NCBI GenBank assembly: GCA_015068645.1
Contig: SVKD01000009.1
Span: 1-64,000, forward strand
Direction: 5' to 3'
Source of the DNA: Oscillospiraceae bacterium
Lineage (GTDB): Bacteria; Bacillota; Clostridia; UMGS1840
Length of the DNA: 64,000 nucleotides
Shown: positions 1-64,000 of the stretch, piece after piece
Numbering within the stretch: position 1 is the stretch's first letter
Layout of the letters: each line of letters begins with the position of its first letter
Program-made: the position numbers and the translations under genes
Notes under the pieces: model-generated
The model's input: the letters and a program-made list of their open reading frames with translations, nothing else
Database searches by the model: none
Told to the model about the DNA's origin: nothing

Positions 1-46
1 ATTTTTTCAAAAATATTTATTTTATACAAAAAACGAGGATTATTTT

Positions 47-811
47 ATGGATAATAACAATTTATTTTCCATCGGCGAGATAGCAAAAGCCATTGGAATC
101 ACAAGAAAAATTATATTGAACTATGAAGCAAAAGGTCTCATTACTCCTGATAAAAAAGACGGAACCACTGGAAACAGATATTACAGTATTGATACCTTTA
201 CTCAGGTTCGTACTATCCGGGTGTTTCAGAACTTAGGGCTTACCCTTGATGAAATCCGTGAATACTTTGGTGGTAAATCAGATTTAGAACCGATGATACA
301 CCGTCTTGAAAAAATGAGGGATGAACTTAATCTCACCATAGAGAAACTGAAGGAGCGAACAAAAAAAGTCAATGCCGCAATCGAAGAGATTACCATTCCT
401 GCACAAACAATTTATTCCCGTACATATAATTCTTCTTCAATCAAGGATAAAACAAATCTTCTCCGCGATACGGCACTTGAAGCTTTCAAGGCATACGAAA
501 CAGATACAACAAGGCGTTTATATTATATTGAGTATTCTGTTAAGGTTCCTGATGAAATATCCTATTGTGTAGCAATCCCTGCCGGAAGTAAAGGAGAATA
601 TGTTGAGGCTATTCCCGATGTCCGTGCTCTTTCTGTATATCATCACGGTGCATACGAGGACATACTCGACACCCGCAAGAAACTTTTTGAATACGCAAAA
701 GAAAACGGCATTACCTTATCCGGCAAATGCAGACATATCTATCTTGAAGGACCACCACAACATAAAGATAAAAGCAAGTTCATCACACAGATTATTGCGA
801 TAATTGAATAA
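47..811 (+). CDS. MerR-family transcriptional regulator with GyrI-like effector domain
   Basis: A 254-residue regulator. Residues 6-75 form a MerR winged helix-turn-helix: the start FSIGEIAKAIGITRKIILNY, then a wing with NRYYSIDTF, is typical of the family. Residues 80-115 are the usual dimerisation coiled coil. Residues 120-254 look like a GyrI/AraC-type effector-binding domain, as in BmrR-like multidrug regulators, with the terminal FITQIIAIIE strand. An effector-controlled activator is the family expectation; the ligand is not visible. No target gene lies immediately downstream on the same strand, and anything to the left is outside the window. A rho-independent terminator follows directly, so it appears monocistronic. 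The start is supported by an ACGAGGA purine run upstream of the ATG. Confidence 0.9.
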   Translation: MDNNNLFSIGEIAKAIGITRKIILNYEAKGLITPDKKDGTTGNRYYSIDTFTQVRTIRVFQNLGLTLDEIREYFGGKSDLEPMIHRLEKMRDELNLTIEKLKERTKKVNAAIEEITIPAQTIYSRTYNSSSIKDKTNLLRDTALEAFKAYETDTTRRLYYIEYSVKVPDEISYCVAIPAGSKGEYVEAIPDVRALSVYHHGAYEDILDTRKKLFEYAKENGITLSGKCRHIYLEGPPQHKDKSKFITQIIAIIE

Positions 812-821
812 AAAAGAATGA

Positions 822-860
822 GCCTCTAAGGATTCACTCTCCTTGGAGGCTTTAATTTTT
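822..860 (+). terminator. Rho-independent terminator after the MerR gene
   Basis: An 11-bp stem (GCCTCTAAGGA paired with TCCTTGGAGGC, one G-T pair) with a short loop is followed by TTTAATTTTT. It lies 10 bases after the MerR stop codon. Confidence 0.8.
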
Positions 861-960
861 ACTCAATAATTTCTTTGCAAAACAAAATGCAACACCTGCC
901 TGTATCTATAATTTATACACTTAAAAATATAAATCAAACAAACAAGTATTGCATTTAAGT

Positions 961-1353
961 TTACAATTGAGGTACTTCGTAAATATAAGCCAAAGAATTG
1001 TAACGTAAATTTTCAACACTAAGCTTGAATTCAGTAGTATGTACAGAAGAATCAACAGAAATTAAGGTTTTAGTATCTCTGTCATAATAAGCTCTCGCCT
1101 TATAACCTAAGAGGTCTTCCGCATCGGTCTGACCAACATCATAGATAACGCCGCCTATCATAACTTTTCCTTCCGCTAATTCATAACCGAAATCCAAATT
1201 TGTAATGCTGTTGGCAGTCACAACATCTTCAATTTTTTCTAAGTTAAAAGTAGCAGACAGCAGGGTGTGTCCTTTCGCAACAGAAAATTCCTGGCCTGCA
1301 CCGGTAAATACAGCTCCCATAGAGTCAATGAATAAAGCGTTGTATAACATCAT
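961..1353 (-). CDS. Hypothetical protein fragment resembling repeat segments of clostridial surface proteins
   Basis: A 130-residue open frame without a convincing ribosome binding site (the upstream bases are an A/T run) and without a signal peptide. The stretch from GKVMIGGVIYDVGQTDAEDL to LLGYKARAYY resembles a segment I associate with large SLH/stalk-type extracellular proteins of Clostridia, where it is an internal domain. I infer that this is the surviving 3' part of a larger surface-protein gene, or a very divergent small gene. Function unknown. It lies beside other decayed sequence (1771-2053), which supports the remnant reading. Confidence 0.4.
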   Translation of the reverse strand: MMLYNALFIDSMGAVFTGAGQEFSVAKGHTLLSATFNLEKIEDVVTANSITNLDFGYELAEGKVMIGGVIYDVGQTDAEDLLGYKARAYYDRDTKTLISVDSSVHTTEFKLSVENLRYNSLAYIYEVPQL

Positions 1354-1464
1354 AATTGTATCATTTCTTATTTTTAAAAAAATACATATTTTTTAGTTAA
1401 ATAAGCACAATTTTTAGCTTATGTTTCACAAAAAAATGTCCCAACCGCCAAAACTTATTGTTAT

Positions 1465-1788
1465 TTACCACAATAAAAAAGTAAAAAACGCTGACTCAGA
1501 CGAGCATCTTGTTTTGTCATGGCAGAAGCAAATTATAATCCCTGTACTTTGACCGGTGCTTGTTTGAAAATGTATAGATTCTCCACAGAAATCAAAAAAA
1601 TTGATTACATCAGTATCTATACACTTTACTAAGTGAACAATAAAGACTCTATATTGAAAATCTTTAACAAATTTCAAATCATAAAAATCTTTGCAAACCC
1701 TTCCGGCAGAATAGGTATTGTTATCTTCAATCAAATTATCAAAAATGTAAAAGTAATCAAAATGTTGGTATTGCACGGTTTTACACAC
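1465..1788 (-). CDS. Doubtful ORF between two repeat-arm-like sequences
   Basis: A 107-residue frame beginning with GTG, rich in Phe, Tyr, Asp and Cys. No family is recognised and there is no clear Shine-Dalgarno sequence. Its 5' end lies inside repeat copy A (1771-1890). The sequence just beyond its 3' end (about 1433-1455) resembles the left arm of the hairpin seen in copy B. It may therefore be sequence inserted between the arms of a repeat, or simply a chance frame. Confidence 0.25.
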   Translation of the reverse strand: MCKTVQYQHFDYFYIFDNLIEDNNTYSAGRVCKDFYDLKFVKDFQYRVFIVHLVKCIDTDVINFFDFCGESIHFQTSTGQSTGIIICFCHDKTRCSSESAFFTFLLW

Positions 1789-1890
1789 TTTCCTTAAATT
1801 ACTAATTTCGGTGAGGTGTTAAACCGGATCCAGTCGGGTGAATGCGAACCGAAGAAGTTTTATATGAACGACTGCGGTTGCGATAAGTAG
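1771..1890 (+). repeat. Hairpin-tail repeat, copy A (tail encodes a short Cys-rich peptide)
   Basis: The right hairpin arm (TTACACACTTTCC) is followed by the conserved tail TTAAATTACTAATTTCGGTGA and then AAACCGGAT. The tail matches copies B (1914-2053) and C (24027-24146) closely, and its beginning matches copy D (19301-19369). In copy A the tail is open to a TAG at 1888 and would end in FYMNDCGCDK. In copy B the same reading is broken by an internal stop. Codon-like conservation suggests decayed copies of one gene's 3' end. The gap from 1789 to 2228 holds copies A and B plus the hairpin at 2061; I see no functional gene in it. Confidence 0.6.
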
Positions 1891-1913
1891 TTGATAATCA
1901 GCAACAAAACAAA

Positions 1914-2053
1914 AAGTGTCCAAAACCGTTGATTTTCAACGACTTTAGACACTTTCCTTAAATTACTGATTTTGGTGAGGTATTAAACCGGATTCAAAGC
2001 GGTAAATGTGAATAAAAACAGCTTTATATGAATGATTGCGGCTGCGGTAAATA
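1914..2053 (+). repeat. Hairpin-tail repeat, copy B
   Basis: Imperfect 18-bp inverted arms at 1914-1931 and 1937-1954 are followed by the same tail as copy A. The tail's reading frame runs through an LNRIQSGKCE-like segment to a premature TAA, then resumes as LYMNDCGCGK. It lies about 25 bases after copy A in the same orientation. Confidence 0.65.
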
Positions 2054-2060
2054 ACCAGAA

Positions 2061-2094
2061 AACAAAGAGACTGACGGATGTCAGTCTCTTTGTT
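2061..2094. terminator. Perfect 15-bp hairpin, terminator-like
   Basis: AACAAAGAGACTGAC and its exact reverse complement surround a GGAT loop. The right arm contains T-rich sequence but no U-tract follows. It could stop transcripts from either side, including the operon ending at 2229 on the minus strand. Confidence 0.5.
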
Positions 2095-2228
2095 CATGAT
2101 AAAATAATTCTGCAAATGTAATTCAATAAAACAAGATATATCTTTTCATTTAATAAATTATCATCTCTTCACCTTATTTTTCATAAATATTTCTACTATA
2201 TAAAAACTGTACGGTATAGAATCATTCA

Positions 2229-2855
2229 TTATACGTTCCAAGTAACTATAATTTCAACATTTTTACCGCGAACACCCACAATAATATCGTCAGCAAGTTT
2301 TGCAACGATGGAACGTTCCAGTTCTGCAAATGCATCTTCTGCCTTCTCTTCCACTGCTTTTTTATAAGCAAACAGTGACCATGAGTATGCAAAGTCTGTT
2401 TCATAGGCAATGGTCGGATCAATATAACCAAATCCCATATTATAGCCATGATAATCATACAAATCTCCAACAGGAAGTGCTTGAAGAGCCGGATCTGAAG
2501 CTGCAAGAAGCATTGTTTCTGCAACTGCTCTGATTTTTCCCATAACACCTTTTGCCGCAGCATTTTTTTTGGACTTTGAAACAGCCAGCAACTCCTCTCT
2601 TAAGGCCAGATTCATATCCTCTGCCTGGAGTTTTACATGCAGTTCATAATGATTTCCGTCATTTTCTGTCCAGAACTCACCATCGAAGTTTTGGGTAAGT
2701 CCGGGAAGCATTCCGCAAAGTTCTTCTGTCAAAAGGCGAAGCCTTAATGCTTTTTTACCTTCAAGAGCATTGTATTTTGTTACTTTTTCTACCTCTGCAA
2801 GAACTGCCTCAAGGCAGGTTAAATCTTCATTTAATTTACAAATATTTGATTTCAA
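2229..2855 (-). CDS. HATPase-like protein, last gene of the SpoIIE/ppGpp/c-di-GMP operon
   Basis: 208 residues, TTG start preceded by AGGAGG. The segment around residues 38-60 (RLRLLTEELCGMLPGL) and the following strand with acidic Asn/Gly residues resemble the N-box region of a GHKL-type ATPase, as found in proteins encoded beside SpoIIE-type phosphatases. The C-terminal half, with a repeated Lys-Lys-Ala-rich helix, is not recognised. It starts 12 bases after the phosphatase gene and is surely co-transcribed. I infer a partner-switching kinase or anti-sigma-like binding protein acting on the STAS protein. No catalytic assignment can be proved from sequence alone. Confidence 0.6.
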   Translation of the reverse strand: MKSNICKLNEDLTCLEAVLAEVEKVTKYNALEGKKALRLRLLTEELCGMLPGLTQNFDGEFWTENDGNHYELHVKLQAEDMNLALREELLAVSKSKKNAAAKGVMGKIRAVAETMLLAASDPALQALPVGDLYDYHGYNMGFGYIDPTIAYETDFAYSWSLFAYKKAVEEKAEDAFAELERSIVAKLADDIIVGVRGKNVEIIVTWNV

Positions 2856-2867
2856 TTGATTTTCCTC

Positions 2868-5675
2868 CTAACTTAATGAAATGGCAAGAGTAAGTATGTT
2901 ATTACCATTTTCATATTCATATTCCATACTTTCCGTCATTTTCTTAACCATAAAAATTCCGAGACCGCCGATTGCTCTTTTTTCTGCAGAAAGAGTTGTA
3001 TCAGGTTCAGTTGCCTCTAGAGGGTTGTATGGAATACCATTATCAATAAACGAAATGCGGAGTTTTCCACTTTCGATACTGTAGCAAACTGTTGCCAGAG
3101 TTGCCTTACTGTAATTGACTATGTTTGCATAAACTTCATCAAACACAATATTAATTTTATTTGCAATTTTCGGTACAATTTCAATCTTTTTGGAAAGTGA
3201 GTCTGCAAATGCACCTACAACTACGTGAGAATTGCTATCCGGTATAACCGAAATACTTTCGTCACCAAGTATTGCATCAAAATCGAGAGCAAGCATGGTA
3301 ATATCGTCAAACTGCGGAGCCGTCCCCACAAATTGATCAACATCCTCTTTAATGAGTTTACAAAGCCTATTGGGTTCTGTATTTTCCAAAGAATTTACAA
3401 AATCTAAAAGTCTTTGTTCGCCGTAAAGCTCGGTGCTGTTGTTGGTTGCTTCGGTGACACCGTCTGTGTACAAATAAAGCTTATCACCCGGAGCAAGCTG
3501 CAATTCGTTTTTGCGGTAACGGATGCCTTCCATTCCTGCCAAAAGCATACCGCTTCGTGCTTTCAAATATGAAAACTCCTCACCACCTCTTTTAAAAAGT
3601 GGTGGGTTATGTCCAGCATTGGCAAACTTCATAAGTCCTGTCTTCGTATCTAAAATACCGAGCCATGCCGTGACAAACATTCCTGCATCGTTATTTTCGC
3701 AAAGCTTTTCGTTTGCAATGGTAAATATTTCGTCCGGCTCAAGTCCCTGCTCTGCCAAATCTCTGATCACTGTTTTTGCTCTCATCATAAACATCGCTGC
3801 AGGAATCCCCTTCCCGGATACATCCGCAACCAAAAAAGCAATGGTGGAATCACTAAGCATATAAAAGTCGTAAAAATCGCCGCCAACTTCCTTTGCAGTG
3901 ATCATTTCGGCATATAGCTTAAACGCATTATTTTTCGGGAAAACTGTAGGTAGCGAAGAATACTGGATCTGTTTTGCAAATTCCAGTTCTTTATCAATTC
4001 TTGCTGCCGCCTCTTTGATATAGCGTTTCAGCGTACCAACTGTCTGATTGATATCATCAGAGAGGGATGCAAATTCCTCATTGGAACGAACATTCACCGT
4101 AACATTCAGGTTTCCGCTTGTAATCTCGGCAAGATCTTTGTTTATTTTCCTTAAGTTATCAATGATAATTCTCTTGATCAGGAAATAAATCAAAACAAAT
4201 AAAGCAGCGAATATGAGGATTTCCATAAATGTATTGACATACACTGAAACCTCTTTCATAAACATAGCTTCATACTTTGGCATAGCACCGACAATATAGT
4301 ATCCTTCTACAAAACGGTATGCGCAAAGGTATTCTTTGTCGTAGACCATTGACTCAAAAATTTCGCCTTGTGTAGTAGTTTCAGGATCAAATGTGATACC
4401 GATTTTCTGAAGCCCTGCGCCTTCAAAATCGTTTCTGTATGTTACAAGATTAAAATTTTCATCACATATTGCAACAAATCCGGAATTTCCTACATGACGG
4501 TTTTTTGATACTGTTTTCACATACTTGTCTATGTCTGCCCGAAACTGGGTGCTGTCGTATCCAACCTGAATAAATCCACCCTCTGAAAGTGCGATTGCTC
4601 CATATTTTCTAAAAGTAACATCATCATAAGAGGTAGGTCTGTAATCCTGAATATACTGGGACTCTTTCCCCTTTAAAAGTGCAGTTACAAATTCATTTGA
4701 CTGCTCTCCGCTTGTCATATCATAGCCGATATACTCTTGTACATTGGAATCACAAATATATCCGTTCTCATCAATGATGTTGACTTCAATGACATTATAT
4801 TTTTCGGCAAGAGATGAAAGGGTTGCTCCCATTAAGTATTCTTCCTTGATGTTTTCGGTCTTTTTTAAAAGATTGTTATTGGATTCATCCAAGATGTCCT
4901 GATAAACATCTGATAGGCTCATTTCGATGGTTTTATTGGTTTGGACCTCACTCATGCCTGTTTGCAATACAGAAGAAAATGAGCTTGTGGCAACAAAAGC
5001 AATGATAATACAAATTAAAAGCCAGCTTTGGAAAGTCTGTGAAATCTGTTTTTGTTCTTTTTTCGAGTCAGACTTTTCTCTGCCAATTAAAGATACTACC
5101 AAAACCGCAATCCCAACAGCCAATCCATTACCGATTACCATAGGTAATGTGCATATTTTTACAAATTCAAATGCGTTGACCGCATCATCCATATTGGTAA
5201 AGAATATCATCAGCATATGAAGCACTTCTGTAACCATACCAATACCCATACCATACAGCCAGGTTGGCTTCTTATCGTCAAACATATATGTTCTTAGGAT
5301 TGCTGCAATAAAACCCGCAAGAATGGTTGATACTGAGCAGGCAATCTGCGTATATGTTCCGGCAAGCCCGAAATACACGGCAACAAAGCGATAAATACCT
5401 CCTATCAGTCCTGCTATGATGCCTGCAGGAGCACCAAAGATAAGACCTGCACAAAGAGGTGCGGCATCTCTCACATTCATGATAGTTCCGTCACCCACAT
5501 CAAACCCGCCGAAGGTGGTTGTCGCAAAAATCGCCATAAGACCGAAAAGCACCCCGATAATCAATTGCTTAACTTTATGAGACGTTTTAGAAAACGCTGT
5601 TTTTTTGTCAAGTATGTAGAGAAAAATGGCGAGAAGTGCATTATATGATGCAGACATAATTAAATGTGGTGCCAT
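2868..5675 (-). CDS. Membrane SpoIIE-type PP2C phosphatase with LytS-like 5TM, sensor, HAMP and C-terminal HATPase
   Basis: 935 residues. Residues 1-200 hold five or six membrane segments of the 5TMR-LYT type (GGIYRF motif). Residues about 245-475 form an extracytoplasmic sensor, followed by a membrane helix near 480-500 and a HAMP-like segment near 500-555. A SpoIIE-type PP2C domain occupies about 575-790 with its metal-binding signatures (EVGGDFYDF, VADVSGKG, LYTDGVTEA, FDDITML). A GHKL anti-sigma-type ATPase is fused at about 800-935 (VFDEVYANIVNYS, GGLGIFMVKK). In known partner-switching modules such phosphatases dephosphorylate STAS proteins, and the ATPase domain phosphorylates them. 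Having both in one protein, next to a STAS gene, suggests a self-contained switch. Start: ATG after AAGGAGATG. Confidence 0.92.
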   Translation of the reverse strand: MAPHLIMSASYNALLAIFLYILDKKTAFSKTSHKVKQLIIGVLFGLMAIFATTTFGGFDVGDGTIMNVRDAAPLCAGLIFGAPAGIIAGLIGGIYRFVAVYFGLAGTYTQIACSVSTILAGFIAAILRTYMFDDKKPTWLYGMGIGMVTEVLHMLMIFFTNMDDAVNAFEFVKICTLPMVIGNGLAVGIAVLVVSLIGREKSDSKKEQKQISQTFQSWLLICIIIAFVATSSFSSVLQTGMSEVQTNKTIEMSLSDVYQDILDESNNNLLKKTENIKEEYLMGATLSSLAEKYNVIEVNIIDENGYICDSNVQEYIGYDMTSGEQSNEFVTALLKGKESQYIQDYRPTSYDDVTFRKYGAIALSEGGFIQVGYDSTQFRADIDKYVKTVSKNRHVGNSGFVAICDENFNLVTYRNDFEGAGLQKIGITFDPETTTQGEIFESMVYDKEYLCAYRFVEGYYIVGAMPKYEAMFMKEVSVYVNTFMEILIFAALFVLIYFLIKRIIIDNLRKINKDLAEITSGNLNVTVNVRSNEEFASLSDDINQTVGTLKRYIKEAAARIDKELEFAKQIQYSSLPTVFPKNNAFKLYAEMITAKEVGGDFYDFYMLSDSTIAFLVADVSGKGIPAAMFMMRAKTVIRDLAEQGLEPDEIFTIANEKLCENNDAGMFVTAWLGILDTKTGLMKFANAGHNPPLFKRGGEEFSYLKARSGMLLAGMEGIRYRKNELQLAPGDKLYLYTDGVTEATNNSTELYGEQRLLDFVNSLENTEPNRLCKLIKEDVDQFVGTAPQFDDITMLALDFDAILGDESISVIPDSNSHVVVGAFADSLSKKIEIVPKIANKINIVFDEVYANIVNYSKATLATVCYSIESGKLRISFIDNGIPYNPLEATEPDTTLSAEKRAIGGLGIFMVKKMTESMEYEYENGNNILTLAISLS

Positions 5676-5708
5676 ATTTTCATCTCCTTATCAGATTTTT
5701 CTTCGCTC

Positions 5709-6005
5709 TTATTCGATGGTCAGAATATCCAAAAAACCTGTAATATCAAAAACTTCCATAATGCTGTCATTCACACCGGTAAGCTTCATACTGCCCTGTG
5801 CGTTCATTGCTTTTTGAGCCTTTAAGATTACTCGAAGTCCTGCGGATGAAACATACTCAAGATTTGCAAAATCAAAGGTAAGTTCCTTAAGCCCTGCAAG
5901 AACGCTGTCAAGTTCATTTTCAAGCTCCGGTGCTGTTTGGGTATCCAGTCGTCCGGATACGGTCAGCGTTACTGCTTCCCCATTAATTTTCTTTTCAATC
6001 GTCAT
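5709..6005 (-). CDS. STAS-domain anti-anti-sigma factor (SpoIIAA/RsbV type)
   Basis: 98 residues, a complete single STAS domain. The central segment FANLEYVSSAGLRVILKAQK carries the conserved Ser-Ser pair, one of which is normally the phosphorylation site. An AAAGGAG ribosome site precedes the ATG. It lies 33 bases before the phosphatase/ATPase gene and 25 after the HD gene in the same operon. The expected role is to bind or release an anti-sigma protein depending on phosphorylation. No sigma factor gene is in this operon, so the final target is unknown. Confidence 0.9.
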   Translation of the reverse strand: MTIEKKINGEAVTLTVSGRLDTQTAPELENELDSVLAGLKELTFDFANLEYVSSAGLRVILKAQKAMNAQGSMKLTGVNDSIMEVFDITGFLDILTIE

Positions 6006-6030
6006 TGTAATAATCTCCTTTTATATAAAT

Positions 6031-6561
6031 TTAATTTTTTTGTTTCCACGATTCTATTGGCTCGTAGAGGAATGATAATTCCGCCATGGGAGTTTCCAAG
6101 CTCTGTGCCAAATTTTTGACAGCTTTTCGGATTTCGGGTGAAAAATCCATGTACCAGTCGAGAGTTTCCAAGATATATTTCCGCTTGAACTCCTCACTTG
6201 TGATCAGTGCACATTGTAAATTGTGCAATCTGTCTGCCGCCTTAACTGCATAAGCAATGGAATTTTGCTTAATGGCACCCACATATTCTGCCATATTGTA
6301 CCCATGTTCTTTTGTCAAAAGTTTTACAGCTTCAAGAATTTCTTGATTTGCATATGTTAAAACGTCTTCTTCGGTTGCATCGGTATCCTCCAATAAATCG
6401 TGAAAGAGTGCCGCAATCTGATAATTTTCGTCAAATCCCTGACTTTTTACAATCTCTGAAACTGCTATCGGATGGGTGATATAATCATCACCGCCGATAC
6501 GCTTTTGCCCTTGATGCTTTTTTGTTGCAAATGCCAAAGCACGTTGCATGCGTTCTGTCAT
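6031..6561 (-). CDS. HD-domain hydrolase resembling the (p)ppGpp hydrolase half of RelA/SpoT
   Basis: About 176 residues. HD-superfamily metal ligands are visible: an early His in THPIAVSE, the HD pair in ALFHDLLEDTDAT, and the later Asp in KAADRLHNL, the arrangement of SpoT/Mesh1 small alarmone hydrolases. The ATG at 6561 overlaps the synthetase stop as TGATG and has AAGGAGGGG seven bases upstream, so I prefer it to the GTG at 6567. Coupling to the synthetase gene makes guanosine tetra/pentaphosphate the likely substrate (inference). Nucleotide or phosphodiester hydrolysis of another kind remains possible. Confidence 0.85.
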   Translation of the reverse strand: MTERMQRALAFATKKHQGQKRIGGDDYITHPIAVSEIVKSQGFDENYQIAALFHDLLEDTDATEEDVLTYANQEILEAVKLLTKEHGYNMAEYVGAIKQNSIAYAVKAADRLHNLQCALITSEEFKRKYILETLDWYMDFSPEIRKAVKNLAQSLETPMAELSFLYEPIESWKQKN

Positions 6562-7619
6562 CAACACCCCTCCTTTTGCTTAAGAAGGTGTTTTGCCTGT
6601 CTTTCAGCCTTCTCTTTGGTTCCCAAAGAGATTTTTAAAAACGCTGCAATGGTATCAAAATCGTAGTTTTTATTAAGTAATTCTGCACGGCACAAGAAAC
6701 GTAGTGCAACACTTGAGGAAACAATATCAAGCCCTGCCGCAGATAATGCTTTTTTAGCCAGCTTCATTGCAAGATCATAATTTTCTTGAATCATCTTCTC
6801 AATATCACCAAGCTTTGTGATGCCTAAAAACGCAAGCTGAGGAATATAGCTTTCCGGGTCAATCTCTCTGATTTCCGCACCAGCAATATCCGCAATTTCA
6901 CGAATAATACTTTGCATTTTTCGATTATTGAGAACATACTCGTTCAAAGAAATCATATTGATGGCAACATCATCTGCATCGTCGGTAATAATACGCTGCC
7001 GGATATCTTCCGTATAATCCACCATATTATCACGGGCACGCACAAACTCATCATCTGCCAGTTCCAAAAGACCTGCAAGCCGTGCAAATTGTCGGTTAAT
7101 CTCTCTGGGAACACCAAAATCGCTCTTGTAGCCAATATCATGATGAATAGCTGACCAGGCGTGTTGCAGAATGGTTCTGATTTGCACTTCAAATTTTTTG
7201 CCGCAAATAGCATCAGGCCACTTATCACCAAAAGGAAGTGAACAGATGTAATGCAGGGATAAATATCCAAAGGCATCTTCTTTGATGAGTGCTCTTTTGT
7301 CAGATGAATTTTCCCAGTCTATCACAAAATTCTCTTCAATCTTCTGCCCGATTTGGTCAATTTCATCAGAAAGGAAACAAACCACACGACAACCTAAAAT
7401 ATCGGTAATATCTTCTAAGGTGTTGTAGCCGTCCCCTTTTCTCTCCAACTTCCCTGCCAGGCTTTTTTCTTCTTTCACACGATGCTCAACAGCTAAAACA
7501 GTAAGTCCCAAATCCTTTACGATGTCGGAGAGCATGGTATGTACCGTGTCGCCTAAGGTTACAAAATCGTCCCTTTGTTTTCTGTAATCCTCTAAAATAA
7601 GTCTGCATTTTAAATTCAA
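6561..7619 (-). CDS. (p)ppGpp synthetase, RelA/SpoT nucleotidyltransferase domain protein
   Basis: 352 residues. The catalytic domain occupies about residues 40-185: the ATP-binding basic/Ser region SLAGKLERKGDGYNTLEDI, the DILGCRVVCF strand, and EVQIRTILQHAWSAIHHDI with the invariant Glu-Val-Gln-Ile-Arg-Thr. The C-terminal half is helical and carries none of the TGS or ACT domains of long Rel proteins. The hydrolase function is a separate, overlapping gene. The TTG start has GGAGGAG upstream. It is embedded in a signalling operon and transfers pyrophosphate from ATP to GTP/GDP by family homology. Confidence 0.9.
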   Translation of the reverse strand: MNLKCRLILEDYRKQRDDFVTLGDTVHTMLSDIVKDLGLTVLAVEHRVKEEKSLAGKLERKGDGYNTLEDITDILGCRVVCFLSDEIDQIGQKIEENFVIDWENSSDKRALIKEDAFGYLSLHYICSLPFGDKWPDAICGKKFEVQIRTILQHAWSAIHHDIGYKSDFGVPREINRQFARLAGLLELADDEFVRARDNMVDYTEDIRQRIITDDADDVAINMISLNEYVLNNRKMQSIIREIADIAGAEIREIDPESYIPQLAFLGITKLGDIEKMIQENYDLAMKLAKKALSAAGLDIVSSSVALRFLCRAELLNKNYDFDTIAAFLKISLGTKEKAERQAKHLLKQKEGC

Positions 7620-7631
7620 AATATCTCCTCC

Positions 7632-8588
7632 TTACATAAACCCAAACATGAGCTTAAATAAATCATATATTGCACCGCCTAAGGCTCCAATCAAAAGAAC
7701 CATAAACAGATAAATAAACATACTGAATTTGCTGATTTCGTTATGTTCCATAGTAAAATAGAAATTGTAGTGCGCCTTCATATTGGAATCCCGTTCTTCT
7801 ACCCACTGATAGGTAATTGCAGAGGAACAGTCATATCCTTCCGGCGCATAATTGCGGTTCAACTCTGCTTCAAGACGTCTGATACGGTAACAAGTGGAAT
7901 CATTCATTTCATATTCGTCGCCGATAGAAATGGTGACCAGTGCCTTTCTGATCCGCTGTTCGTGCAGGTCTTTAATTTCGTTAATTTCAGGTGGCAGAAG
8001 CCGCGCCTCATTGATTCTGATGGAATAGCCGTATTTTTCGGAAATAATAGGGCTTTGAATCAACGAATTAATCCTTTCAAACATACTACCAACATCGACT
8101 TTCGATGCAAAAACCTTATCCAAGGTTTTATGAGGTATTCTGAATATCAGGTATGCTTCGTCAGATGTGATATAATCCTTTATAAATTCAAAATTTGCAG
8201 TAATAACCGTTCCGTATGAAACCTTTTTTACCTCCATACCTTCATTTGTAAGATTGATAAGGCTTACCGTTCTGTTGTCATACCGCAATTCTGATGTGTA
8301 TTTTGTTTTTTGAGAATCCACCTTACCATTGGTATTAAAAAGGGCTCTTAATGCGGAGCTATCCGCCAGCATATACGATAAATCAACGATTTCGCAGCTT
8401 TCTATCGCAAAGGGAACAAAAATGTTGACCGTTTTTGTTTCTTTTGCTCCATATACACGCACACTGATATCAACATAACTTCTGCCTTTTGGGTTGATCC
8501 ATTCATTTAAGTAGATTGTGCTTCTGTCATCACCATCAATCCATAATGCCCAGCCATCATCAGCAAATTTTCTTTTTCTGTTACCCAC
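7632..8588 (-). CDS. Unknown protein with C-terminal membrane anchor, in the signalling operon
   Basis: 318 residues, no family recognised. The body is soluble, beta-rich and charged. One hydrophobic segment near residues 290-315 (FSMFIYLFMVLLIGALGGAI) would anchor it with the body on one side. No signal peptide. The GTG start lies 3 bases after the diguanylate cyclase stop and the gene ends 12 bases before the (p)ppGpp synthetase, so it is co-transcribed with both. A receptor or scaffold linking nucleotide signals to the membrane phosphatase is a guess from context only. Confidence 0.75.
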   Translation of the reverse strand: MGNRKRKFADDGWALWIDGDDRSTIYLNEWINPKGRSYVDISVRVYGAKETKTVNIFVPFAIESCEIVDLSYMLADSSALRALFNTNGKVDSQKTKYTSELRYDNRTVSLINLTNEGMEVKKVSYGTVITANFEFIKDYITSDEAYLIFRIPHKTLDKVFASKVDVGSMFERINSLIQSPIISEKYGYSIRINEARLLPPEINEIKDLHEQRIRKALVTISIGDEYEMNDSTCYRIRRLEAELNRNYAPEGYDCSSAITYQWVEERDSNMKAHYNFYFTMEHNEISKFSMFIYLFMVLLIGALGGAIYDLFKLMFGFM

Positions 8589-8591
8589 GCT

Positions 8592-10163
8592 TTATTTCAA
8601 CCCCTTAATTTTTCGTTTATTCTCATACATAGCATCGTCCGCTCTGTTAAATACATCCATAAAATTTGTGTCCTTTCCGAAATCATATCTTGCAAAGCCT
8701 TTTGCAATGCTTACCGGAATTGACTCTTTATCTGTATCCACCGACTTGCTAAGACACTCTTCATCGAAAATTTTAAGAAGTTCCTCTACATCATCAAGGT
8801 CTCTGTTTTGCAGAATCACTAAAAATTCATCTCCGCCGATTCTGAAAACAGGACTTCTTTTGAATATATCTGATATAACCCTTGCCGCACTCACAATAAG
8901 CTTATTACCTACATCATGACCGTATCTGTCATTTGTTTCTTTCAGATAATTAATATCAAAAACGATAACACCAAAAACGATTTCTTTGCTTTCAATTTCT
9001 TTATCAAAATCAGTAATCCACGCCCAATAGGAATTCGTGTTTCTAAGCCCGGTAAGTGAATCACGATAGGCTAAAAGATGCTGCAGTTTCTCGTGCTCCT
9101 TCAGCTGCAACGCCATATTCTCAAATGCAATGCTTAAGAGATTAATTTCATACGTATCGCTCTGTATGATTTCAACATCATACTCCTGATTGGAAAGTTT
9201 CACCGATGCATCAGTTAGTTTCTTTAAGGGATGCACAATTTTTTTAACGATAAAAATTGCGATGCAAGAAAACAACACGGCAAGCAAAAGCACAACAAGT
9301 AGTATCTTAAGAGCTATGTCATATCGTATCTGTCTGATATCATTGTAGCTTGCAGAAATGATCAGCGTCATTCCATTCCTTAATTCTTCGGATACACTGA
9401 GATATTCTTCCGGATGCTCATGAAGCTTTGCGTCTTCGGCGTGCTCTGAATTATAGATGTCTGCACCTTCAAACTCGAGATGTGCAAATCCGTTTTCATA
9501 AATTTTTATATGGTGAACCTTATCGGTCAAAACGCTATAGTCAAAGTCCATACCAACAATACCGATAAATTCGTTATCATAATAAAGAGGCACTACATAC
9601 GAAATCATCATGATATCGATGTTTTTGTTGTTGTATGGCAACATCCAGACGGGTTTTCCTGCTTCAAGCGGTTGCCAATACCAGCCCACGTGTTCAGTAT
9701 CAGATTTATCATAAAGAGATATATCAGTAGGCTCAAAACGAACAAATTCATCCGTTCTTTTCACCTTACTGTAAAAAAGTCCGAATGTGTTATGTGAAAG
9801 CTCGGGTGCAAATCTGAAATAGTACGCCATCGCACCGTCAGTATTGCTTGCTACATCAATAAACATCTCATCAGCTCGTTCTAAAATATCGGCCTGTCTT
9901 TTGGTATCCTCAATATCAGCTTTACTGTTGATAAAATCGAGCACATAGCTTTCCATAATATGTACCGACTTTTCCATATCGCCGAAAATGTCGTTGATTT
10001 GAGAAGCTTCTTTTTCACAGGTGACATTTATATAATCCTCTGTCTGGTGCTGCACAAACTGGTCGACCTCATATATACTTAATCCCCCTATGAACACTGT
10101 AATAGCCAGCATAGCAGATATAAGTGTTATTAAAATTTTAGACTGCATTGAGTGTATTTTCAT
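8592..10163 (-). CDS. Membrane diguanylate cyclase: Cache-HAMP-GGDEF
   Basis: 523 residues. A membrane helix at about 10-30, an extracytoplasmic dCache-like sensor (residues about 40-275, with VGWYWQPLEAGKPVWMLPY), a second helix near 283-305, HAMP near 305-355, and a GGDEF domain from about 360 with an intact FRIGGDEFLVIL active site. The RxxD inhibitory site normally five residues before GGDEF is absent (the local sequence is FKRS), so product inhibition through that site is not expected. It is the first gene of a seven-gene operon. A TTTGTCA direct repeat and a -10-like hexamer lie just upstream (10188-10220). Confidence 0.93.
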   Translation of the reverse strand: MKIHSMQSKILITLISAMLAITVFIGGLSIYEVDQFVQHQTEDYINVTCEKEASQINDIFGDMEKSVHIMESYVLDFINSKADIEDTKRQADILERADEMFIDVASNTDGAMAYYFRFAPELSHNTFGLFYSKVKRTDEFVRFEPTDISLYDKSDTEHVGWYWQPLEAGKPVWMLPYNNKNIDIMMISYVVPLYYDNEFIGIVGMDFDYSVLTDKVHHIKIYENGFAHLEFEGADIYNSEHAEDAKLHEHPEEYLSVSEELRNGMTLIISASYNDIRQIRYDIALKILLVVLLLAVLFSCIAIFIVKKIVHPLKKLTDASVKLSNQEYDVEIIQSDTYEINLLSIAFENMALQLKEHEKLQHLLAYRDSLTGLRNTNSYWAWITDFDKEIESKEIVFGVIVFDINYLKETNDRYGHDVGNKLIVSAARVISDIFKRSPVFRIGGDEFLVILQNRDLDDVEELLKIFDEECLSKSVDTDKESIPVSIAKGFARYDFGKDTNFMDVFNRADDAMYENKRKIKGLK

Positions 10164-10187
10164 TTTATATCATCCTTTCCGGCTATT

Positions 10188-10220
10188 GTATAAAATCAGC
10201 TATGACAAACCTATGACAAA
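10188..10220 (-). promoter_or_regulatory. Direct-repeat promoter element, copy 1 (diguanylate cyclase operon)
   Basis: On the minus strand, TTTGTCA-TAGG-TTTGTCA (heptamers at 10214-10220 and 10203-10209, 11-bp period) is followed after exactly 9 bases by TTATAC (10188-10193). The element overlaps the stop codon of the upstream oxidoreductase gene. Repeat, period and distance match copies 2 and 3. SARP-family activators are known to bind such 11-bp-period heptamers close to the -10. Confidence 0.75.
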
Positions 10221-10768
10221 TTTGAAATACGCTTTTTGGCTTCTTCCATAATAGATGTTACATCTGCGCCAAAAATGTCCAGACCTTCTGCCGCGCAAAA
10301 ACACACATCATCAATCCCATAGAAATTTTGAGCAAGTGCTTTTACATAATCAAATCCAAAATTGTTATGACTGATATATCCACCGGCGGTAGTGATATAA
10401 TACAACTTTTTTGCCTTACATTTGCCAACAGGACGTCCCTCTTCTGAATATTCAAAAGTAATTCCTGAAACCGTGATGTTTTCCAAATAAATTTTTAACA
10501 CGGAGGGAAATGATAAATCCCAAAACGGTGCAGCAATTACAATAATGTCAGCTGTCGAGAACTGTTTGGCATATTCAAATTCCTCACCGGAAAAATCATG
10601 CAGTGCTCTTTTTTCGATCCCCTTATTACAAAGAGGTAACAGGCCCTCTTTGTATAAATTAACTTCGGTTATTTCTCCATCCAATCTATTGAGCAAATGC
10701 CAAGAAAGTTCTGTTGTTCTTGACTGAGGGCGAACACAAGCATTGATCAACAAAATTTTATTTTTCAT
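10211..10768 (-). CDS. NAD(P)H-dependent flavin oxidoreductase, flavodoxin-like fold (azoreductase-like)
   Basis: 185 residues. The N-terminus KILLINACVRPQSRT has the FMN phosphate-binding loop of the flavodoxin-like quinone/azo-reductase family. IIVIAAPFWDLSFPSVLKIY and the TTAGGY segment match the FMN ring-binding loops. It probably reduces quinones or azo or nitro compounds with two-electron transfer, protecting against redox stress; the substrate is not determinable. It overlaps the upstream STAS gene by four bases (ATGA type), an unusual partner. The pair is expressed from the second copy of the direct-repeat promoter. Confidence 0.85.
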   Translation of the reverse strand: MKNKILLINACVRPQSRTTELSWHLLNRLDGEITEVNLYKEGLLPLCNKGIEKRALHDFSGEEFEYAKQFSTADIIVIAAPFWDLSFPSVLKIYLENITVSGITFEYSEEGRPVGKCKAKKLYYITTAGGYISHNNFGFDYVKALAQNFYGIDDVCFCAAEGLDIFGADVTSIMEEAKKRISNLS

Positions 10769-11073
10769 ATAGATTTCTCCGATTCTAACATTTCTAAAAG
10801 GCCCGTCATTTCGAAAACCTCATAAACCATATCGTTAACTTTTTCAATTCGCATTGTTCCCTGATTGGAATTCATTTTTTTATACGCTCCAAGCAAAACT
10901 CTGATGCCCGCCGAAGAAATGTATTCGACCCCGGACATATCAAAAATAAGTTCTTTTGTATCTTCGGACAACTCACTGATTACGGTTGCTAAATTTGGTG
11001 CAGTTGTTGTGTCCAATCTCCCCGTTATTGCAAGAGTCACAAGTTCAAAGTCTCTTTCTACATTGATTGTCAT
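10765..11073 (-). CDS. STAS-domain anti-anti-sigma factor, second copy
   Basis: About 102 residues, one STAS domain with FDMSGVEYISSAGIRVLLGA carrying the conserved Ser pair. It is clearly paralogous to the STAS gene at 5709. An ATG exists at 11079, but the Shine-Dalgarno sequence AAAGGAG sits only one base before it and seven before the ATG at 11073, so the latter is chosen. It probably competes with or feeds into the same phosphatase/ATPase switch encoded at 2868 (inference). Confidence 0.9.
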   Translation of the reverse strand: MTINVERDFELVTLAITGRLDTTTAPNLATVISELSEDTKELIFDMSGVEYISSAGIRVLLGAYKKMNSNQGTMRIEKVNDMVYEVFEMTGLLEMLESEKSI

Positions 11074-11110
11074 AAACATTCTCCTTTCAAAGAATAATTA
11101 CATACATAAA

Positions 11111-11143
11111 ATATCACATTCACTATGACAAACCTATGACAAA
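11111..11143 (-). promoter_or_regulatory. Direct-repeat promoter element, copy 2 (STAS-oxidoreductase operon)
   Basis: Minus-strand TTTGTCA heptamers at 11137-11143 and 11126-11132 with the same TAGG spacer, then 9 bases to TGATAT at 11111-11116. It lies about 40 bases before the STAS start. Confidence 0.75.
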
Positions 11144-11195
11144 TTAAAATTCGAGTAAAAAAAATACGGTCGGAATCTTCCGACCGTAAACAAAT

Positions 11196-11975
11196 TTATG
11201 AATTTCTTCCAAGCAGCAATGCGAGTGTGTCTTCAGCCCAGGAGTACTGGGTCATATACTCTCCATGAAACGGAGGCTTTCCGGTTTGTAAAAACTTGTG
11301 ATAGTCACAGTTGATTCTCGAGGGATCTATTCTGTAATGGTACCCTTCCTGGCAAAACACCTTTTCCGCCCCCACATTGGCCAGTGCTTTTTTTAAATCT
11401 CCCACAAGATGTCTTAAATAATCCATATTTTTAACATCATCTGTATTTTCGGGCCATATAACGGCACATATTTGCTTTCCCGTCATGCCTGCACCGTTTC
11501 TGTCAACAAGCACCGCAAAAAGCTCCTTTGCTTTGGTACGCTTAAAGGCAAGCGCCTCTCCATTTTTTAAAACCTCAAAGTTTCCGAAGCATTTCACATC
11601 AAGCAATGAAACATTCGGATTTTTACTCTTAATATGGTCAATTTCTTTCTGAACATCCTCCGGAGTGATTGGTTTCATCAGATATCCGCTACATCTGAGC
11701 CGAATGGCATTGAGTGCATACTCCTCATACCCCGTACAGAAAACAATTTTGCATTCCGGCTGAATTTGGGAAATCTTTTCAGCCAGGGCAAGTCCACCCA
11801 TACCACGCATATTGATATCAAGAAAAGCGATATCCGCACTATTTTGAGCAATCCACTCAAGAGCAGCTGAACAAACAGAAAAGTCGTAAACCGCTTCGAT
11901 ATCAGGCGAAGCTTTCACAATATTGGTCAGAGCATTCAGCATAGGCCTTTCATCATCCACTGTGATTGCAATCAT
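11196..11975 (-). CDS. SARP-like response regulator (receiver + winged helix)
   Basis: 259 residues. The receiver domain occupies 1-115 with the acidic DDE at 8-10, phospho-acceptor Asp in FLDINMRG (about residue 53), FCTGYEEYA and the Lys in GYLMKPI. A winged-helix/OmpR-like domain of the SARP group follows (about 125-215), then a short BTAD-like tail with FHGEYMTQYSWAE. Such regulators bind heptameric direct repeats with 11-bp period. Exactly that arrangement precedes three nearby operons, so they are its probable targets. The start overlaps the 3' end of the kinase gene by 23 bases, indicating translational coupling. Confidence 0.9.
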   Translation of the reverse strand: MIAITVDDERPMLNALTNIVKASPDIEAVYDFSVCSAALEWIAQNSADIAFLDINMRGMGGLALAEKISQIQPECKIVFCTGYEEYALNAIRLRCSGYLMKPITPEDVQKEIDHIKSKNPNVSLLDVKCFGNFEVLKNGEALAFKRTKAKELFAVLVDRNGAGMTGKQICAVIWPENTDDVKNMDYLRHLVGDLKKALANVGAEKVFCQEGYHYRIDPSRINCDYHKFLQTGKPPFHGEYMTQYSWAEDTLALLLGRNS

Positions 11976-13815
11976 TTCCTGTCCCCTCCTTTGGTATTCT
12001 TATAGTTGCCTTCGTTCCACTTCCGATTTTGCTTTCTATGGTCAGTGTACCGTTACACATCGCCTCAATTCGGCCCCGTATGTTTTTGATTCCGACATGC
12101 TTGGTTTCATCATATCCTGCATTGATATCAAAGCCCACACCGTCGTCGGTTACCTCTACCACATAAGACTCTTTGGTTTCATAAGCAGATATTGTAACAA
12201 TTCCGCCTTCTTCAAGCCCCATAAGACCGTGCTTGATAGCGTTTTCGACAAGGGGCTGAACGGAAAGTGCAGGCAGAAGAAACTCCACAGAACGAAGGTC
12301 GTATTGGATTGTCATATCAGGGAAACGAATCTGTTCAATATCGGTATAGTGCTTGACGTGATTCATTTCCTGCGAAAATGTAATCGGTTTTACATTATCC
12401 AGTTCACTGAAGTTTCCTCTTAAATACAAGCTAAAGTTACGAACCAATTTTGAAGCAGCTTCCGGTTCTGTGATACAAAGCTGTTCAATCGTTCCCAAGG
12501 TATTATAGATAAAATGAGGCTGAATCTGGCTGATCAGAAGGGATATTCGACTTTCTGCAAGCTCTGCCTTTAAAATCATTTTTTCCGTTTCAAGCTCTCT
12601 CGCTCGTATAGCTGCATTGAAACTTTGAGGAACAACCTTCAAAAGCAAGATAAGCGTTGCAACAAAGATTAAAACAAAAATACCTTCCGAAACAATGCCA
12701 CCTTGCCACAAGCCAAAGCTTGTCCCCAAACTATCCAGGATAAATGCAATCATCGGAAGCATCACGAACGCATTGAATATCGTTTTGTTTTTATCTGCTT
12801 TTGAAAAACAAAGAGCAAGAAGCACTATCATTACAAGGCAAATCGCACTTTGAAGTGCTGACCATACTGGCAAGGTATCATAAAATCTCACATGAGTAAT
12901 CGTTGGTGCCAACATACATGCACAAATGAAAAACAAATCCAAAACAGCAAGCCATATCCCAACTTTTTTTGCCTTATTTTTCAGCTGAAAAACTATAAAG
13001 CCCGTCAGCATCAGCATATAAATCATGATTGAACCAATCTGCATTCTTGTATTAAATTTAATGATTTCGCTAAAGAATATCACTCCGTGTGCTTTAAATA
13101 AGAAATAAATCCCCGAACAGAAGATAGCAATGCCAATCAACCATAGTTTTCCATTTCCTTTCATATGAATCAACATCGAGAATATAGCTGTACCCATAAT
13201 CATAAATGCAAACAAGATCAGGGCAATCCCAAAAACCCTGTGTGCACTTCCTTTATTCAACATATCTCTTTCAAAATCTGTTCCGCCATAGGTACTTAAA
13301 TGGTTCAGAAAATCATCAACTGCTCCTGAATTGCCGAATTGATGCGGATTTTTCAGTTTGATCACAATTTCATTTGCACCTTGACATTCATAGCCGATAT
13401 ACATTTCGCCACACATATCCTCACCGGCAATATCCAGCTCCGCATCAAATGGGTGAAATTCTTCTCCATCTTCGGATACTTCACCACCAATATGATTAAA
13501 ATAAAATGCAAGGATTGTGCCTTCGGGTGCATTTCCTACAATCTCTCCCGTAGTGGGAACAAATAACTGAAAATTTCCTTTCAGGGTTACATCACCTTTG
13601 TCTGCGGGAATATGTTCACCTTTGACATATGTTTGCCACTCGCCGTCTGCCACCTGATATTCCCCGACAAACTTTGCGGAAAGATACAAGGCATTCATTG
13701 CCTGATTTCCATAATCTCTTCCTGTATAAACAAAGGTGCAAAGAACAATAACCAGCAAAGATATACATATCCCAATAAAAAATTTCTTATTTAAGTTTTT
13801 TTTCATAGATTTCAT
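11953..13815 (-). CDS. LytS-type sensor histidine kinase with 7TM-DISM-like sensor
   Basis: About 620 residues from the ATG at 13815, chosen because GGAGA lies about ten bases upstream; an earlier GTG/ATG frame extends to 13866. An N-terminal membrane helix, an extracytoplasmic beta-rich domain (about 25-195), then seven or more helices (about 200-395) match the 7TMR-DISM design. A short coiled coil leads to the histidine box SQIQPHFIYNTLG (His about 428), the N box LVENAIKHGL and the G box DDGVGFD. It should phosphorylate the adjacent response regulator. The signal is unknown; in DISM receptors it is often a carbohydrate or other small extracellular ligand. Confidence 0.92.
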   Translation of the reverse strand: MKSMKKNLNKKFFIGICISLLVIVLCTFVYTGRDYGNQAMNALYLSAKFVGEYQVADGEWQTYVKGEHIPADKGDVTLKGNFQLFVPTTGEIVGNAPEGTILAFYFNHIGGEVSEDGEEFHPFDAELDIAGEDMCGEMYIGYECQGANEIVIKLKNPHQFGNSGAVDDFLNHLSTYGGTDFERDMLNKGSAHRVFGIALILFAFMIMGTAIFSMLIHMKGNGKLWLIGIAIFCSGIYFLFKAHGVIFFSEIIKFNTRMQIGSIMIYMLMLTGFIVFQLKNKAKKVGIWLAVLDLFFICACMLAPTITHVRFYDTLPVWSALQSAICLVMIVLLALCFSKADKNKTIFNAFVMLPMIAFILDSLGTSFGLWQGGIVSEGIFVLIFVATLILLLKVVPQSFNAAIRARELETEKMILKAELAESRISLLISQIQPHFIYNTLGTIEQLCITEPEAASKLVRNFSLYLRGNFSELDNVKPITFSQEMNHVKHYTDIEQIRFPDMTIQYDLRSVEFLLPALSVQPLVENAIKHGLMGLEEGGIVTISAYETKESYVVEVTDDGVGFDINAGYDETKHVGIKNIRGRIEAMCNGTLTIESKIGSGTKATIRIPKEGTGNDCNHSG

Positions 13816-14102
13816 AACAATCATTCTCCACAAGTATTTTCTGTGTTCATTGCAGAATTTGTGCAAATTTCAGATACAGGCAAGGATATTTTGTAACATC
13901 GTTCATTGACACATACAGAAAGAAAATGCTACATTGAGAGCAACCATCATTTCTTAAGGTGAAAACCGACCTGTTCTTGATCCGTGTTGAATATTTTAGG
14001 AATCTTCCGCCGAATTCCATTCCATAAAATTTTGTCGTAATTCGATAAAGCCACCTTTTGTTGATTACTCTCTGCAGATAGTCTCAATTTTAAGACTGTA
14101 TA

Positions 14103-14372
14103 TTATAATAAAGCTAATAAAATCAAAGCCGTCAGCATTATCACAACGCCGGCAATCCCAACGTAAGATAAAGAGCGTTTCACTCTCCAAAAGGAAATCG
14201 CCTCACATACGCAGATAACACATAAAGCAATACAACCGCCTAATTCTGTATATGGCGCATTATTTTTTCTTCCCAACATTTCCAGGACTAACCATACAAG
14301 CAATGCAACACCGGAAATAATAGTTGCAACTTTTTCTAAGGTTGTTTTGTCTCCCCATTTATCATTCATCAT
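14103..14372 (-). CDS. Small membrane protein, unknown function
   Basis: 89 residues with three hydrophobic segments (about 16-33, 43-60, 70-88) and little else. GAGGAGTT precedes the ATG. It lies 21 bases after the NlpC/P60-SLH gene and is probably the last gene of the surface-protein operon starting at 19118. The 287 bases separating it from the kinase gene hold no gene I can support. No function can be assigned. Confidence 0.65.
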   Translation of the reverse strand: MMNDKWGDKTTLEKVATIISGVALLVWLVLEMLGRKNNAPYTELGGCIALCVICVCEAISFWRVKRSLSYVGIAGVVIMLTALILLALL

Positions 14373-14393
14373 TTAACTCCTCTTTCTATTCTA

Positions 14394-16322
14394 TCACTTT
14401 ATCTTTACTTTTTCAATAAATCTTTCAAGAATGACAGCAATTTCTGCTCTTGTTACATTATCTTTCGGATTTAATGTGCTGATTGTTTTCCCCGTAATAA
14501 TCCCTGCACCGGCAACATACTGCATAGCAGGAATCGCATATTCGGAAATATCAAAAGCATCATCATAGGAAAGAATATTGGTATTTTCCCCTATGCTTAC
14601 ATCGTATTCCTGAAATTTTGCATATAAATGCAAAACAGATGCAAACTGTTCACGGGTAAGGGATGAATCAGGATGAAAGTCCTTATCATTTTCATGAACC
14701 AAATTATTTTCTTTTGCCCAAGCTATCGCTTCTGCATACCAAGGTGTATCTTCTTCGGTTTCGATGACAGGTTTTGTTTCTTCCATGTTATAAAGAATCT
14801 GCAAAAATTCTGCCCAGGTAATATTTTTACCGGGATGAAAATACTTGTTTTCGTCTCCTTGCATCAGTTTGTTCTTCAAACAATATGCCACCCCGTTGTG
14901 ATACCATTCGTATTCGGGCAAGGGATTATTGTTAAAACTGTAGTACGGAACAAGCGCTACTGTCAGTTCCTCCATCCAGGTTTTCCCGTTACTTCTTTTC
15001 AGTTCCAATGTGTTCACAACACAAGAACGGACACGCTGACGAACTGACGGATTTTCAGGCTGCATGATGGTCCCAACAGCACTGATAACATAATAATTTC
15101 CGTTTCGACTGCCAAGATACATCATTTCGTGACCGTTAAAATAGAGAATGCTTCCAAACGGAAGAGCATCAAGAAATTTCATACTTTCTTCTTTGGACAT
15201 ATACTGCATATCAACCTTCGCCATAGGCATTGCTGATTGCCAGGTGGTATTCCTCGCAAGCTCCATACCAAAGCATTTATACACATTTCTCATATATCCG
15301 GAACAATCATCGGAATTAAGACTTCCACCCCAACCGTAAATATTTCCGAGAGCCGAGAATACAACTTTTGAAATGTTTGTTTTGGTCAATGGTAAAAATC
15401 CGACATGTACTTTTTTATGTTCCGAAATAAGGGTCAGCTTTTTAGAATATGTTCCGTCATCATTTCTTACAGGAATCCAAACAACATAGTTGTGGTATGC
15501 CGAACGGTTATCGATAATCTCGGTAGGCTTTACATCCTTCGCAAGCTCTAAAACCGTTCCCATTGTCAACATTAGATCCGATGTACTTGCACCATCTATG
15601 GAAGTTTCGGTATACACCTTATCACCCCATACAACAAGAACATCATCTGTTTCAATATCCCATGCAGAAATCCATTCCTCTTTATCCCTACAAATGGCAA
15701 CTGAATCTACCGGAATCCAACCTGAACAACAAATGCTCTTTGCAAGATAGTAGTTTCCGTCTTTTGACTTTGATGTAATTACAACAGGTTCGTTGACTCT
15801 GACTGAGGCAAGATACTGATAATCAAAATCGATATCAGTAAGATCATCCCAAATCGCTATATCAGACGGAAAAGTGCGTAGTGCTGTTCTTTTGGTTGCA
15901 ATCCCATAGAGCACTTTTTGTTCTTGTTCTGCATCAGGATTTTGCGTATTTGCAATCATGTTATCATAATCTTCCTGAGTGGCTTTTTCTTCACATTCTA
16001 AATACGTCCAACCAAGATAATAGGAAGCATCTGCCTGACTCGATTTCAGGAGCGCTTCATTTAACGCAATCCCATCTATCGTTTCCGGCTGATTCTTCAA
16101 ATCATACATATTTGTGCCTTTTGTAAAAAGAGTCTCTTCATTGAGTTTTTCAATTTCTTCGTAAGACATAAGTATCTCATCTTCCTGTGTCCAATAGGAA
16201 GGTGATGACATCTCGCTTGTTACATTGGGCAGATAAGATACCCCCGATGCTAAACCATTGACAATCGTGTTGAAAAATAACACAACTGCAAAAATAGTAC
16301 TGAAAATTCTTTTTGTTTTTAT
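14394..16322 (-). CDS. Secreted SH3/NlpC-P60 cell-wall hydrolase with SLH repeats (non-AUG start)
   Basis: The mature protein has an SH3-like region (about 150-300), an NlpC/P60 peptidase core with its catalytic Cys in NSDDCSGYM (about residue 340) and a His in YFNGHEMMYL (about 398), and three S-layer homology repeats at the C-terminus for wall attachment. It should cleave peptidoglycan stem peptides. The only good ribosome site, AAAGGAG at about 16331-16337, leads to ATC/ATA codons, not ATG. From the ATA at 16322 the frame encodes a classical signal peptide (KTKRIFSTIFAVVLFF). The first standard start, GTG at 16283, would cut into this signal. Either a rare start is used or the start codon has mutated. 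Confidence 0.85.
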   Translation of the reverse strand: MKTKRIFSTIFAVVLFFNTIVNGLASGVSYLPNVTSEMSSPSYWTQEDEILMSYEEIEKLNEETLFTKGTNMYDLKNQPETIDGIALNEALLKSSQADASYYLGWTYLECEEKATQEDYDNMIANTQNPDAEQEQKVLYGIATKRTALRTFPSDIAIWDDLTDIDFDYQYLASVRVNEPVVITSKSKDGNYYLAKSICCSGWIPVDSVAICRDKEEWISAWDIETDDVLVVWGDKVYTETSIDGASTSDLMLTMGTVLELAKDVKPTEIIDNRSAYHNYVVWIPVRNDDGTYSKKLTLISEHKKVHVGFLPLTKTNISKVVFSALGNIYGWGGSLNSDDCSGYMRNVYKCFGMELARNTTWQSAMPMAKVDMQYMSKEESMKFLDALPFGSILYFNGHEMMYLGSRNGNYYVISAVGTIMQPENPSVRQRVRSCVVNTLELKRSNGKTWMEELTVALVPYYSFNNNPLPEYEWYHNGVAYCLKNKLMQGDENKYFHPGKNITWAEFLQILYNMEETKPVIETEEDTPWYAEAIAWAKENNLVHENDKDFHPDSSLTREQFASVLHLYAKFQEYDVSIGENTNILSYDDAFDISEYAIPAMQYVAGAGIITGKTISTLNPKDNVTRAEIAVILERFIEKVKIK

Positions 16323-16355
16323 GATGGTTCACTCCTTTATTATGATATATAAACC

Positions 16356-16688
16356 TTATTTATTTTTTATCGCTTTATGGATTTCAGTATCAGCCAAGAA
16401 AATTACAAATAACACTGCACTGACTTTATGAATGATGGAAACAATAGCAACACCATGCACATGCATCAGCACAACGCCTGTGATGAGAGCAATTCCATAA
16501 AACACACGCATCGCGATTTCAAGAGGCGGGTTTCTCCATTCCTTGTTGGTTACAACGGTGTATGCAATCAGTAGTAAAAGCCCTATCAAAGACACGATAA
16601 TATGTGTGATCATCCCTGTGGCACGAAGTAAAAACAGCAATACTGCAATCGCAATCATTGGAATTGAAAATAAAAAATTCTTCTTCAT
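16356..16688 (-). CDS. Four-helix integral membrane protein, unknown
   Basis: 110 residues with four hydrophobic segments. Conserved-looking His residues (GVVLMHVHGVA, IIHKVSA, TEIHKA) lie near the membrane ends, reminiscent of small haem- or quinone-linked membrane proteins, but no family is recognised. It lies 57 bases after the secreted hydrolase gene and 33 before the NlpC gene on the same strand, so it probably belongs to the same operon. Start ATG with GAGGATGAG upstream. Confidence 0.7.
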   Translation of the reverse strand: MKKNFLFSIPMIAIAVLLFLLRATGMITHIIVSLIGLLLLIAYTVVTNKEWRNPPLEIAMRVFYGIALITGVVLMHVHGVAIVSIIHKVSAVLFVIFLADTEIHKAIKNK

Positions 16689-16745
16689 CTTATTCTCATC
16701 CTCTATTCATATAAATAATTTTTGGGAACAAATGGGAATTCCCTT

Positions 16746-19118
16746 TTATTTTTCAATGAAATACATCGCTTCTTCTTCGGCAACAAGGGTTAACATGTGA
16801 TCGTCATCAATATAAAAATTTGACAAATAGATTTGGGTTGCAGTCTCGATACCTTCGCCCTTTGTTACGTGAGCCAAAATTAAAGTCCCGTTACCTTTAT
16901 CTTTGCCTTTTACGGTAACCTTGCTAAGTCCCACAGGATAATACTCAGAGGGAACTTCTTCCGGTGGATAATCGGTGTTTTCTTCCGTCACCATCAGTTT
17001 GTCTTCAGAGTAAGCAAACACACGCCATTCGTAACCCTTTTCATATTCATATTCAAATACGTGTTCCGCTTCGTAGTTATGTCTCATATCTGTATGGAAC
17101 AGTTGCGGGGCATACGGAATTTCCACGCTAATTACACCAAGTGCATATGGTGCGATTTCTCCCTGATTGAAATAAAGCACCAAGGAATTTTTGGTAAGAT
17201 AAAACTGAACATAACCAAGATATTCTTTCACGTAATCGCATGTATAAACATCAGAAGATTCAGGAGCAATTTCTTTCAATTTCTCAACAAATAAATTTGT
17301 TACGTAGTCTGACAAAGAAGCATCAAGCATACTTTCTTCAATAACTTCTGAAACTGACATTTCCGCATCAGAGCCTACGTGGTATGTTCTTGAATCCATT
17401 ATTTTTGACGGATGAGCTCCACCTATATTTACATATTTGTGATTAATAAATGAAAGATAGCCCCAAATTCTGTAAGGTTGTTCGTAAGTAAGTTCATAAA
17501 CAAAAGGTTTAAAATCTTCGCCCATTTGTTCTTTCAGCGTAAGTGCATCCTCTTTTTTTGCTCTTGCTTCTTCTATAAACCTCTCAGCATCCCACAAATA
17601 ATCAGCATTGATGTTATCCAGGTAAGGGATGTCATTGGGATTTTTTATAACAGGATAATATGCAACTGCTTCTATTAAAACATTGCCTTCCTCATCGGTT
17701 ATGGTTTCTTCAATTTTTTTTGCAGAAACATCATAGGCATTCATCGGGGGATCAATGTGAATTGTTTTGGTGTCACCATACCAATGCACCTCACATTCAA
17801 ATGCTTCAGAGATTGCTCTTAACGGAACTAAAGTTCTGCCATCTTTAATTTTTGCAGGAACATCGAGAGCTATTTCTTTTCCATTAAAATACATTTTGTT
17901 TTCGCCGATGGTAAGTTGCAAATGATCATTCGCTCTATTTGCTGAAACAATTTGTTTTCCGTCATCAGTGGAATAATAAACTGCACAGCCCATGGTTTCA
18001 AAAATCGCTCTTAAGGGAACTAAGGTTCTGTCGTTTTCAATGACTGGCTCCACATCAAAGTTCACAATCTTGTTTTGATAACAAACATCTATTCTTTCGG
18101 CATATTTCTCGTTATATGCCGAAAGTCTTTTCGCAACATTTTCCTGAAGATTTCTGAAGAAAAACTGATAGTCGTAAAGATGATAGATACCGTCATCAAA
18201 AAGCTTACCGGGATAATCTTCCGGCTTTACGTCTGTAACCTTCAACGCTCCTCTTTCTTCGTCTATGTATGCACCTGTAAGATTAGGAATTTCTTCTTTG
18301 ATATTCCCTGAATAATCGGTAAAGCAAGCGCCCTGGTTAAGAGTCTTGTCTGCAACTTCGGATGTTGTTTTCCAATTCAGGGGATTTATGGAATATGTCT
18401 TTTCATCTTCACCGATTATTAAAGAAGATGTAATATCTTTATCCTCGCTGTTAAATGCAACAATAACACCCGTATCTGTTTCTCCTTTGGCAGGCTTAAG
18501 ATGCGGATATTCTGCCACTTCGTCTTCTGTGAGTTTCCAACCGATAGCATATGCAGCAACAAGTCGTCTTTGATATTGCGGCTCGTCAAACAAATCCTTC
18601 ATCAAGCGAATAATCAAATCTGCCCCCTGGGAAAATCCTGCAAGAATTAATGGTCTGGAAGCATCTGTTTGGTCTGCATAGAATAAAAATGCCTGTTTCA
18701 CATCCTCATAAGCTATGGAAAGATACTTTTCCTGTTCCTCCTCACTGAGACTGTAAACCGGGAAAGTGGCTTGTCTGTAATAAGGTGCATAGATTCTTGC
18801 CACATCCTCATAAATACCAAGCTCCATATTGATAGCGCCGTCAAAGCTCTGGCGATATTTTTCATCCGTTATATCAGAATTGAAATTCCCCTCTTTGCCC
18901 ATATCAACAGTCGGGCAAACAAAGAAAAGGTCTGCTTCCTTTTCCTCTCCCAGATTCCAACGCGACCAGTAAAACATATTGGAATAATCAACATATTCGT
19001 CCTCCGGTGCGGATACCACAAATATTTCCTCAGCTAAATCATCTGCCGCCAATGCCGTAAACGATGACAAACAAAGCACAACTGCAATCAATAAACTTAA
19101 AAATCTTTTGGTTTTCAT
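16746..19118 (-). CDS. Secreted multidomain protein: alpha/beta hydrolase (DUF3089-like), stalk domain, DUF4163/DUF3298
   Basis: 790 residues with a cleavable signal peptide (MKTKRFLSLLIAVVLCLSS, then ALAA). Residues about 30-330 form an alpha/beta hydrolase, with nucleophile Ser in LILAGFSQGADL (about residue 159). Two 'copper amine oxidase N-terminal-like' stalk repeats follow at about 350-460 (each with RTLVPLRAI), which are structural and do not imply oxidase activity. Residues about 460-690 resemble the DUF4163-DUF3298 pair of RsiV/PdaC-type surface proteins (INHKYVNIGGAHP). Likely an esterase, or a surface sensor/hydrolase, in the wall. First gene of the surface operon, with direct-repeat promoter copy 3 about 130 bases upstream. 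Confidence 0.85.
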   Translation of the reverse strand: MKTKRFLSLLIAVVLCLSSFTALAADDLAEEIFVVSAPEDEYVDYSNMFYWSRWNLGEEKEADLFFVCPTVDMGKEGNFNSDITDEKYRQSFDGAINMELGIYEDVARIYAPYYRQATFPVYSLSEEEQEKYLSIAYEDVKQAFLFYADQTDASRPLILAGFSQGADLIIRLMKDLFDEPQYQRRLVAAYAIGWKLTEDEVAEYPHLKPAKGETDTGVIVAFNSEDKDITSSLIIGEDEKTYSINPLNWKTTSEVADKTLNQGACFTDYSGNIKEEIPNLTGAYIDEERGALKVTDVKPEDYPGKLFDDGIYHLYDYQFFFRNLQENVAKRLSAYNEKYAERIDVCYQNKIVNFDVEPVIENDRTLVPLRAIFETMGCAVYYSTDDGKQIVSANRANDHLQLTIGENKMYFNGKEIALDVPAKIKDGRTLVPLRAISEAFECEVHWYGDTKTIHIDPPMNAYDVSAKKIEETITDEEGNVLIEAVAYYPVIKNPNDIPYLDNINADYLWDAERFIEEARAKKEDALTLKEQMGEDFKPFVYELTYEQPYRIWGYLSFINHKYVNIGGAHPSKIMDSRTYHVGSDAEMSVSEVIEESMLDASLSDYVTNLFVEKLKEIAPESSDVYTCDYVKEYLGYVQFYLTKNSLVLYFNQGEIAPYALGVISVEIPYAPQLFHTDMRHNYEAEHVFEYEYEKGYEWRVFAYSEDKLMVTEENTDYPPEEVPSEYYPVGLSKVTVKGKDKGNGTLILAHVTKGEGIETATQIYLSNFYIDDDHMLTLVAEEEAMYFIEK

Positions 19119-19244
19119 AGAACTACCTCCTAAATAGCCGGATTACCCTGAACATATTTTTTCTTTGATTATGATATCAACAATTCATTTCCGTTGTTCT
19201 TTTCTTCTTGTTTTTTCTTCATGTAAATATCTTTTGACTTAATC

Positions 19245-19277
19245 ATATCAAATTTGATATGACAAACCTATGACAAA
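19245..19277 (-). promoter_or_regulatory. Direct-repeat promoter element, copy 3 (surface-protein operon)
   Basis: Minus-strand TTTGTCA heptamers at 19271-19277 and 19260-19266 with the TAGG spacer, then 9 bases to TGATAT at 19245-19250, identical in layout to copies 1 and 2. A short palindrome (ATATCAAATTTGATAT) spans the space to the -10. The 5' leader to the ATG would be about 115 bases. Confidence 0.75.
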
Positions 19278-19300
19278 ATAAAAAAAATGCCAGAAATAAT

Positions 19301-19369
19301 AATTGTCGTAATTCCTTTAGTTACAAAGAATTACGACAATTTCCTGAAATTACCGATTTGGGTGATATG
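19301..19369 (+). repeat. Hairpin-tail repeat, copy D (partial)
   Basis: Inverted arms AATTGTCGTAATTC (19301-19314) and its exact complement (19328-19341) are followed by TTCCTGAAATTACCGATTTG and GGTGATATGTTA, similar to the start of the tail in copies A-C. The tail stops at the last codon of the AhpF-like gene. The hairpin may also terminate that minus-strand operon. Confidence 0.5.
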
Positions 19370-21028
19370 TTATCCCTGCTTGATGAATTCAATAACCTGA
19401 TTGATATTCTTCTTTCCGAAAGATACGTGTTTATCGTTAATCACCAGACAAGGAACACTCATCACATTATATTTTTTCTTTAACTCTTCAAAATGTTGAA
19501 GATCATACACTTCCGCTGTGATGTTTTTGTTTTTTGTTGCGATACGCTGACAGGCAATTACCAAATCAGGACACATCGTACAAGACAACGATACCAAAAT
19601 CTTCATATCTATGCATTTTTGAATTTCTTCAATTTCTCTCAAAACATCATCTTCGATTGTCTGTCCGGGACCTGCTGCATTGTAAAGTCCCAGCACAAAA
19701 GAAGTGAACTCGTGTCCGCCCGGAACACCGTGGAATCCAATTCCCGTATCCGTACCATCCTCCAAAAAGATTCGCACACAAGGAGCAAGATTTGATTGGT
19801 CATCTCTATCAGCTACCATAACTGTAAGCTTATCCGTAAGGTCTGAAAGTTTTGTGATAAAATCTTCCAGCTCCAAAGAAACAGGACGATGATCCAGATA
19901 CAGTTTCAGGGTAACTTTGCGTTCCATTTTGGAAAATACGCCCTCTAACTGTGCTTTCATTTCTGCTGTAAATGTTTCATTGGAATCATCGGTCGATTCG
20001 GGAGTCTCAGATTCACTGTGAAAGTCTGTCGTTCTGGTAACGGGAGGTTTAGGCTGAAGCCCTGTTTTTCTTTGTAATTCGGCAACATATTTTTCAAGTT
20101 CTGTGGCCGCCAATGCACCGTCACCGGTAGCCGTAACCACCTGACGAAGGGGTTTGATACACACATCCCCTGCTGCATACAATCCGTCTATATTCGTTTT
20201 TTGACTGGAATCCGTTATAACATAGCCGAACTCATTTAACTTTGCAATATCTTTCACCAAATCTGTGTCAGGAGAATATCCGGCAAACACAAATACGCCG
20301 AAGTGATCCCCGTCTTTTGTTCGGTATTCGGTAACATCTCCGGTTTTGGTATTTTTATAACGAATATAATTAAGGCCGTTTTCACCGCTTACTTCTTCCA
20401 CCACAGTATGATAAATAACGGTTATTTTTTCATGATTTTTTGCCGGTTCTGCAACATTTGCAGCACAGGTAAAATCGTCATCCCGCACAAGGATTGTGAC
20501 ATGACGGGCAAATTTTGTTAAGAACACACCTTCCTCTGCTGCAGCAAAGCCACCACCGATTACAAAGACTTCTTTCTCTGTGAAAAATTCTCCGTCACAA
20601 GTGGCGCAATAAGCAACACCCCGCCCTTTGTGTGTTTCTTCTCCCAAAAATCCGATGGTTCTGGGATGTGCACCGGTGGCAAGCAAAACTCCGAAACATT
20701 GAAAATCTCCACGGCTGGTATGAACGGTTTTTATATCATCATCCATTTTAAGACTTTTTGCTTCTGCCATTAAAAATTCTGCTCCAAAGCTTTCTGCCTG
20801 ACGGCGCATCGTCTCGGTCAGCTCTTTTCCGCTGATTTTTCCTAACCCCGGATAATTTACCACCTCGTGTGTAATGGTAATCTGGCCGCCAAACTGCTCT
20901 TTTTCCACAACCAACACGCGGTATCTTGCCCGAGCCAGATAAATGGCGGCGGTCAGTCCTGCCGGACCGCCACCGATTACCACAACATCATAGAAAGTAT
21001 CCTGGTTGATATTTTGCTTGCTACTCAT
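19370..21028 (-). CDS. AhpF-like alkyl hydroperoxide reductase flavoprotein, thioredoxin-reductase domain first
   Basis: 552 residues. Residues 1-310 are a thioredoxin reductase: FAD-binding VVIGGGPAGLTAAIYLARAR, redox centre CATCDG (about 141-146), VFVIGGGFAAAEEG, and the late FAD motif GLYAAGDVC. After a Pro/Ser/Thr-rich linker (about 330-360), residues 365-552 form a double thioredoxin-fold domain like the AhpF N-terminal domain, with HGVPGGHEFTSFVLGLYNAA and active site SCTMCPD. The order is reversed compared with classical AhpF, where the thioredoxin-fold domain comes first. It should pass electrons from NAD(P)H to the peroxiredoxin encoded by the overlapping upstream gene (TAATG). Confidence 0.93.
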   Translation of the reverse strand: MSSKQNINQDTFYDVVVIGGGPAGLTAAIYLARARYRVLVVEKEQFGGQITITHEVVNYPGLGKISGKELTETMRRQAESFGAEFLMAEAKSLKMDDDIKTVHTSRGDFQCFGVLLATGAHPRTIGFLGEETHKGRGVAYCATCDGEFFTEKEVFVIGGGFAAAEEGVFLTKFARHVTILVRDDDFTCAANVAEPAKNHEKITVIYHTVVEEVSGENGLNYIRYKNTKTGDVTEYRTKDGDHFGVFVFAGYSPDTDLVKDIAKLNEFGYVITDSSQKTNIDGLYAAGDVCIKPLRQVVTATGDGALAATELEKYVAELQRKTGLQPKPPVTRTTDFHSESETPESTDDSNETFTAEMKAQLEGVFSKMERKVTLKLYLDHRPVSLELEDFITKLSDLTDKLTVMVADRDDQSNLAPCVRIFLEDGTDTGIGFHGVPGGHEFTSFVLGLYNAAGPGQTIEDDVLREIEEIQKCIDMKILVSLSCTMCPDLVIACQRIATKNKNITAEVYDLQHFEELKKKYNVMSVPCLVINDKHVSFGKKNINQVIEFIKQG

Positions 21029-21591
21029 TATAACTGCCCTACAAGGTCAAGACTGGGCTTTAATGTTTCAGCACCCGGCTTCCAGTTGGCAGGACAAACC
21101 TGATCGCCGTGAGCGTGAACAAACTGACACGCCTGAACCTTACGGAACAGTTCTTCTGCATTTCTGCCTACATTCCCTGCGGTTACCTCATAGCCTACAA
21201 TTTTACCTTCGGGATTGATGATAAAAGTACCACGCTCTGCAAGACCGTCTGATTCAATTAAAACCTCAAAATCTCTTGAAATTTCATGAGTTGGGTCTGC
21301 AAGCATAGGATAATTGATTTTTTTGATTCTTTCCGATGCATCGTGCCATGCTTTATGAACAAAATGGGTGTCGGTAGAAACAGAATATATTTCGCATCCG
21401 ATATTTCTAAACTCTTCATATTTATTTGCCAAATCTTCTAATTCTGTGGGACAAATAAAGGTGAAATCCGCGGGATAGAAAAAGAATACACTCCACTTCC
21501 CTAAAATATCTGCTTTGGAAACTGTTTTAAACTCGTTTCCTAAAAACGCCTGTGCTTTAAACTCTGAAATTTCTTTGTTAATCAATGACAT
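21028..21591 (-). CDS. ahpC: Peroxiredoxin, alkyl hydroperoxide reductase subunit C
   Basis: 187 residues, the usual AhpC length. Peroxidatic Cys in DFTFICPTELEDL and resolving Cys in VCPANWKPG near the C-terminus make it a typical 2-Cys enzyme reducing H2O2 and organic peroxides. Its stop overlaps the start of the AhpF-like reductase, so the pair forms one operon. AAAGGAG precedes the ATG. It is divergently arranged with an MFS gene across a 145-base intergenic region. Confidence 0.97.
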   Translation of the reverse strand: MSLINKEISEFKAQAFLGNEFKTVSKADILGKWSVFFFYPADFTFICPTELEDLANKYEEFRNIGCEIYSVSTDTHFVHKAWHDASERIKKINYPMLADPTHEISRDFEVLIESDGLAERGTFIINPEGKIVGYEVTAGNVGRNAEELFRKVQACQFVHAHGDQVCPANWKPGAETLKPSLDLVGQL

Positions 21592-21670
21592 AATTGTATT
21601 CTCCTTTATTTTTAAATTTTAGGATTTTTTAAGGCTATGCCAACCAAATAACATAGCAATCTATATAAAA

Positions 21671-21721
21671 GTATAACCGAAAAATCGAAATAAATACGTG
21701 AACAATGGTTATACTATGGTT
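21671..21721. promoter_or_regulatory. Repeats in the ahpC/MFS divergent intergenic region
   Basis: GTATAACC (21671-21678) and its complement GGTTATAC (21707-21714) form an inverted pair. Overlapping this, ATGGTTA occurs twice with an 11-base period (about 21705-21722) just before the MFS gene. A regulator site is likely; its identity cannot be told. Confidence 0.4.
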
Positions 21722-21736
21722 AGATTGGAGTGATCA

Positions 21737-23155
21737 ATGATGGAAAATCGTGCTTCTAAACCTTATTTAAAAGGTTTTGTGCCGTATGCACTCGCGGCAT
21801 TTTTAGTTGGCGCTGTAGGTGGATTTACTGCCGTGCTTGGTCCTGCATTTGTCAGCGATTTAAACTTGCCTTACAACAACACAACTTGGACAGCGTTAGC
21901 TATGGCTGCCTCCACAGCAGCATTTGCCCCCATTCTTGGAAAACTTGGTGATGCGATAGGCAGAAGAGTAACCTTACTGATTGGTATTGCCATCTTCACC
22001 CTTGGTAACCTCCTTACAGCAATCGCACCATCCTTATTATTTATGATTATTTCCCGCTTTATTTTAGGAATTGGCAGTGCAGCCATTGCACCGGTTGTGA
22101 TGTCTTACATTGTTACAGAATTTCCGCCTGAGAAAATTGCAAAAGGTTTTTCTTTGTATATGCTTATCTCAAGCAGTGCAGTCATTTTCGGACCAACACT
22201 GGGCGGATTACTGATTGAAAGTTACGGTTGGCGGGTAATGATGTGGGTATGCGTTGCAATTTCAGTCATCATATTTTTACTTTGCCTTGTAACACACAAA
22301 AAAGATGGCGTCGCCTTAAAACCGCTTACAGATTTTGACGGCATCGGTTCTGTATGGGTGTTGATTTTCTTCTCACTCATGCTGTGTCTGCCATCCTTTG
22401 GTCAGAATTTTGGTATTGATTCAATATGGTTTATGATCATTCTGATTGCATCAATCATTTCACTTTTTGGGTTAGTTTATGCAGAAAAAAAAGCAGTGAA
22501 TCCGATTCTAAGCTGGAAATTTATGAAAAGAAAGAAATTTTTTCTTTCCGTTATCGCGCTCTTTCTAACCCAGGGACTGATGCAGGCAAATATGACAAAT
22601 ATCATTGTATTTATCAACTACACCCAGCCTGATAACACAATCATATCCAGTTATGCAATTTCGATTATGTATATCGGAATGTCTCTCGGTTCCGTTCTAT
22701 TAGGTCCTCTTGCAGACCGTACAGAGCCTAAAAAAGTATTAGCTGCTTCCCTAACTCTTACAGGAATTGGTTGTGCAATGATGTTGTTGTTTACTGCAAA
22801 GACTTCCATCATCATACTTGCTGCTTCTCTGGGAATTTTAGGTTTTGGACTTGGCGGAAATGCTGCAATTTTCATGAAGGTTGTACTGTCAGGTGTGCCT
22901 GGTGACATTGCCGGATCAGGAACCGGAACATACGGCTTATTCCGTGACCTTGCAGCACCCTTTGGTGTTGCGGTTTTTGTTCCCCTTTTCACAAACAGAG
23001 TAACACATATAATCAATAGCGGTGCAAGCGAAATAACCGCTGCAGTAAATTCTGTAAAGTTTCTGGCGATAGCAGAAATTCTATGTGTGATTGCAGGAAT
23101 TGCCATCGTGTTATTCTTGCCTAAAATTTATACGAAAAAAGGAGAAAATGCATGA
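21737..23155 (+). CDS. MFS transporter, DHA2-like (14 TM)
   Basis: 472 residues with about fourteen hydrophobic segments. The cytoplasmic loop motif GKLGDAIGRRVTLLIG between helices 2 and 3 is the MFS signature A. The helix-5 region SSSAVIFGPTLGGLLIES matches the antiporter motif C of drug exporters. Probably a proton-driven exporter of a small molecule or drug. GGAG lies six bases before the first of two adjacent ATG codons. The stop overlaps the SDR start by four bases (ATGA), so export and the reductase act together, perhaps on the same compound. Confidence 0.88.
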   Translation: MMENRASKPYLKGFVPYALAAFLVGAVGGFTAVLGPAFVSDLNLPYNNTTWTALAMAASTAAFAPILGKLGDAIGRRVTLLIGIAIFTLGNLLTAIAPSLLFMIISRFILGIGSAAIAPVVMSYIVTEFPPEKIAKGFSLYMLISSSAVIFGPTLGGLLIESYGWRVMMWVCVAISVIIFLLCLVTHKKDGVALKPLTDFDGIGSVWVLIFFSLMLCLPSFGQNFGIDSIWFMIILIASIISLFGLVYAEKKAVNPILSWKFMKRKKFFLSVIALFLTQGLMQANMTNIIVFINYTQPDNTIISSYAISIMYIGMSLGSVLLGPLADRTEPKKVLAASLTLTGIGCAMMLLFTAKTSIIILAASLGILGFGLGGNAAIFMKVVLSGVPGDIAGSGTGTYGLFRDLAAPFGVAVFVPLFTNRVTHIINSGASEITAAVNSVKFLAIAEILCVIAGIAIVLFLPKIYTKKGENA

Positions 23156-23949
23156 AATTAAAAAATAAAGTGGTTTTAATTACTGCCTCAACCCGAGGAA
23201 TCGGCCTTGCAATTACCAAAGCATTTGCCAAAGAAGGTGCCATCGTTTATATGGCGGCAAGGAATATAGATCTTGCAAAACAGGTGGCTGATAAGCTGAA
23301 TTCCCAAGGATACAGAGTCAAATATGTTTATAACGATGCAAGTAAGCCGGAATCTTATATCGCGATGACCGATGAAGTCATAAAAGATGCAGGACATATT
23401 GATGTGTTGGTAAACAATTTCGGCACATCCAATCCGGGAAAAGACCTGGATTTTTCCAACACAGATACAGATGTTTTCTTTGATATTGTAAACATCAATC
23501 TAAAAAGTGTATTTATGGCAAGTAAGGAAGCAGCCAAACACATGTCAAAAAACGGTGGCGGAAGTATTATCAATATCTCCTCAGTGGGTGGTCTTGTTCC
23601 GGATATTTCACAAGTGGCATATGGGACAAGTAAAGCTGCCATCAACTATCTGACCAAACTGATAGCAGTACACGAAGCAAAAAACAATATTCGCTGTAAT
23701 GCAATTTTGCCGGGGATGACCGCAACCGATGCAGTGGAAAAAAATCTGACAGAGGGATTCAGAGAATTATTTCTGCGCCATATTCCCTTTCAAAGAATGG
23801 GCACACCGGAAGAAATCGCCGCTGCAGCAGTTTACTTTGCATCAGACGATTCGGCTTATACCACAGGACAAATATTAACCGTGTCCGGCGGTTTTGGACT
23901 GTCAACTCCTGTGTATGGAGATTTGTCAAACAAATCAAATCGCAGATAG
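23152..23949 (+). CDS. Short-chain dehydrogenase/reductase
   Basis: 265 residues. Rossmann motif TASTRGIGLA (TGxxxGIG type), NNFGTS in place of the usual NNAG, catalytic Ser in INISSVGGL, and Tyr/Lys in VAYGTSKAA. The C-terminal TGQILTVSGGFGLS is the classical subunit-contact region. NAD(P)-dependent oxidoreductase; substrate unknown. Translationally coupled to the MFS exporter gene. Confidence 0.9.
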   Translation: MKLKNKVVLITASTRGIGLAITKAFAKEGAIVYMAARNIDLAKQVADKLNSQGYRVKYVYNDASKPESYIAMTDEVIKDAGHIDVLVNNFGTSNPGKDLDFSNTDTDVFFDIVNINLKSVFMASKEAAKHMSKNGGGSIINISSVGGLVPDISQVAYGTSKAAINYLTKLIAVHEAKNNIRCNAILPGMTATDAVEKNLTEGFRELFLRHIPFQRMGTPEEIAAAAVYFASDDSAYTTGQILTVSGGFGLSTPVYGDLSNKSNRR

Positions 23950-23951
23950 AA

Positions 23952-24024
23952 AAATAAGAACCCGACCCGATAACGCAATCAAAGATTGCGGTCGGGTACC
24001 CCGGAACCTTGTTGTATTCACAAT
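23952..24024. repeat. 73-bp direct repeat, copy 1
   Basis: Identical to 25718-25790 except for two substitutions. It contains an interrupted stem: ACCCGACC with GGTCGGGT outside, and GCAATC-AAA-GATTGC inside. It starts 3 bases after the SDR stop codon and is abutted by hairpin-tail copy C. The two copies bound a segment holding the DUF5662, TraX-like and remnant genes. Confidence 0.85.
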
Positions 24025-24026
24025 AA

Positions 24027-24146
24027 AAGTGTCTAAAATCGTTAGAAAATAACGATTTTAGACACTTTCTTTAAATTACTGATTTGAATGAGGTATTAAA
24101 CCGGATTGAAAGCGGAACAGTTTTATATGAACGATTGCGAAAAAAA
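24027..24146 (+). repeat. Hairpin-tail repeat, copy C
   Basis: A perfect 18-bp hairpin (arms 24027-24044 and 24050-24067, loop GAAAA) is followed by the conserved tail TTAAATTACTGATTTGAATG and AAACCGGATT. The tail carries internal deletions compared with A and B, so its reading frame is lost. Confidence 0.7.
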
Positions 24147-24152
24147 TGAACG

Positions 24153-24182
24153 AAAAAACGGCTCATTTAGAGCCGTTTTTTT
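24153..24182. terminator. Bidirectional terminator overlapping the DUF5662 stop codon
   Basis: AAAACGGCTC-ATTTA-GAGCCGTTTT with T-runs on both sides. On the minus strand the stem is made partly of the last three codons and stop of the DUF5662 gene. Confidence 0.85.
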
Positions 24183-24718
24183 ACTGTTTTTTCCTGTTTT
24201 AACAATGTCTTGATATAGGCGAAAGTGGCATCTTCTCCTTCGTCTTTCAGCATCGTCAGCAGTTTTATCAATAGAGCATCCACATCGGGATGGATAATAA
24301 TTTTATCACGGTCTTTTATGTAATAAGCCAACGGATAATCGGAGGTATAATTTTCTCCACGGTAATTTTTGGAAGCGGCAAGACGGTCGCAAAACATTTC
24401 TGCCACATATTGTAAGGGCATTTTCATTCCCACGAATCCTTCCTCGGGATTGGGACTGTAATCAATCCAATATTCAAAATGATGCTTATTTCTGCCCTTA
24501 TGACGAAGCCATGCGGTGGAAACACCTGTTTTCTTTCGCTCTTCCGCATTGGGACTTTCGGTACCGATATAATATTTCACACCAATCCGAAATTCTTTGG
24601 GATGATATTTTGACATATCATGGGCAAGTCCCTGACGATAAAGCCCTATACGAAAGCAATATTTCATCACCATCAGTTTATGACGGGTAATCGTTTTAAA
24701 ATGTCTGAAAAATCTCAT
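24167..24718 (-). CDS. DUF5662 family protein
   Basis: 183 residues. The pattern QGLAHDMSKYHPKEF, then RHKGRNKHHFEYWIDY and AEMFCDRLAASKNYRG, with many His, Asp and Arg residues, matches the DUF5662 family of small cytoplasmic proteins, possibly metal-binding through the clustered histidines. No function is established that I know of. It lies inside the segment bounded by 73-bp repeats, 18 bases after the TraX-like gene. Confidence 0.8.
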   Translation of the reverse strand: MRFFRHFKTITRHKLMVMKYCFRIGLYRQGLAHDMSKYHPKEFRIGVKYYIGTESPNAEERKKTGVSTAWLRHKGRNKHHFEYWIDYSPNPEEGFVGMKMPLQYVAEMFCDRLAASKNYRGENYTSDYPLAYYIKDRDKIIIHPDVDALLIKLLTMLKDEGEDATFAYIKTLLKQEKTVKKRL

Positions 24719-24736
24719 ATTTTTATTCCTTATCTA

Positions 24737-25477
24737 TTAAAAAAATAATTGTTGAATCAATGCTAATACCGCAAAATGAACGGGATAGAAAATATAGAAA
24801 AACAATTTTAGTTTCCGATTCCCGCGCTTTCCCGAATAAAGCAGCAACAAAGGAATTGCCAGTAACGAATATATCTGAATACCGCCTGATTCCACAGCAT
24901 GCAACCACAGTCCAAATCCAAATGATATCACGTGAACAACGTTATGATCCAATGTTGCAAGATAGGTTTTTCCGTTTAGTTCTACCTTCCGAAAAGCACA
25001 GGCAAACAATGGTAACATGCATCCTAAAAAACCGTAATCCACGTAGCATATCTGATTCAACAAGTAAGCGGCGAAAACAGCAAGAAAAAAATTAGCGATC
25101 AGAAAAATTTTAAAAAGAATGCCCTCATCCGTGGAAAGACATATTTTTTTCATATACTCCCATAGATAGCAAAGCAAAATTGAGCAAGAAAAGGTAATTA
25201 AAATTCCCAAGTCCGTACTTTTTTCCGTCAGATAAAAAACAATCTGACAAAAAGCTCCCAGTGAAAACACACTAAAAAAATACTTGCGTTTATTTTTTGT
25301 ATAGACACATCCTTCCGCAATCAAAAATGCAAAAATAGGAAAGGAAAGTCGTCCGAGGATACGAAGTGTTGCAATATCGGGAAACAGCATCACCCCCGCA
25401 TGGTCAATGAGCATCAAAACAGCCGCTAAGATTTTTAATTGATTACTTGTCAGAAAATTTCGTTTGGTCAGATTCAT
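24737..25477 (-). CDS. TraX-family integral membrane protein
   Basis: 246 residues with about eight membrane segments. The start LTSNQLKILAAVLMLIDHAG and RILGRLSFPIFAFLIAEG are the conserved TraX core. Founding members acetylate F pilin, but chromosomal Firmicute members are widespread outside conjugative elements and are probably membrane acyltransferases. No conjugation genes are nearby. Same strand as the DUF5662 gene; the pair could be an operon. Confidence 0.85.
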   Translation of the reverse strand: MNLTKRNFLTSNQLKILAAVLMLIDHAGVMLFPDIATLRILGRLSFPIFAFLIAEGCVYTKNKRKYFFSVFSLGAFCQIVFYLTEKSTDLGILITFSCSILLCYLWEYMKKICLSTDEGILFKIFLIANFFLAVFAAYLLNQICYVDYGFLGCMLPLFACAFRKVELNGKTYLATLDHNVVHVISFGFGLWLHAVESGGIQIYSLLAIPLLLLYSGKRGNRKLKLFFYIFYPVHFAVLALIQQLFF

Positions 25478-25499
25478 TTCTTAATTCCTCTCTGTTTTA

Positions 25500-25685
25500 C
25501 TAAAATAAATCAAAATGCTTGTCTGTAAGTCGCAATGCTTCCAAAATATTTTCCTCGGAATTGGTATAACCAAACAAAATATAAGCGTGTTCAGCATTGG
25601 GAATCATCAGCAGATAATTTTTCGGATGATGAACGGGAGAATACTCTTCCCCGTCCAGCGACCGTCTCAGTCTAAGGGTGTTTCG
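25500..25685 (-). pseudogene. 3' remnant of a truncated gene (about 61 codons)
   Basis: On the minus strand an open frame ends at TAG (25500-25502). It encodes a protein-like sequence with DGEEYSPVHHPKNYLLMIPN and NAEHAYILFGYTNSEEN, no start codon, and an in-frame TGA immediately upstream at 25686-25688. Composition and codon use look coding, so I read it as the C-terminal end of a gene whose 5' part was lost where the 73-bp repeat (from 25718) now begins. Family not recognised. The remaining sequence to 25860 is the repeat and AT-rich DNA. Confidence 0.6.
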
Positions 25686-25717
25686 TCACAGTTCGACAAT
25701 CTTTATATCTTCACATC

Positions 25718-25790
25718 AAATAAGAACCCGACCCGATGACGCAATCAAAGATTGCGGTCGGGTGCCCCGGAACCTTGTTGTATTCACAAT
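25718..25790. repeat. 73-bp direct repeat, copy 2
   Basis: Same orientation as 23952-24024, 71 of 73 positions equal. It lies downstream of the flippase gene on the minus strand, where its stem could also serve as a transcript end, and next to the truncated gene at 25500. Confidence 0.85.
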
Positions 25791-25860
25791 CAAAATAAAA
25801 ACTGTTCACATTCAAATTATTTTTTATTTTATCACATCCTGACAAAAAACACAAGAAAAA

Positions 25861-27333
25861 TTATAATTTCAAGTCATCGTATTTGATTATACCTGTTGCA
25901 TAGAGTAAACAAATATACAAAAATACCGTCAAAGAGATGGCACTCCATAATCCGTCAGGACATAATACCCCGGCACACCAAATACAAATTTCTATAAGTA
26001 CAGCGGGACAAAGAATGTTACGAAACAAACCGAAACTACAATCCGTATGACGGATTAAGGTGATGATACTAAGGGTTCCGTTTAAGATTTCGCCCACTGC
26101 AATGACCGTAAGATATCCTCGGATCCCGTAAACAGGAAGCAACCACCACATAAGGCCAATTCCCACGGCAGAATCTAAAATGCTGATACGAACCACTGCA
26201 ACCTGACAGTTGATTCCTTTTAATACGGCATCCACAATATCGTCTAAATACATAATAACCACCAAAGGAGCAAGTAATCGTAAATATACCGCAGTTTCGG
26301 TGTTGCCGTAAAAAAACAGGCATAATTTTTCGGAAAAACAAAGGAATACTCCTGCAACAGCCACGGAAAACAAAAGCGTAATCTGAAATATTTTAGAAAG
26401 AATCCGTCTAAGATTTTTTTGTCTGCCCAAAGCGTGTTGTTCAGTGATTTCAGGCACAATGAGGGAAGCAAACGAAGAAAGCATTACCTGAGGAAACATC
26501 AGAATCGGAAACACCATACCATTGACCCGCCCGTATTCAGCTATCCCGTTTACATTTTTTGATGCTGCCAGACGGTTAGGAATCAACAGTTGCTTTACCG
26601 AAGATAAGCCTGAGCGAAGATAAGAGCTTACGGCAACGGGCATTGAAAAACCCAAAATACGCTTCCATTGATCTCTTTGTTGTCTTGCCAAAATATTTCG
26701 GTCCTGAAACCGATAGGTAACATAGTAAAAACTACAGGAAAGAATCTCAGCCATTGTTCCGCCCAGCACCAACATACATAATACCGCTGTGAAATTCGAG
26801 GAAGGTGCAAAAGATAACAACCAAACGGTCACACCCATTTTAAACAGTTGTTCTAAAAGCTGTCCGAACATTGTTTTCCCCGATTTTCGGATAGCAATAA
26901 AATATCCCGATAATGCAGAAGAAACAGAAATAAACGGCAATCCTGTTGCCAGAATATAAAACGGTATGACACTGATTTGTCCATAAAATACCCATTCCAC
27001 CAAAAACGGCGCCAAACAGATGAGCAATAAAACTGCTGCCCCACTGAAAAACAAACAGTATTTTAAAGATTTATTCAGCAATGCACGTGCCGTTTCCCTA
27101 CCGTTTCTTGCCAGTTCCTCAGAAACCAGTTTGGTAACGGTAAGACCGATCCCTGAAGTAGCGAGAGTCACCGAAAAAAAGTATACCGACAAAATCAAAT
27201 GATAAAGCCCCATAGTCTCCGCACCAATACGATTGGCTAAATACACTGAAAAAGATAATCCGATACTGCGAAGAAAAAAGGAACACCCCATCATAACCAA
27301 AACATTTTTCAAAAACACAACACTTTTTTTCAA
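25861..27333 (-). CDS. SpoVB/MurJ-like polysaccharide flippase (MOP superfamily)
   Basis: 490 residues with about fourteen membrane helices. The start LKNVLVMMGCSFFLRSIGLS, then GAETMGLYHLILSVYFF and GIGLTVTKLVSEE, is the SpoVB-type pattern. This group moves lipid-linked precursors across the membrane and in sporulating species is needed for spore cortex synthesis. It lies directly downstream of sigG. The start codon is TTG at 27333, with GGGAGG nine bases upstream. This ribosome site is the right arm of the terminator hairpin after sigG, and the U-tract runs into the start codon. Confidence 0.9.
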   Translation of the reverse strand: MKKSVVFLKNVLVMMGCSFFLRSIGLSFSVYLANRIGAETMGLYHLILSVYFFSVTLATSGIGLTVTKLVSEELARNGRETARALLNKSLKYCLFFSGAAVLLLICLAPFLVEWVFYGQISVIPFYILATGLPFISVSSALSGYFIAIRKSGKTMFGQLLEQLFKMGVTVWLLSFAPSSNFTAVLCMLVLGGTMAEILSCSFYYVTYRFQDRNILARQQRDQWKRILGFSMPVAVSSYLRSGLSSVKQLLIPNRLAASKNVNGIAEYGRVNGMVFPILMFPQVMLSSFASLIVPEITEQHALGRQKNLRRILSKIFQITLLFSVAVAGVFLCFSEKLCLFFYGNTETAVYLRLLAPLVVIMYLDDIVDAVLKGINCQVAVVRISILDSAVGIGLMWWLLPVYGIRGYLTVIAVGEILNGTLSIITLIRHTDCSFGLFRNILCPAVLIEICIWCAGVLCPDGLWSAISLTVFLYICLLYATGIIKYDDLKL

Positions 27334-27375
27334 AAAAAATGCCTCCCTTCCCTACTATTCGTATGAAAGAGAGGC
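27332..27375 (-). terminator. sigG terminator that contains the flippase ribosome site
   Basis: Minus-strand GCCTCTCTTTC pairs with GGGAAGGGAGGC, followed by A and eight T. The GGGAGG in the right arm is the Shine-Dalgarno sequence for the TTG start at 27333. Folding would both stop transcription and hide the ribosome site. Confidence 0.65.
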
Positions 27376-27389
27376 TTCTTTTTATGTGG

Positions 27390-28160
27390 TCAATTGATAT
27401 ATTTTCGCATCGAAATCAAGGCATTTTTCTCCAAACGGGAAACCTGCGCCTGAGAGATGTGAATTTCTTCGGCAATCTCGGTTTGTGTTTTGTCTTCGAA
27501 AAAACGCATGGATAAAATCTTGCGTTCTTTTTCGGACAGTTTGCTCATTGCCTGAGAAACACAAATACCCCCTAACCACTTTTCTTCCCGATTTTTGGTG
27601 TCGGATAACTGGTCCATCACCAAAATCACATCACCACCGTCGTTATAAATTGGTTCGTACAAGGAGACCGGATCACAGATAGCATCCAAAGCTGTAGAAA
27701 CCTCTTTTGGGGTAACACCGATTTCTTTGGCAATTTCATAAGGTGTTGGTTCGTGTCCTAAAGAAACGGTAAGTTTTTCTTTGGCAGATAAAGCCCGATA
27801 AGCAATGTCTTTTAAGGAACGGCTTACCTTGACGGCACCGGCATCCCGTAAATAGCGTTTAATCTCCCCCAAAATCATAGGGACTGCATAGGTGGAAAAA
27901 CGCACCTCGTGCTTTAAATCAAAGTTATCAATAGCCTTCATCAGTCCCACACAGCCGATTTGAAACAAATCGTCCGGATTTTCTCCACGGTTGGAAAATT
28001 TCTTAATGACACTAAGCACAAGCCGCAGATTCCCATTGATAAATTCTTCTCTGGCTTTTTGATCTCCTTGAGCAATGCGCTGAAGTAAGACCGTTTTTTT
28101 ATCCTGATTGAGTCGGGGCAAATCCTGGGTGTTCACACCGCAGATAACCACTTTATTCAT
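27390..28160 (-). CDS. sigG: RNA polymerase sigma-G factor, late forespore
   Basis: 256 residues. The N-terminus NKVVICGVNTQDLPRL is diagnostic of SigG, distinguishing it from SigF. Region 2 includes NLRLVLSVIKKFSNRGENPDDLFQIG and FSTYAVPMILGEIKR. Region 4 ends with a helix-turn-helix, TQTEIAEEIHISQAQVSRLE. It directs forespore transcription after engulfment. A sigma-F/G-like promoter lies upstream at 28195-28226, consistent with autoregulation. The ribosome site GACGGAGG precedes the ATG. Confidence 0.96.
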   Translation of the reverse strand: MNKVVICGVNTQDLPRLNQDKKTVLLQRIAQGDQKAREEFINGNLRLVLSVIKKFSNRGENPDDLFQIGCVGLMKAIDNFDLKHEVRFSTYAVPMILGEIKRYLRDAGAVKVSRSLKDIAYRALSAKEKLTVSLGHEPTPYEIAKEIGVTPKEVSTALDAICDPVSLYEPIYNDGGDVILVMDQLSDTKNREEKWLGGICVSQAMSKLSEKERKILSMRFFEDKTQTEIAEEIHISQAQVSRLEKNALISMRKYIN

Positions 28161-28194
28161 AAATTCCTCCGTCTTTTCCCAAAATACTTGTCCA

Positions 28195-28226
28195 TAGTAT
28201 TTCCGAATTTGACGGAAGCTATTACA
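28195..28226 (-). promoter_or_regulatory. Candidate sigma-F/sigma-G promoter of sigG
   Basis: Minus-strand TGTAATA (28220-28226) and AATACTA (28195-28201) are separated by 18 bases, close to the B. subtilis forespore consensus (TGAATA, CATACTA). It sits about 35 bases before the sigG start. Confidence 0.5.
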
Positions 28227-28228
28227 TA

Positions 28229-28262
28229 AAAAAACACCGCCGGTAATCCGACGGTGTTTTTT
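28229..28262 (-). terminator. Terminator of the small lipoprotein gene
   Basis: AACACCG with complementary CGGTGTT around an inner pairing CCGG/CCGA-type loop, followed on the minus strand by seven T. It ends the lipoprotein transcript before sigG. Confidence 0.75.
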
Positions 28263-28265
28263 CTA

Positions 28266-28490
28266 TTATTCTAAATTTTCTAAGTCTTGTAACTGTCCTT
28301 GTAATGAGCTTAACTGATCCATTAACTGATCATATTCAACCTTACAGTCTTTACAAAGATTTGCCTCTTCTCCCTCGAAGGAAACTTTGGTCACTGCTCC
28401 GGATTTACCGCAGTTGTCACATTTTCCTACACATCCGGACAATACGAATAACAGACAAAACGCGCACAGTAATGCTAAAACTCTTTTCAT
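28266..28490 (-). CDS. Small lipoprotein with a CxxC zinc-ribbon-like pair
   Basis: 74 residues from the ATG at 28490, chosen because AAGGAG lies nine bases upstream; longer frames lack one. The signal peptide MKRVLALLCAFCLLFVLSGC ends in a lipobox with the lipidated Cys at 20. KCDNCGKSG and LCKDCKVEY provide two CxxC knuckles, probably binding one zinc. A short coiled coil finishes the protein. Function unknown; exposed on the outer face of the membrane. Confidence 0.85.
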   Translation of the reverse strand: MKRVLALLCAFCLLFVLSGCVGKCDNCGKSGAVTKVSFEGEEANLCKDCKVEYDQLMDQLSSLQGQLQDLENLE

Positions 28491-28601
28491 AATAAAAATC
28501 TCCTTAAATTGAAGCTTTTTTTCTATCATAACACACGATTCTAAAAAAAGCAAGCATTTTAACCAAATTGTAACACAACAGGAAGTTTTTTAAGGAAAAA
28601 A

Positions 28602-29423
28602 TTATTGATTGATATGAATATCCATTTTTGGATAAGGAATGCAAATGCCGTTTTGGTCAAATGTTTTTTTAATTTCTTCCAGCAAATCAAAACGAACATC
28701 CCAATAATCTTCACTGTTGCACCAGCAACGGAAAGAATAAACCAACCCGTATTCCCCATGCTCGGATAATCTTGCCACAGGAGCATCCGGCGTTTTTAAA
28801 ACCTTCGGGTGTGCATTGGCAATTCCTAATAATATATTCTTTACCGCTTCCACATCACTTTCATAAGAGGCACGAACCATCAAGTCCACCCGTCTGGTTT
28901 TCTGATGAGTAACATTCACCATAGTCTGATTGGAAACAATTCCGTTGGGGACTACAATTTTCTGATTATCCACACTTTTTAACTGGGTATAATATAAACC
29001 GATTTCGGTAACAACACCTTCCACATTATCTACCGAGATATATTCTCCGATGGTGAACGGTTTAAATAACAGAATAATCAAACCACCTGCAATGTTGGAA
29101 AGACTCCCCTGCAAAGATAAACCGATTGCCACTGCCAAAGAACCCAGGATGGTCACAAAAGAGGTCATGGGGATTCCCATAACACCTGCAGTGGTGAACA
29201 CAATCAGCGTTTTTAATCCCACTGACAAAAAGCTTTTTAAAAAGGAGCCCACATTAGATTCCAGTTTGGAATAAGCCTGGCTTTTTAAAAATGAGTTCAC
29301 CAGAATTTTTGTGAGTTTAAAACCAACTCCCAAAATCAAAAAAGCTGCCGCCAGGCGCCATGCGATGCTTACAACATAAGGGGAAAGCAACCCCAAAAAA
29401 GCTTCAACAGACTCTTTTGTCAT
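28602..29423 (-). CDS. Small-conductance mechanosensitive channel, MscS family
   Basis: 273 residues, close to E. coli MscS. Three N-terminal helices, the third being the pore-lining Gly/Ala-rich segment (SLAVAIGLSLQGSLSNIAGG), then the beta-domain with FTIGEYISVDNVEGVVTEIG and the C-terminal vestibule. It should open on membrane tension to release osmolytes. GAGGAGT precedes the ATG. Monocistronic, with its own 5' region. Confidence 0.93.
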   Translation of the reverse strand: MTKESVEAFLGLLSPYVVSIAWRLAAAFLILGVGFKLTKILVNSFLKSQAYSKLESNVGSFLKSFLSVGLKTLIVFTTAGVMGIPMTSFVTILGSLAVAIGLSLQGSLSNIAGGLIILLFKPFTIGEYISVDNVEGVVTEIGLYYTQLKSVDNQKIVVPNGIVSNQTMVNVTHQKTRRVDLMVRASYESDVEAVKNILLGIANAHPKVLKTPDAPVARLSEHGEYGLVYSFRCWCNSEDYWDVRFDLLEEIKKTFDQNGICIPYPKMDIHINQ

Positions 29424-29621
29424 AACAACACTCCTCTTTCATAATCACTCTTTCGTTTAACATTATTATATCAAAGGGCAAACAATTTGTCAAACAAAAT
29501 GCCATCTTTTTCAATTGATTATCAAACAAATATATTTCTGCATACATTTTATGCAAATGCCAGAAAGATTTTGGAATTTTATCAGGAAATCCCAGTTTCA
29601 GCAATGTTTTTTAATATTTTA

Positions 29622-29650
29622 TTGCATTTTATAAAACATTATGCTATAAT
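29622..29650 (+). promoter_or_regulatory. Sigma-A promoter of the AraC-type gene
   Basis: TTGCAT, 17-base spacer, TATAAT. The -10 is perfect and lies 23 bases before the GTG start. Confidence 0.8.
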
Positions 29651-29673
29651 ATGGTAGGAAGAAGGGATGAAAT

Positions 29674-30540
29674 GTGAATTATTTTGTGAATGATATTTAT
29701 TGGGAATACCGTTTTTCTTTGGGAGATGCAAATTTTGTATTTTTCTCCAATATTAACTCTGTTGGTGAAGTTCCGCACAAAGGTCTTTTGCACTCTCATA
29801 AGCTCTATGAACTGTTTCACGTGCTCCACGGTGATATGACCTTGGTTACCGATTCTGAAAGGACCATCATCAATCGCGGAGATACTTTGATTATTGCTCC
29901 GGAAACCACTCACACCACAAACATTCATCCGGGAACAAAACGTTTCTGCATGATTTTTACTGTTGAAAAAAATCCAACCATGCCGGAGTCCAATTACTAT
30001 GAGGCATTCCAAAAAATTTTGTCAGGAGATTTCATCCGGTTGGATTCTGCGCTGTTATCTCCTTGTTTTGAACGTTGCGCACAGTATATAAAAAGCAATT
30101 ATTCAGAAAAAGATGAGCTGATTACTGCCTGCCTTCATGAAATTATGGCCCTCATTAAGACAACCAATTCCCAGGGAGAAGAAACGCCTCAGCCTAATAC
30201 CTTTTCCGATACCGAAAACTCCCGTACCTATTTGGTGGATTACTATTTTACCCACAATTTCCAACACGGGTCCCTCACAGAATTATCGGAACTGTTGCGC
30301 TTAAGTTCCCAGCAAACCCAAAGAATTATAAAAAAAATGTACGGTCAATCCTTTAGCGAACGTCTTACAATGATGAAAATGCAACTGGCAAAAAGTTTGC
30401 TGCAGGATACCAAGCTTTCCGTAACACAAATTGCAGAGAAATGCGGATACACAGGGCCTAACGGATTTTTTGTGGCATTCAAAAAATATTACGGAAAAAC
30501 TCCCAACAAGATGAAAAAAGCAGAAATTCAGAATTCCTGA
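29674..30540 (+). CDS. AraC-family transcriptional regulator with cupin sensor
   Basis: 288 residues. The N-terminal cupin domain has the metal/ligand-type strand HSHKLYELFHVLHGDMTLV and INRGDTLIIAPETTHT. Two C-terminal helix-turn-helices are present (about 190-285): LTELSELLRLSSQQTQRIIK and VTQIAEKCGYTGPNGFFVAF, followed by FKKYYGKTPNKMK. A ligand-responsive activator by family. It is 97 bases upstream of the Cys-tail membrane protein and radical SAM pair on the same strand and may control them. GTG start after AAGGGATG. Confidence 0.92.
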   Translation: MNYFVNDIYWEYRFSLGDANFVFFSNINSVGEVPHKGLLHSHKLYELFHVLHGDMTLVTDSERTIINRGDTLIIAPETTHTTNIHPGTKRFCMIFTVEKNPTMPESNYYEAFQKILSGDFIRLDSALLSPCFERCAQYIKSNYSEKDELITACLHEIMALIKTTNSQGEETPQPNTFSDTENSRTYLVDYYFTHNFQHGSLTELSELLRLSSQQTQRIIKKMYGQSFSERLTMMKMQLAKSLLQDTKLSVTQIAEKCGYTGPNGFFVAFKKYYGKTPNKMKKAEIQNS

Positions 30541-30637
30541 TGATTCCAGCTAAGTTCATCTTCCCAAGCACTATGTATACAAATTGTTTGGTATCTTCAT
30601 TCGTTTTTTGTAAAAAGACATAAGGAGTTAGAATGTA

Positions 30638-31759
30638 ATGGAACATAAAACAAAAAAGAAGCAACAGTCATCCAAAATTGATCCCATTTTAATCTGTTGT
30701 TATATCATATTTTTCTTAGTCTATTTTACAGTAGTAGATTCCCTTGCTTCCCGTGATATTCCGGAATTGATTCGAAAAATACCGGGAACAAGTTTCATCG
30801 GACTTTTGATTTTATGGATCCTATTTGTTTTTGCTGTAACAGGGATAATATTACTGATTGTGTTTACCGGTGTTACAAAAGCGTATTCGCCTGAAATTCG
30901 TGAAATCAATTTGTCCAACGACGATCTGATGACTTTGAAAAATTTTAACAATTCTCAAAGAATGACTTATTATTTGTTAAAAGGCTATCTGGATCGGATT
31001 CTCATTTTAAAAAAAGAAAAACCTGACTCGAACAAAAAATCGGAACTGTATATTCAGATCAGTCCCTATATCTCAGAAGAAGACTTAAAAAAATATTGCA
31101 AAAAAAATCCTGATGTTGCAAAAATTGTGAAAGTGATTCAAGCCTCTACATCAGAAGTCACAATAAAAGCCATTGAAACGATAACCAATTTCTCACCCAA
31201 AACAACAAGAGCAGACAGCGATCTCATTGCACAAATCAACCGGAAATACCGGATGATTGCCAACTGTTTTTTTGTGGCATTTATCGCCCTGGCTTACTAT
31301 CCCGGCATCACAAAATATATTATGGGACAACACCATTCAAAACCCACGGGAAATCTTGAAACTTTTCTTTTTTTCATATTCCCGATTATTTTGATTATAC
31401 TATACAAAAGTTGTCATTGGGTATCTGATTACTATCGCAATAGCTTATTAGATTCTATGTTTCATAACCATTTGATTGGTATTTACCAAGCACTGGAAAA
31501 AATGGAAGAAAATCCGGATCATACTCCCACAGATTGTAAGACCATCGAAAATCTGCTTCGTGCATATATCTTAAATCACCACCGGCTTTTATTCAAAGTA
31601 GACCGAAATTCAGTGATTCGTCAACTCATCAGCGGAGGACTGGCAACCCAGGTTGCCTCTTCCGGTATCAGCAACAGCTCCGGCTGCAGTGGTTGCAGCA
31701 GTTGCAGTAGCTGTAGCAGTTGCAGTAGTTGCGGAGGTTGTGGAGGTTGCGGTGATTAA
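30638..31759 (+). CDS. Membrane protein with C-terminal (Cys-x-x)8 tail, candidate radical SAM substrate
   Basis: 373 residues. Two helices at about 18-40 and 50-75, a charged domain (about 85-195), and two further helices around 205-225 and 240-260. The last 27 residues are Ser/Gly/Cys only apart from the final Asp: SGCSGCSSCSSC, then SSCSSCGGCGGCGD, eight Cys each three residues apart. Membrane proteins ending in Gly/Cys repeats are known (for example TIGR04222-type proteins), but I cannot place this body in a named family. The next gene, one base later, encodes a radical SAM/SPASM enzyme whose ribosome site lies in the tail codons. I infer the tail is modified, probably by thioether formation; metal binding is the alternative. 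Confidence 0.8.
   Translation: MEHKTKKKQQSSKIDPILICCYIIFFLVYFTVVDSLASRDIPELIRKIPGTSFIGLLILWILFVFAVTGIILLIVFTGVTKAYSPEIREINLSNDDLMTLKNFNNSQRMTYYLLKGYLDRILILKKEKPDSNKKSELYIQISPYISEEDLKKYCKKNPDVAKIVKVIQASTSEVTIKAIETITNFSPKTTRADSDLIAQINRKYRMIANCFFVAFIALAYYPGITKYIMGQHHSKPTGNLETFLFFIFPIILIILYKSCHWVSDYYRNSLLDSMFHNHLIGIYQALEKMEENPDHTPTDCKTIENLLRAYILNHHRLLFKVDRNSVIRQLISGGLATQVASSGISNSSGCSGCSSCSSCSSCSSCGGCGGCGD
31685..31750 (+). repeat. 9-base-period TGY-repeat coding the Cys tail
   Basis: Cys codons (TGC or TGT) start at 31685 and recur exactly every 9 bases to 31748, eight in all. The intervening codons are AGT/AGC first and GGA/GGT later. Synonymous variation (TGC/TGT, AGT/AGC, GGA/GGT) shows selection on the protein rather than a fresh microsatellite. 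Confidence 0.9.
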
Positions 31760-31760
31760 G

Positions 31761-32801
31761 ATGAATCCTTGTTATTGCAATATGCAGTCCAGAGTTTTAT
31801 TACAATTTCATATTACGGGACGTTGTAATCTCCGTTGCAAACATTGCTACCGAACCGAAGGAAATGTGGAACCTCTTTCTTATGAAGATATCATTTCGGT
31901 GATGGAACAATTTAAAGAGCTTCGCAAGCACTATAACCGAAAGCATGCTATCAAAAAACGCGGACATATCAACCTGACCGGTGGAGAGCCGTTTATCCGC
32001 AAAGATATCAAACAAATTCTTTCCTATATGGGGGAAAATCGGGAGCATTTTTCCTACGGTATTTTATCCAACGGATCTTTTTTGGATGATGAATTGATTA
32101 CACTCCTCAAAAACACTAACGTGGCGTTTGTGCAACTGAGTTTAGACGGAAAACAAGAAACCCACGATGAACTTCGTGCTCCCGGCGACTACGAACGGGT
32201 TCTTTCTACTGCCAAACGTCTGGAAAAAAGCGGAATTAAAACCTATATCAGTTTTACCGCCAACCAAAAAAATTTCAGAGACCTTCCCTACATTGCAAAA
32301 GAATGCAGAAAACGACGTATCACAAAACTGTGGTCTGACCGCATTGTTCCCATCGGAAACGGTGAAGATTTCAAAGAACTGACCATCACGGCAGACTTAT
32401 TTCAAAAATATGTGAAAACGCTGAAAAAAGCACAAGGAAATTGGTTTACAAAACTTCTTTATCCAAAAACACAGGTGACCATGAATCGTGCTCTCCAATT
32501 TCTGTATTCTAAGGGCTCTTATTATTGTTGCAGCGCAGGAAACAGTTTAATTACCGTGGATGAATTCGGCAACATAATGCCTTGTCGAAGAATGCCGATT
32601 CTCTGCGGAAACATCAAGGACAGTACGCTTAGGGACATCTATGAGAATCACGAGGTGTTCAAAGATTTGCGGATAGAACAAATTCCATCGGAATGTTCCC
32701 TTTGCCAATATGCAATATGGTGCCGTGGCGGTGCAAAATGTCAAAGCTATGCGGCATATCACTCATACAAAAAAAGAGATCCCGCATGCCCCCTCTCATA
32801 A
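31761..32801 (+). CDS. Radical SAM/SPASM-domain enzyme, candidate peptide maturase
   Basis: 346 residues from the ATG at 31761. The in-frame region further upstream reads the Cys-tail codons in another frame and is not coding. The radical SAM cluster motif CNLRCKHCY lies at about residue 27, GGEP in NLTGGEPFIRKDI, and the LSLDG strand. A C-terminal SPASM region with at least seven Cys (YYCCSAG, MPCRRMPILCGN, SECSLCQYAIWCRGGAKC, DPACPL) should bind one or two auxiliary clusters. SPASM enzymes of this size modify ribosomal peptides or proteins, for example by thioether cross-links. One base separates it from the Cys-tail protein, its obvious candidate substrate. Confidence 0.92.
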   Translation: MNPCYCNMQSRVLLQFHITGRCNLRCKHCYRTEGNVEPLSYEDIISVMEQFKELRKHYNRKHAIKKRGHINLTGGEPFIRKDIKQILSYMGENREHFSYGILSNGSFLDDELITLLKNTNVAFVQLSLDGKQETHDELRAPGDYERVLSTAKRLEKSGIKTYISFTANQKNFRDLPYIAKECRKRRITKLWSDRIVPIGNGEDFKELTITADLFQKYVKTLKKAQGNWFTKLLYPKTQVTMNRALQFLYSKGSYYCCSAGNSLITVDEFGNIMPCRRMPILCGNIKDSTLRDIYENHEVFKDLRIEQIPSECSLCQYAIWCRGGAKCQSYAAYHSYKKRDPACPLS

Positions 32802-32810
32802 AATATAAAA

Positions 32811-32844
32811 AAGCCCCCTGTTTTAAACAGAGGGCTCTTTTTAT
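32811..32844 (+). terminator. Terminator after the radical SAM gene
   Basis: AGCCCCCTGTT-TTA-AACAGAGGGCT (one mismatch) followed by CTTTTTAT. It closes the membrane protein-radical SAM unit. Confidence 0.8.
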
Positions 32845-32884
32845 ATTCTTTTGTAGTTACAAAGCGGTTCTATACTTTCGGGGA

Positions 32885-33463
32885 TTAAGCTCTTGTGGGC
32901 GGATAAATAGAACATAGCACAAAAAATATACCAAACACTAAAATTATCATCAAACAACCGAATCCTGAAATAGTGTTATCCATTCTGATATTGGAAAAAA
33001 CAGAATCATTAGACAGCCTCCAGGCATCTTCACCAAATTCTGATATTAAATCAGCAACGTCTTTACAAGCGCGCAATTTAGAAATCAAATTTCTAAGCAC
33101 TTCCACGTCTTTCTCTGCTACATCAGCATCCACTCTGTCATATGCAGAACACTCTTTTGCAATCTCGATTGCTTTTTCTATAAAAACGATTGCTTCTTCC
33201 TTATTTGACAAATGAAAGGCTTCAATTTTTGCCATGCAAAACAACGCTGTATATAACGGTAATTCATAATTATCTTTATCAATCACGGAAAGCTTTTCCA
33301 AGCCATCAGCAATATCCCGAAACAACACAGACGCTCTGGAGAAATTTTCATACTGGATGGCCTTTGTGGCATCTTCTTCCAAGGATATAATATACTTGAC
33401 ACACTGGTGCTCGTTTCGTTTCATAAAACCATATGTCCATCCTTTGATGTCTTGTATAATCAT
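32885..33463 (-). CDS. Hypothetical protein with C-terminal membrane helix
   Basis: 192 residues. Residues 15-160 are helical with a repeat-like look (YENFSRASVLFRDIADGLEKL, EAIVFIEKAIEIAKE), suggesting a tetratricopeptide-like fold. A single hydrophobic helix (about 165-188) ends the protein with a very short extracytoplasmic tail. GAGGAG precedes the ATG. Convergent with the radical SAM gene; relation to it unknown. Confidence 0.7.
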   Translation of the reverse strand: MIIQDIKGWTYGFMKRNEHQCVKYIISLEEDATKAIQYENFSRASVLFRDIADGLEKLSVIDKDNYELPLYTALFCMAKIEAFHLSNKEEAIVFIEKAIEIAKECSAYDRVDADVAEKDVEVLRNLISKLRACKDVADLISEFGEDAWRLSNDSVFSNIRMDNTISGFGCLMIILVFGIFFVLCSIYPPTRA

Positions 33464-33543
33464 ACAGTCTCCTCTTTTATCAAAATTTGTTCCAGTATAT
33501 CATATTTTAACCTAAGATGTCAAGCTTTTTATAGAACGTCATT

Positions 33544-35748
33544 TTATTCAATTAAATTAAAATTGAACTGCGTCATATTATTTTGCTGCAACCAATTTTC
33601 ATGACCTTGCTGCAATGCGTCCCTATCCGCTCGAGAAATAGGTTCATCACATGCAAATACATTTAATGCATCCAAAATAAAAGAATGGTTTTTCATTTTG
33701 TCATCCGATGACAAAAGATACGGCAGCGGCATAGGATTGCCCTTATTCTGCATTGCATCACAATGATAAAAATGACCGTCGATTTCCACTAATGTCCAAT
33801 CATGTCTCACAAAATCATTGGGATCACCAAGATCACCGTGATATTCCTTTACACGAATGCCGCTATGACGACACAAAACATTTGTCAGGTCGGTACTGCC
33901 TGTACAAACCGCTTTATCAAACAAAGCCCCATAGGCAGAATCTTTGTAAGGTGCTTGCAAGGAATAATCCATCACAAAGCTATACCGAACACCATTTACA
34001 ATCTGATACACCTTTTCGTAATCGGTCCCATCCACTATCAAAGATAGAATGTCCCTGATTTTATTTGTAAAACGTATGGCTTCCTCCAATGTAAATTCCC
34101 CAAAATGTATTGCTTCATTCGTTGCAATTTCACGCATAGTTTCTTCATTCAGCAAATTATCATATAAATCAATCGCCCCTTCGTGGGATTGCAGAATTTG
34201 CTTTTCTTCTTCTGAAAATTCACGAATATTATTGCCGTCAAGTTCAATATACATATTCGGCAATATATTTTCAGGGAGTTTGGAAATATAATTCCTAGAA
34301 AGGTTAAGGCTAATGTCGTTAGACGGTCCAAAATATTCTGACGGCAGATGAACCTCTGTGATATAATTATCAGAAAGGTTCAGATAGCATAAGTATCTGT
34401 CAGTAAATGCTTGGTATGCTGTATCTGCATTTTCAATATAGTTATCTGACAAATCCAAAAAAGATAATTTTTTTAATCTGCTGACAACCGAAATATCTTT
34501 TAGTTTACCACGAGATAACGTAAGCGAACTTAATGCAGCACAATCGGAAAGTCCACTCATATCTTCTAGGGAAGAATTCTTTACCGAAAGCGTATGTAAC
34601 CGGGACATATTTTTTGCAAAATCTAAATTGGTGATACCATAATTCTGGATTTCTACCTCTCGCATTTTAGTACATTCCGCGAGAAAATCAAGATTCGTGA
34701 CTTGGGGTTGATTGGTACCATGTTTTAACAAAAAACAAAACAAATTCTGAAAATTAGCGGCAGCTTCGGTATTCACAATGTCCACATTGAGTAAATATAA
34801 TTGTTCAATCGCCTCCGCATTGATGCAACGAAAATCAAGAGGATACTGTTCATTAAAAAGCACCTGAAGCAAGGAAATATTCAAATCTTTTAAAAAGCTG
34901 AAATCACTGATATTGGCAGAATCGATTTTCAGATATTCGATTTCCTCATACAAGGCTAATTCCGATACTTCTTCTGCACTGTTTAAGGTAAATTTTCTGA
35001 TATACGGAATCTTATTTGTGGCTGACATAGTGGGATAGATCCGTGCTTCTTCCAAGATTTCTTCAGTAAAAAGACGTTCTAAACATCTTACGGAAAGTAA
35101 AATTGCCTGTTCTCGGGTAGCAAAATCGGCATCGTTGCTTCCGGTAAACCGGTGATCATCCATTCCTTCAACCACGGAATGTAGATTTAAAAAATATACT
35201 GCTTCTTTGGCATAGTCTGAAATATTTCCGTCGTCAGAGAACAATGCTGCTGCCGCATAAGGTAAAGGATATTCCCTGTCATTTGACAAATTCCAATCAG
35301 GATAAACATACTTTTTAAACACCCTGCAAAGCATGGTTGCAAATTGTTCTCTGCTGATTTTTTCATCAGGAGCAAACCGGTTTTCGCTGATGCCGGCAGT
35401 GATTCCAACTGCGTATGCCTTTTTCACAAATACTTCGTTTGCATTTCCTGCAACATCAGTAAACGGCGTATTTTGATAAGAAATTTCTGTGTTCGTCAGG
35501 GTTTCAAACAGGGTAACTGCAATTGCTGCAAATTCTCCCCTGCTGACAGGCACATTCAAATCTTTTTCCAAAAATGTATCGGGAACCAACTTTTGCTCAT
35601 AAGCCTTCGAAATTTCCCAAACTGCCCAATCGGAAACCGCTCCGAACAGAGCTCTGTGGTCATTGTATTCAGAATATGCATAAACACCAATCGCAGACGA
35701 TATCAACACACAAAATATTAAAAAGAAACTCAGTAATTTTTTAATCAC
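33544..35748 (-). CDS. Surface protein: SLH repeats, leucine-rich repeats, transglutaminase-like domain
   Basis: 734 residues with a signal peptide (IKKLLSFFLIFCVLISSAIG). Three S-layer homology repeats (about 33-220) anchor it to the wall. Leucine-rich repeats follow (about 250-520, with units such as LKKLSFLDLSDNYIENADTA). A transglutaminase-like protease fold at about 565-670 shows the likely triad: Cys in DKAVCTGSTDL, His in VRHDWTLVEID, Asp in YHCDAMQNKG. The combination resembles secreted LRR-transglutaminase proteins of gut Firmicutes. It may process or cross-link surface proteins. No operon partner is evident. Confidence 0.88.
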   Translation of the reverse strand: MIKKLLSFFLIFCVLISSAIGVYAYSEYNDHRALFGAVSDWAVWEISKAYEQKLVPDTFLEKDLNVPVSRGEFAAIAVTLFETLTNTEISYQNTPFTDVAGNANEVFVKKAYAVGITAGISENRFAPDEKISREQFATMLCRVFKKYVYPDWNLSNDREYPLPYAAAALFSDDGNISDYAKEAVYFLNLHSVVEGMDDHRFTGSNDADFATREQAILLSVRCLERLFTEEILEEARIYPTMSATNKIPYIRKFTLNSAEEVSELALYEEIEYLKIDSANISDFSFLKDLNISLLQVLFNEQYPLDFRCINAEAIEQLYLLNVDIVNTEAAANFQNLFCFLLKHGTNQPQVTNLDFLAECTKMREVEIQNYGITNLDFAKNMSRLHTLSVKNSSLEDMSGLSDCAALSSLTLSRGKLKDISVVSRLKKLSFLDLSDNYIENADTAYQAFTDRYLCYLNLSDNYITEVHLPSEYFGPSNDISLNLSRNYISKLPENILPNMYIELDGNNIREFSEEEKQILQSHEGAIDLYDNLLNEETMREIATNEAIHFGEFTLEEAIRFTNKIRDILSLIVDGTDYEKVYQIVNGVRYSFVMDYSLQAPYKDSAYGALFDKAVCTGSTDLTNVLCRHSGIRVKEYHGDLGDPNDFVRHDWTLVEIDGHFYHCDAMQNKGNPMPLPYLLSSDDKMKNHSFILDALNVFACDEPISRADRDALQQGHENWLQQNNMTQFNFNLIE

Positions 35749-35919
35749 GTAAACACTTCCTCTCTAGCTTTTTATTATAATATTCCGACAAATGAATGTC
35801 AATAAAATATACAATTATATTATGAATTTTTCCGCATATTCCACCTTTTTCCTTACATAAAAATTCCTTGGTTGACACAAAATACAGTTGTAACTTAACA
35901 AAAAAGGAGCAAAATGTAT

Positions 35920-36465
35920 ATGAAAGCAACAGGAATTGTCAGACGAATTGACGATTTGGGAAGAGTGGTCATTCCGAAAGAAATCCGTAGAACTATGCGC
36001 ATCCGCGAGGGCGACCCGCTTGAAATTTTTACCAACAAGGAAGGCGAAGTGATTTTTAAAAAGTATTCTGCTGTGGGCGAGCTTGGGAACTTTTCGGTTC
36101 AGTATGCAGACGCACTTTACAAAATCAGCGGTCATAACACGGCAATTACTGATAATGACACCATTATTTGTGCTGCAGGAACAGGAAAAAAAGAGATTTT
36201 GGAACAAAAAATTTCCGGAGAAATTGAAACTGTATTAAAAAATCGGGAAACTTATTTCGTAAACCGTGCGGGAGATTCCAGAGTGCATCTTTTAGACCAT
36301 AACAACACCTATTTATGCGGAGCGGTGATTCCCATTGTTTCAGAGGGAGATGTCATCGGCTCAGTAATCCTGTATGCCACCGAAACAGATGTCTATCTGG
36401 GTGACACCGAAAAAAAATTAGCGACCACAGCCGCTACGGTTCTTGGAAAACTATTCGAAAACTAA
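35920..36465 (+). CDS. spoVT: Stage V sporulation protein T, AbrB-type regulator with GAF domain
   Basis: About 181 residues. The N-terminal swapped-hairpin AbrB domain (KATGIVRRIDDLGRVVIPKE, then MRIREGDPLEIF) is that of SpoVT. The C-terminal half (about 55-181) is the GAF-like domain. It modulates sigma-G-dependent genes in the forespore. Two ATGs compete: 35914 (four bases after GGAG) and 35920 (ten bases). The family's usual start MKATGIV favours 35920. A strong terminator follows. Confidence 0.95.
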   Translation: MKATGIVRRIDDLGRVVIPKEIRRTMRIREGDPLEIFTNKEGEVIFKKYSAVGELGNFSVQYADALYKISGHNTAITDNDTIICAAGTGKKEILEQKISGEIETVLKNRETYFVNRAGDSRVHLLDHNNTYLCGAVIPIVSEGDVIGSVILYATETDVYLGDTEKKLATTAATVLGKLFEN

Positions 36466-36469
36466 GAAA

Positions 36470-36509
36470 AGCTATGATACCAATTCCATCTGGTATCATA
36501 GCTTTTTTC
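36470..36509. terminator. Strong bidirectional terminator after spoVT
   Basis: AGCTATGATACCA and TGGTATCATAGCT form a perfect 13-bp stem with an 8-base loop, then TTTTTT; A-rich on the left for the opposite direction. Confidence 0.92.
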
Positions 36510-36559
36510 TTATAAAAACAGCAAGTGTCAGGACACTCGTCCACAATCGAGCTGAATTC

Positions 36560-37336
36560 TTATGATTCTAAAACGTCGGACACGGTAATCGGTTCCTCTA
36601 TAACGGTGATACGTCGGTAATAAGCGTAATTTGCTGCCAACATATATAACATAGCCCACAAAACACCAATACACAGCGCAAGACTTCCCAAAATCATCCA
36701 ACCTACAAAACTGAAGGACAGCATCAGAAGATAAATACGATTTCCTTTGGTTACCCTAAAACTTTCTTTCATTAACCGAAGCCCGCCATACTCGGGATGT
36801 TCCACTGTAATAGCGGGAACCAAAAGCAACGAATACTGCAGGTAAAACACCAAAATCTGAATCACATTGACAAAAACTGTCACCGCCATCAAATACACAT
36901 GATAATCCAACACGCTAAACAACAGATAATCATAAAATCTGATCGCATTCTCTGAGGATAACCAAAGCGTAATAACGTTAGGAAGAATGATCGTAACGAA
37001 AAGTGTGGGCAGCATTTTCCATATTTTTTTACAGGCAACACCGTACACTAAAAAAAAGTTTGCTTTTGGTCTGGAGGGCTTCAGATTTTCGTAGATACCT
37101 ACCGTTAAAAGTTGCATCACAACAGAGAATATCACAGAAGCAATCTGTACATAAAACAGATATTTTCCCTCTTGAATGGAGGTCGGCTCCAAAGTAGCCA
37201 ATTTCTCAGAAGCATTCACATAAAACGCTGCAAACAGCAAGAACGGAATAAACAAAGAAAGTACCAACGGCTTCCACTTTCCGCGAAGCAATCGTTTGGC
37301 ATCTGCCTTGATTACCCAAAAAGGATATTTTTTCAT
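36560..37336 (-). CDS. DUF975 family membrane protein
   Basis: 258 residues with about six helices. The N-terminal ADAKRLLRGKWKPLVLSLFI and the FFLVYGVACKKIWKMLPTLF-type segments match DUF975, an uncharacterised Firmicute integral membrane family. It starts 12 bases after the aldose epimerase gene on the same strand, so the two are probably co-transcribed without an obvious functional link. Function unknown. Confidence 0.75.
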   Translation of the reverse strand: MKKYPFWVIKADAKRLLRGKWKPLVLSLFIPFLLFAAFYVNASEKLATLEPTSIQEGKYLFYVQIASVIFSVVMQLLTVGIYENLKPSRPKANFFLVYGVACKKIWKMLPTLFVTIILPNVITLWLSSENAIRFYDYLLFSVLDYHVYLMAVTVFVNVIQILVFYLQYSLLLVPAITVEHPEYGGLRLMKESFRVTKGNRIYLLMLSFSFVGWMILGSLALCIGVLWAMLYMLAANYAYYRRITVIEEPITVSDVLES

Positions 37337-37348
37337 CGCATAATTCCC

Positions 37349-38251
37349 CTATCCTATCAATCGAACCTGATAAGAGAATTCTTTGGATTCTCCTTTGGGA
37401 AGTGCGGTAATATTTGGTTTTTCTGCAAAAATTCCGGTGGTGTCTTCCTTATCGGGAATGATGGTCCAGGGTTCTATGCAAATAAAAGGTGCGCCAAGTC
37501 CGATGGGAGTCCAGAGTCCAAGGCAAGTAAATCCTTTCACAGTAACTTCCACGCCATACCCTTTTTCTTTATGAACCAGGCTGATTACGTTGGAATTCAG
37601 TTTGGAAAACATCAGAGCATCCAAATCAAAAATAGAATATTCCAGAGGAATCTTGGTGACATTCTGATATTCCGTGCGTATTCCTCTTTCATATAACAAT
37701 CCGCCTAAATCGTCCGGCACACACTGATATACAGGATGTGTTTCCGCTTTATTAAAACGGATTTCATAATCGGTGAATACATCTCCTTCTGCCATAGGAC
37801 AGTTATACGCAGTATGTCCGCCCAAACCAAAGAGCATGGTCTTATCGTTTCTGTTTTCCACACGATAGGTAGTCACAAAACCGTCTTCGGTTAAAGTGTG
37901 TGTAATATAAAAACCAAAAGAATAGGGATAGCAAGCTTTGGTAGTCTCATTATCAGTCAACAAAAAGGTAATGCTGTTGTCTGTTTTGTCCACCATTTCA
38001 AATTCCATACGTCTTGCAAAACCATGCTTGGGAATGGTGTATTCCACTCCATCAATCACCGTTTTGGAATTTTTCAAACTGCAAACAATGGGAAACAAAT
38101 TGGGATTCACTCCACCCCAATAGGTTTTATCTCCCTGCCAGATTACTTCTCTGCCATTTGCACGGGTCAGAGAAATCAGTTCCGCACCCATGGTGGTGCA
38201 AACTGCTTTCATATCTTTGTATTGTAATTCATAATTCATGATACAACTCAC
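37349..38251 (-). CDS. Aldose 1-epimerase-family (galactose mutarotase-like) protein
   Basis: 300 residues. Galactose mutarotase fold: KAVCTTMGAELISL near the start, WQGDKTYWGGVNPNLFP, HGFARRMEF with the conserved His-Gly-Phe-Ala-Arg, GLGGHTAYNCP, and the late Glu in FICIEPWTIIPD. These belong to the LacX/YeaD-like branch, which interconverts sugar or sugar-phosphate anomers. Substrate not determinable. No sugar operon is near. Confidence 0.88.
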   Translation of the reverse strand: MSCIMNYELQYKDMKAVCTTMGAELISLTRANGREVIWQGDKTYWGGVNPNLFPIVCSLKNSKTVIDGVEYTIPKHGFARRMEFEMVDKTDNSITFLLTDNETTKACYPYSFGFYITHTLTEDGFVTTYRVENRNDKTMLFGLGGHTAYNCPMAEGDVFTDYEIRFNKAETHPVYQCVPDDLGGLLYERGIRTEYQNVTKIPLEYSIFDLDALMFSKLNSNVISLVHKEKGYGVEVTVKGFTCLGLWTPIGLGAPFICIEPWTIIPDKEDTTGIFAEKPNITALPKGESKEFSYQVRLIG

Positions 38252-38366
38252 CTTTCCAAAATGATGTTGATTCTATTATACTACTCTTTTGTGAAAAGTT
38301 CAAGGATTTTTTCAAGTTATCACCAATGAAAAATTTTTTCATAAGATGAAAGAGGAGGAATGAACC

Positions 38367-38615
38367 GTGCAAAACAAATATTTCTTATCAGAATTGTTGC
38401 CGGGACAACAGGCAACGGTTCAAAAATTACAATCACCTGACAGTATCAGCAGAAGACTGCAGGATTTGGGATTTATTCGCGGAAACACTGTAGAATGTGT
38501 GTTTTTTGCCTCCTCAGGAGACCCTATCGCATACCGTATCGGTGAAACGTTATTGGCATTACGAAAAAAAGATGCCAAAACCATTCTGATTACAAAAAGG
38601 AAGGCATCTTTATGA
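38367..38615 (+). CDS. feoA: Ferrous iron transport protein A
   Basis: 82 residues, an SH3-like FeoA domain with LQDLGFIRGNTVECVFFASS and DPIAYRIGETLLALRKKDA. GTG start eight bases after GAGGAGG. Four-base overlap with feoB (ATGA). It supports Fe2+ uptake by FeoB at the cytoplasmic side of the membrane. Confidence 0.94.
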   Translation: MQNKYFLSELLPGQQATVQKLQSPDSISRRLQDLGFIRGNTVECVFFASSGDPIAYRIGETLLALRKKDAKTILITKRKASL

Positions 38616-40465
38616 AAAAAAATCAAAAACAGCCTGCCAAAAAAACATACACCATTGGTCTGGCAGGCAATCCGAATGTGGGAAAAAGCACCGTGTTCAA
38701 CGCTTTAACAGGTCTTCACCAGCACACCGGGAACTGGCCCGGAAAAACCGTCTCCAATGCACGCGGAACTTATAAACATAACGGGAACGATTACCTTCTG
38801 GTAGATATTCCGGGCACCTATTCCTTAAAAGCAAATTCTCAGGAAGAACAGGTGGCAAGTGATTTTATTTTATCAAAGCAATATGATGCTTTAGTGGTAG
38901 TTTGTGATGCAACTTCCCTGGAGAGAAATCTCAATCTGATACTGCAAATTCTGGAGATTACCAATCGCGTTGTACTTTGTGTAAATCTGATGGATGAAGC
39001 AAAAAGAAAGCAGATCAGCGTTCATTCGGAAGAATTATCAAGATTACTGGGTGTCGCAGTTGTCACCACTTCCGCCAACCGGAAAGAAGGTATTTTGGAA
39101 TTGACAAATGCCGTTTCCAAAGTGGCAAAGTCTTATGCTTGCACCGAAAACGACTCGGATGTTGCTACGAAAAAAAGTGCTGAAGAACTGGTGCAGCAAG
39201 CGAAAAAAATCGCTAAAAAAACAGTGATTTATCCAAAAGGTCGCGACAGAAAAAGAGAGGATAAACTAGATAAAATTCTTACAAACAAATGGACCGGAAT
39301 CCCCGTGATGCTTTGCCTTCTGGCAGTTATTTTCTGGATTACATTGGTGGGAGCAAACTATCCTTCCAAGCTGCTCAGTGCCGGATTTTATCATATGGAA
39401 GCATGGCTAAGAAGCATTGCCGGATGGCTCCACTGCCCTCCTCTTCTTTGTGATTTTTTATGTGGCGGAGTTTTTCGCACAGTTGGGCAAATTGTGTCCG
39501 TAATGCTTCCGCCTATGGCTATCTTCTTCATTTTATTTACTTTATTGGAAGACTTAGGCTATCTTCCCAGAATTGCATTCAATTTAGACCACATTTTCCA
39601 AAAATGCAATGCCTGCGGCAAACAGGCACTGACGATGTGTATGGGCTTCGGCTGCAATGCAGTGGGCGTAACAGGAACCAGAATTATTGATACCAAGCGG
39701 GAACGTCTTTTAGCAATTCTTACAAATAGTTTGGTTCCCTGCAACGGGAAATTCCCGACACTTCTTGCAATAATTGCTGTATTTTTCTCCCAAAACAAAC
39801 CATCCTACATAGGTGCACTCCTATTGACAGGACTGGTTCTTCTTGGAATTTTGATGACCTTTTTAGTATCTTTCATTCTTTCCAAAACACTGTTGCGCGG
39901 AAAACCGTCTTTCTTCATTTTAGAGTTGCCGCCCTATCGAAAGCCCTTGGTTTTAAAAATTGTGCTCCGCTCTCTGATTGACAGAACTCTGTTTGTTTTG
40001 GGACGTGCAGTGTCTGTGGCAATTCCGGCAGGTGCCATTCTTTGGCTCCTTTCAAACATTTCAGTAAACGAAGTTTCTTTATTGTACTATCTCGGAAACT
40101 GCCTAAATCCCATCGGATGGCTTTTAGGAATGGATGGTGTCATTCTAATTGGCTTTATGTTAGGTCTTCCTGCCAATGAAATTGTACTGCCAGTAATTCT
40201 GATGGCATATACCGGGTTAGGAAGCCTGACAGCTGTAGAAGACTTTTCTGCTTTGCGAGAAATCCTGATGCAAAACGGTTGGACGAATCTGACTGCCCTT
40301 TGCACCTTGTTGTTTTCGTTGTTTCACTGGCCTTGTGCAACCACTTTGCTGACTGTCAAAAAAGAAACAGGAAGTATCAAATGGACAGTATTGACAGCGC
40401 TGATCCCCACAATCATCGGAGTTCTTCTTTGTATGACCGTTAAGCTTCTTGTTGAGTTACTATAA
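38612..40465 (+). CDS. feoB: Ferrous iron transporter FeoB (GTPase permease)
   Basis: 617 residues, slightly shorter than typical. The N-terminal G domain has GNPNVGKST, the switch region GNWPGKTV, DIPGTYSL and NLMDEA in place of NKxD. The transmembrane Gate/Nucleoside-recognition halves follow, with GFGCNAVGVTGTRIID and SLVPCNGKFPTLLAII, both typical iron-path segments. Basic N-terminal start KKNQKQPAKK. Anaerobic Fe2+ import. No feoC follows; a terminator does. Confidence 0.97.
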   Translation: MKKNQKQPAKKTYTIGLAGNPNVGKSTVFNALTGLHQHTGNWPGKTVSNARGTYKHNGNDYLLVDIPGTYSLKANSQEEQVASDFILSKQYDALVVVCDATSLERNLNLILQILEITNRVVLCVNLMDEAKRKQISVHSEELSRLLGVAVVTTSANRKEGILELTNAVSKVAKSYACTENDSDVATKKSAEELVQQAKKIAKKTVIYPKGRDRKREDKLDKILTNKWTGIPVMLCLLAVIFWITLVGANYPSKLLSAGFYHMEAWLRSIAGWLHCPPLLCDFLCGGVFRTVGQIVSVMLPPMAIFFILFTLLEDLGYLPRIAFNLDHIFQKCNACGKQALTMCMGFGCNAVGVTGTRIIDTKRERLLAILTNSLVPCNGKFPTLLAIIAVFFSQNKPSYIGALLLTGLVLLGILMTFLVSFILSKTLLRGKPSFFILELPPYRKPLVLKIVLRSLIDRTLFVLGRAVSVAIPAGAILWLLSNISVNEVSLLYYLGNCLNPIGWLLGMDGVILIGFMLGLPANEIVLPVILMAYTGLGSLTAVEDFSALREILMQNGWTNLTALCTLLFSLFHWPCATTLLTVKKETGSIKWTVLTALIPTIIGVLLCMTVKLLVELL

Positions 40466-40470
40466 AACAA

Positions 40471-40503
40471 AAAAAGAACGGAATTGAAATTCCGTTCTTT
40501 TTA
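40471..40503. terminator. Terminator between feoB and the DUF1846 gene
   Basis: AAAAAGAACGGAATT-GAA-ATTCCGTTCTTTTT, symmetrical, serves both convergent genes. Confidence 0.9.
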
Positions 40504-40506
40504 TCT

Positions 40507-41976
40507 TTATTTATGATATACTGCCTCACTGGTCAAATGAATCCCCAATTTTTTAAACACATTTTCATCTACCTGAGAAAGAAGCACCGTAGAATGTGCC
40601 TCTGCTCCTTTTAAGGCACTAAGTCCATCCAGCATGTCCTTTGCGATGGGATCATTTGCAGCACAGATAGAAAGCGCAATCAATGTTTCATCGGTGTGAA
40701 GTCTGGGGTTTTTACTACCAAAATGGTTGGTTTTAAGCCCCTGCAAAGGCTCTATAACATCGGGAGAAATCACATGAATTTCTTCGGATAATCCTCTAAC
40801 AGCCTTTAAAGCGTTTAACAGTGCAGCACTGGAAGCACCAAGCAGCGCCGAAGTTTTTCCGGTAACCAATTTTCCGTTGGGAAGCTCGATGGCACACGCA
40901 GGAAGTTCTGTTGCTTCCGCTTTATCTTTCGCCGCCTGCACAACTCCGCGGTCTTCAGGCGTAACCTCTGCCTGCTTCATAATCAGCTGCATTTTGCAAA
41001 CAACATCATCATCCACTTTACCGTTGGTTTTATCTTTTAACACCTGATAATAACGACGCACAATTTCATCCTTACAGGCACGGCAAACCACATCATCGTC
41101 AATAATGCAATTACCTGCCATATTAACCCCCATATCGGTGGGAGATTTATAAGGACTTTCCCCTAAGATTTTTTCGAACATGGCGTTCAACACGGGGAAG
41201 ACTTCGATATCACGATTATAGTTTACGGTGGTTTCCCCATATGCTTCCAGATGGAACGGGTCAATCATATTGACGTCATTTAAATCCACCGTGGCAGCTT
41301 CATACGCTAAGTTCACATGATGTTTTAAAGGAAGATTCCATACCGGGAAGGTTTCAAATTTTGCATAACCTGCTTTTACCCCACGCTTGTTTTCGTGATA
41401 CAGCTGAGAAAGGCAAGTTGCCATTTTTCCACTGCCGGGACCGGGTGCAGTAACCACAACGATGGGGCGAGTGGTTTCAATAAATTCATTTTTTCCAAAT
41501 CCCATATCGCTCACGATATATTCCACATTGGAAGGATACCCCAAAATAGGATAATGCAGAAATACTTTAATTCCCATATTTTCCAATCGTTTTTTAAAGA
41601 TATCCACCGCTTCCTGACCGCTGTATTGGGTAATGACTACGCTACCCACCAACAGATCTAAGTCCTGGAAAGCTTTAATTAAGCGAATAGTATCTAAATC
41701 ATAAGTGATATTATAATCACTTCTCACCTTATTTTTTACAATATCGATGGCACTGATTGCAATCACAATTTCAAGCTTTTCTCGAAGATGTAAAAGCATC
41801 TTGATTTTGGTATCCGGCTCAAAACCGGGCAATACTCTGGAGGCATGATAATCATCAAACAGTTTTCCGCCAAGCTCTAAATACAGCTTGTCTCCAAATT
41901 TTTTTACACGTTCACCAATAAATTTGGATTGCATTCGGATATATTTTTCATTATCAAATCCAATTTTTCTGTTCAT
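40507..41976 (-). CDS. DUF1846 domain-containing protein
   Basis: 489 residues, full family length. The N-terminus GFDNEKYIRMQSKFIGERVK and DDYHASRVLPGFEPDTKIKM are highly characteristic. A P-loop-like VVTAPGPGSGKMATCLSQLY lies at about residue 175. Structures exist for the family but its biochemical role is not settled; nucleotide binding is plausible. Monocistronic, with terminators on both sides. Confidence 0.92.
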   Translation of the reverse strand: MNRKIGFDNEKYIRMQSKFIGERVKKFGDKLYLELGGKLFDDYHASRVLPGFEPDTKIKMLLHLREKLEIVIAISAIDIVKNKVRSDYNITYDLDTIRLIKAFQDLDLLVGSVVITQYSGQEAVDIFKKRLENMGIKVFLHYPILGYPSNVEYIVSDMGFGKNEFIETTRPIVVVTAPGPGSGKMATCLSQLYHENKRGVKAGYAKFETFPVWNLPLKHHVNLAYEAATVDLNDVNMIDPFHLEAYGETTVNYNRDIEVFPVLNAMFEKILGESPYKSPTDMGVNMAGNCIIDDDVVCRACKDEIVRRYYQVLKDKTNGKVDDDVVCKMQLIMKQAEVTPEDRGVVQAAKDKAEATELPACAIELPNGKLVTGKTSALLGASSAALLNALKAVRGLSEEIHVISPDVIEPLQGLKTNHFGSKNPRLHTDETLIALSICAANDPIAKDMLDGLSALKGAEAHSTVLLSQVDENVFKKLGIHLTSEAVYHK

Positions 41977-42083
41977 ACGATAGCCTCCTTTCTAAAAATC
42001 ACAACATATGTATTATACTATAACTTCCTCTTAAATGCAAGTAAAAAACCAAAGTTTTTATAATTTTTATAGGAATTTTTTCA

Positions 42084-42117
42084 CAAAAAAAAGGCAGATA
42101 TCCATCTGCCTTTTTTA
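42084..42117 (-). terminator. Terminator after the antiporter gene
   Basis: AAAAGGCAGAT-ATCC-ATCTGCCTTTT, with eight T on the minus strand. Confidence 0.9.
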
Positions 42118-42120
42118 AAT

Positions 42121-43431
42121 TTATCTGGCTTGTTTTAATTTTTTACTTTCGTTTAACTTGTGTTGACGACGATTCTTCACTTCGTCAGACATCGGTTTGA
42201 TGTCACCCGCACGACGCAATGCTTCTCTGGTCATAACAGGGCCAAACACTTCGTAAATCAGAACTGCAAACAAGGTGATGTTTCTAACTAAGTTTCCCGC
42301 AGCTCCAAAAGCAGGTTCTGCCGCTACAATAGCACACATACCCAGCGCAACCCCCGCCTGAGGAAATAAGGTAATTCCCAAGTATTTCTGAATTTCGGTG
42401 GAACATTTGGTTGCTTTTGCACTGATAAAAGTTCCGTAATATTTACCTAAACAACGAGACACAATGTATACCAACCCAATTACCACAATTGCCCAATCGG
42501 CAAACACATTAAGCTCTAATTCTGCACCACTGATGACAAAAAACAATGCGAACAGTGGAGATGTCCATTTGTCTGATTTTTCCATTAAATCGTGAGATAA
42601 GGGACAAATATTGCAGAACACGGTACCCATCATCATACATACCAGTAAGGGCGAAAAGGTGATATGTAACTCTCCAACAGGAATTTCCAACATAGAAAGT
42701 GCCACGGTTAAAAATACAAAAGTGATGGTCATATTCAGACGGTTGGTATTGGAATTGAACATTTTTTCAAGCTGAGTAAGAATCCATCCCATCACAGCAC
42801 CTAAGGCTAAAGAACAAATAATTTCCAACAAAGGTTGAATGATAATTGCAATAAAATCAGGCTGGCCAACCATCATACTTTTTGCAATTCCGAAAGAAAC
42901 CGCAAATACAATCAAACCAACCGCATCATCTAATGCAACGATAGGTAACAATAAATTGGTTAAAGGCCCTTTTGCCTTATACTGACGAACAACCATCAAG
43001 GTTGCAGCAGGAGCGGTTGCGGTTGCAATTGCTCCTAAGGTGATTGCCTGAGAAACAGATAATTTATCGGGCATCATCAGGTGAACACCAAACAATGCTA
43101 AATCTACAAGTAATGCAGCTACCAACGCCTGCACAATTCCGATTACAAGAGCTTGCTTTCCTGTTTGCTTTAATTCATTGACACGAAATTCATTTCCGAT
43201 GGAAAATGCAATAAAGCCCAGTGCAACTTTTGAAACCAATCCTAATGCTTCCACCGCTTCATGACTGGAAAAGCCAAATCCTTCAATACCAAGCTGCCCA
43301 ATGCAATAAGGTCCGATTAAAACTCCTGCAATTAAATATGCAGTAACAGAAGGCAATTTAAGCGGTTTGAAAGCTCTGGTCATTAAAAGCCCTGCTAAAA
43401 GTGCAACGGAAACAGATAATAAAATACCCAT
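42121..43431 (-). CDS. Cation:proton antiporter, CPA2/Kef-type membrane domain
   Basis: 436 residues with about twelve helices. The start ALLAGLLMTRAFKPLKLPSVTAYLIAG and GPYCIGQLGIEGFG are typical of the KefB/NapA group. VALDDAVGLIVFAVSFG carries the paired Asp residues of the ion site. No C-terminal TrkA/RCK domain is present; the tail is short and basic. Exchange of Na+ or K+ for H+ is inferred. It probably forms its own transcription unit. Confidence 0.88.
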   Translation of the reverse strand: MGILLSVSVALLAGLLMTRAFKPLKLPSVTAYLIAGVLIGPYCIGQLGIEGFGFSSHEAVEALGLVSKVALGFIAFSIGNEFRVNELKQTGKQALVIGIVQALVAALLVDLALFGVHLMMPDKLSVSQAITLGAIATATAPAATLMVVRQYKAKGPLTNLLLPIVALDDAVGLIVFAVSFGIAKSMMVGQPDFIAIIIQPLLEIICSLALGAVMGWILTQLEKMFNSNTNRLNMTITFVFLTVALSMLEIPVGELHITFSPLLVCMMMGTVFCNICPLSHDLMEKSDKWTSPLFALFFVISGAELELNVFADWAIVVIGLVYIVSRCLGKYYGTFISAKATKCSTEIQKYLGITLFPQAGVALGMCAIVAAEPAFGAAGNLVRNITLFAVLIYEVFGPVMTREALRRAGDIKPMSDEVKNRRQHKLNESKKLKQAR

Positions 43432-43476
43432 GTTAAAAAACTTCCTTTCACCTGTTTACAAAAAGATTTTCTCATA

Positions 43477-43505
43477 GAAAAGCGACTTGCCTCGGGCAAG
43501 TCGCT
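43477..43505 (-). terminator. Terminator of tRNA-Gln
   Basis: AGCGACTTGCC-TCG-GGCAAGTCGCT, perfect 11-bp stem, then TTTTC on the minus strand, eight bases past the tRNA 3' end. Confidence 0.85.
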
Positions 43506-43512
43506 CTTTCGC

Positions 43513-43586
43513 TGGCAGCGGGAGAAGGATTCGAACCCTCACAAACAGAGTCAGAGTCTGTCGTGCTACCCTTACACAATCCCGCT
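43513..43586 (-). tRNA. tRNA-Gln (anticodon CUG)
   Basis: 74 bases including an encoded CCA. Acceptor stem AGCGGGA/TCCCGCT, D arm closed by GTG/CAC, anticodon stem ACAGA/TCTGT with loop CTCTGAC giving anticodon CTG (reads CAG), and T loop TTCGAAT. The cloverleaf is complete. The commoner TTG-anticodon tRNA-Gln is not in the window. Confidence 0.93.
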
Positions 43587-43689
43587 ATATATTTAACTTT
43601 CTGAACCTTTGCTATTATATCACCCTAAAATCAAATTGTCAACCTTTTTTTTGAAATTTTTTAAAATTTTTTCATTTTCAGGAAAAAAC

Positions 43690-43734
43690 AAAAAAATCCC
43701 ATCTCCAAATAATGAAAACGGGATTCTTTTTTTC
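43690..43734 (-). terminator. Probable terminator after the pterin-binding methyltransferase gene
   Basis: AATCCC and GGGATT arms with a long, partly pairing loop (CAT/ATG inside), followed by seven T on the minus strand. It ends the six-gene run that begins at 51093. Confidence 0.6.
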
Positions 43735-43742
43735 TGCAATTT

Positions 43743-44537
43743 TTATTCTTCCGTACCACGGATTTCATCAATATAATCCATACAATACTCATCCTTGCCC
43801 AATAACGCATTGATGGCACGATAACTTTTTCTCATAGCATCGGGAGCAGGATCCATAATAGCACTGTCTAACCCCTGATACATTGCCATCGCCAAAAACG
43901 CAGTGTTTAACACCATTCGCTTCGGCAAACCAAAAGAAATATTGGAAAATCCACCGGTGGTTTTTACATTGGGATATGTTTCTTTTAAAAGACGCAAGGT
44001 TTCTAAGCAAAGTGCGGCATTATTGTCCCCTACCGCCAAAGCTTCTACCAACACATCGATGAAAATTCGTTCTTCTCCGATTCCGTTTGCCGCAAATTTC
44101 TCAATAATCTCTCCGGCATAGCGAACACGTTCTTCCGCTGTGTGAGGAATCCCAGCTTTGGGAATTGGTAATCCCACCACCATCATATCAGGATGGCTTT
44201 TGAATAAGTCCATCAGTTCATCAATACGCTCGGAAACGGTTACAGAATTGATAATGATGTTGCTGCCTTCTGCCGCTTCCACCGCCTTATGCACCACACT
44301 CACATTGGGAGTATCAATCATAATTCCCAGTTTGGAGTTCTTTTTTACCAAATCAATGGCATAAAGCATAGCATCCAGCTCCCCGTCCTGCAACACGGCG
44401 GTATTGATGTCAATATAAGTTGCTCCTGCGCTCTCCTGCTTTTTAATGAGTTCAATCAATGCATCATCGTCCTTCTTTTGGAAAAATTCCAACACAGATG
44501 GAATGGAGCTGTTTAATTTTTCAGAAATAATTAACAT
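43743..44537 (-). CDS. Pterin-binding (methyltetrahydrofolate) methyltransferase domain protein
   Basis: 264 residues. A dihydropteroate-synthase-like TIM barrel: IISEKLNSS at the start (as in MetH and AcsE), GATYIDINTA, IMIDTPNVSVVHKA, TTGGFSNISFGLPKR and MDPAPDAM. This is the methyl-THF:corrinoid domain of B12-dependent methionine synthase, here a separate gene. It lies 6 bases after the homocysteine-methyltransferase/MTHFR gene, together supplying two of the MetH activities. The cobalamin-binding and reactivation domains are not in the window. Confidence 0.9.
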   Translation of the reverse strand: MLIISEKLNSSIPSVLEFFQKKDDDALIELIKKQESAGATYIDINTAVLQDGELDAMLYAIDLVKKNSKLGIMIDTPNVSVVHKAVEAAEGSNIIINSVTVSERIDELMDLFKSHPDMMVVGLPIPKAGIPHTAEERVRYAGEIIEKFAANGIGEERIFIDVLVEALAVGDNNAALCLETLRLLKETYPNVKTTGGFSNISFGLPKRMVLNTAFLAMAMYQGLDSAIMDPAPDAMRKSYRAINALLGKDEYCMDYIDEIRGTEE

Positions 44538-44543
44538 TTTTTA

Positions 44544-46253
44544 CTAACCTTCTTTCAACGCTTTAATTTTGGCAAGCAACGATGCCACCAATTCGATTTT
44601 TCGAAGAGGCGTCATAATATAGAATCCATCGGCACAATCGTAAATGCGATGTATCATATTCATACTATATGCAACTGATGCCTGAATTACTTCGTCAGGC
44701 GACAGTTCTTTCAACTGTTCAATAAAGTCAGTCGGAATTTCAATGCCCGATACCTCATTATTTAAGAACATTGCATTTTTCCAGCCGGCAATCGGTAAAA
44801 TACCTGCCAGTATATAACAATCCAAATCCTCTTTGGCACGGCGATAATTTTCGGCTGCCTGCTTTGAAAAGATCGGTTGTGTCAAAAGCACTTTGGCTCC
44901 CGATGCAATTTTGGTTTTGGCACGGGAAAGCTCCTTCTCAAAATGAAGGGCATTCACATTGAGCGCTCCACAAACCGTATAAGGATTCTCGGGAAAAATT
45001 TCCTGATTTAAGTTGGAAATCAGATTCATCAATGTGTAGGAATTAAACTGGAAAACACCACCGTCACTACGGGAAATAGGGTCCCCTGTGACTACCAACA
45101 CATTATTTAGCTGCTCAATATTGGCGCCAATTAGGGCGCTTCTCATCGCAATATAGTTTTTATCACGACAGGAAAGATGTGGAAGCACCTCAATTTCCAC
45201 CTCACGCTTGATTTTGGCCGAAAGCATCAAACTGTCTGCACGGGTACGCGCTAAAGGGGAATCTGCCACCGTGATCAGATGGGCACCTGAATGCTTCATT
45301 TGTCGGGAAGCTTCCATCAGGAAAGAAACATCTGTGTCTACCGGCGGATCGATTTCCACGGCAAGCACCTTTTCCCCGCTTGCAAACAATTCTAAAAGGC
45401 GATTCTTTTGTATCGATTTTTCAGTCTGCTCCGAAACAGTTACTGCTTCTGCCTCGGGAATTGTTCCCTCAATAACGGCTTTCAAATGGTTGGGTGTAGT
45501 ACCGCAACAACCACCAAGCACAAAAACACCCAAAGAAGCGATAGCAAGCAGTTTTTCGCTATAATAAGAAATATTATTGGAATAGACGGTTCTGCCATTT
45601 AGTGCCTGGGGATATCCTGCATTGGGCATCGCAGAAAAAGAGGGATACTCCGAAAGATCAAGCCGGCTGATCAACCGATATAAATGGGCGGGTCCGCACT
45701 GACAATTTAATCCCACGATATCTGCATCTGCCGCCGCCAGTTTTAATAAACTCTTGTAAAAGTATCCTTTTTTGGTGTAACCATCCTGGGAAACACTAAA
45801 GGATACCAAAACAGTAGCAGAGGGTTCTTTTTCTCTCAGATAAGCAATCACACGACTTAAAGAACCATACTCTTGAAAGGTTTCAAACAAAAAATTCTTA
45901 GCACCGAGAGAAAGGAATACATCCACGTTTCGTTTGTATTCTGCTTCACTCTGTTCCCCATCAATATAACCGATATCACAAAACACCTGCACATTGGTAT
46001 CTTCAACAGCCCGGCAGGCAATCTGATAGCCTTTTGTTAACAGTTCCACAATCGTTTTTTCATCCGTTAACGAAAGATTCACTCCAAAGGTGTTTGTTTT
46101 AATAGCATTTACACCCACACCAACATAAGCCCTGTGAATTTCGGCTACACGCTCAGGAGCAGTAAGGTTAGCCAATTCGCAAGGCTCATCGGTATGAAAA
46201 ATTTCGGAATAATAGGTGCCAAAGGCTCCATCAAAATAAAAGGGGGGTTTCAC
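44544..46253 (-). CDS. Fused homocysteine S-methyltransferase and methylenetetrahydrofolate reductase
   Basis: 569 residues. Residues 1-280 are the homocysteine-binding barrel: FDGAFGTYYSEI, Cys in GLNCQCGPAHL (about 180) and the Cys pair in VLGGCCGTTPNH (about 245), together the zinc site. Residues about 290-569 are MTHFR-like: VEIDPPVDTDVSFLMEAS, then VTGDPIS and ILAGILPIAGWKNAMF. This is the YitJ-type fusion of Firmicutes. With the pterin-binding gene it forms a split methionine-synthase system that uses methyl groups made in the same protein. Start ATG; the Shine-Dalgarno sequence is weak (GGAACG). Confidence 0.93.
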   Translation of the reverse strand: MKPPFYFDGAFGTYYSEIFHTDEPCELANLTAPERVAEIHRAYVGVGVNAIKTNTFGVNLSLTDEKTIVELLTKGYQIACRAVEDTNVQVFCDIGYIDGEQSEAEYKRNVDVFLSLGAKNFLFETFQEYGSLSRVIAYLREKEPSATVLVSFSVSQDGYTKKGYFYKSLLKLAAADADIVGLNCQCGPAHLYRLISRLDLSEYPSFSAMPNAGYPQALNGRTVYSNNISYYSEKLLAIASLGVFVLGGCCGTTPNHLKAVIEGTIPEAEAVTVSEQTEKSIQKNRLLELFASGEKVLAVEIDPPVDTDVSFLMEASRQMKHSGAHLITVADSPLARTRADSLMLSAKIKREVEIEVLPHLSCRDKNYIAMRSALIGANIEQLNNVLVVTGDPISRSDGGVFQFNSYTLMNLISNLNQEIFPENPYTVCGALNVNALHFEKELSRAKTKIASGAKVLLTQPIFSKQAAENYRRAKEDLDCYILAGILPIAGWKNAMFLNNEVSGIEIPTDFIEQLKELSPDEVIQASVAYSMNMIHRIYDCADGFYIMTPLRKIELVASLLAKIKALKEG

Positions 46254-46271
46254 AATCGTTCCTTTCGGGAA

Positions 46272-48626
46272 TTACATTCCCTCATTTAATTTCATTTCGT
46301 AATACTGTTCTTTGGTAATTAACACCTGTCTGGGTTTGCTGCCCTCAGAGGGACCAACAATGCCTCGTTCTTCCATCTGGTCCACAATTCTTGCAGCTCT
46401 GGAATAGCCAAGTTTAAACCGACGCTGTAATTTGGACACAGATGCTTCCCCAAGTTCTACCACAAATTCGATACAGTCCGGCAACATTTGGTCTGCATCT
46501 CCTGCATCGGAAGTGGCGGAAGGACCGTCTTTGGCACCTGCAGTTTCAATATGAGAAATTACATCGTCATCGTAATTTGCTTCTGTATTCTGTTTTAAGA
46601 AATCCACAATCTGTTCCACTTCTTTATCGGTGATCAGAGCTCCCTGCACACGAATGGGTTTAGATTCGCCAATGGGTGCATAAAGCATATCCCCTTTCCC
46701 CAGAAGTTTTTCCGCACCGCCCATATCCAGAATGGTTCTGGAGTCAATCTGAGAAGACACGGCAAATGCAATACGAGAAGGCATATTTGCTTTAATCAGA
46801 CCGGTGATAACATCAACAGAGGGACGCTGAGTTGCAATAATTAAATGCATACCTGCTGCTCTGGCAAGCTGCGCCAGACGGCAGATATATTCTTCCACTT
46901 CTTTTGGGGATGCCATCATCAAATCGGCAAGCTCGTCCACGATGATGACGATTTTAGGCAACGGATTTTCGCCGTTTGCAACCTGATGCTCATTGTAGCT
47001 ATCCAAATCACGAACATTGGCTTTTTCAAACAGATTATAACGGTTGAGCATTTCCATAACTGCCCAGTTTAAGGCACCTGCCGCTTTTCTGGGGTCAGTT
47101 ACCACAGGAATCAAAAGATGTGGAATCCCGTTATAAACAGATAATTCCACCACTTTGGGGTCAATCATAATCATTTTTACTTCTTCCGGACTTGCTTTAT
47201 ACAAGATAGAAGTAATCAAAGAGTTAATGCACACACTCTTACCGGAACCGGTAGCCCCTGCAATCAGACAATGGGGCATTTTGGCAATATCCCCAACCAC
47301 GGTAGTACCTGCAATGTCTTTCCCAACTGCAAAAGATACCTTGGATTTATGCTCCATAAATTCACTGGAGGCTATGACATCACGCACAAATACAGGCATA
47401 ACCTTCTGATTGGCAATTTCCACCCCGATTACGGTTTTCCCGGGAACAGGAGCAATACGAATTCCTTTTGCCGCCATACGAAGTGCAATATCATCGCTAA
47501 GACCCATAATTTTAGAAATCTTTACCCCAACCTGAGGACGGATTTCATATCGGGTAACAGAAGGACCTTCCTGAACGCTTACCACTTCTGCCTCCACGCC
47601 AAATTCCCGCAGTGTGGTAACCAAACGAATTGCATTTTCATTCAATTCTTCTTTGGTTAAACCGGTGGGGCGATTGATTCCTTTATTCAGAAAATCAATA
47701 GAAGGATATATATATTCCTTCACCTCTTGCTCTTTTGCTTCATTCAATTCCTGGGCTACACTTGCAATTTCCTGATTGGAAAGCGCAGGTTTTTTATTGG
47801 GTTCCGATTGTGCAGAAGTTGCAGACATCAACTCAGGATCTTTCAGATCATCTTCGGGCGTCGCAAATTTTTCGATGATCACATCTGCATTTTCGGCAAT
47901 GTCCATCGTGATATCAACATCCAGGGTGTTTCTCTTAATTTCTTCCCGAATCACTTCATCAGATCGAACTTTATCGGTTTCCACACCGGGTACACGGAAT
48001 ATTTTGGAAGTTTTTTTCTGCAAAAATGTTTTGCGGAACCATTCTGTAAACTTCCCGAATACGGTACCGATAATTTCATTGAACATCACAAATAATCCGC
48101 CTAAAAGAACAAGCACTACAAACACTTTGTCTGCCCATCCCAATAAACCGGTTACGATGCTGCCCAGATAAGAGCCTAACAAGCCGCCGTTATTTCCAAG
48201 CTGAGCTTCTTGCATAATGGTTCCCCAGGCCTTTAATGATAAGTCTGCCACTTCACAGTCATGCAACACGTGACCTGCCATTGCAATCACGGGCATCATT
48301 ACAAATGCAGTGATAATTTTTCCACGGGATTCTCCGGTTTTGATGTAGATCAGATTCATAATCATAATATACACCAAAAGAATCGGCACATAATATACTC
48401 CGTCGCCAACAAACGCACAAAGGAGCCACTTTACAAGAGAACCCAATCCCCCTGCGGAAGAACTGAATACACTAAAAAACAAATATACAATCAAAGCGAA
48501 ACCGCCCACGACTTTCAGAAAAAAAGAAACCCTGGGATCCAACTTCAACTGAGCGGATTTCTTTTTGGAAGCAGTACGGGATTTTCGTCTTGCCGGAGTT
48601 GATTTTTTTCTTTTCTTCGTTGCCAT
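46272..48626 (-). CDS. ftsK: DNA translocase FtsK/SpoIIIE
   Basis: 784 residues. Lys/Arg-rich N-terminus, four membrane helices (about 30-175), a linker, then the hexameric motor with Walker A GATGSGKSVCIN (about residue 459), Walker B IVIIVDELADLMM and IATQRPSVDVITG. The C-terminal winged helix (gamma domain, RRFKLGYSRAARIVDQMEE) reads DNA polarity signals. It clears chromosome from the division or sporulation septum. Only one copy is in the window, so whether it serves both vegetative division and spore chromosome transfer cannot be told. Part of the run 51093-43743. Confidence 0.96.
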   Translation of the reverse strand: MATKKRKKSTPARRKSRTASKKKSAQLKLDPRVSFFLKVVGGFALIVYLFFSVFSSSAGGLGSLVKWLLCAFVGDGVYYVPILLVYIMIMNLIYIKTGESRGKIITAFVMMPVIAMAGHVLHDCEVADLSLKAWGTIMQEAQLGNNGGLLGSYLGSIVTGLLGWADKVFVVLVLLGGLFVMFNEIIGTVFGKFTEWFRKTFLQKKTSKIFRVPGVETDKVRSDEVIREEIKRNTLDVDITMDIAENADVIIEKFATPEDDLKDPELMSATSAQSEPNKKPALSNQEIASVAQELNEAKEQEVKEYIYPSIDFLNKGINRPTGLTKEELNENAIRLVTTLREFGVEAEVVSVQEGPSVTRYEIRPQVGVKISKIMGLSDDIALRMAAKGIRIAPVPGKTVIGVEIANQKVMPVFVRDVIASSEFMEHKSKVSFAVGKDIAGTTVVGDIAKMPHCLIAGATGSGKSVCINSLITSILYKASPEEVKMIMIDPKVVELSVYNGIPHLLIPVVTDPRKAAGALNWAVMEMLNRYNLFEKANVRDLDSYNEHQVANGENPLPKIVIIVDELADLMMASPKEVEEYICRLAQLARAAGMHLIIATQRPSVDVITGLIKANMPSRIAFAVSSQIDSRTILDMGGAEKLLGKGDMLYAPIGESKPIRVQGALITDKEVEQIVDFLKQNTEANYDDDVISHIETAGAKDGPSATSDAGDADQMLPDCIEFVVELGEASVSKLQRRFKLGYSRAARIVDQMEERGIVGPSEGSKPRQVLITKEQYYEMKLNEGM

Positions 48627-48641
48627 GAAATAAAATCCTTT

Positions 48642-49583
48642 CTATCCTCTAAGTTGTATCATCGTAATAAACACGCCTAAAATCAAACAATAAATGCCAA
48701 AGCGCTTACACCAGTTTCTGCGCACCGCTTTTCGCATAACGCCAATAAAAAACACGCCGCTGGCAAAGGCTGCTATCATTCCCAAAAGATAGGGAATCCA
48801 ATTAATCACAATCCCATCTCGAATCACGGTAACCGTTTGCATCAGAATTTTCACGGTTAAAACAGGAATGGTAGCTAAAAATGCATATTTTACAGTGAAA
48901 TCTCTGCGAAAGCCCGCTAAAAGACCACCCATAACCGTTAAAGAGCAGCGGGAAATTCCCGGAATCACGGATGCCAACTGAAAAGCACCCACTACCGCTC
49001 CTTTTTTCAACACATCTTTAGGACCGTCTGCCTCTAAAGATGACAAAATCGCTGAACGTTTTTCTTCCTTGGACTCTGCTTCTACCACAACCGTCTCACC
49101 GCTATCCGCTTGATTTACCGATTTTCTTCGTCTTCCGGTTCCGATGGAATCAATGAACAGATTACAAATCCCCGTCACCATCAGCGTAAAGGCTATGACG
49201 CTGAGCTTGGAAAAATTCATTTCCATATAATCCATCAAGAACACTGCAGGTACCAAAAATGATGTGGTTACCACCAGCATATAAAGCAGTTGACGATACG
49301 GCCTGTTGGTATGTATGGAAAAACGCTTGTGAATAATGTCTCCGATACACATCATAAACTCTCGCCCGATACGTTTGATATCCGAATAGAACACAAATAT
49401 GATGGCAGCAAGCGTACCAAGGCGCAGCATAATATCAAAACTCAGTGTAGGTGAAAAAAGCTCCGCTCCAAACACTGTTTGATTATAATTTTGTATCATC
49501 GCAAGATGGCCGCCGCCGGAAATCGGTAAAAACTCCGTTGCCCCTTGGATGATACCGAAAAACAGGGCTATTATAAGCTCCAT
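48642..49583 (-). CDS. uppP: Undecaprenyl-diphosphatase, BacA/UppP type, with inserted loop
   Basis: 313 residues against about 270 usual. The active-site regions are recognisable: GATEFLPISGGGHLAM (Glu 17, Ser 22, His 26) and VIPGISRCSLTVMGG (Arg 212), though both deviate from the usual SSTGH and SRSG patterns. The extra length is a charged Ser/Glu/Lys-rich segment at about 150-190. It recycles undecaprenyl diphosphate for wall synthesis. Genes for tagA-type wall glycosylation and FtsK surround it. Confidence 0.9.
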   Translation of the reverse strand: MELIIALFFGIIQGATEFLPISGGGHLAMIQNYNQTVFGAELFSPTLSFDIMLRLGTLAAIIFVFYSDIKRIGREFMMCIGDIIHKRFSIHTNRPYRQLLYMLVVTTSFLVPAVFLMDYMEMNFSKLSVIAFTLMVTGICNLFIDSIGTGRRRKSVNQADSGETVVVEAESKEEKRSAILSSLEADGPKDVLKKGAVVGAFQLASVIPGISRCSLTVMGGLLAGFRRDFTVKYAFLATIPVLTVKILMQTVTVIRDGIVINWIPYLLGMIAAFASGVFFIGVMRKAVRRNWCKRFGIYCLILGVFITMIQLRG

Positions 49584-49598
49584 AAATCGTTCTCCTTT

Positions 49599-50333
49599 TT
49601 ACTTTACCAGATAACGCTCTTGCATCTCTTTGCGTTTACCGCAACTCATACTGCCTTCCGGACAAACACCATTCACACATTTGGGTCCGGCGTGAGAGAA
49701 AATCACAGGAGCTACTTCACGAACTTTCCATAAAATAGCATCAGCCAATGCCTGAATTTCCCACTGCGCACGGTTACAACAACGATGCTGAAAGAAATTG
49801 AGTAAGCTTCTTGCGTTAAAGGTCATAACAAGTTTGGTTTCACAAGCATTGGGAAGCACAAAACGAGCATCTTCAATGGCTTTTTTCTTCGCCGCTTTTT
49901 CATCCATTGTGGCAACGTGTTTCTGATATAACACATCAGTCAGTTTTTCGTATGCTTCGCCGATTTGTGCCATTGTTTTATCATAGAGCGCCTTTGCAGC
50001 GGGATCTTCAGCAATCTCGGGCGGCGTGATATATTCATAGTTTGCTTCCTCTACATACCGCTGAGATTTTACGCTGTAAGATGCCATTCTGTGACGGGTC
50101 AGCTGAGCCAGCAACGAACGGCTTACGCCTTCCACTGCAAAGGTAAATGTGATATGTTCTAAAGGACTCTCGTGTCCTAAAGCGGTTAAATGTTCTAAAA
50201 ATTTGGTGGTTTTTTCTTCATCCAGTTTATCTAAAATATTTTCAGCACCACTGTTGGAATAACACATTTTAGCAGCAGCAGCCACCACTTTTTCAGGATT
50301 GGGCGTGTGAGAAATTAAAATGACTTTTAACAT
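49599..50333 (-). CDS. thyX: FAD-dependent thymidylate synthase
   Basis: 244 residues. Signature RHRMASYSVKSQRYVEE fits the ThyX RHR-x7-S motif. LVMTFNARSLLNFFQHRCC and REVAPVIFSHAGP are further conserved parts. It makes dTMP from dUMP with methylene-THF and FAD/NAD(P)H. A C-terminal Cys-rich extension (GPKCVNGVCPEGSMSCG) is visible. ATG with GGAGCG upstream; part of the same operon. Confidence 0.96.
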   Translation of the reverse strand: MLKVILISHTPNPEKVVAAAAKMCYSNSGAENILDKLDEEKTTKFLEHLTALGHESPLEHITFTFAVEGVSRSLLAQLTRHRMASYSVKSQRYVEEANYEYITPPEIAEDPAAKALYDKTMAQIGEAYEKLTDVLYQKHVATMDEKAAKKKAIEDARFVLPNACETKLVMTFNARSLLNFFQHRCCNRAQWEIQALADAILWKVREVAPVIFSHAGPKCVNGVCPEGSMSCGKRKEMQERYLVK

Positions 50334-50337
50334 ATGT

Positions 50338-51093
50338 TTACGCTCCTTTTCGTTTGTTTTGTTTGATAAGACGTTTGCGTCTCCTCTTTTCTAAAATGAT
50401 TTGCCATAAAAATCTGGGTAATGCCAACATTCTGACAAAACGACTGGGTTGTTTGCACAAACGGTAAAACCATTCCAGATGCAATTTAATGAAAATATCC
50501 GGTGCACGTTTTACCACACCTGCAAACACATCCATACTGCCGCCGATACCTAAGAAAGTTGTGCCGGAAAACAAATGCTTATTCTCATAAATCCATTCTT
50601 CCTGCTTTCTGGCACCCAGACAAACAAAAACCACCTGGGGATTTGCCCGGGCAATTTTTTCGCCCACCGGTTCTTTAAAATAACCGTTCTGGGTTCCCAC
50701 AATTTGAATCCCCGGATATTTTTTTAAAATATTGTCTTTGGCAAGAGCGCAGACCTCTTCACGGGATCCAAACAGATAAAGCCGGATTCCCTCTTTGGCA
50801 CCTTCTTCCAAAAGCTGACAAGCAATATCATACCCGGCGGCACGTTCCTTTAAAGGTGTGCCCAACATTTTGGCTCCCTTCACCACGCCGATGCCGTCCG
50901 CAGTTAAAATGTCGGCAGAATTTAAAAGGTTCATCAAATTTTCATCTTTTCTGAACTGCTCAATAATTTCAGAATTCGGGGTATACACCACGGTGTTTTC
51001 TCCATTTTTGATGCGAGAAATAATTTCTGAAACAATTTCCGAAATGGTAGCATTGGAAATTTGCGCGCCAAGCACATCCACTTTTTCAAACAC
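50338..51093 (-). CDS. WecG/TagA/CpsF-family glycosyltransferase
   Basis: 251 residues. TAGA-type fold with ADGIGVVKGAKMLGTPLKER (catalytic Asp region), LFGSREEV, PQVVFVCLGARKQEEWI and FLGIGGSMDVFAG near the end, then a basic tail. TagA adds N-acetylmannosamine in wall teichoic-acid linkage; related enzymes act in exopolysaccharide synthesis. GTG start with GGAGGGT. First gene of a six-gene minus-strand run. Confidence 0.92.
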   Translation of the reverse strand: MFEKVDVLGAQISNATISEIVSEIISRIKNGENTVVYTPNSEIIEQFRKDENLMNLLNSADILTADGIGVVKGAKMLGTPLKERAAGYDIACQLLEEGAKEGIRLYLFGSREEVCALAKDNILKKYPGIQIVGTQNGYFKEPVGEKIARANPQVVFVCLGARKQEEWIYENKHLFSGTTFLGIGGSMDVFAGVVKRAPDIFIKLHLEWFYRLCKQPSRFVRMLALPRFLWQIILEKRRRKRLIKQNKRKGA

Positions 51094-51220
51094 GGTGCAC
51101 CCTCCTTAGTTTGGTTCATAAAATATCAGTATATATTATATCATTATATTAAGAAAAAAGCAACCTTTATTTCTAAATTTTACAAAAAGACCTGATTCCT
51201 ATCAATTCTCTGTATTTTTC

Positions 51221-51249
51221 TTGACTATTCGCAGTATTTTGCTCATAAT
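51221..51249 (+). promoter_or_regulatory. Sigma-A promoter of the amidase-holin operon
   Basis: TTGACT, 17-base spacer, CATAAT, 55 bases before the GTG start. Confidence 0.7.
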
Positions 51250-51303
51250 AACACGGGACAAATAAAAGGTCGCTTTTTCTTACGATTGAAGGAGGTGTTA
51301 TAT

Positions 51304-51993
51304 GTGAAAATTTGTATTGACGCAGGTCACAATCATTCCGGCTGGGATACAGGTGCTCAAGCGAACGGTCTAAGAGAACAAGACATCACTTATCGGATTG
51401 CTGTGTTACTTCAACAAAAACTGCAATCTAATGGGATTCAAACCGTGATGACCAGAAAAAGTGAAACCGAGAATCTGGGCAATTCTGTCAACAGCAGTTT
51501 AAAAAAACGAGCTGAAATTCCCAACAATGAAACCTGTGATTATTTTATTTCAATTCACTGCAACGCAGGCGGCGGAACAGGCACAGAGGTTCTGGTTGTT
51601 CAAAAAGGAGGGCAGGCAGAGCAACTGGCATCAGCCGTCCTGCAATCATTAACAAAGGACTTATCCTTACGCTCTCGAGGTGTGAAGGAAGCTAATCTGC
51701 TGGTACTCAGAGAAACCGTCTGCCCTGCCATTTTAGTGGAAACTGCTTTTTTGGATGACCCCACAGATGCCGCTCTGTTGAGAAATAATCCGGAAATATT
51801 TGCCTCGGCAATTTCAAAGGGCGTGCTAAAACATCTTAATATCACTCCAACAGATGAATTATCTACTCTCAAAGAATTGCTTTCCGACAAATGGGGGTTA
51901 GACAATTCTGCTGCTGTATTCACATTGTTGGATCAGCACCCCTACCGCAAAGACCTATACAAAAAACTTCTGAAAAGTTACGAAAAGGAGTAA
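51304..51993 (+). CDS. N-acetylmuramoyl-L-alanine amidase (Amidase_3), no signal peptide
   Basis: About 229 residues from the GTG at 51304; a TTG frame at 51286 contains the ribosome site AGGAGG and is rejected. Zinc ligands: His in CIDAGHNHSGWD, Glu in LREQDIT, His in FISIHCNAGGG, and the catalytic Glu in AILVETAFLDD. The C-terminal 45 residues (TLKELLSDKWGLDNSA) form a small helical domain. With no secretion signal and a holin-like gene 3 bases later, it resembles phage or mother-cell lysis pairs. It cleaves the amide between muramic acid and the stem peptide. Confidence 0.92.
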   Translation: MKICIDAGHNHSGWDTGAQANGLREQDITYRIAVLLQQKLQSNGIQTVMTRKSETENLGNSVNSSLKKRAEIPNNETCDYFISIHCNAGGGTGTEVLVVQKGGQAEQLASAVLQSLTKDLSLRSRGVKEANLLVLRETVCPAILVETAFLDDPTDAALLRNNPEIFASAISKGVLKHLNITPTDELSTLKELLSDKWGLDNSAAVFTLLDQHPYRKDLYKKLLKSYEKE

Positions 51994-51996
51994 GCC

Positions 51997-52215
51997 GTGG
52001 ATTTACAAGCACTTTTGGAGCTTGTGATGGGGCAAGGCGTATTTGCCGCGCTTTTTATCTGGTTATTTTTTACCTATCAAAAGGAATCCAGAGAACGAGA
52101 AGAAAGGCTAATGTCGATTGTTGATAGTCAGGCTGAAAAGCTGGAGAAAATTTCAACCACATTAGAAAAGATTTCTCAGGATATCCAATCTGTCACCAAA
52201 GCACAAGATTCCTAA
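51997..52215 (+). CDS. BhlA/UviB-family holin-like peptide
   Basis: 72 residues: one membrane helix (GQGVFAALFIWLFFTY, about 12-27) followed by a charged coiled coil (KLEKISTTLEKISQDIQ). This is the BhlA/UviB design, proposed as holins that release amidases. GTG start, AAAGGAG upstream, 3 bases after the amidase. A terminator follows, so the two genes are a closed unit. Confidence 0.88.
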   Translation: MDLQALLELVMGQGVFAALFIWLFFTYQKESREREERLMSIVDSQAEKLEKISTTLEKISQDIQSVTKAQDS

Positions 52216-52223
52216 GAAAAAAA

Positions 52224-52256
52224 GGCATGTCCCAAAATTATGGGGCATGTCTTTTT
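52224..52256 (+). terminator. Terminator after the holin gene
   Basis: GGCATGTCCC and GGGGCATGTC pair over ten bases (two G-T), then CTTTTT. Confidence 0.85.
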
Positions 52257-52261
52257 CTATA

Positions 52262-52289
52262 TTGACATTTCTTGGTTATATGATATAAT
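52262..52289 (+). promoter_or_regulatory. Sigma-A promoter with extended -10
   Basis: TTGACA, 16-base spacer, TGATATAAT (extended -10), about 60 bases before the lipoprotein start at 52352. Confidence 0.85.
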
Positions 52290-52351
52290 ATAAATAAGCG
52301 GTTAACACCGTGATAAATCCGACAAAAATTTCAGAAAGGCAGGTATTTCCT

Positions 52352-54040
52352 ATGACAAAAAGATTTGTTGCGTTAATCCTTTCCATGATTTGCATTCTGT
52401 TATTCACCGGATGCTCTTCTGAGGAGTTATCCCTGATGGCTGCATTACAAAAAGATGTACAGATGACTTCTGTCAAAACTAAAGAGCTGCTGTCGGGTAA
52501 CATGAAGATTACCCTTCCCTCTCAAATTCAAGAAGAAATGGATGTCAATCTGCAAAGTATTTTGAATATGCTCTCCTCTTTTCGCTTAGAAGCTACCACC
52601 GAACAAATGATTCAGGGAGAAGCAGCTACTACCAAAGCACAGTATTCCATCCTTTCAGACGATATGAATTTCTCAGGTGAAATTTATGCATCTGTAAAAG
52701 ACGGTCAAACCAAAACCATTTTTAAAATTCCCACCCTGTTTAAAGCAATGTTACCCCATCAGTACGAAGATGCTACTTATTGCACCGTAGATACTGCTGA
52801 TATCGCTCAATTAGCCGAAAAAGAAGAAGAATTTGCTCGTCTAAACGCTCAATACTTTGAGAAGGAATTTGTTGCACCAGACTATACGCCCAACTATAAC
52901 TTTAACACCTCAATTGCCGATGCATTGCAATTAAACGACAATATGTTCAATTGTTTGAAGGGATACGCTGCTTATATGAGCGATGCTCCCCAATTGGTGA
53001 CCAAATCTAACAACACATATTCTTTGGTAATATCTGATCAGGATTTCAAAGCACTCCTACGCTCCGCTGTGATGACCTATTTTGATAGCCCTGAAGCCAG
53101 AGATGAAATTGCAAAGCTCTGGAATGCCATCACCACTTATTATACCACCATTTATCCAGAAGAAATTATGAAAGATATCCCGACATTACCCCAGCTTCCC
53201 GAGGACCCCGATGCAGTTTCTCAAATGAGATTAGGAGCAGAAATCATATTGACACTGCTTGATAATGTGCGTCTGATAGGAGAAGACGGTATCCGCGTGA
53301 CCTTCACCGTAAATCCCCAAGGATATATCACCGAAATAAACAGCGACATTCATTTGGACTTTGATATCAATGCCATTTCCAAACTTGCAGACGGTACTGC
53401 AGATTATGAAGAAGATTTTGCATTTGAAATCCGCCTGCATTACAATCAGAAACGTGAAAGCATCAGTAGACTTCAGAATATTTCCTTCCCCAACCTAACG
53501 GAAGAAAACAATGTGTCCGTATACAAATGTATAGCTGATTCTCTTCAGGATGAAATTGATTGGTTAGCAGAAAAAATTGAAAACGGTGAAACCTACAAGG
53601 ATGAATATAGTGATTCCGTTGATGACGATATTATCCTGCCGGCACCTGACGGAAGTCTCAGCATCGTATACAAATCCGACTATAGCCGTGAACTACTTGA
53701 TTTTGATAACACAGCTCCCATCTTAAACGAAAATGGAACCATCTACGTTCCCTTAGAACCTTTGATGAACTGGTTAAGAACCAGCTATTTCTGGGATGAA
53801 GAAACCCAAATGATTGTTTTTTCCGACCCGGTAACAGAAAAATGGACTTATTACTATCCCGGAGACAACGTAATGTATAGTGATGATTATGCCATCACCC
53901 TTGCCGCTCCCACTCTGGTAAAAGACGGTCAGGATTACGTACCGCTCAGAGCTATGATTTCTGCTTTTTCCGATGATAAAGTGAGCTGGAATGCAGAAGA
54001 AAATGCAGTTTACATCAGCCCTTGGCACTACACCGAATAA
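52352..54040 (+). CDS. Lipoprotein with C-terminal stalk ('copper amine oxidase-like') domain
   Basis: 562 residues from the ATG at 52352, chosen for the signal peptide TKRFVALILSMICILLFTGC with lipobox Cys; AAAGGCAGG precedes it. Residues about 30-430 form an unrecognised extracellular body with repeated beta strands. The last 115 residues are a stalk domain with NENGTIYVPLEPLMNWL and KDGQDYVPLRAMISAF. Stalk domains act as spacers or wall-binding units and are not oxidases. Function unknown. The stop precedes mnmE by 32 bases. Confidence 0.82.
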   Translation: MTKRFVALILSMICILLFTGCSSEELSLMAALQKDVQMTSVKTKELLSGNMKITLPSQIQEEMDVNLQSILNMLSSFRLEATTEQMIQGEAATTKAQYSILSDDMNFSGEIYASVKDGQTKTIFKIPTLFKAMLPHQYEDATYCTVDTADIAQLAEKEEEFARLNAQYFEKEFVAPDYTPNYNFNTSIADALQLNDNMFNCLKGYAAYMSDAPQLVTKSNNTYSLVISDQDFKALLRSAVMTYFDSPEARDEIAKLWNAITTYYTTIYPEEIMKDIPTLPQLPEDPDAVSQMRLGAEIILTLLDNVRLIGEDGIRVTFTVNPQGYITEINSDIHLDFDINAISKLADGTADYEEDFAFEIRLHYNQKRESISRLQNISFPNLTEENNVSVYKCIADSLQDEIDWLAEKIENGETYKDEYSDSVDDDIILPAPDGSLSIVYKSDYSRELLDFDNTAPILNENGTIYVPLEPLMNWLRTSYFWDEETQMIVFSDPVTEKWTYYYPGDNVMYSDDYAITLAAPTLVKDGQDYVPLRAMISAFSDDKVSWNAEENAVYISPWHYTE

Positions 54041-54072
54041 CCGAACCGATACAAGAAAGGTCTAAACCATCT

Positions 54073-55419
54073 ATGTTTTATGATACCATTGCAGCTCCTG
54101 CAACCAAAAATATACAAAGTGCCGTATCCGTCATCCGTTTAAGCGGTGAAAATGCCGTGGCAATCGGAGATACTCTGTTTGGTGGAAAATTGTCAAAAGC
54201 TGCCGACAGAAGTTTGGTTTACGGCAAAATCCGTGACAAAGACGGCAACATTTTAGATGATTGTCTGGCGGTAAAAATGCTTGCACCCAAGTCCTACACA
54301 GGAGAAGATACCGTGGAGTTTTACTGTCACGGCGGGAAAACCGTGACCGAATGTGTGATGAGAGAACTCTTAAAAAACGGCGCCCGTCTTGCTGAAAAAG
54401 GCGAATTCACCAAACGTGCCTTTTTGAACGGAAAAATGGACCTGACCCAGGCAGAAGCAGTGATTGATGCTATTGGCGCCGAAACCAAGTCTGCACTCTT
54501 AATGGCACAGGAAAACTTAGATGGAAAACTTCGCCATAAAATTGACGGATTAAGAAGCCGCATTATGACGGAAATTATGCATATTTTGGCAGGAAACGAT
54601 TTTCCCGATGAAACAGGCGGTAACCACAACGACGTGATTTTATCCCGTCTGGAAGTGATTTTAAAGGATATTTCTTCCCTGCTCACCAGCTACGATAAAG
54701 GGAAAATTTTAAAAGATGGTTTCACCGCCGCAATCTGCGGAAAGCCCAACGTGGGAAAATCGTCTCTTTTAAACGCCATTTTAGAAGAAGACCGCGCCAT
54801 TGTTACCGATATTGAAGGCACCACCCGTGATGTCATCACCGAGCGGATTGATATTGGCGGTTATATGATGAACATTGCTGACACCGCAGGGCTTCGTGAA
54901 AGCAGTGACATTGTGGAGCAGGCAGGAATTTTAAAATCCTACCAATATATTGAGCAGGTGGACTATATTCTCTATCTTCTGGATGCATCCAAAGAATTGG
55001 ACGCTGAGGAAACAGAATATATCAAAAAACTACCCTCTCATACGGTGGTGATTTATAATAAAACCGATTTGAATACTCCAAAAATTCCCGATGATTTCGG
55101 CAAAAAAGTATACTGCATCAGTGCTAAAAACAATGAGGGTATATCAGAACTGTTGGACGGCATCAAAGAAGATATCGAAGCAAGATTGGAACAATCAGAA
55201 TCAGAAGAAACACTGTTCTCTGAACGTCATTATCAGGCACTTTTAATGGCGGAAGAAAGTCTTACCAGAGCGATTTCCACCTTGAAAATGAACCTGGAAG
55301 CCGACATCTGTTCCATTGATCTGGAAGATGCCGCATCTTACTTAGGCGAAATCACAGGTACCACCGTCAACGATGAGGTCATTGACAATATTTTTAAAAA
55401 CTTCTGCATCGGAAAATAG
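54073..55419 (+). CDS. mnmE: tRNA modification GTPase MnmE
   Basis: 448 residues from the ATG at 54073. FYDTIAAPATKN is the true family start, and a longer frame overlapping the lipoprotein gene is rejected. N-terminal THF-binding domain (GEDTVEFYCHGGKTVTECVM), helical domain, inserted G domain with GKPNVGKSSLLNAI, the K-loop region, DTAGLRES and NKTDLN, and the C-terminal CIGK with the catalytic Cys. With MnmG it adds carboxymethylaminomethyl to U34 of tRNAs. mnmG, rnpA and yidC, its usual neighbours, are absent here. Confidence 0.97.
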   Translation: MFYDTIAAPATKNIQSAVSVIRLSGENAVAIGDTLFGGKLSKAADRSLVYGKIRDKDGNILDDCLAVKMLAPKSYTGEDTVEFYCHGGKTVTECVMRELLKNGARLAEKGEFTKRAFLNGKMDLTQAEAVIDAIGAETKSALLMAQENLDGKLRHKIDGLRSRIMTEIMHILAGNDFPDETGGNHNDVILSRLEVILKDISSLLTSYDKGKILKDGFTAAICGKPNVGKSSLLNAILEEDRAIVTDIEGTTRDVITERIDIGGYMMNIADTAGLRESSDIVEQAGILKSYQYIEQVDYILYLLDASKELDAEETEYIKKLPSHTVVIYNKTDLNTPKIPDDFGKKVYCISAKNNEGISELLDGIKEDIEARLEQSESEETLFSERHYQALLMAEESLTRAISTLKMNLEADICSIDLEDAASYLGEITGTTVNDEVIDNIFKNFCIGK

Positions 55420-55450
55420 TTTTTCGATACAAAAATATCAAAAAATACAT

Positions 55451-55505
55451 ATCACCGAAGTTGTCCTTCATAACATGAAATGAAAGGAACTTCGGTGATT
55501 TTTTT
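55451..55505 (+). terminator. mnmE terminator abutting the spmA start codon
   Basis: ATCACCGAAGTT and AACTTCGGTGAT, with further pairing inside, then seven T ending exactly at the ATG of spmA. The GGTGAT of the right arm is the only ribosome-site-like sequence for spmA. Confidence 0.8.
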
Positions 55506-56090
55506 ATGGGATATGTGATTTCGTTTTTCTGGATATGGGGAATTATTTTTCTGGCAATCAACCATAATTTAGGGCAACTAACCAACATCATTACCACTGC
55601 CACCGCAAACTGCGCATCTTTTGTGCTGAAGTTGTTATTCTTAACCGCATTTTTCTCAGGGATGATAAAAATTGCAGAGGAAATCGGATTGACAAGATTG
55701 TTATCCAAACTACTATCTCCAATTCTTGCAAAAATTTTCAAGACAAAAAATCAAAAAACTTTGCAAAAAATATCGGTAAACATTTCGGCAAACATGTTAG
55801 GCATCGGCAATGCGGCAACCCCCTCCGGTCTTGCCGCTATGGAAGAACTGGATAAAGAGGTAAAATCGGACGGATATCCCACCCCTGATATGTGCCGTTT
55901 TATTTTGTTTAACACTTGCTCTGTTCAACTGATTCCCACCACGGTGATCGGTCTTCGTGCCATGGCAGGCTCGGTTTCCCCCTCTGCCGTGGTAATTCCT
56001 GTTCTCGTTACAGGATTTTTGGGACTGATATCTGCTCTGTTTTTATGTAAATTGGCTCTTTCCTATCAGAAATGGAGGACATCGTTATGA
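55506..56090 (+). CDS. spmA: Spore maturation protein A
   Basis: 194 residues, nucleoside-recognition (Gate) domain membrane protein. FSGMIKIAEEIGLTRLLSKL, NISANMLGIGNAATPSGLAA and FILFNTCSVQLIPTTVIGLR match SpmA. Needed for spore core dehydration and heat resistance together with SpmB in B. subtilis. The start is read through, or re-initiated after, a terminator hairpin. It overlaps spmB as ATGA. Confidence 0.95.
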   Translation: MGYVISFFWIWGIIFLAINHNLGQLTNIITTATANCASFVLKLLFLTAFFSGMIKIAEEIGLTRLLSKLLSPILAKIFKTKNQKTLQKISVNISANMLGIGNAATPSGLAAMEELDKEVKSDGYPTPDMCRFILFNTCSVQLIPTTVIGLRAMAGSVSPSAVVIPVLVTGFLGLISALFLCKLALSYQKWRTSL

Positions 56091-56617
56091 TTTCTGCGTT
56101 ATCAAACAGTGTGCTTCCTCTGTTTTTTCTCAGCTTATTTTTGATTTCTTTTCTAAAAAAAAGAGACTCCCTTTCCGCATTTACAAAGGGAGCTAAAGAA
56201 GGATTTTCGGCAATTGTGAAAATCACACCGAATATTCTTGCCATTATGGTATCCATTGCCGTTTTCAGAGAATCGGGGGCATTGTCTTTCTTTTTAAAAT
56301 TACTTTCCCCTCTTTTTCATTTTTTAAAAATCCCTGATGGTATAGGAGAACTGATTTTAGTGCGTCCCATTTCGGGAAGCGGTGCCATGGTGCTCTTAAC
56401 CGATATTTTAGAAAAGTTTGGTGCAGATAGCTACGAAGGACTTTTAGCATCGGTGATTTGTGCTTCCACCGAAACCACCATTTACACCGTTACCGTCTAT
56501 TTTGCCGTAACCCGTGTCAAGAAAACGAAATTGCCACTACTGTTAGGATTATGTGCTGATATGATTGTCATATTCCTTGCAATGCTGACGGTCAATTTGT
56601 TCCTCTGCTCTGCTTGA
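56087..56617 (+). CDS. spmB: Spore maturation protein B
   Basis: 176 residues from the ATG at 56087, which overlaps the spmA stop and has GGAGG eight bases upstream. Gate-domain pattern: FTKGAKEGFSAIVKITPNIL, RPISGSGAMVLLTDILEKFG and SVICASTETTIYTVTVYF. It partners with SpmA in the spore membrane. The last codons overlap the next promoter's -35 box. Confidence 0.95.
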   Translation: MISALSNSVLPLFFLSLFLISFLKKRDSLSAFTKGAKEGFSAIVKITPNILAIMVSIAVFRESGALSFFLKLLSPLFHFLKIPDGIGELILVRPISGSGAMVLLTDILEKFGADSYEGLLASVICASTETTIYTVTVYFAVTRVKKTKLPLLLGLCADMIVIFLAMLTVNLFLCSA

Positions 56618-56642
56618 CAATTATTTTGGAATATGGTATGAT
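56614..56642 (+). promoter_or_regulatory. Sigma-A promoter of the SDR-GNAT pair
   Basis: TTGACA, 17-base spacer, TATGAT. The -35 overlaps the spmB stop codon. Confidence 0.75.
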
Positions 56643-56694
56643 TATGGTATGAAATGATACCAAAAGAACCAAAAAGAACGGAGCGTTTACCGCT

Positions 56695-57399
56695 ATGAAA
56701 CAGATTGCGTTAGTGACCGGTGCTGGTCGTGGAATCGGAAAAGAAATCGCAAAAAAACTGCAAGAAGACGGTTACTTTGTCATTGCCAACAGTAAAAATA
56801 CCGTAATAGAAAATACCGAAACCCAAATGGGATACCTTGCAGATGTTTCCAATTCCTCAGAAGTATCAAAAATGATAGAAGATATTACCAAAAAATACGG
56901 AAAAATTGATGTGTTGGTAAATAATGCAGGTATCGCTCAGCAGAAACTGTTTACTGATATTACGGAAGCAGACTGGGACACTATGATGGATACCAACTTA
57001 AAAAGTATGTTTTTGGTAACCAAAGCAGTACTCCCTCATATGATTCACAAAAAATGCGGTGCCATCTTAAATATTTCCTCCATCTGGGGAATGGTTGGTG
57101 CCTCTTGTGAAGTGCATTATTCTGCCGCAAAAGCAGGAGTTATTGGTTTTACCAAGGCACTTGCAAAAGAAGTGGCACCCTGCAACATCCGAGTGAACTG
57201 TGTGGCTCCCGGCATTATCAAAACTGATATGTTAAACGATTTTACCGAAGATGATTTAGCCGATTTGGCAGAAGAAACTCCTTTGGGCACCTTAGGAACT
57301 CCCCGCGATATTGCAGAAGCTGTCAGCTTTTTGGTATCTGATAAGGCGAAATTTATCACAGGTCAGATGTTAAGTTCTAACGGAGGATTTGTGATATGA
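56695..57399 (+). CDS. SDR oxidoreductase, YmfI-like (EF-P 5-aminopentanone reductase) / FabG-like
   Basis: 234 residues. TGAGRGIGKEIAKKL nucleotide motif, NNAG, Ser in LNISSIWGMVGASCEV, and Tyr-x-x-x-Lys in HYSAAKAG. The combination SSIWG with GASCEVHYSA is what I associate with YmfI, which reduces the 5-aminopentanone on elongation factor P. A general 3-oxoacyl-ACP reductase is the alternative. Overlaps the GNAT gene by four bases. Confidence 0.85.
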   Translation: MKQIALVTGAGRGIGKEIAKKLQEDGYFVIANSKNTVIENTETQMGYLADVSNSSEVSKMIEDITKKYGKIDVLVNNAGIAQQKLFTDITEADWDTMMDTNLKSMFLVTKAVLPHMIHKKCGAILNISSIWGMVGASCEVHYSAAKAGVIGFTKALAKEVAPCNIRVNCVAPGIIKTDMLNDFTEDDLADLAEETPLGTLGTPRDIAEAVSFLVSDKAKFITGQMLSSNGGFVI

Positions 57400-57836
57400 T
57401 GCTGTTGGATTTTAAACCTGAACACGAAACTGAGTTTTACGCTATGTGCCGTGACTTTTTCTCCTCTCCTGCCGTTTGCCACGAAATCAAAAAAGAAGAT
57501 ATGAAAACCACCTTTGACCTTGCCGTAAAAGGTTCTCCTTATCTTCGGGGACTTGTGATGGCGGATGGCGAAAACACATTGGGATATGTGTTGTTATCTT
57601 TCACCTATTCCAACGAGGTGGGCGGAATGGTAGTCTGGATTGAAGAGCTTTACGTGAAAGAAATGTATCGCAATCAGGGACTTGGAAAACAGGCACTAGA
57701 GTGGATATTAAACGAATACCAAGAAAATACCAAACGATTCCGTCTGGAAGTGACCGAAGAAAACGAAGGCGCCAAAAAACTGTACCGAAGCTTTGGGTTT
57801 GAAGTACTTCCCTATGAACAAATGACGTTGGAATAA
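57396..57836 (+). CDS. GNAT-family N-acetyltransferase
   Basis: 146 residues. Acetyl-CoA loop ELYVKEMYRNQGLGKQALEW (R/Q-x-x-G-x-G/A) at about 85-105, then LEVTEENEGAKKLYRSFGF at the end, complete GNAT fold. Acceptor unknown. Translationally coupled to the SDR gene, so possibly the same substrate or pathway. Confidence 0.9.
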   Translation: MMLLDFKPEHETEFYAMCRDFFSSPAVCHEIKKEDMKTTFDLAVKGSPYLRGLVMADGENTLGYVLLSFTYSNEVGGMVVWIEELYVKEMYRNQGLGKQALEWILNEYQENTKRFRLEVTEENEGAKKLYRSFGFEVLPYEQMTLE

Positions 57837-57850
57837 TTGATAACAAAACA

Positions 57851-57885
57851 AAAAACCGTAAGAGCAAAACTCTTACGGTTTTTTA
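57851..57885. terminator. Bidirectional terminator between GNAT and ferredoxin genes
   Basis: AAACCGTAAGAG-CAAAA-CTCTTACGGTTT with T-runs on both strands. Confidence 0.92.
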
Positions 57886-57894
57886 TGTTTGGGA

Positions 57895-58065
57895 TTAGCC
57901 TTCAACAGGAGCACCTACGGGGCAAACGCCTGCGCAAGTACCGCAATCGATACAAGCATCTGCATCAATTTCATATTTGCTGTCACCTGCGGTAATACAG
58001 CTTACCGGGCATTCCGCTTCACATGCACCACAGCTGATGCATTCGTCAGTAATTTTAAAAGCCAT
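57895..58065 (-). CDS. 2[4Fe-4S] ferredoxin
   Basis: 56 residues. Two classical cluster motifs: CISCGACEAECPVSCI and CIDCGTCAGVCPVGAP. AGGAGG lies ten bases before the ATG. Low-potential electron carrier of clostridial type for anaerobic oxidoreductases. Monocistronic. Confidence 0.97.
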   Translation of the reverse strand: MAFKITDECISCGACEAECPVSCITAGDSKYEIDADACIDCGTCAGVCPVGAPVEG

Positions 58066-58151
58066 TGGAAAACACCTCCTAATATTGTTGGTTATATCTT
58101 ACTACATTTTTTTTTAAATTTCAATAGTTTTTTTGAATTTTTTTATTTTTC

Positions 58152-58898
58152 TCACAAATTTATAATCAAACCGATGGGACAATGGTCACTTCCCATCACT
58201 TCGGGATAAATTACACTGTCGGAAACTTTGTTCATTACAGAAGAAGAAACGATAAAATAGTCAATCCGCCATCCCACGTTTTTAGCTCTTGCCGAAAACC
58301 GATAAGACCACCAGGTGTATGCATCGGTTTTATCGGGATAAAGAGTACGGAACGTGTCGGAAAAGCCAGATGACAAAAGCTCAGTCATTTTACCACGTTC
58401 TTCATCGGAGAATCCTGCATTCTGACGGTTGGTTTTGGGGTTTTTTAAGTCAATTTCCTGGTGGGCAACGTTTAAGTCACCACATAGAATCACAGGTTTT
58501 TGTAAACTTTTTAAATAGGAACGAAAATCGTCTTCAAATTCCATACGGTAATCCAGTCGTTTTAATTCCTGCTGAGCATTTGGAGTATAACAATTCACTA
58601 GGTAAAAATTATCAAATTCCAAAGTAATTACCCTGCCCTCATCGTTGTGTTGATCTCCAATGCCGTAAGTAACACTTAAGGGTTTTTCTTTCGTAAATAC
58701 AGCCGTTCCGCTATACCCTTTTTTCTCGGCGCTATGCCAATACTGATGATAGCCATCTAAGCTAAGTTCTGCCTGTCCCTCTTGCATTTTCGTTTCCTGA
58801 ATACAGAAAATATCTGCATTTTCCGAAGAAAAGAAATCTAAAAAACCTTTGGTTAGACACGCACGAAGTCCGTTTACGTTCCAGGAAATGAGTTTCAT
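58152..58898 (-). CDS. Exodeoxyribonuclease III (AP endonuclease)
   Basis: 248 residues from the ATG at 58898 (AAAGGAGGAG upstream; an earlier in-frame ATG at 58967 lacks one). ExoIII/ExoA motifs: ISWNVNGLRACL, IFCIQETKMQ, VNCYTPNAQ, ILCGDLNVAHQEIDL, WRIDYF and GSDHCPIGL. Base-excision repair at abasic sites and 3'-end cleaning of DNA. Confidence 0.96.
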   Translation of the reverse strand: MKLISWNVNGLRACLTKGFLDFFSSENADIFCIQETKMQEGQAELSLDGYHQYWHSAEKKGYSGTAVFTKEKPLSVTYGIGDQHNDEGRVITLEFDNFYLVNCYTPNAQQELKRLDYRMEFEDDFRSYLKSLQKPVILCGDLNVAHQEIDLKNPKTNRQNAGFSDEERGKMTELLSSGFSDTFRTLYPDKTDAYTWWSYRFSARAKNVGWRIDYFIVSSSVMNKVSDSVIYPEVMGSDHCPIGLIINL

Positions 58899-58977
58899 AT
58901 TTTGCTCCTCCTTTTTTACACATGAAGTATACCATATATTTTTCATTTTGTATAGAGGAAATTTCATAATGTCATCA

Positions 58978-59023
58978 AAAAGAAAAAGAACCGCTTTCTT
59001 TTTTTAAAAAAAGCCGTTCTTTT
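58978..59023 (-). terminator. Terminator of the DUF1540 gene
   Basis: GAAAAAGAACGGCTTTTTTT and the near-complement AAAAAAAGAAAGCGGTTC form a long A/T-rich stem; the T-rich 3' arm ends the minus-strand transcript. Confidence 0.65.
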
Positions 59024-59137
59024 TCCCGGAATGTTACATTCTGCTTTTTCGTGTCAGAATGCCGTAGTAAAAAAAGGATGAAAAAAGTATGAATGGTGTT
59101 TCTTGTTTGTTTTCGTTATTTTTTTCAACCCGAAAAC

Positions 59138-59299
59138 TTATTTCTTTGCGAAAGATTTACAGTCAGTACACTGATCCATAGCAGGGTTCATTTCGTGAGT
59201 ACCGATGGTAACGCAATCCAAAGAACAGTAATTTTCGGAATTGCAATGATGTTTACACTGCTGCACGGTGCATTTGATAGCATGATTTGCCTGATTCAT
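59138..59299 (-). CDS. DUF1540 Cys-rich small protein
   Basis: 53 residues. AIKCTVQQCKHHCNSENYC, then LDCVTIGTH and DQCTDCKSF: the DUF1540 spacing of seven Cys, probably a metal site. AGGAGGC precedes the ATG. Members are common in spore formers; function unknown. Confidence 0.9.
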   Translation of the reverse strand: MNQANHAIKCTVQQCKHHCNSENYCSLDCVTIGTHEMNPAMDQCTDCKSFAKK

Positions 59300-59407
59300 A
59301 AGAAAATGCCTCCTTGTTTTTTAATAGTTTCGTTTTTGAAAAGAACATTCTTTTCACTCTTACTATTGGCTTTTTCAAATGAAAATATACTTTCTTATGA
59401 AAAAAAC

Positions 59408-59668
59408 TCACGAAAACAACAAAAATGCCACAACAGCAATTAACAGCTGATTATCCCCTTCTTCGGAAATGAGTAACAATAACAATCCGATTAAAAGCAA
59501 ATCATCCGTCTCTATATTTTTCGGAAGTTTTGACAATTTTGATTTTTTAGGTAATTCCGACGCGAAATAATTTTCTGTTCGATCTGCACAAACCGACCTT
59601 TGTATCGGTATTTTTGGCATAGCGCTTTCCTTCGTAGTATAAACCCGTTTGGGAATTGACTGATACAT
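59408..59668 (-). CDS. Small protein with C-terminal hydrophobic segment, spore-former type
   Basis: 86 residues. Basic N-terminal half, then ETDDLLLIGLLLLLISEEG and a second hydrophobic stretch LLIAVVAFLLF. Proteins with this DDLLLIGLLLLL pattern are frequent in endospore-forming Clostridia but unnamed as far as I know. GGAG nine bases before the ATG. It follows the gene at 59687 by 18 bases. Confidence 0.75.
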   Translation of the reverse strand: MYQSIPKRVYTTKESAMPKIPIQRSVCADRTENYFASELPKKSKLSKLPKNIETDDLLLIGLLLLLISEEGDNQLLIAVVAFLLFS

Positions 59669-59686
59669 TCCCCATCTCTCCTGTCC

Positions 59687-60061
59687 CTATGTATCTTTTG
59701 AATTGCTTTTTTTCATTTCAGAAAACACACGGTATGCCTGCAATGCCCGAAGCATCGTGTCCACTTTCGGCTGACGGGACGATCGAAGATAAGGACGAAG
59801 AGCAGATAACAGTGCAGCCTCCTGTGTATTACTTGCCTGACGGAATTTTCCCATCAAATCAGTAAACTTACTCATCATTTCTGCTGTATTGATAAAATCA
59901 TCCATCTCTTTTGGAGAAGAAGAAACAGGCAAAGATACCGTTTTATTTTCGGACTCCAAAGGCTGGAAATCTGAATTTTCCTTTGGAGCACTATCGTTGC
60001 CGTTGTCTCCCAGTAAATTTTGCAGCATCCCCATCAAAAGATTTTTATCCAGCTCTGCCAT
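59687..60061 (-). CDS. Hypothetical protein of the small-protein cluster
   Basis: 124 residues. Helical ends (LMGMLQNLLGDNG near the start, EAALLSALRPYLRSSRQPKV near the end) with a low-complexity Pro/Ser/Glu middle. No transmembrane segment. AAGGAG lies about 15 bases before the ATG. Adjacent to two similar small helical genes on the same strand, suggesting a joint, probably sporulation-linked, role (inference). Confidence 0.7.
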   Translation of the reverse strand: MAELDKNLLMGMLQNLLGDNGNDSAPKENSDFQPLESENKTVSLPVSSSPKEMDDFINTAEMMSKFTDLMGKFRQASNTQEAALLSALRPYLRSSRQPKVDTMLRALQAYRVFSEMKKSNSKDT

Positions 60062-60083
60062 CTTATTTGCTCACATCTCCTTC

Positions 60084-60323
60084 TCATTTCAATCGATCAA
60101 TGATCTCAAGAAAATCCTTGTTTTTGGATTGAAATAAACTTTTCAACAACCGGTTTTTATCCTGTTCGGACAATGATCGGATCATATTGGCAATTTCTTT
60201 CTGGTCCATCCGGGCAAATGCCTGCTGAACGGTTGGATTTTCTGATAACGCCTTTGCTCTTTCCATAGCAGATTTCACCTTACCTTGATCCATCCCACGA
60301 AAAAGTTCTTCCCAGCTTGACAT
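60084..60323 (-). CDS. Small helical protein of the same cluster
   Basis: 79 residues, all helical: VKSAMERAKALSENPTVQQA, then FARMDQKEIANMIRSLSEQD and KNRLLKSLF. GGAGGAG before the ATG. 22 bases upstream of the 124-residue gene. Not recognised. Confidence 0.72.
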   Translation of the reverse strand: MSSWEELFRGMDQGKVKSAMERAKALSENPTVQQAFARMDQKEIANMIRSLSEQDKNRLLKSLFQSKNKDFLEIIDRLK

Positions 60324-60348
60324 AAAAGTCTCCTCCTTTTTTTAAAAA

Positions 60349-60418
60349 AAAGGGGCACGGCATAAACCGCTTTTTATAGTTTCTTAGTGTTTCTGTTACA
60401 GTATATGCCGTCCCTTTT
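60349..60418 (-). terminator. Terminator or attenuator between the 19-residue peptide and the next gene
   Basis: Minus-strand AAAAGGGACGGCATA and TATGCCGTGCCCCTTTT pair around a 38-base loop, then a T-run. The run leads into the Shine-Dalgarno sequence of the gene starting at 60323. Confidence 0.65.
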
Positions 60419-60429
60419 CCCAATATGTT

Positions 60430-60489
60430 TTAATAGAACAATAATAAGAACACTAAAATAAAGAATAATAATGAGGTATCGCCTTTCAT
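60430..60489 (-). CDS. 19-residue hydrophobic peptide
   Basis: MKGDTSLLFFILVFLLLFY then TAA, with AAAGGGGGCG at a good distance before the ATG. One membrane helix with a charged N-terminus. Small hydrophobic peptides of this look occur in spore formers. It precedes three further small genes on the same strand. Confidence 0.6.
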   Translation of the reverse strand: MKGDTSLLFFILVFLLLFY

Positions 60490-60597
60490 GGTGTCGCCCC
60501 CTTTCATTTACAAGATATGCCAAATCATTCGTTTTGTTATAAAAAGAGCCCCACACGGAAAGAATATTACTACCAAAATAAAAAGGAGACAGAAGAT

Positions 60598-60753
60598 ATG
60601 CTTTCTAAAAAAAGAACCCGAAACCAAACTCATAAAACCGGCAATAACAACGAGAACTTTTTCTGGAATTTATTCTTAGAAACCGGCAGAATTGATGCCT
60701 ATCTTCTGTTAAAAGAGGAAGAAGCCGAACAAAATCAGGAAACGAAACCATAA
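60598..60753 (+). CDS. YqzL-like small protein
   Basis: 51 residues from the ATG at 60598 (AAGGAG nine bases upstream). The core FFWNLFLETGRIDAYLLLKE matches the YqzL family (F-W-x-x-F-x-x-T-G-x-x-x-A-Y-L-L). A basic N-terminal extension precedes it. YqzL is widespread in spore formers; its role is unknown. Confidence 0.85.
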   Translation: MLSKKRTRNQTHKTGNNNENFFWNLFLETGRIDAYLLLKEEEAEQNQETKP

Positions 60754-60755
60754 AA

Positions 60756-60779
60756 AAACTGTTGCTTGCGCAACAGTTT
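60756..60779. terminator. Terminator of apt (minus), shared with the YqzL-like gene
   Basis: AAACTGTTGC-TTGC-GCAACAGTTT, with seven T on the minus strand. Confidence 0.85.
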
Positions 60780-60794
60780 GTTGTTTGATTGATA

Positions 60795-61367
60795 TTATTT
60801 TTTGATAGGATTTCCTTCCCCGTCAAAAAGCGGAAGCGGTTCTAAGTAAATATAATCAGGATTTCCAATAGCGTCGCCTTCTGCTAAGACTGCCATTTTA
60901 CCCACAATATTACCGCCTGCCAAGGTCACGAGTTTTTCCAAAGCATGAAGAGATTCTCCTGTGCTGATGACATCATCCACAATTAATACCCGTTTGCCTT
61001 GAAGCATCTTGGTTTCTCTTTCACCGATACAGAGAATCTGAGTTTTTGCAGTGGTAATTGAATCCACATCTGTAGTAATCAAATTTTTCATATACAGTTT
61101 GGGCCCTTTTCTGGCAACCACATAATGATTAACACCTTCCTGACGTGCCATTTCGCAAATCAACGGAATCCCCTTAGCTTCTGCGGTTACCAAAACATCA
61201 TGTTCAGGTGCTTTTTTTAACAGTTCTCTGGCACAGTTTTCTGTTAACTCCACATCACCGAACATAATAAAGGCTCCGATATTTAAGTTTTCTCCAATAG
61301 GGCACAACACTAACTCTCTTGTGCATCCTGCAATAGTCATTTCATAGGCTTCTCTCACGGATATCAA
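60795..61367 (-). CDS. Adenine phosphoribosyltransferase-like protein
   Basis: 190 residues. The PRPP-binding loop RVLIVDDVISTGESLHAL lies at about 124-142; VVARKGPKLYMKN and VLVTAEAKGIPLICEMA also match type I PRTases of the APRT branch. Purine salvage of adenine is likely, although it is longer and more divergent than classical Apt. The stop-to-terminator distance is short. It starts 13 bases after the 5-FCL gene and may be co-transcribed. Confidence 0.85.
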   Translation of the reverse strand: MISVREAYEMTIAGCTRELVLCPIGENLNIGAFIMFGDVELTENCARELLKKAPEHDVLVTAEAKGIPLICEMARQEGVNHYVVARKGPKLYMKNLITTDVDSITTAKTQILCIGERETKMLQGKRVLIVDDVISTGESLHALEKLVTLAGGNIVGKMAVLAEGDAIGNPDYIYLEPLPLFDGEGNPIKK

Positions 61368-61380
61368 CTCCTTTTCTTTA

Positions 61381-61968
61381 TTATACTAAACCAAATTTCA
61401 TTTTGCAAGAGATTTCTTCATTTTCTTTTGGGTGAAGTCCCTCTTCGGTGGCAACAAACATAACGGGAATATCCCATTCATTCGGAAAAACAGTCTCCGT
61501 AATCAATTCAGAAAAGCACAAACCCATGGTATTTCCGACATAATCTGCAAGATAACGGTCATAAAAACCGCCTCCGTAACCCACACGATAATTCTTTTGA
61601 TCGAAACCAACAGCAGGCACAATCACCAAATCAATTTTGTCTTTGGGAAACATTTCGTTGGAAATTGGTTCCAAAATACCAAATTTGGAAACTGAAAAAT
61701 CATTTTCTCCCGTTGCTAAAACGGCAATCATTTCCGTTTTGGAAACACATTTGGGAAACAGGCAGGTTTTCCCCATTTTCTGACATTGTTCCCATAATTC
61801 TCCGGTATCTGCCTCCCCTTTTGTACTTCGATACAGCATCACGGTTGAAGCGTTTTGAAATACCAAAGAAGAAACAACGTGATTTGTGATACAATGCGAT
61901 TTTTCTTCTTTTTGAAGCAATTGATTTCTCCGTTCCCGCAAGTTTTTTCTCAGTTCCTCTTTTTCCAT
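61381..61968 (-). CDS. 5-formyltetrahydrofolate cyclo-ligase
   Basis: 195 residues. KNLRERRNQLL at the start, MLYRSTKGEADTGELW, and the ATP/folate loop VGYGGGFYDRYLA near the end define the family. It converts 5-formyl-THF to methenyl-THF using ATP, feeding the one-carbon pool used by ThyX and the methionine genes in this window. Confidence 0.95.
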   Translation of the reverse strand: MEKEELRKNLRERRNQLLQKEEKSHCITNHVVSSLVFQNASTVMLYRSTKGEADTGELWEQCQKMGKTCLFPKCVSKTEMIAVLATGENDFSVSKFGILEPISNEMFPKDKIDLVIVPAVGFDQKNYRVGYGGGFYDRYLADYVGNTMGLCFSELITETVFPNEWDIPVMFVATEEGLHPKENEEISCKMKFGLV

Positions 61969-61984
61969 CAGAGTACCCTCCTAC

Positions 61985-62014
61985 AAAAAAAGACGGGAAT
62001 TCCCGTCTTTTTTT
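61985..62014 (-). terminator. Terminator directly after the SCIFF gene
   Basis: AAAAAGACGGG-AATT-CCCGTCTTTTT with seven T on the minus strand. It separates the SCIFF transcript from the 5-FCL gene. Confidence 0.92.
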
Positions 62015-62029
62015 ATGCACATAACGAAA

Positions 62030-62170
62030 TTATTTCTGTTCGCATTTCTGGTTTGCAACGGTGCAAGAAGTTTTGCAAGCAGACTGACAAGAAGTCTGGC
62101 ATTCGCCACAACCTTTTTTTGCTAAGTTTTCAGCTAAATTTTTAGTAGTTAAGGTTTTAATCTGTTTCAT
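62030..62170 (-). CDS. scfA: SCIFF peptide precursor (six cysteines in forty-five)
   Basis: 46 residues, ATG at 62168-62170. Leader KQIKTLTTKNLAENLAK, then the core with all six Cys: KKGCGECQTSCQSACKTSC, followed by TVANQKC. This is the ranthipeptide precursor conserved across Clostridia. Its partner, the radical SAM maturase ScfB (about 450 residues), normally lies next to it. Here a terminator and the 5-FCL gene follow and the TIGR04086 membrane gene precedes, so the maturase is not at this locus. Confidence 0.95.
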   Translation of the reverse strand: MKQIKTLTTKNLAENLAKKGCGECQTSCQSACKTSCTVANQKCEQK

Positions 62171-62187
62171 AATGGTTAATTCCTTTC

Positions 62188-62580
62188 TTATCTTTTGCGT
62201 TTTGTTTTTTTCGCATTTATTCCGAAGATTCCGCCAATCATTGACAAAATCAAAAGAATCAAACTGTTTGGAATGCGGAGAGTTTTTTTCACAATCAAAC
62301 TAAGGATAAAATACCCCAGAATGAAAATAACTCCAGCCCAAAATCCATTGACAAAACCTTTTCTCTTGGCACGCTTTGCTCCGCGATAGCCGGTGATAAA
62401 GGCTGCCAGATAGGTAAGGATTCCGACTATCCAAGGCGCGTACTCTATGGGTAAGGTGAAAACATAAAAGACGAGTGCCGAAATCGCCACCGTACTGATT
62501 AAAAACAGCCAGCCTGTGATGGCTGCACCAATCGCCCGTTTACTCACGGAAGAAACACCTTCTCTTTCGGAACCATTCAT
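62188..62580 (-). CDS. TIGR04086 family membrane protein
   Basis: 130 residues with four hydrophobic helices and a basic tail. The TGYRGAKRAKRKGFVNGFWAG loop between helices 2 and 3 is the typical signature. Usually encoded beside yajC and SCIFF in Clostridia, as here. Function unknown, possibly in peptide export or sensing. AAGGAG before the ATG. Confidence 0.9.
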   Translation of the reverse strand: MNGSEREGVSSVSKRAIGAAITGWLFLISTVAISALVFYVFTLPIEYAPWIVGILTYLAAFITGYRGAKRAKRKGFVNGFWAGVIFILGYFILSLIVKKTLRIPNSLILLILSMIGGIFGINAKKTKRKR

Positions 62581-62635
62581 TCTCTATCACTCCTTATGAT
62601 ATTAGATATCATATCTTATGCGTGATGGAATGAAA

Positions 62636-62935
62636 CTATGCTTTTTCTGATTGTCTTACTTCTTTGATTGCCCATTTGTGTAAAGTAAGAGTGCTTTTTT
62701 CATTTTCACTACTTTTGCCGGTTTCAATGATAATAGTAGTATCTTTTATTTGAACCACCTTACCTTCAATACCGCCAATGCTGATGATCTTATTACCTTT
62801 TTCTAACGAAGCAACCATTTCATTATGTTTTTTCTTTCTTTTCTTATCGGGCAATATGATTAACAGATAGAAAAAAACTAACATTAAAATCAGCGGCAGA
62901 AAAGTTGTAACAGTTGTCATTAATTCTGCAGGCAT
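62636..62935 (-). CDS. yajC: Preprotein translocase subunit YajC
   Basis: 99 residues: one helix (LPLILMLVFFYLLIILPDKKR) then the YajC core KKKHNEMVASLEKGNKIISI, GGIEGKVVQIKDTTIIIETG. Accessory to SecDF in protein export. Upstream of TIGR04086 and SCIFF on the same strand. Confidence 0.95.
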   Translation of the reverse strand: MPAELMTTVTTFLPLILMLVFFYLLIILPDKKRKKKHNEMVASLEKGNKIISIGGIEGKVVQIKDTTIIIETGKSSENEKSTLTLHKWAIKEVRQSEKA

Positions 62936-63053
62936 TCACTTCACCTTCTTTCAAGAACACGTTTTGATTTTCGCATATTATTATACACTATAATCAATAA
63001 ATTTTCAAGTATTTTTAGGAAATTCTTTCATTTTTCGGCAGATTTTTAAAAAA

Positions 63054-64000
63054 CTAATCTGCTTTATGCCATTTTACTCCTTCGCGAGTATCTTCAATCA
63101 CAATTCCCATAGCAAGAAGCTCTGCACGAATTTCATCTGCACGGGCAAAATTCTTTTCTTTTTTTGCTTGAGTTCGTTCTGCAATTTTTTCTTCAATCAA
63201 AGCCACATCCACATCAGATGATTCTTCTTCTCTTGCAATGTTCAATACACCGGTTAATTCCAAAAGAATCGCTTTTGCAGCTTCCACGTAACCCTTGGTG
63301 GCATTTTCTTTGGTTTTGGTGTTGATTTCTCGAACCAGTTCAAAAATGATACCGATAGCTTCTGCAGTGTTTAAATCGTCATCCATTGCGGTGATGAATT
63401 TTTCACGGTAGGAATCCAAGGATGCCTGTTCTTCTGCAGTAATCGCAGTGTCCGCCACTTTATCGGATAAGAATTCCAGGTTTTTCATACAGGTTACAAT
63501 TCTTCCTAAGCCTGTTTTCGCCTGTTCCAACAGTTCATCAGAGAAGTTGATCGGACTTCTGTAATGTGCAGACAGCATAAAGAAACGAAGTACATCATAG
63601 GGGAATTTTTCCGCTAAGTCACGAACGGTGAAGAAATTGCCAAGAGATTTAGACATTTTTCTGTTATCAATATTGATGTAGCCATTATGCATCCAGTAGT
63701 TTGCGAAAGGAACACCGTTTGCCGCTTCAGACTGTGCAATTTCGTTTTCGTGATGAGGGAAAGACAAATCTTTACCGCCGCAATGAATATCAATGGTTTT
63801 ACCTAAGTATTCATTCACCATGGCACTGCATTCGATATGCCAACCGGGACGACCTTCTCCCCAAGGACATTCCCAAGCCGGTTCTCCTTCTTTTTTCGCT
63901 TTCCAAATAGCAAAGTCCATAGGGTCCTTTTTATCTTCATTCACGTTGATTCTGGCGCCTGCTTCCAGGTCTTCCAAGGGCTGATGAGAGAGCTTTCCGT
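63054..64000 (-). CDS. cysS: Cysteinyl-tRNA synthetase, 3' part (continues beyond the window)
   Basis: About 315 C-terminal residues; the frame stays open to the right edge through GKLSHQPLEDLEAGARI, so the start lies outside. WHIECSAM, HCGGKDLSFPHHENEIAQSE (zinc and HIGH-type region) and KMSKSLGNFFTVRD (KMSKS loop) are intact, followed by the anticodon-binding helices and a short C-terminal domain. It charges tRNA-Cys. Confidence 0.97.
   Translation of the reverse strand, partial: GKLSHQPLEDLEAGARINVNEDKKDPMDFAIWKAKKEGEPAWECPWGEGRPGWHIECSAMVNEYLGKTIDIHCGGKDLSFPHHENEIAQSEAANGVPFANYWMHNGYINIDNRKMSKSLGNFFTVRDLAEKFPYDVLRFFMLSAHYRSPINFSDELLEQAKTGLGRIVTCMKNLEFLSDKVADTAITAEEQASLDSYREKFITAMDDDLNTAEAIGIIFELVREINTKTKENATKGYVEAAKAILLELTGVLNIAREEESSDVDVALIEEKIAERTQAKKEKNFARADEIRAELLAMGIVIEDTREGVKWHKAD

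Follow-up and report, generated by a model that had tools for sequence, protein, structure and literature searches.

The first 64,000 nucleotides of contig SVKD01000009.1 from an Oscillospiraceae gut bacterium (GenBank assembly GCA_015068645.1; this whole stretch is called the window below) contain a run of genes in which a diguanylate cyclase, two predicted alarmone enzymes and the parts of a SpoIIE/STAS partner switch stand together. What would such a switch control, and do both nucleotide messengers belong to it? Our best reading, drawn by analogy, is a partner switch like those of the Sia, Hsb and Bgr systems whose enzyme target would be the (p)ppGpp synthetase, to which the STAS protein would bind.

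Organization of the operon

The seven minus-strand open reading frames at positions 2229-10163 are tightly packed, separated by 3 to 33 bases or overlapping slightly, as an earlier note on this DNA had described (Table 1). From the GGDEF gene to the gene for the 208-aa protein, the junctions measure 3 bases, 12 bases, an overlap of 7 bases, 25 bases, 33 bases and 12 bases. The overlap between the synthetase and HD genes shrinks to 1 base if the HD gene starts at an ATG; judging from the sequence, its start is probably the ATG at 6561, which overlaps the synthetase stop codon. Five of the seven genes carry Pfam domains above the gathering score (SpoIIE, 181 bits; STAS, 59 bits; HATPase_c_2, 48 bits), which confirmed the domain assignments of the note, and no Pfam family was found above that score for the anchored protein or the 208-aa protein. 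A phosphatase, a HATPase-type kinase domain and a STAS protein are therefore encoded in one operon, and a second HATPase-fold protein is also present. The proposal of a single transcript appears likely, with a promoter-like site ahead and a strong terminator-like hairpin behind the genes; on the operon strand, a scan of 2868-10163 listed no hairpin at junctions between genes and a single weak one at 3070, inside the SpoIIE gene. No RNA family (Rfam) was found in window positions 1-30000. Short similar stretches at 1800-2060 and 19340-19400 lie beside terminator-like hairpins and are perhaps a small repeat element.

Table 1. Features of the operon and its surroundings, in window positions; enzyme activities are predicted
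Feature	Position	Strand	Basis
Diguanylate cyclase (Cache-like sensor, HAMP, GGDEF)	8592..10163	-	Pfam
Anchored protein, conserved, with C-terminal hydrophobic (tail-anchor-like) segment	7632..8588	-	ORF, homologs
Small alarmone synthetase, RelQ-like domain plus ~150-aa C-terminal domain	6561..7619	-	Pfam RelA_SpoT, model
SpoT-type HD_4 alarmone hydrolase	6031..6567	-	Pfam
STAS protein with invariant Ser-Ser	5709..6005	-	Pfam, alignment
Membrane SpoIIE-type phosphatase (5TM-5TMR_LYT, weak HAMP, SpoIIE, C-terminal RsbW-type HATPase_c_2 kinase domain)	2868..5675	-	Pfam
SpoIIAB/RsbW-fold protein, 208 aa, family "HATPlike", possibly pseudokinase	2229..2855	-	model, Foldseek, 11-row alignment
Candidate operon promoter site: direct repeat TTTGTCATAGG-TTTGTCATAG, 11-bp period, then -10-like hexamer	10200..10220	-	
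Flavodoxin-like protein	10211..10768	-	Pfam
Second STAS protein (STAS2)	10765..11079	-	Pfam
Second site copy, ahead of STAS2	11123..11143	-	
Response regulator, receiver plus putative SARP/winged-helix-like C terminus	11196..11975	-	
Sensor histidine kinase (His_kinase, HATPase_c)	11953..13866	-	Pfam
Strong terminator-like hairpin behind operon	2060..2095	-	
Strong terminator-like hairpin between response regulator and STAS2	11165..11188	-	
Third site copy, ahead of secreted DUF3089/Cu_amine_oxidN1/DUF3298 protein (16746-19118)	19257..19277	-	

The Ser-Ser pair of the STAS protein was invariant in 16 of 16 sequences. The 208-aa protein had been labeled HATPase-like, which is right for its fold: an AF2 model of medium confidence (pLDDT 62, from 11 homologs) gave SpoIIAB, UsfX and RsbW as top Foldseek matches (prob 1.00; the lowest E was 7.7e-3), and SiaB ranked 23rd. 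By our reading of alignment A2, the protein lacks the ATP-binding Asn of the N-box and the DxGxG motif, and it may therefore be a pseudokinase. Profile searches of the PDB returned a single chance-level match (E 0.34) for the HATPlike family and nothing for the anchored-protein family. The anchored protein and its 12 homologs (alignment A3) form a rare family whose N-terminal motif is strongly conserved and whose C terminus carries a hydrophobic anchor. It occurred in 4 of the 391 genomes of a class draw, and in all 4 its gene lies beside SpoIIE, STAS or HD genes or an operon remnant.

Conservation of the alarmone and partner-switch genes

Synthetase relatives were taken from a scan of an 84,980-species collection, and the loci of the best 80 of 557 were analyzed; because these were ranked by likeness to the window family, the sample is biased. 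L053 was counted among them, although its synthetase is split into two ORFs. Partner-switch genes were called by profiles grown from the window proteins. Pfam was run on samples, and all 10 of the STAS and HATPase genes sampled from Spirochaetota and Bacteroidota loci were confirmed. On the same strand and in one run with the synthetase, HD genes were found at 30, STAS genes at 32 and SpoIIE/HATPase genes at 27 of the best 80 loci; HATPlike genes occurred at 8, anchored-protein genes at 9 and GGDEF genes at 4. Any partner-switch gene was present in the run at 37 of the best 80, STAS together with SpoIIE/HATPase at 23 (in four phyla), and HD together with both at 17. Within 1.5 kb of the synthetase, the counts among the best 80 were 24 for STAS, 21 for SpoIIE/HATPase and 30 for HD, and at 30 RelQ control loci from the same class each gene class tested gave 0/30 at this distance. 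The joint conservation of alarmone enzymes and a partner switch is thus recurrent (37/80 of the best 80 of 557, versus 0/30 for the RelQ controls). In contrast, the combination of two messengers, central to the note, did not hold as a conserved unit, with GGDEF in the run at only 4 of these 80 loci. Of the expected synteny of all seven genes, the alarmone/switch subset recurs, whereas the full order was found in one relative among the best 80 (L032). The order of the genes is shuffled among relatives while the set is kept, and overlapping genes occur at such loci in several phyla.

Reduced sets were also found: synthetase and STAS in L067 and L101, these two with an RsbW-like gene in L063, with HATPase_c_2 in L024, and with phosphatase and HATPase in L068. 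A tree of 85 rows requires 13 changes of the switch-linked label, at least 10 of them forced by well-supported branches, and among the linked members are Bacillota, Bacteroidota and Spirochaetota as well as one bin of Actinomycetota. Sequences above 400 aa were trimmed to their last 370 residues for this tree, which left out L057 (an apparent duplicate of L022), L027 and L053 (too short), L029 and L030. The records of T. porcinum ATCC BAA-908 and Treponema sp. JC4 are strain-named and bear no bin mark; therefore mis-binning is an unlikely source of the linkage there.

Linkage is a property of part of the synthetase family. The family was present in 10 of the 391 genomes of the class draw, 3 of them switch-linked, and in 10 of the 398 genomes of an independent phylum draw, where switch genes adjoin the synthetase in the window's genome and in G118 and none do so in the other 8 of 8, which are distant members. 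No partner-switch gene was found in the run at 43 of the best 80 loci, and a 27-row, mostly Lachnospiraceae clade contains 2 switch-linked members.

These data bear on whether the switch acts on the synthetase at all. It could target something unlinked, a sigma factor or another protein, with the alarmone genes as a co-expressed second arm of one stress response. Indeed, the genome encodes seven sigma-70-region-2 proteins, one at window 27390-28160 outside the operon, and G057 and G110 keep switch genes with HD_4 but no synthetase. However, with these seven sigma proteins as queries, none of the 4879 ORFs of the loci matched at E 1e-6 (L029 holds a weak match, E 1.8e-5), and therefore no link to the customary output of such a switch was found at these loci. 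Synthetase-STAS pairs that stand without other switch genes, and a gene set kept despite its shuffled order, also argue against an unlinked target, which we consider unlikely but worth keeping in view.

Signaling genes might also merely cluster in these gut genomes, so that the operon would be an accident of assembly without a functional circuit. The poor conservation of GGDEF and of the exact seven-gene order is consistent with this, as is the distribution of response regulators at the best 80 of 557 loci, of which 14 lay within 3 kb of the synthetase and 21 farther away; GGDEF was likewise not enriched (7 near, 5 farther). In contrast, near and far counts at the same loci were 37 and 3 for HD, 37 and 11 for STAS, and 33 and 8 for SpoIIE/HATPase, mostly on the same strand, a strong enrichment whose p-values ignore the relatedness of the loci. 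With the eight nearest loci removed (72 left), the counts were 28 and 3 for HD, 22 and 10 for STAS, 26 and 6 for SpoIIE/HATPase, 6 and 4 for GGDEF, and 13 and 18 for regulators. The empty RelQ controls and the overlapping genes in several phyla also speak against an accident, which appears improbable; the operon is more than chance because the same gene set recurs elsewhere.

Variants of the hydrolase and neighboring genes were seen among these loci. In L022 (154-1759) the synthetase gene is followed directly by a NUDIX hydrolase gene without HD, a possible replacement alarmone-degrading partner. Fusions of STAS with an APH-type phosphotransferase lie next to HD_4, and direct HD_4-APH fusions occur in Treponema and Bacteroidales (L020:3820-5563, L021:10855-12632, L036:8243-9984, L055:7924-9399, L102:11088-12515); the APH part may be a second STAS-linked, kinase-like partner. 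Three loci carry an HD-amidohydrolase fusion (L039:11074-12900, L044:9896-11779, L051:11064-12917), and the related operon of G057 has a free amidohydrolase (L020:9698-10993), so that the alarmone HD perhaps stands beside a nucleobase-deaminating step. Adjacent to the synthetase operon but on the opposite strand, L031 (1666-9695) encodes STAS and SpoIIE-like proteins, a dicarboxylate symporter and a large NRPS-like protein with condensation, AMP-binding, carrier and reductase domains.

The synthetase and its C-terminal domain

The synthetase was modeled from 63 homologs (pLDDT 91), and its residues 7-202 superimposed on B. subtilis RelQ (Z 19.4, rmsd 2.8, 184 aligned). In alignment A4, whose 63 family members were picked by length and to thin near-copies, 14 of 14 checked positions of the active-site region were identical in 63 of 63 rows. 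With RelQ and RelP (B. subtilis YjbM and YwaC) the protein shares the catalytic fold and active-site residues, but RelQ is shorter, at about 210 aa, and lacks the additional C-terminal domain, and its control loci lack switch genes. The score against the RelQ equivalog NF053588 was 52.6 bits, below the curated cut-off of 320. For the C-terminal 150 residues, no consistent Pfam family was found among the 63 members; two weak TPR-type matches appeared in one member each (E 0.07-0.08). The modeled domain consists of helices with short strands. Full-length Foldseek/VIA lists gave no separate match for it, but they were filled by the catalytic domain and are therefore silent on its fold. Solitary synthetases also keep this domain, which is therefore not specific to the switch-linked members. 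Two loci, L082 and L107, have long "synthetase" ORFs, which were not taken for fusions because they look like over-extensions by the ORF caller into upstream sequence. Because the genome also encodes a long Rel and a RelQ, the operon synthetase is, from its sequence, an accessory alarmone enzyme.

A toxin-antitoxin or phage-defence pair of the toxSAS type, with the switch genes as chance neighbors or as a control of its release, is highly improbable: the split synthetase and hydrolase with overlapping frames and a weak PADLOC match of the synthetase to PDC-S33 (59 bits, the sole PADLOC match) would fit it, but HD lies in the run at only 30 of the best 80 of 557 loci, so that most synthetases there lack a hydrolase partner (which leaves room for antitoxins of other kinds), and the profile search of structures placed RelQ/RelP first (E 3e-23; about 1e-23 to 1e-19), ahead of CapRel (4e-8) and FaRel2 (0.003).

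A shared candidate promoter site and the adjacent two-component system

The direct repeat ahead of the operon is perfect and has 4 copies in the 1.76-Mb genome at up to 3 mismatches, compared with 0 for the reversed control, and a 20-base form of the site is exact in all four. The fourth copy lies on contig 7 ahead of genes that we named GtrA-like and acetyltransferase-like by inspection. Eleven sites were compared, from the window's genome, G007, G110, L031 and L032: all 11 have a hexamer beginning with TA 10 bases past the repeat, and in 10 of the 11 it reads TANNNT. In L032, both the long operon and the gene for the histidine kinase have sites ahead of them; in G110, sites stand before the genes for a homolog of STAS2, for a related surface protein and for a further secreted protein. 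A search of 840 kb from other loci found no site at up to 2 mismatches. SARP-type regulators recognize direct repeats that are spaced by one helical turn and lie at a constant distance from the -10 element, and the 11-bp period and fixed spacing to the -10-like hexamer correspond to this pattern. In Pfam the window regulator matched a receiver domain alone; its homolog in L051 matched Trans_reg_C at 23.9 bits, below the cut-off of 26.2.

A search of 11 genomes found orthologs of the regulator in three, G000, G057 and G110. G057 has only a degenerate site with 3 mismatches, and G007 has a site and no regulator ortholog was found there. At L019 (G007:C5, 3086-7357), this congener retains the site and the secreted protein (790 aa), together with a GGDEF fragment of 228 aa and the anchored-protein gene; no synthetase or regulator ortholog was found, and the locus is apparently the remnant of a decayed operon. 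The adjacent two-component system probably drives the operon through the shared site, to which its regulator would bind. Such control, proposed in the note, is well supported by sequence because the site recurs before the operon, STAS2 and surface-protein genes, and in relatives. The co-regulated surface-protein genes also lend some support to the "envelope" half of the proposed stress or envelope circuit.

Comparison with known systems

The SiaABCD system of Pseudomonas aeruginosa has a diguanylate cyclase as its enzyme and a DUF1987 protein as SiaC, whereas in the window operon the conserved enzyme is a predicted (p)ppGpp synthetase with a hydrolase, and the STAS protein is canonical. The window phosphatase scored 76 bits against the NCBIfam SiaA model (cut-off 700) and is not a SiaA equivalog. 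The two systems are alike in that one operon combines a phosphatase of the SpoIIE type with a STAS-like protein, a kinase of the HATPase fold and a nucleotide-messenger enzyme, as PMC8457831 describes in part. According to the same text, SiaC binds and activates the cyclase SiaD, and phosphorylation by SiaB blocks this interaction; in HsbA-HsbD of P. aeruginosa and BgrV-BgrR of Sinorhizobium meliloti, the phosphorylation state of a STAS protein likewise controls a diguanylate cyclase (PMC8457831). The view that a nucleotide messenger and a partner switch have never been described together is thus not supported, since all three systems unite them for c-di-GMP. However, HsbA-HsbD and BgrV-BgrR involve c-di-GMP only, and the part of PMC8457831 available names no alarmone enzymes with them.

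Among alarmone enzymes, DsRel (SAS-TPR), Tde-SAS of Treponema denticola, has a C-terminal regulatory domain that acts as a brake, with Tde-SAH as a separate hydrolase (PMC10434055). The window proteins resemble DsRel in pairing a synthetase that has a C-terminal domain with a hydrolase as a separate protein, but DsRel has 410 aa and ends in four TPRs, according to that text, compared with 352 aa for the window synthetase; SpoIIE, STAS and operon were looked for in the available text of PMC10434055, and none was found. RsbU/V/W-like parts are common to the window set and the Rsb/SpoIIA sigma switches, but the window set has no linked sigma factor. No alarmone counterpart of the c-di-GMP partner switches was found in the open-licence literature at the level of titles and abstract beginnings. 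Partner switches for c-di-GMP are thus known, and what would be new, by this comparison, is an alarmone synthetase as the messenger enzyme of such a switch.

A putative mechanism

Returning to a partner switch that acts on the synthetase, we provide a putative mechanism. The membrane phosphatase-kinase would sense an outside or membrane signal and set the phosphorylation state of the STAS protein. One STAS state would bind either the HD partner or the synthetase, the latter probably by way of its additional C-terminal domain. Net (p)ppGpp output would be set by this binding, much as SiaC governs the cyclase SiaD. The 208-aa pseudokinase-like protein may compete for STAS, and the diguanylate cyclase would be an addition to the transcript in the window lineage. 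We infer the action of kinase and phosphatase on STAS, the STAS-synthetase binding and its direction; the gating of alarmone synthesis or hydrolysis by STAS is proposed because of the SiaC-SiaD analogy, the lack of a linked sigma factor, the kept serine and the synthetase-STAS pairs.

We consider the chances evenly balanced that the operon encodes an accessory module for alarmones, with a partner switch as its gate and the adjacent two-component system turning it on. A more specific version is tentative, and we lean somewhat against it: a Ser-phosphorylated STAS protein would directly gate the (p)ppGpp synthetase through its C-terminal domain, a membrane sensor-phosphatase rather than a starved ribosome would set the alarmone level, and in the window lineage the same two-component regulon would raise c-di-GMP and remodel the cell surface.

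The control of stand-alone alarmone synthetases is largely open, and a phospho-switch physically tied to one would link (p)ppGpp to outside signals. If true, partner switches of the cyclase type would reach a second class of messenger. In Spirochaetota and Bacteroidota bins, the reduced synthetase-STAS versions make this idea directly testable in small constructs. The recurring alarmone/switch set suggests a so far undescribed on/off control of alarmone production by an outside signal.

Follow-up and report, generated by a model that had tools for sequence, protein, structure and literature searches.

The locus raises the question of which regulator, if any, reads a short repeat that precedes several operons on one strand of the 64,000-nucleotide stretch of Oscillospiraceae DNA analysed here (contig SVKD01000009.1, positions 1 to 64,000; hereafter, the window). 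The first-pass annotation had claimed three identical minus-strand repeats before three operons, and exact copies of TTTGTCATAGGTTTGTCA are indeed found on the minus strand at 10203-10220, 11126-11143 and 19260-19277. The shared sequence extends to TTTGTCATAGGTTTGTCATA, of which the window holds exactly three exact copies, all on the minus strand and each preceding one operon.

Geometry and rarity of the repeat box

The boxes, their promoters and the neighboring features are as follows.

2229..10163, minus strand: operon behind promoter 1 (open reading frames and domain matches)
10185..10190, minus strand: promoter 1 -10 hexamer TACAAT, 8 bp after the 22-bp box (offset taken from related sites)
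10199..10220, minus strand: box 1, TTTGTCATAGG TTTGTCATAGC, two 11-bp direct repeats, preceding the diguanylate cyclase operon
10211..11079, minus strand: operon behind promoter 2, encoding a STAS anti-sigma-antagonist-like protein and a flavodoxin-like oxidoreductase (open reading frames and domains)
11108..11113, minus strand: promoter 2 -10 hexamer TATTTT, of the extended type, preceded by TGA
11122..11143, minus strand: box 2, TTTGTCATAGG TTTGTCATAGT, preceding the STAS-oxidoreductase operon, just past the terminator of the regulator gene, and in the same position in relatives
11165..11188, minus strand: strong intrinsic terminator that follows the regulator gene and directly precedes box 2
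11196..11975, minus strand: response regulator, the proposed activator (Pfam Response_reg; AlphaFold models; closest folds EmbR and AfsR)
11953..13866, minus strand: sensor histidine kinase, the presumed partner of the regulator (His_kinase and HATPase_c, with a membrane N-terminal half)
14103..19118, minus strand: genes behind promoter 3 (open reading frames and domains)
19242..19247, minus strand: promoter 3 -10 hexamer TATGAT, of the extended type, preceded by TGA
19256..19277, minus strand: box 3, TTTGTCATAGG TTTGTCATATC, preceding the secreted-protein operon, which runs towards the kinase-regulator pair
19301..19341, minus strand: strong intrinsic terminator immediately upstream of box 3

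Because strong minus-strand terminators lie just upstream of them, boxes 2 and 3 open new transcription units; box 1 shares bases with the stop codon of the oxidoreductase gene that precedes it (10211-10768). The -10 had at first been placed nine bases after the repeat, and TNATA does occur at offset 9 after the 18-mer in all four exact copies that the genome contains, but across 57 distinct related sites the conserved hexamer begins at offset 12 (mean of 5.04 of 6 matches to TATAAT, with at least 4 matches in 96% of sites), whereas the hexamer at offset 9 scores only 2.9. Offset 9 is instead the TGn of an extended -10, and TG stands in that place at 65% of the same sites. Counted as two 11-bp direct repeats (22 bp), the box has its 3' end 8 bp before the -10, and its sequence, as read, contains no -35-like hexamer 16-18 bp before the -10. 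The period is specific: in 872 kb of regulator-centered loci, 58 heptamer pairs occur at period 11, compared with 0-6 at every other period from 7 to 22. A consensus promoter scan was uninformative here (35 found, 38.8 expected).

The genome-wide motif search could have exposed many copies unrelated to promoters. In the 1.76-Mb genome, the 18-mer has four exact copies, none with one or two mismatches, and six matches with three mismatches, which look like background; by our own estimate, about 5e-5 exact copies of one 18-mer would be expected by chance on both strands. A match with three mismatches at 13621-13638, within the kinase gene on the opposite strand, was taken as chance. The one further exact copy, outside the window, again lies upstream of a -10 and an operon, this one of polysaccharide type, and a riboswitch sought in the 252-nt leader of this fourth promoter was not found. 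All four exact copies are thus promoter-placed, and three lie at most 7.3 kb from the regulator gene. The proposal of one local regulon is supported but must be widened to a fourth site in trans; the best explanation is a tiny, mostly local regulon of four promoters.

The genes behind promoter 1 encode a diguanylate cyclase (8592-10163), an unknown 318-amino-acid protein, a RelA/SpoT-like synthetase, an HD protein, a STAS protein, a PP2C phosphatase and a last product (2229-2855) without a family match, which, judged by its position, could be the HATPase belonging to the partner-switching set. Behind promoter 3 lie genes for a secreted DUF3089/Cu-amine-oxidase-N/DUF3298 protein, a 110-amino-acid membrane protein, an NlpC/P60-SLH protein and an 89-amino-acid membrane protein.

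The neighboring regulator and its kinase

The response regulator encoded at 11196-11975 consists of an N-terminal receiver domain (residues 5-112), an OmpR-type winged helix and a two-helix stub of the SARP BTA domain. Only the receiver domain exceeds its Pfam cut-off: Trans_reg_C scores 14.3 bits against a cut-off of 26.2 in spite of the predicted OmpR-type fold, Pfam BTAD gives no match in the regulator, and a sequence search of the PDB with the DNA-binding domain returned no significant match, so that the assignment comes from structure comparison. The AlphaFold model of the DNA-binding domain (pLDDT 95) matches EmbR (Z 14.4) and AfsR (Z 14.0) best, in alignments that take in almost all of the domain (131-135 of 138 residues), whereas PhoB and the best other OmpR-family proteins reach Z of about 10 over about 92 residues. 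Residue by residue, no reliable alignment of the recognition helix with the AfsR contacts (T88, R92) was obtained.

The regulator had been called SARP-type before, and the predicted fold, nearest to EmbR and AfsR, agrees with that call, but the BTA domain is merely a stub. Like the actinobacterial SARP activators (AfsR, EmbR, ActII-ORF4), the regulator is predicted to have an OmpR-type DNA-binding domain followed by BTA-like helices, and the window promoters share the SARP geometry of two 11-bp direct repeats of which the 3' repeat ends 8 bp before the -10, replacing the -35 element (PMC10936776). In contrast to SARPs, the DNA-binding domain is C-terminal to a receiver domain that occupies the N-terminus; the model ends two helices past the winged helix, compared with the seven BTA helices of AfsR; the relatives come from gut Clostridia, with a mostly extended -10; and the genes behind the boxes are for signaling and surface functions rather than antibiotic clusters. 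Our search of the open-licence literature, at title and abstract level, found no SARP-type response regulators outside actinobacteria, which is weak evidence of novelty.

The kinase gene adjoins the regulator gene in most relatives. The kinase has the His_kinase plus HATPase_c layout of LytS, and the receiver domain of the regulator scores best against BtsR and LytR models, but the output domain is a SARP-like winged helix rather than LytTR.

Box and regulator change together

The box is kept beside the regulator gene in many species, as expected if the two belong together: it lies just downstream of 49 of the 61 regulators compared, and the boxes found in regulator-bearing loci are all on the regulator's strand. 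The other 12 have no downstream box under the scoring used; two of these (L076 and L087) show the repeat, and three (L086, L087 and L089) have a box before the kinase gene. In L039 and L086-L089 a box stands directly before the kinase gene, which suggests autoregulation. The exact window type of box plus -10 occurs in only 5 of 391 genomes of the class (reversed control, 0). A general box plus -10 pattern gives 41 sites in 24 of the 25 regulator-bearing genomes (one to four each; reversed control, 0), and the box types match those expected from the regulators that these genomes encode.

Box sequence changes together with the DNA-contacting parts of the regulator. Recognition helices reading YLRHL or YFRHL go with the TTTGTCATAGGTTTGTCATA box in 7 of 7 cases and YIHQL with TTTGTAAGARGTTTGTCAYA in 13 of 13, while YLRQL (24 cases) goes mostly with the TGTAACRCNTTTGTAACG type. 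Box distance correlates with divergence in helix 2, helix 3 and the wing after removal of receiver-domain divergence (partial r of 0.49-0.61, reached in 0 of 500 permutations; the test removes the effects of common descent only in part), as it does with the BTA stub (0.45) but not with helix 1 (-0.02). The isolate RGIG7261 provides a within-genome control, with two such regulators (L040 and L060) each next to its own box type. Box and regulator have changed together in dozens of related species, which makes it possible to test directly for a DNA-recognition code.

Among more distant relatives (30-48% identity), 11-bp repeats next to a -10 are frequent, with unrelated sequences. Here the evidence is a statistical one, period 11 being found at 9 of 27 loci, compared with 0-5 for other periods and 0-4 in shuffles; individual boxes may be wrong, and that of L118 could be a simple tandem repeat.

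Proposed activation and its alternatives

We consider it highly likely, from sequence and predicted fold, that the local response regulator binds the box and acts as a SARP-like activator of OmpR type joined to a receiver domain; the gene that lies beside three of the four boxes very probably encodes the protein that switches on all four. It would be quite improbable for a distantly encoded regulator to bind the boxes with the local one a mere neighbor, because box type follows the adjacent regulator (including the two paralogues in RGIG7261) and boxes are present in 24 of 25 regulator-bearing genomes as against 5 of 391 in the class. What speaks for a distant regulator is that the window's box and -10 also occur in three class genomes, G003, G008 and G104, in which no regulator was found; the fourth other genome with them, G110, has a regulator of another box type. 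Loss of the regulator or missing sequence is the likely, if not proven, explanation, since the box of G008 lies close to the end of a contig, G104 has a completeness of 65%, the G110 boxes are on short contigs that are possibly mis-binned, and in G003 the surface-protein gene is joined to a broken cyclase gene.

PhoB/OmpR-family response regulators also combine a receiver with a winged helix and bind in tandem to 11-bp repeats near the -10, as we propose here, and the Escherichia coli pho box, which consists of two 11-nt repeats with the core CTGTCAT (PMC4415409), resembles TTTGTCATAGG in both sequence and period. A phosphate-responsive PhoB/PhoP regulator that uses the boxes as Pho boxes is nevertheless very improbable: none of the four precedes phosphate genes, no gene in the genome exceeds the curated PstC cut-off (one weak match of 39.8 bits against 196), and box sequence tracks the neighboring regulator from species to species. 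The fold match to the PhoB/OmpR family is shorter and weaker than that to SARPs, and the presumed partner kinase belongs to the His_kinase (LytS-like) type. The partner-switching proteins of operon 1 sit in a regulated operon and travel with the locus, and the repeat might accordingly serve as the -35 element for an alternative sigma factor under the control of the STAS and PP2C proteins; we find this scarcely credible, given a two-copy 11-bp element, a -10 of the usual TATAAT-like, mostly extended sigma-A type, and no sigma-factor gene noticed in the list of locus open reading frames. Repression by the bound regulator, in which a dimer beside the -10 would block polymerase, also merits little credence, for the promoters lack a -35-like hexamer at 16-18 bp and the box occupies the place of SARPs that act as activators (PMC10936776).

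In the activation model that we favor, the neighboring kinase most likely phosphorylates the regulator, two copies of which would occupy the pair of 11-bp repeats in head-to-tail order, at about -42 to -21, where the promoter is without a -35 element. The bound regulator would then help sigma-A RNA polymerase to use the -10, usually extended, that starts 8 bp further on. Its predicted targets are the signaling operon (diguanylate cyclase, RelA-like, HD, STAS and PP2C), the STAS-oxidoreductase operon, the surface-protein operon and, in trans, the polysaccharide-type operon; read-through of the surface-protein operon may also feed the kinase-regulator pair. Such a small regulon would place surface and polysaccharide genes under common control with c-di-GMP, ppGpp-type and partner-switching proteins, and would extend SARP promoter geometry to two-component systems of gut Clostridia.

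On balance we lean towards a broader reading, in which SARP-like response regulators would form a large family, found mainly in gut Clostridia, and each member would have a private promoter code: an 11-bp tandem repeat, 8 bp and a -10 in fixed geometry, with freely diverging repeats beside the member's own gene. Distant members whose repeats are unrelated, for example ATGGTGCTGAA or TTTGAGGAACA, would be included. If so, the binding specificity of each member could be read from its genome, and an amino-acid-to-base code could be derived from natural pairs. Sequence alone yields 49 natural regulator-box pairs of fixed geometry and covarying sequence, together with paralogues in one genome, which is the material needed to learn how regulators of the OmpR/SARP type evolve along with their sites and remain insulated from one another.

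Boxes and promoter geometry

The first-pass annotation had placed the motif TTTGTCA-TAGG-TTTGTCA on the minus strand of the window three times and assigned the copies to one local regulon under a SARP-type response regulator encoded between them (SARP being the activator type of AfsR and EmbR). All three copies are exact and lie where they had been placed, and the sequence common to them exceeds the 18-mer (TTTGTCATAGGTTTGTCATA); we refer below to a 22-bp box of two 11-bp direct repeats. The features discussed are as follows:

2229-10163, minus strand: operon 1, behind box 1
10203-10220, minus strand: 18-mer of box 1
11126-11143, minus strand: 18-mer of box 2
11196-11975, minus strand: response regulator, the proposed activator
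11953-13866, minus strand: histidine kinase
19260-19277, minus strand: 18-mer of box 3, preceding a secreted/surface-protein operon

A search of the whole 1.76-Mb genome finds four exact copies, none with one or two mismatches, and background alone at three. The three boxes near the regulator are in keeping with a regulon, and the fourth copy (contig 7, 31525) speaks against a purely local one. Its layout is that of the window copies, with approximately 252 nt from the -10 to a GtrA-like gene; this leader (L034 9525-9813, on contig 7) matched no Rfam family. By inspection, the GtrA-like gene looks like the start of a polysaccharide-operon-like run (acetyltransferase-, flippase-, glycosyltransferase- and sugar-transferase-like genes). 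Strong terminators directly precede sites 2 and 3. Site 1 lies across the stop codon of the upstream oxidoreductase gene, whose final codons and stop (L S stop) are read from the first half of box 1 (10203-10220).

Across 57 distinct sites in related loci, the true -10 hexamer begins 12 bp after the 18-mer, where resemblance to TATAAT is best (mean 5.04 of 6), and not at 9 bases, as originally described; the offset-9 'hexamer' is made up of TGn followed by the true hexamer's first three bases, and TG occupies the extended -10 place in 65% of these sites. With the repeats taken as 11 bp each, 8 bp separate the end of the 22-bp box from the -10. This matches exactly the published geometry of SARP promoters (direct repeats, 11-bp spacing, 3' repeat 8 bp from the -10; PMC10936776). 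Over 872 kb of regulator loci, heptamer pairs of the box kind number 58 at period 11, as against 0-6 at any of the other periods in the range 7-22.

The position of the box is that of an activator, which makes repression by the regulator from these boxes improbable. Recognition by an alternative sigma factor is unlikely given a -10 of sigma-A type, and a reading as Pho boxes is likewise unlikely because the genome has no PstC scoring over the cut-off.

The regulator and its distant relatives

The protein proposed to activate from the boxes has a receiver domain; its C-terminal part scores under the cut-off for Pfam Trans_reg_C, and a PDB sequence search with that part returned nothing significant. 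A model of the C-terminal part, built on 28 aligned relatives, has a pLDDT of 95. With 131-135 of its 138 residues aligned, the closest folds are EmbR at Z 14.4 and AfsR at Z 14.0, compared with a Z of about 10 over about 92 residues for PhoB and other OmpR-family domains, which supports the SARP assignment. The BTA domain (the helical domain behind the SARP DNA-binding domain) has seven helices in AfsR, of which helices 3-7 hold sigma region 4, whereas the predicted structure of the window regulator retains two there; its polymerase contact must therefore differ from that of AfsR, and our guess is that it may be PhoB-like.

In a distant set of 27 loci (about 3.4 kb each, regulators 30-48% identical), nine carry 11-bp repeats whose spacing to a -10 is unchanged, as against 0-5 for other periods and 0-4 (mean 1.25) in first-order shuffles. 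These repeats are mutually unrelated (for example, ATGGTGCTGAA in L140, TGCAACGGTTC in L123 and TTTGAGGAACA in L141). The comparison suggests, statistically rather than site by site, that a fixed geometry with a free repeat sequence is general across the regulator family. Beside one distant regulator (L118 1426-1460) stand at least three head-to-tail 11-bp units (TTAGGACTTTA), which may form a box of several repeats or may be no more than a simple tandem repeat.

Conservation and linked change of box and regulator

The regulator search yielded 67 loci, 64 of them at 39-90% identity. The expected conservation in relatives was found: an identical 20-mer lies downstream of the regulator gene in all six loci whose regulators are 71-90% identical. 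At 59-65% identity the box is mostly of the TGTAACRCNTTTGTAACG type, and at 57-59% mostly TTTGTAAGARGTTTGTCATA. The comparison took in 61 regulators, that of the window among them; under the scoring used, a box stands in the 600 bp downstream of 49, and two of the other 12 (L076 and L087) have the repeat but miss the -10 rule. Every box in the regulator-bearing loci is oriented like the regulator gene. Several relatives (L039, L086-L089) also carry a box immediately ahead of the kinase gene, and autoregulation is therefore predicted. The TAGG between the heptamers is near-invariant in window-type boxes (window, L034-L041, L142-L146), and the matching bases are variable in TAAC-type boxes; the last 3 bp of the AfsR repeat are not contacted by AfsR. 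Ahead of the window's kinase gene, GAATTACGACAA (14032-14043, minus strand) duplicates an arm of the terminator that precedes box 3 (19301-19341, minus strand).

All seven regulators whose recognition helix reads YLRHL or YFRHL have TTTGTCATAGGTTTGTCATA, and all 13 with YIHQL have TTTGTAAGARGTTTGTCAYA; YLRQL (n = 24) goes mostly with a TAAC-type box. After removal of receiver-domain divergence, box distance has partial correlations of 0.49 with helix 2, 0.50 with helix 3 and 0.61 with the wing (0 of 500 permutations), and helix 1 distance shows no correlation with it (-0.02). These comparisons are evidence that the DNA-binding part and the box change in linked fashion. Because distance in the BTA stub correlates as well (0.45), we speak of linked change rather than of a residue-level code. 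The isolate RGIG7261 has two paralogous regulators (L040 and L060), each adjoining its own box type, which argues against a genome-wide effect.

Probable target genes and boxes without a regulator

Operon 1 encodes a diguanylate cyclase that carries a sensor domain, a 318-aa protein (7632-8588) with no Pfam match, a RelA/SpoT-type synthetase, a separate HD protein, and STAS and PP2C proteins. In many relatives, genes for the 318-aa, PP2C and STAS proteins come after those of the kinase and regulator. In four loci (the window, L037, L083 and L090) the cyclase gene is the first to follow a box, and because these boxes are of three types, the cyclase is a target kept while the box changes. We infer that the locus is an envelope-signal response tuning second messengers and the cell surface.

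Across 391 genomes of the class, the box together with its -10 (at most one mismatch) turns up in 5 (reversed control, 0). The general pattern finds 41 sites in 24 of 25 regulator-holding genomes (control, 0), with one to four in each, and the regulons are therefore very small. In three genomes a box is present and the regulator was not found:

L035 3086-7606: boxes in G003
L142 8494: box in G008
L143 9079: box in G104

A fourth genome, G110, has the window's box type and a regulator of another type. We treat these four cases, the main weakness of the regulon case, as loss or missing sequence. The box in G008 lies near the end of its contig, G104 has a completeness of 65%, and in G110 the contigs that carry the boxes measure 5-8 kb. 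In G003 a surface-protein gene is fused to a truncated cyclase gene, adjoining conjugation-like genes, which is the arrangement that a deletion of the kinase and regulator genes would leave.

Further box targets, by inspection, are surface proteins, a C39-peptidase-type exporter and conjugation-like genes. At L194 7969 (minus strand) a box lies ahead of genes that are conjugation-like in appearance, a hint that a mobile element may have been placed under the regulator's control.

Follow-up and report, generated by a model that had tools for sequence, protein, structure and literature searches.

A radical SAM/SPASM enzyme conserved beside Cys-tailed membrane proteins, a candidate leaderless modification system

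What purpose is served by a membrane protein that ends in a strictly periodic row of Cys residues, and is this tail the substrate of the radical SAM/SPASM enzyme encoded directly behind it? The question is raised by a locus on contig SVKD01000009.1 of Oscillospiraceae bacterium (GCA_015068645.1), an inhabitant of the gut, of which positions 1 to 64,000, referred to below as the window, were analysed. Judging from sequence comparisons, we think it likely that the genes of the membrane protein P0001 and the enzyme P0002 make up a two-gene unit without a leader, and that P0002 acts on Cys residues of a membrane-anchored and probably cytosolic tail. That the enzyme modifies the tail had been the core idea of an initial annotation of this DNA, and it now stands as a strong hypothesis. 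The features of the locus are listed in table 1.

The C-terminus of P0001, CSGCSSCSSCSSCSSCGGCGGCGD, carries its eight Cys residues at an exact spacing of three with only Ser and Gly between them, as the initial annotation had read it, and the stretch that runs up to the stop codon, NSSGCSGCSSCSSCSSCSSCGGCGGCGD, is closed by Gly-Asp. The tail, SSGCSGCSSCSSCSSCSSCGGCGGCGD when written as a peptide, is the candidate substrate of the enzyme. The ATG of P0002 at 31761 was correctly placed one base past the TAA of P0001 (31757-31759); a second in-frame ATG is found at 31782. Two further suggestions fared worse. A ribosome site had been assumed within the tail codons; the GGAGG in question is located 14 nt 5' of the ATG and is missing from the tail ends of three relatives (L046, L047 and L048), which makes coupling between stop and start likelier than a dedicated ribosome site. 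Control by the AraC-family regulator had also been proposed; its gene lies 97 nt upstream on the same strand, and none was seen upstream of the other pairs. The stem-loop behind the enzyme gene is near-symmetric, with a 16-bp stem and runs of A and T at its flanks. No copper genes adjoin the pair and, by inspection, neither a third conserved gene at the pair loci nor a peptidase or exporter ORF beside the pair at any locus was recognised. Elsewhere in the window, convergent to the pair, is the gene of an S-layer-homology protein (33544-35748, -) that has both LRR and transglutaminase-like regions, and ~6 kb downstream lies that of a ferrous iron transporter, FeoB (38612-40465, +; Pfam FeoB_N, 196 bits), with no evidence that it is linked to the pair.

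Table 1. Positions of the candidate two-gene unit and its flanking features in the window
Feature	Position	Strand	Remarks
AraC-family regulator (cupin + HTH_18)	29674-30540	+	neighbour, probably outside the system
Shine-Dalgarno-like AAGGAG	30622-30627	+	10 nt 5' of P0001 start, read from sequence
P0001, membrane protein, candidate tethered substrate	30638-31759	+	373 aa; four TM helices (predicted)
P0001 Cys-tail codons, candidate modification sites	31685-31756	+	8 Cys, spacing 3, Ser/Gly between; end CGGCGGCGD
P0002, radical SAM/SPASM enzyme, candidate tail modifier	31761-32801	+	346 aa
Stem-loop, possible terminator of two-gene unit	32807-32841	. (found on -)	consensus match only

A repeat of this kind might be a nucleotide artefact, produced by a microsatellite or a ribosome-site effect and lacking any function in the protein; the DNA is indeed repetitive, and GGAGG can arise from Gly-Gly codons. 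Across the 1.76 Mb of the window's genome (20 contigs), we find just three instances of the Cys-repeat DNA pattern in frame, all of them at the C-termini of homologous membrane proteins, and a reversed control pattern gave 0 matches in the same sequence; the repeat is therefore not due to chance. Two of these sites belong to paralogues of P0001 elsewhere in the genome, one of 438 aa (C5:121 kb) and one of 668 aa (C5:65 kb), with 31% and 23% identity to P0001, respectively, over the aligned tail-free body. Both paralogue tails end in CGGCGGCGGCGD. Seven A2-type proteins (P0001, its two paralogues and the proteins of L046, L047, L048 and L052) share their final nine residues, CGGCGGCGD, without exception, whereas their bodies are 24-33% identical to P0001. 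Over all pairs of these seven proteins, which are not independent of each other, the last nine codons hold 113 synonymous and 0 non-synonymous differences, whereas ~3.4 non-synonymous per synonymous difference would be expected by opportunity. The absence of any non-synonymous change is striking and reflects strict selection on the tail end at the amino acid level. In the tail of G170, Ser is encoded by TCN codons in place of AGY, and such synonymous variation means that the tail is not a DNA microsatellite. Moreover, tails in trans exist without any following gene, and the tail ends of L046-L048 do without GGAGG. The codon data and the tails in trans thus refute the artefact, to which we attach next to no probability. 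Asp is the C-terminal residue of all tails except those of L064 (GGSW) and L071 (CGG), and CGGCGGCGD provides a recognisable C-terminal signature for finding further members.

If the tail is what the enzyme recognises, the two should be kept together in other genomes, and the search for homologous pairs proposed in the initial annotation was productive. Scanning the representative genomes of GTDB turned up four relatives of the enzyme (L046-L049) with 56-70% identity, all in Clostridia metagenome assemblies, at least three of which are labelled ruminant gut; in three of the four a membrane protein ending in CGGCGGCGGCGD is located directly upstream. When 391 genomes of the class were searched independently, this time for the tail pattern, three more loci emerged (G182, G170 and G257), and in each the tail protein is directly followed by the same type of enzyme. 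A profile built from seven enzymes (A1) and run on the same 391 genomes returned seven strong members (E below 1e-100), separated by a gap from AgrB-linked radical SAM proteins at 1e-63. The members added in this way are G329, with a tail ending in HGCSSCGGFGGGCGGCGGD, G312, where the partner is a DUF2207 protein with the end SSGCSSCGGGCSSCGGGCSSCGGGGSW, and G358, which has no tail. A sample of the phylum adds G705, from another class, where a Cys-tailed TIGR04222-like protein is located beside the enzyme. Altogether, a Cys-tailed membrane protein is found immediately upstream at 10 of the 12 enzyme-clade loci. The gap between its stop and the enzyme start is 1 nt in the window, 4 in L046, 2 in L047, 5 in L048 and 1 in L052; at the other loci, where the start is less certain, it is within roughly a dozen nt. 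With a support of 100/100, the 12 enzymes are set apart from the AgrB-linked group as a single clade, and within this clade the seven enzymes closest to that of the window form a sub-clade (100/100); ScfB was excluded from this tree, since its long branch made the outgroup version uninformative. Across the clade the bodies vary (A2-type, canonical TIGR04222 and one DUF2207), and the tail and the enzyme are kept, which points to the tail as the part that the enzyme recognises. The presence of the pair at 10 of 12 loci and the strict conservation of the tail end support a specific relationship between P0001 and P0002.

Within the sister group, the radical SAM/SPASM proteins of L065, L066 and L068 contain an in-frame TAG within the matched stretch, and an AgrB-like gene adjoins those of L065 and L068. 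In G182, the TIGR04222 tail protein preceding the enzyme is split between two frames (L050 5295-5807 and about 5740-6333), owing to a frameshift or an assembly error.

The distribution across genomes bears on whether the tail is modified at all. The enzyme is present in 7 of the 391 class genomes and the DNA tail pattern in 50. The latter was read in nearly all 50 (G064 and G090 were left out), at one or a few sites per genome, and clean in-frame C-terminal tails of only Ser and Gly around the Cys residues were found on long membrane proteins solely in G000 (the window's genome), G170, G182 and G257. All four have the enzyme; the chance of this, given 7 carriers in 391, is ~4e-8, a value that is indicative, since A1 includes enzymes first reached via tails. 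In four congeners of the window's genome the enzyme, the tail and the body are all absent. Homologues routinely lacking the enzyme had been named in the initial annotation as evidence that would speak against its idea. At the genome level this was not observed, all clean long tails that were read belonging to enzyme genomes; locally it was, for two of the three tailed paralogues of the window's genome, neither of which has a radical SAM gene beside it. This genome has one copy of the enzyme. Apart from it, just one gene was matched, of the SCIFF-maturase-like (ScfB) type (L015), the product of which is 27% identical to P0002; it was considered as a second tail enzyme and rejected as a typical representative of its kind. 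Three tailed paralogues and a single enzyme make modification in trans likely.

Alternatively, the tail could be an unmodified metal-binding or thiol element, and the co-transcribed enzyme would act on another protein, a lipid or a cofactor. The two paralogues away from the enzyme are compatible with this, as are two enzyme loci (L049/G777 and L061/G358) that have no adjoining Cys tail; both are located near an ion-channel-like gene. That such tails can exist alone is illustrated by G094, a genome without a member of the enzyme clade, in which a short membrane protein adjacent to FeoB has a CSGCSSCSGCSGC tail (L055 about 6190-6393, -). The FeoB-associated Cys-rich small membrane proteins share a membrane anchor and a cytosol-facing CxxC tail with P0001, but they are small, have a single TM helix and are unrelated in the body. 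We nevertheless consider the unmodified tail unlikely, because 10 loci have kept both tail and enzyme through changes of the body, all four genomes with tails on long proteins carry the enzyme, and selection on the amino acids of the tail end is strict. For the two tail-less loci, a tail encoded elsewhere was sought and dismissed, no CxxCxxC tail having been found in either genome; the three-Cys pattern in G777 and G358 gave only ferredoxin-like, radical-enzyme-activase-like or chance sites. As both loci fall inside the sub-clade, it is possible that the tail has been lost there or that the substrate is different.

The body of P0001 places the tail in a known family of membrane proteins. By itself, P0001 reaches no family cut-off, and it gives no match at E<1 to the TIGR04222 model (cut-off 43 bits); the whole of G000 has no match to this model either. 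Two enzyme-linked homologues exceed the cut-off (L018/G182, 45.7 bits; L063/G329, 47.2 bits), and these are the sole two of the 391 class genomes where TIGR04222 does so, in both at the enzyme locus. When tail-free profiles were aligned with hhalign, the P0001 family matched the TIGR04222-type enzyme neighbours with 96.4% probability (E 1.3e-9, 41 columns) in a TM-pair region that spans the TM motif KYIMGQHHSKPTGNL. The DUF2207_C model matches L064 strongly and L063, L071 and P0001 weakly, and the low-complexity Ser/Gly(/Cys) C-terminal tail, a trait of TIGR04222 proteins, is present. These profile matches suggest a single TIGR04222/DUF2207_C superfamily for the tail proteins, of which P0001 would be a divergent member. 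In the AlphaFold model of P0001 (pLDDT 71, pTM 0.56), a soluble domain accompanies the TM helices, and the tail (343-373) is disordered. By charge counts, 8 of the 12 tails are assigned to the inside, that of P0001 among them (13 Lys and Arg on its tail side against 5 opposite); the assignment is ambiguous for the remaining four, owing to a hydrophobic stretch before the tail or a missed helix. By the charge rule only, the tail of P0001 is probably cytosolic. The tails of TIGR04222 proteins have been predicted to be periplasmic (PMC12452194).

The same study from 2025 proposed Cys-tailed TIGR04222 ('near_uncomplex') membrane proteins as substrates of MNIO (DUF692) enzymes (PMC12452194). Many TIGR04222 proteins were found there without a nearby MNIO, a third of the TIGR04222 genomes lack MNIO, and radical SAM appears in its reference list only. 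The system described here resembles that one in the superfamily of the body, the TM motif (K..hMG....KPhxxL), the disordered Ser/Gly/Cys C-terminal tail, the adjoining gene for an oxidative maturase and the lack of both a signal peptide and a cleaved leader. It differs in that the maturase is a radical SAM/SPASM enzyme instead of an iron-dependent MNIO, the taxa are anaerobic Bacillota and the tail ends in the invariant CGGCGGCGD. A search of the window's genome for MNIO (PF05114) gave no match, and control genomes were positive. No report of a radical SAM/TIGR04222 pair was found in the open-licence literature, and an earlier description is possible; the pair is real and conserved and, as a radical SAM counterpart within an already known type of tailed membrane proteins, apparently not previously described.

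P0002 has the equipment of a peptide-modifying enzyme. It exceeds the Pfam cut-offs for Radical_SAM (72.4 bits, cut-off 29.5) and SPASM (28.0, cut-off 21.5), and its CX3CX2C motif is formed by C22, C26 and C29. The SPASM Cys residues are C257, C275, C312, C315, C321, C327 and C343, arranged as C257-X12-G-X4-C275, C312-X2-C315-X5-C321-X5-C327 and C343, the last spacing being X5 where X3 is usual. All ten cluster ligands (three radical SAM and seven SPASM) are invariant in the 12 clade enzymes, whereas C327 is replaced by Ala in the AgrB-linked sister group, L065, L066 and L068 having no equivalent Cys. With just 21 residues ahead of its first cluster Cys, P0002 has no fused RRE. All named NCBIfam radical SAM maturases searched (SbtM, ACGX, PapB, SCIFF, CefB and TIGR04053) score under their curated cut-offs, the best with 139 against 395 bits; for P0002 the values are 124 against 350 for SbtM, 132 against 400 for ACGX and 65 against 600 for CefB. 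The clade thereby names a radical SAM subfamily that the searched curated NCBIfam models do not cover. The nearest solved proteins by sequence are SkfB (6efn, 78.5 bits) and 5wgg (73.9 bits), labelled only 'Radical SAM domain protein' in the search output, which we take to be CteB. SkfB and CteB are peptide thioether synthases that link Cys to an alpha-carbon.

This kinship leads to the first of two chemistries, thioether cross-links of the sactionine or ranthipeptide kind from tail Cys to Gly or Ser, which would give a rigid cross-linked tail. In its favour, P0002 also gives matches to the maturase models of PapB and SCIFF, and its SPASM ligands are complete; on the other hand, the only acceptors would be Ser and Gly, no specific family cut-off is reached and an RRE is missing. 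We regard it as a good candidate, though less likely than not. MNIO products on bufferins are thiooxazoles, SbtM catalyses such a conversion among radical SAM enzymes, and tail Cys residues could likewise be converted into rings of the 5-thiooxazole type, with the tail as a membrane-tethered chelator of copper or another metal. MNIO enzymes have been proposed to act on TIGR04222 proteins whose C-termini show this Ser/Gly-Cys pattern (PMC12452194), Gly or Ser before each Cys would permit ring closure on the preceding carbonyl, and in all five clade members scanned the SbtM model (113-143 bits) and the ACGX-system model (110-144) rank near the top. Against this, the scores are far under the family cut-offs of 350-400 bits, the TIGR04053, NirJ and AhbD models give similar ones, thioethers are what the nearest solved enzymes form, and copper genes beside the pair are wanting; this outcome, too, is a good candidate and, taken by itself, less likely than not. 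Since the profile scores single out neither, thiooxazoles seem about as plausible as thioethers.

Among other known systems, the SbtM/SbtA thio(seleno)oxazole system (TIGR04082), reportedly described by Lewis et al. in 2021 with a peptide substrate, also employs a radical SAM/SPASM enzyme for Cys-rich substrates and is among the better profile scores; here the substrate would be a multi-pass membrane protein, and no selenocysteine was seen. The SCIFF/ranthipeptide (CteB) and sactipeptide (SkfB) maturases share the radical SAM and SPASM domains and Cys-directed chemistry, but they act on small leader-bearing precursors with the help of an RRE, whereas this locus has neither RRE nor small precursor gene. 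The ACGX (TIGR04340) and Cys-every-fifth (CefB, NF038107) enzymes are radical SAM/SPASM proteins with periodic-Cys substrates; they differ in the Cys period, and P0002 scores far below their cut-offs. Unlike a classical RiPP, the pair has no room for an RRE and no leader, and the candidate substrate is a 373-aa membrane protein. The membrane-tethered, uncleaved substrate envisaged in the initial annotation is thus well founded as regards the parts, with a tail on a multi-pass protein that has neither a leader nor an adjoining peptidase or transporter gene, and an enzyme of peptide-modifying type with all SPASM ligands; the modification itself is a matter of prediction.

Under modification by P0002, the preferred reading, P0001 and P0002 would be co-translated by stop-start coupling, with a possible terminator 3' of the enzyme gene. 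The enzyme would bind the disordered tail, the invariant CGGCGGCGD being the likely recognition element, and oxidise several tail Cys residues in the cytosol, giving either alpha-carbon thioether bridges from Cys to Gly or Ser or Cys-derived thiooxazole rings. Lacking a leader, modified P0001 would stay uncleaved in the membrane, and a single enzyme would probably serve all of the tailed paralogues in this genome, one in cis and two in trans. Once modified, the tail may act as a tethered metal- or redox-handling element, a guess guided by Cys chemistry and the bufferins. The chances seem to us evenly divided for the wider proposal that a radical SAM enzyme adds many Cys-derived modifications to the cytosolic tails of several integral membrane proteins, in cis and in trans, leaderless and uncleaved, as a membrane-anchored metal-binding or redox 'comb' on which MNIO and radical SAM enzymes have converged. 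If true, two unrelated classes of oxidative enzymes would have arrived at one kind of tail, and the product would be a permanent part of the membrane, not an excised peptide. The two adjacent genes offer a compact, testable system in which a radical SAM enzyme may modify a membrane protein of full length, and the pair could reveal the purpose of such tails and whether different chemistries reach one end.

Two other readings were considered and set aside. A role in defence was suggested by a PADLOC match to viperin (pVip, 84.6 bits), which reflects the common radical SAM core; SPASM clusters are present, and no defence neighbours were noticed. A phage or plasmid origin was rejected because plasmid and phage records gave no relative at the E-values set and IMG/VR gave distant radical SAM matches only (19-31% identity). 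An ORF of G705 (L079, G705:C29) with a zinc-ribbon-like stretch ends in TGCGGCGGCGSCSK, which may be another Cys tail or a chance occurrence. In the Oscillospiraceae relative L046, the pair is followed by three tandem Ser/Thr-kinase-like genes and a PP2C-like gene (3416-8430).
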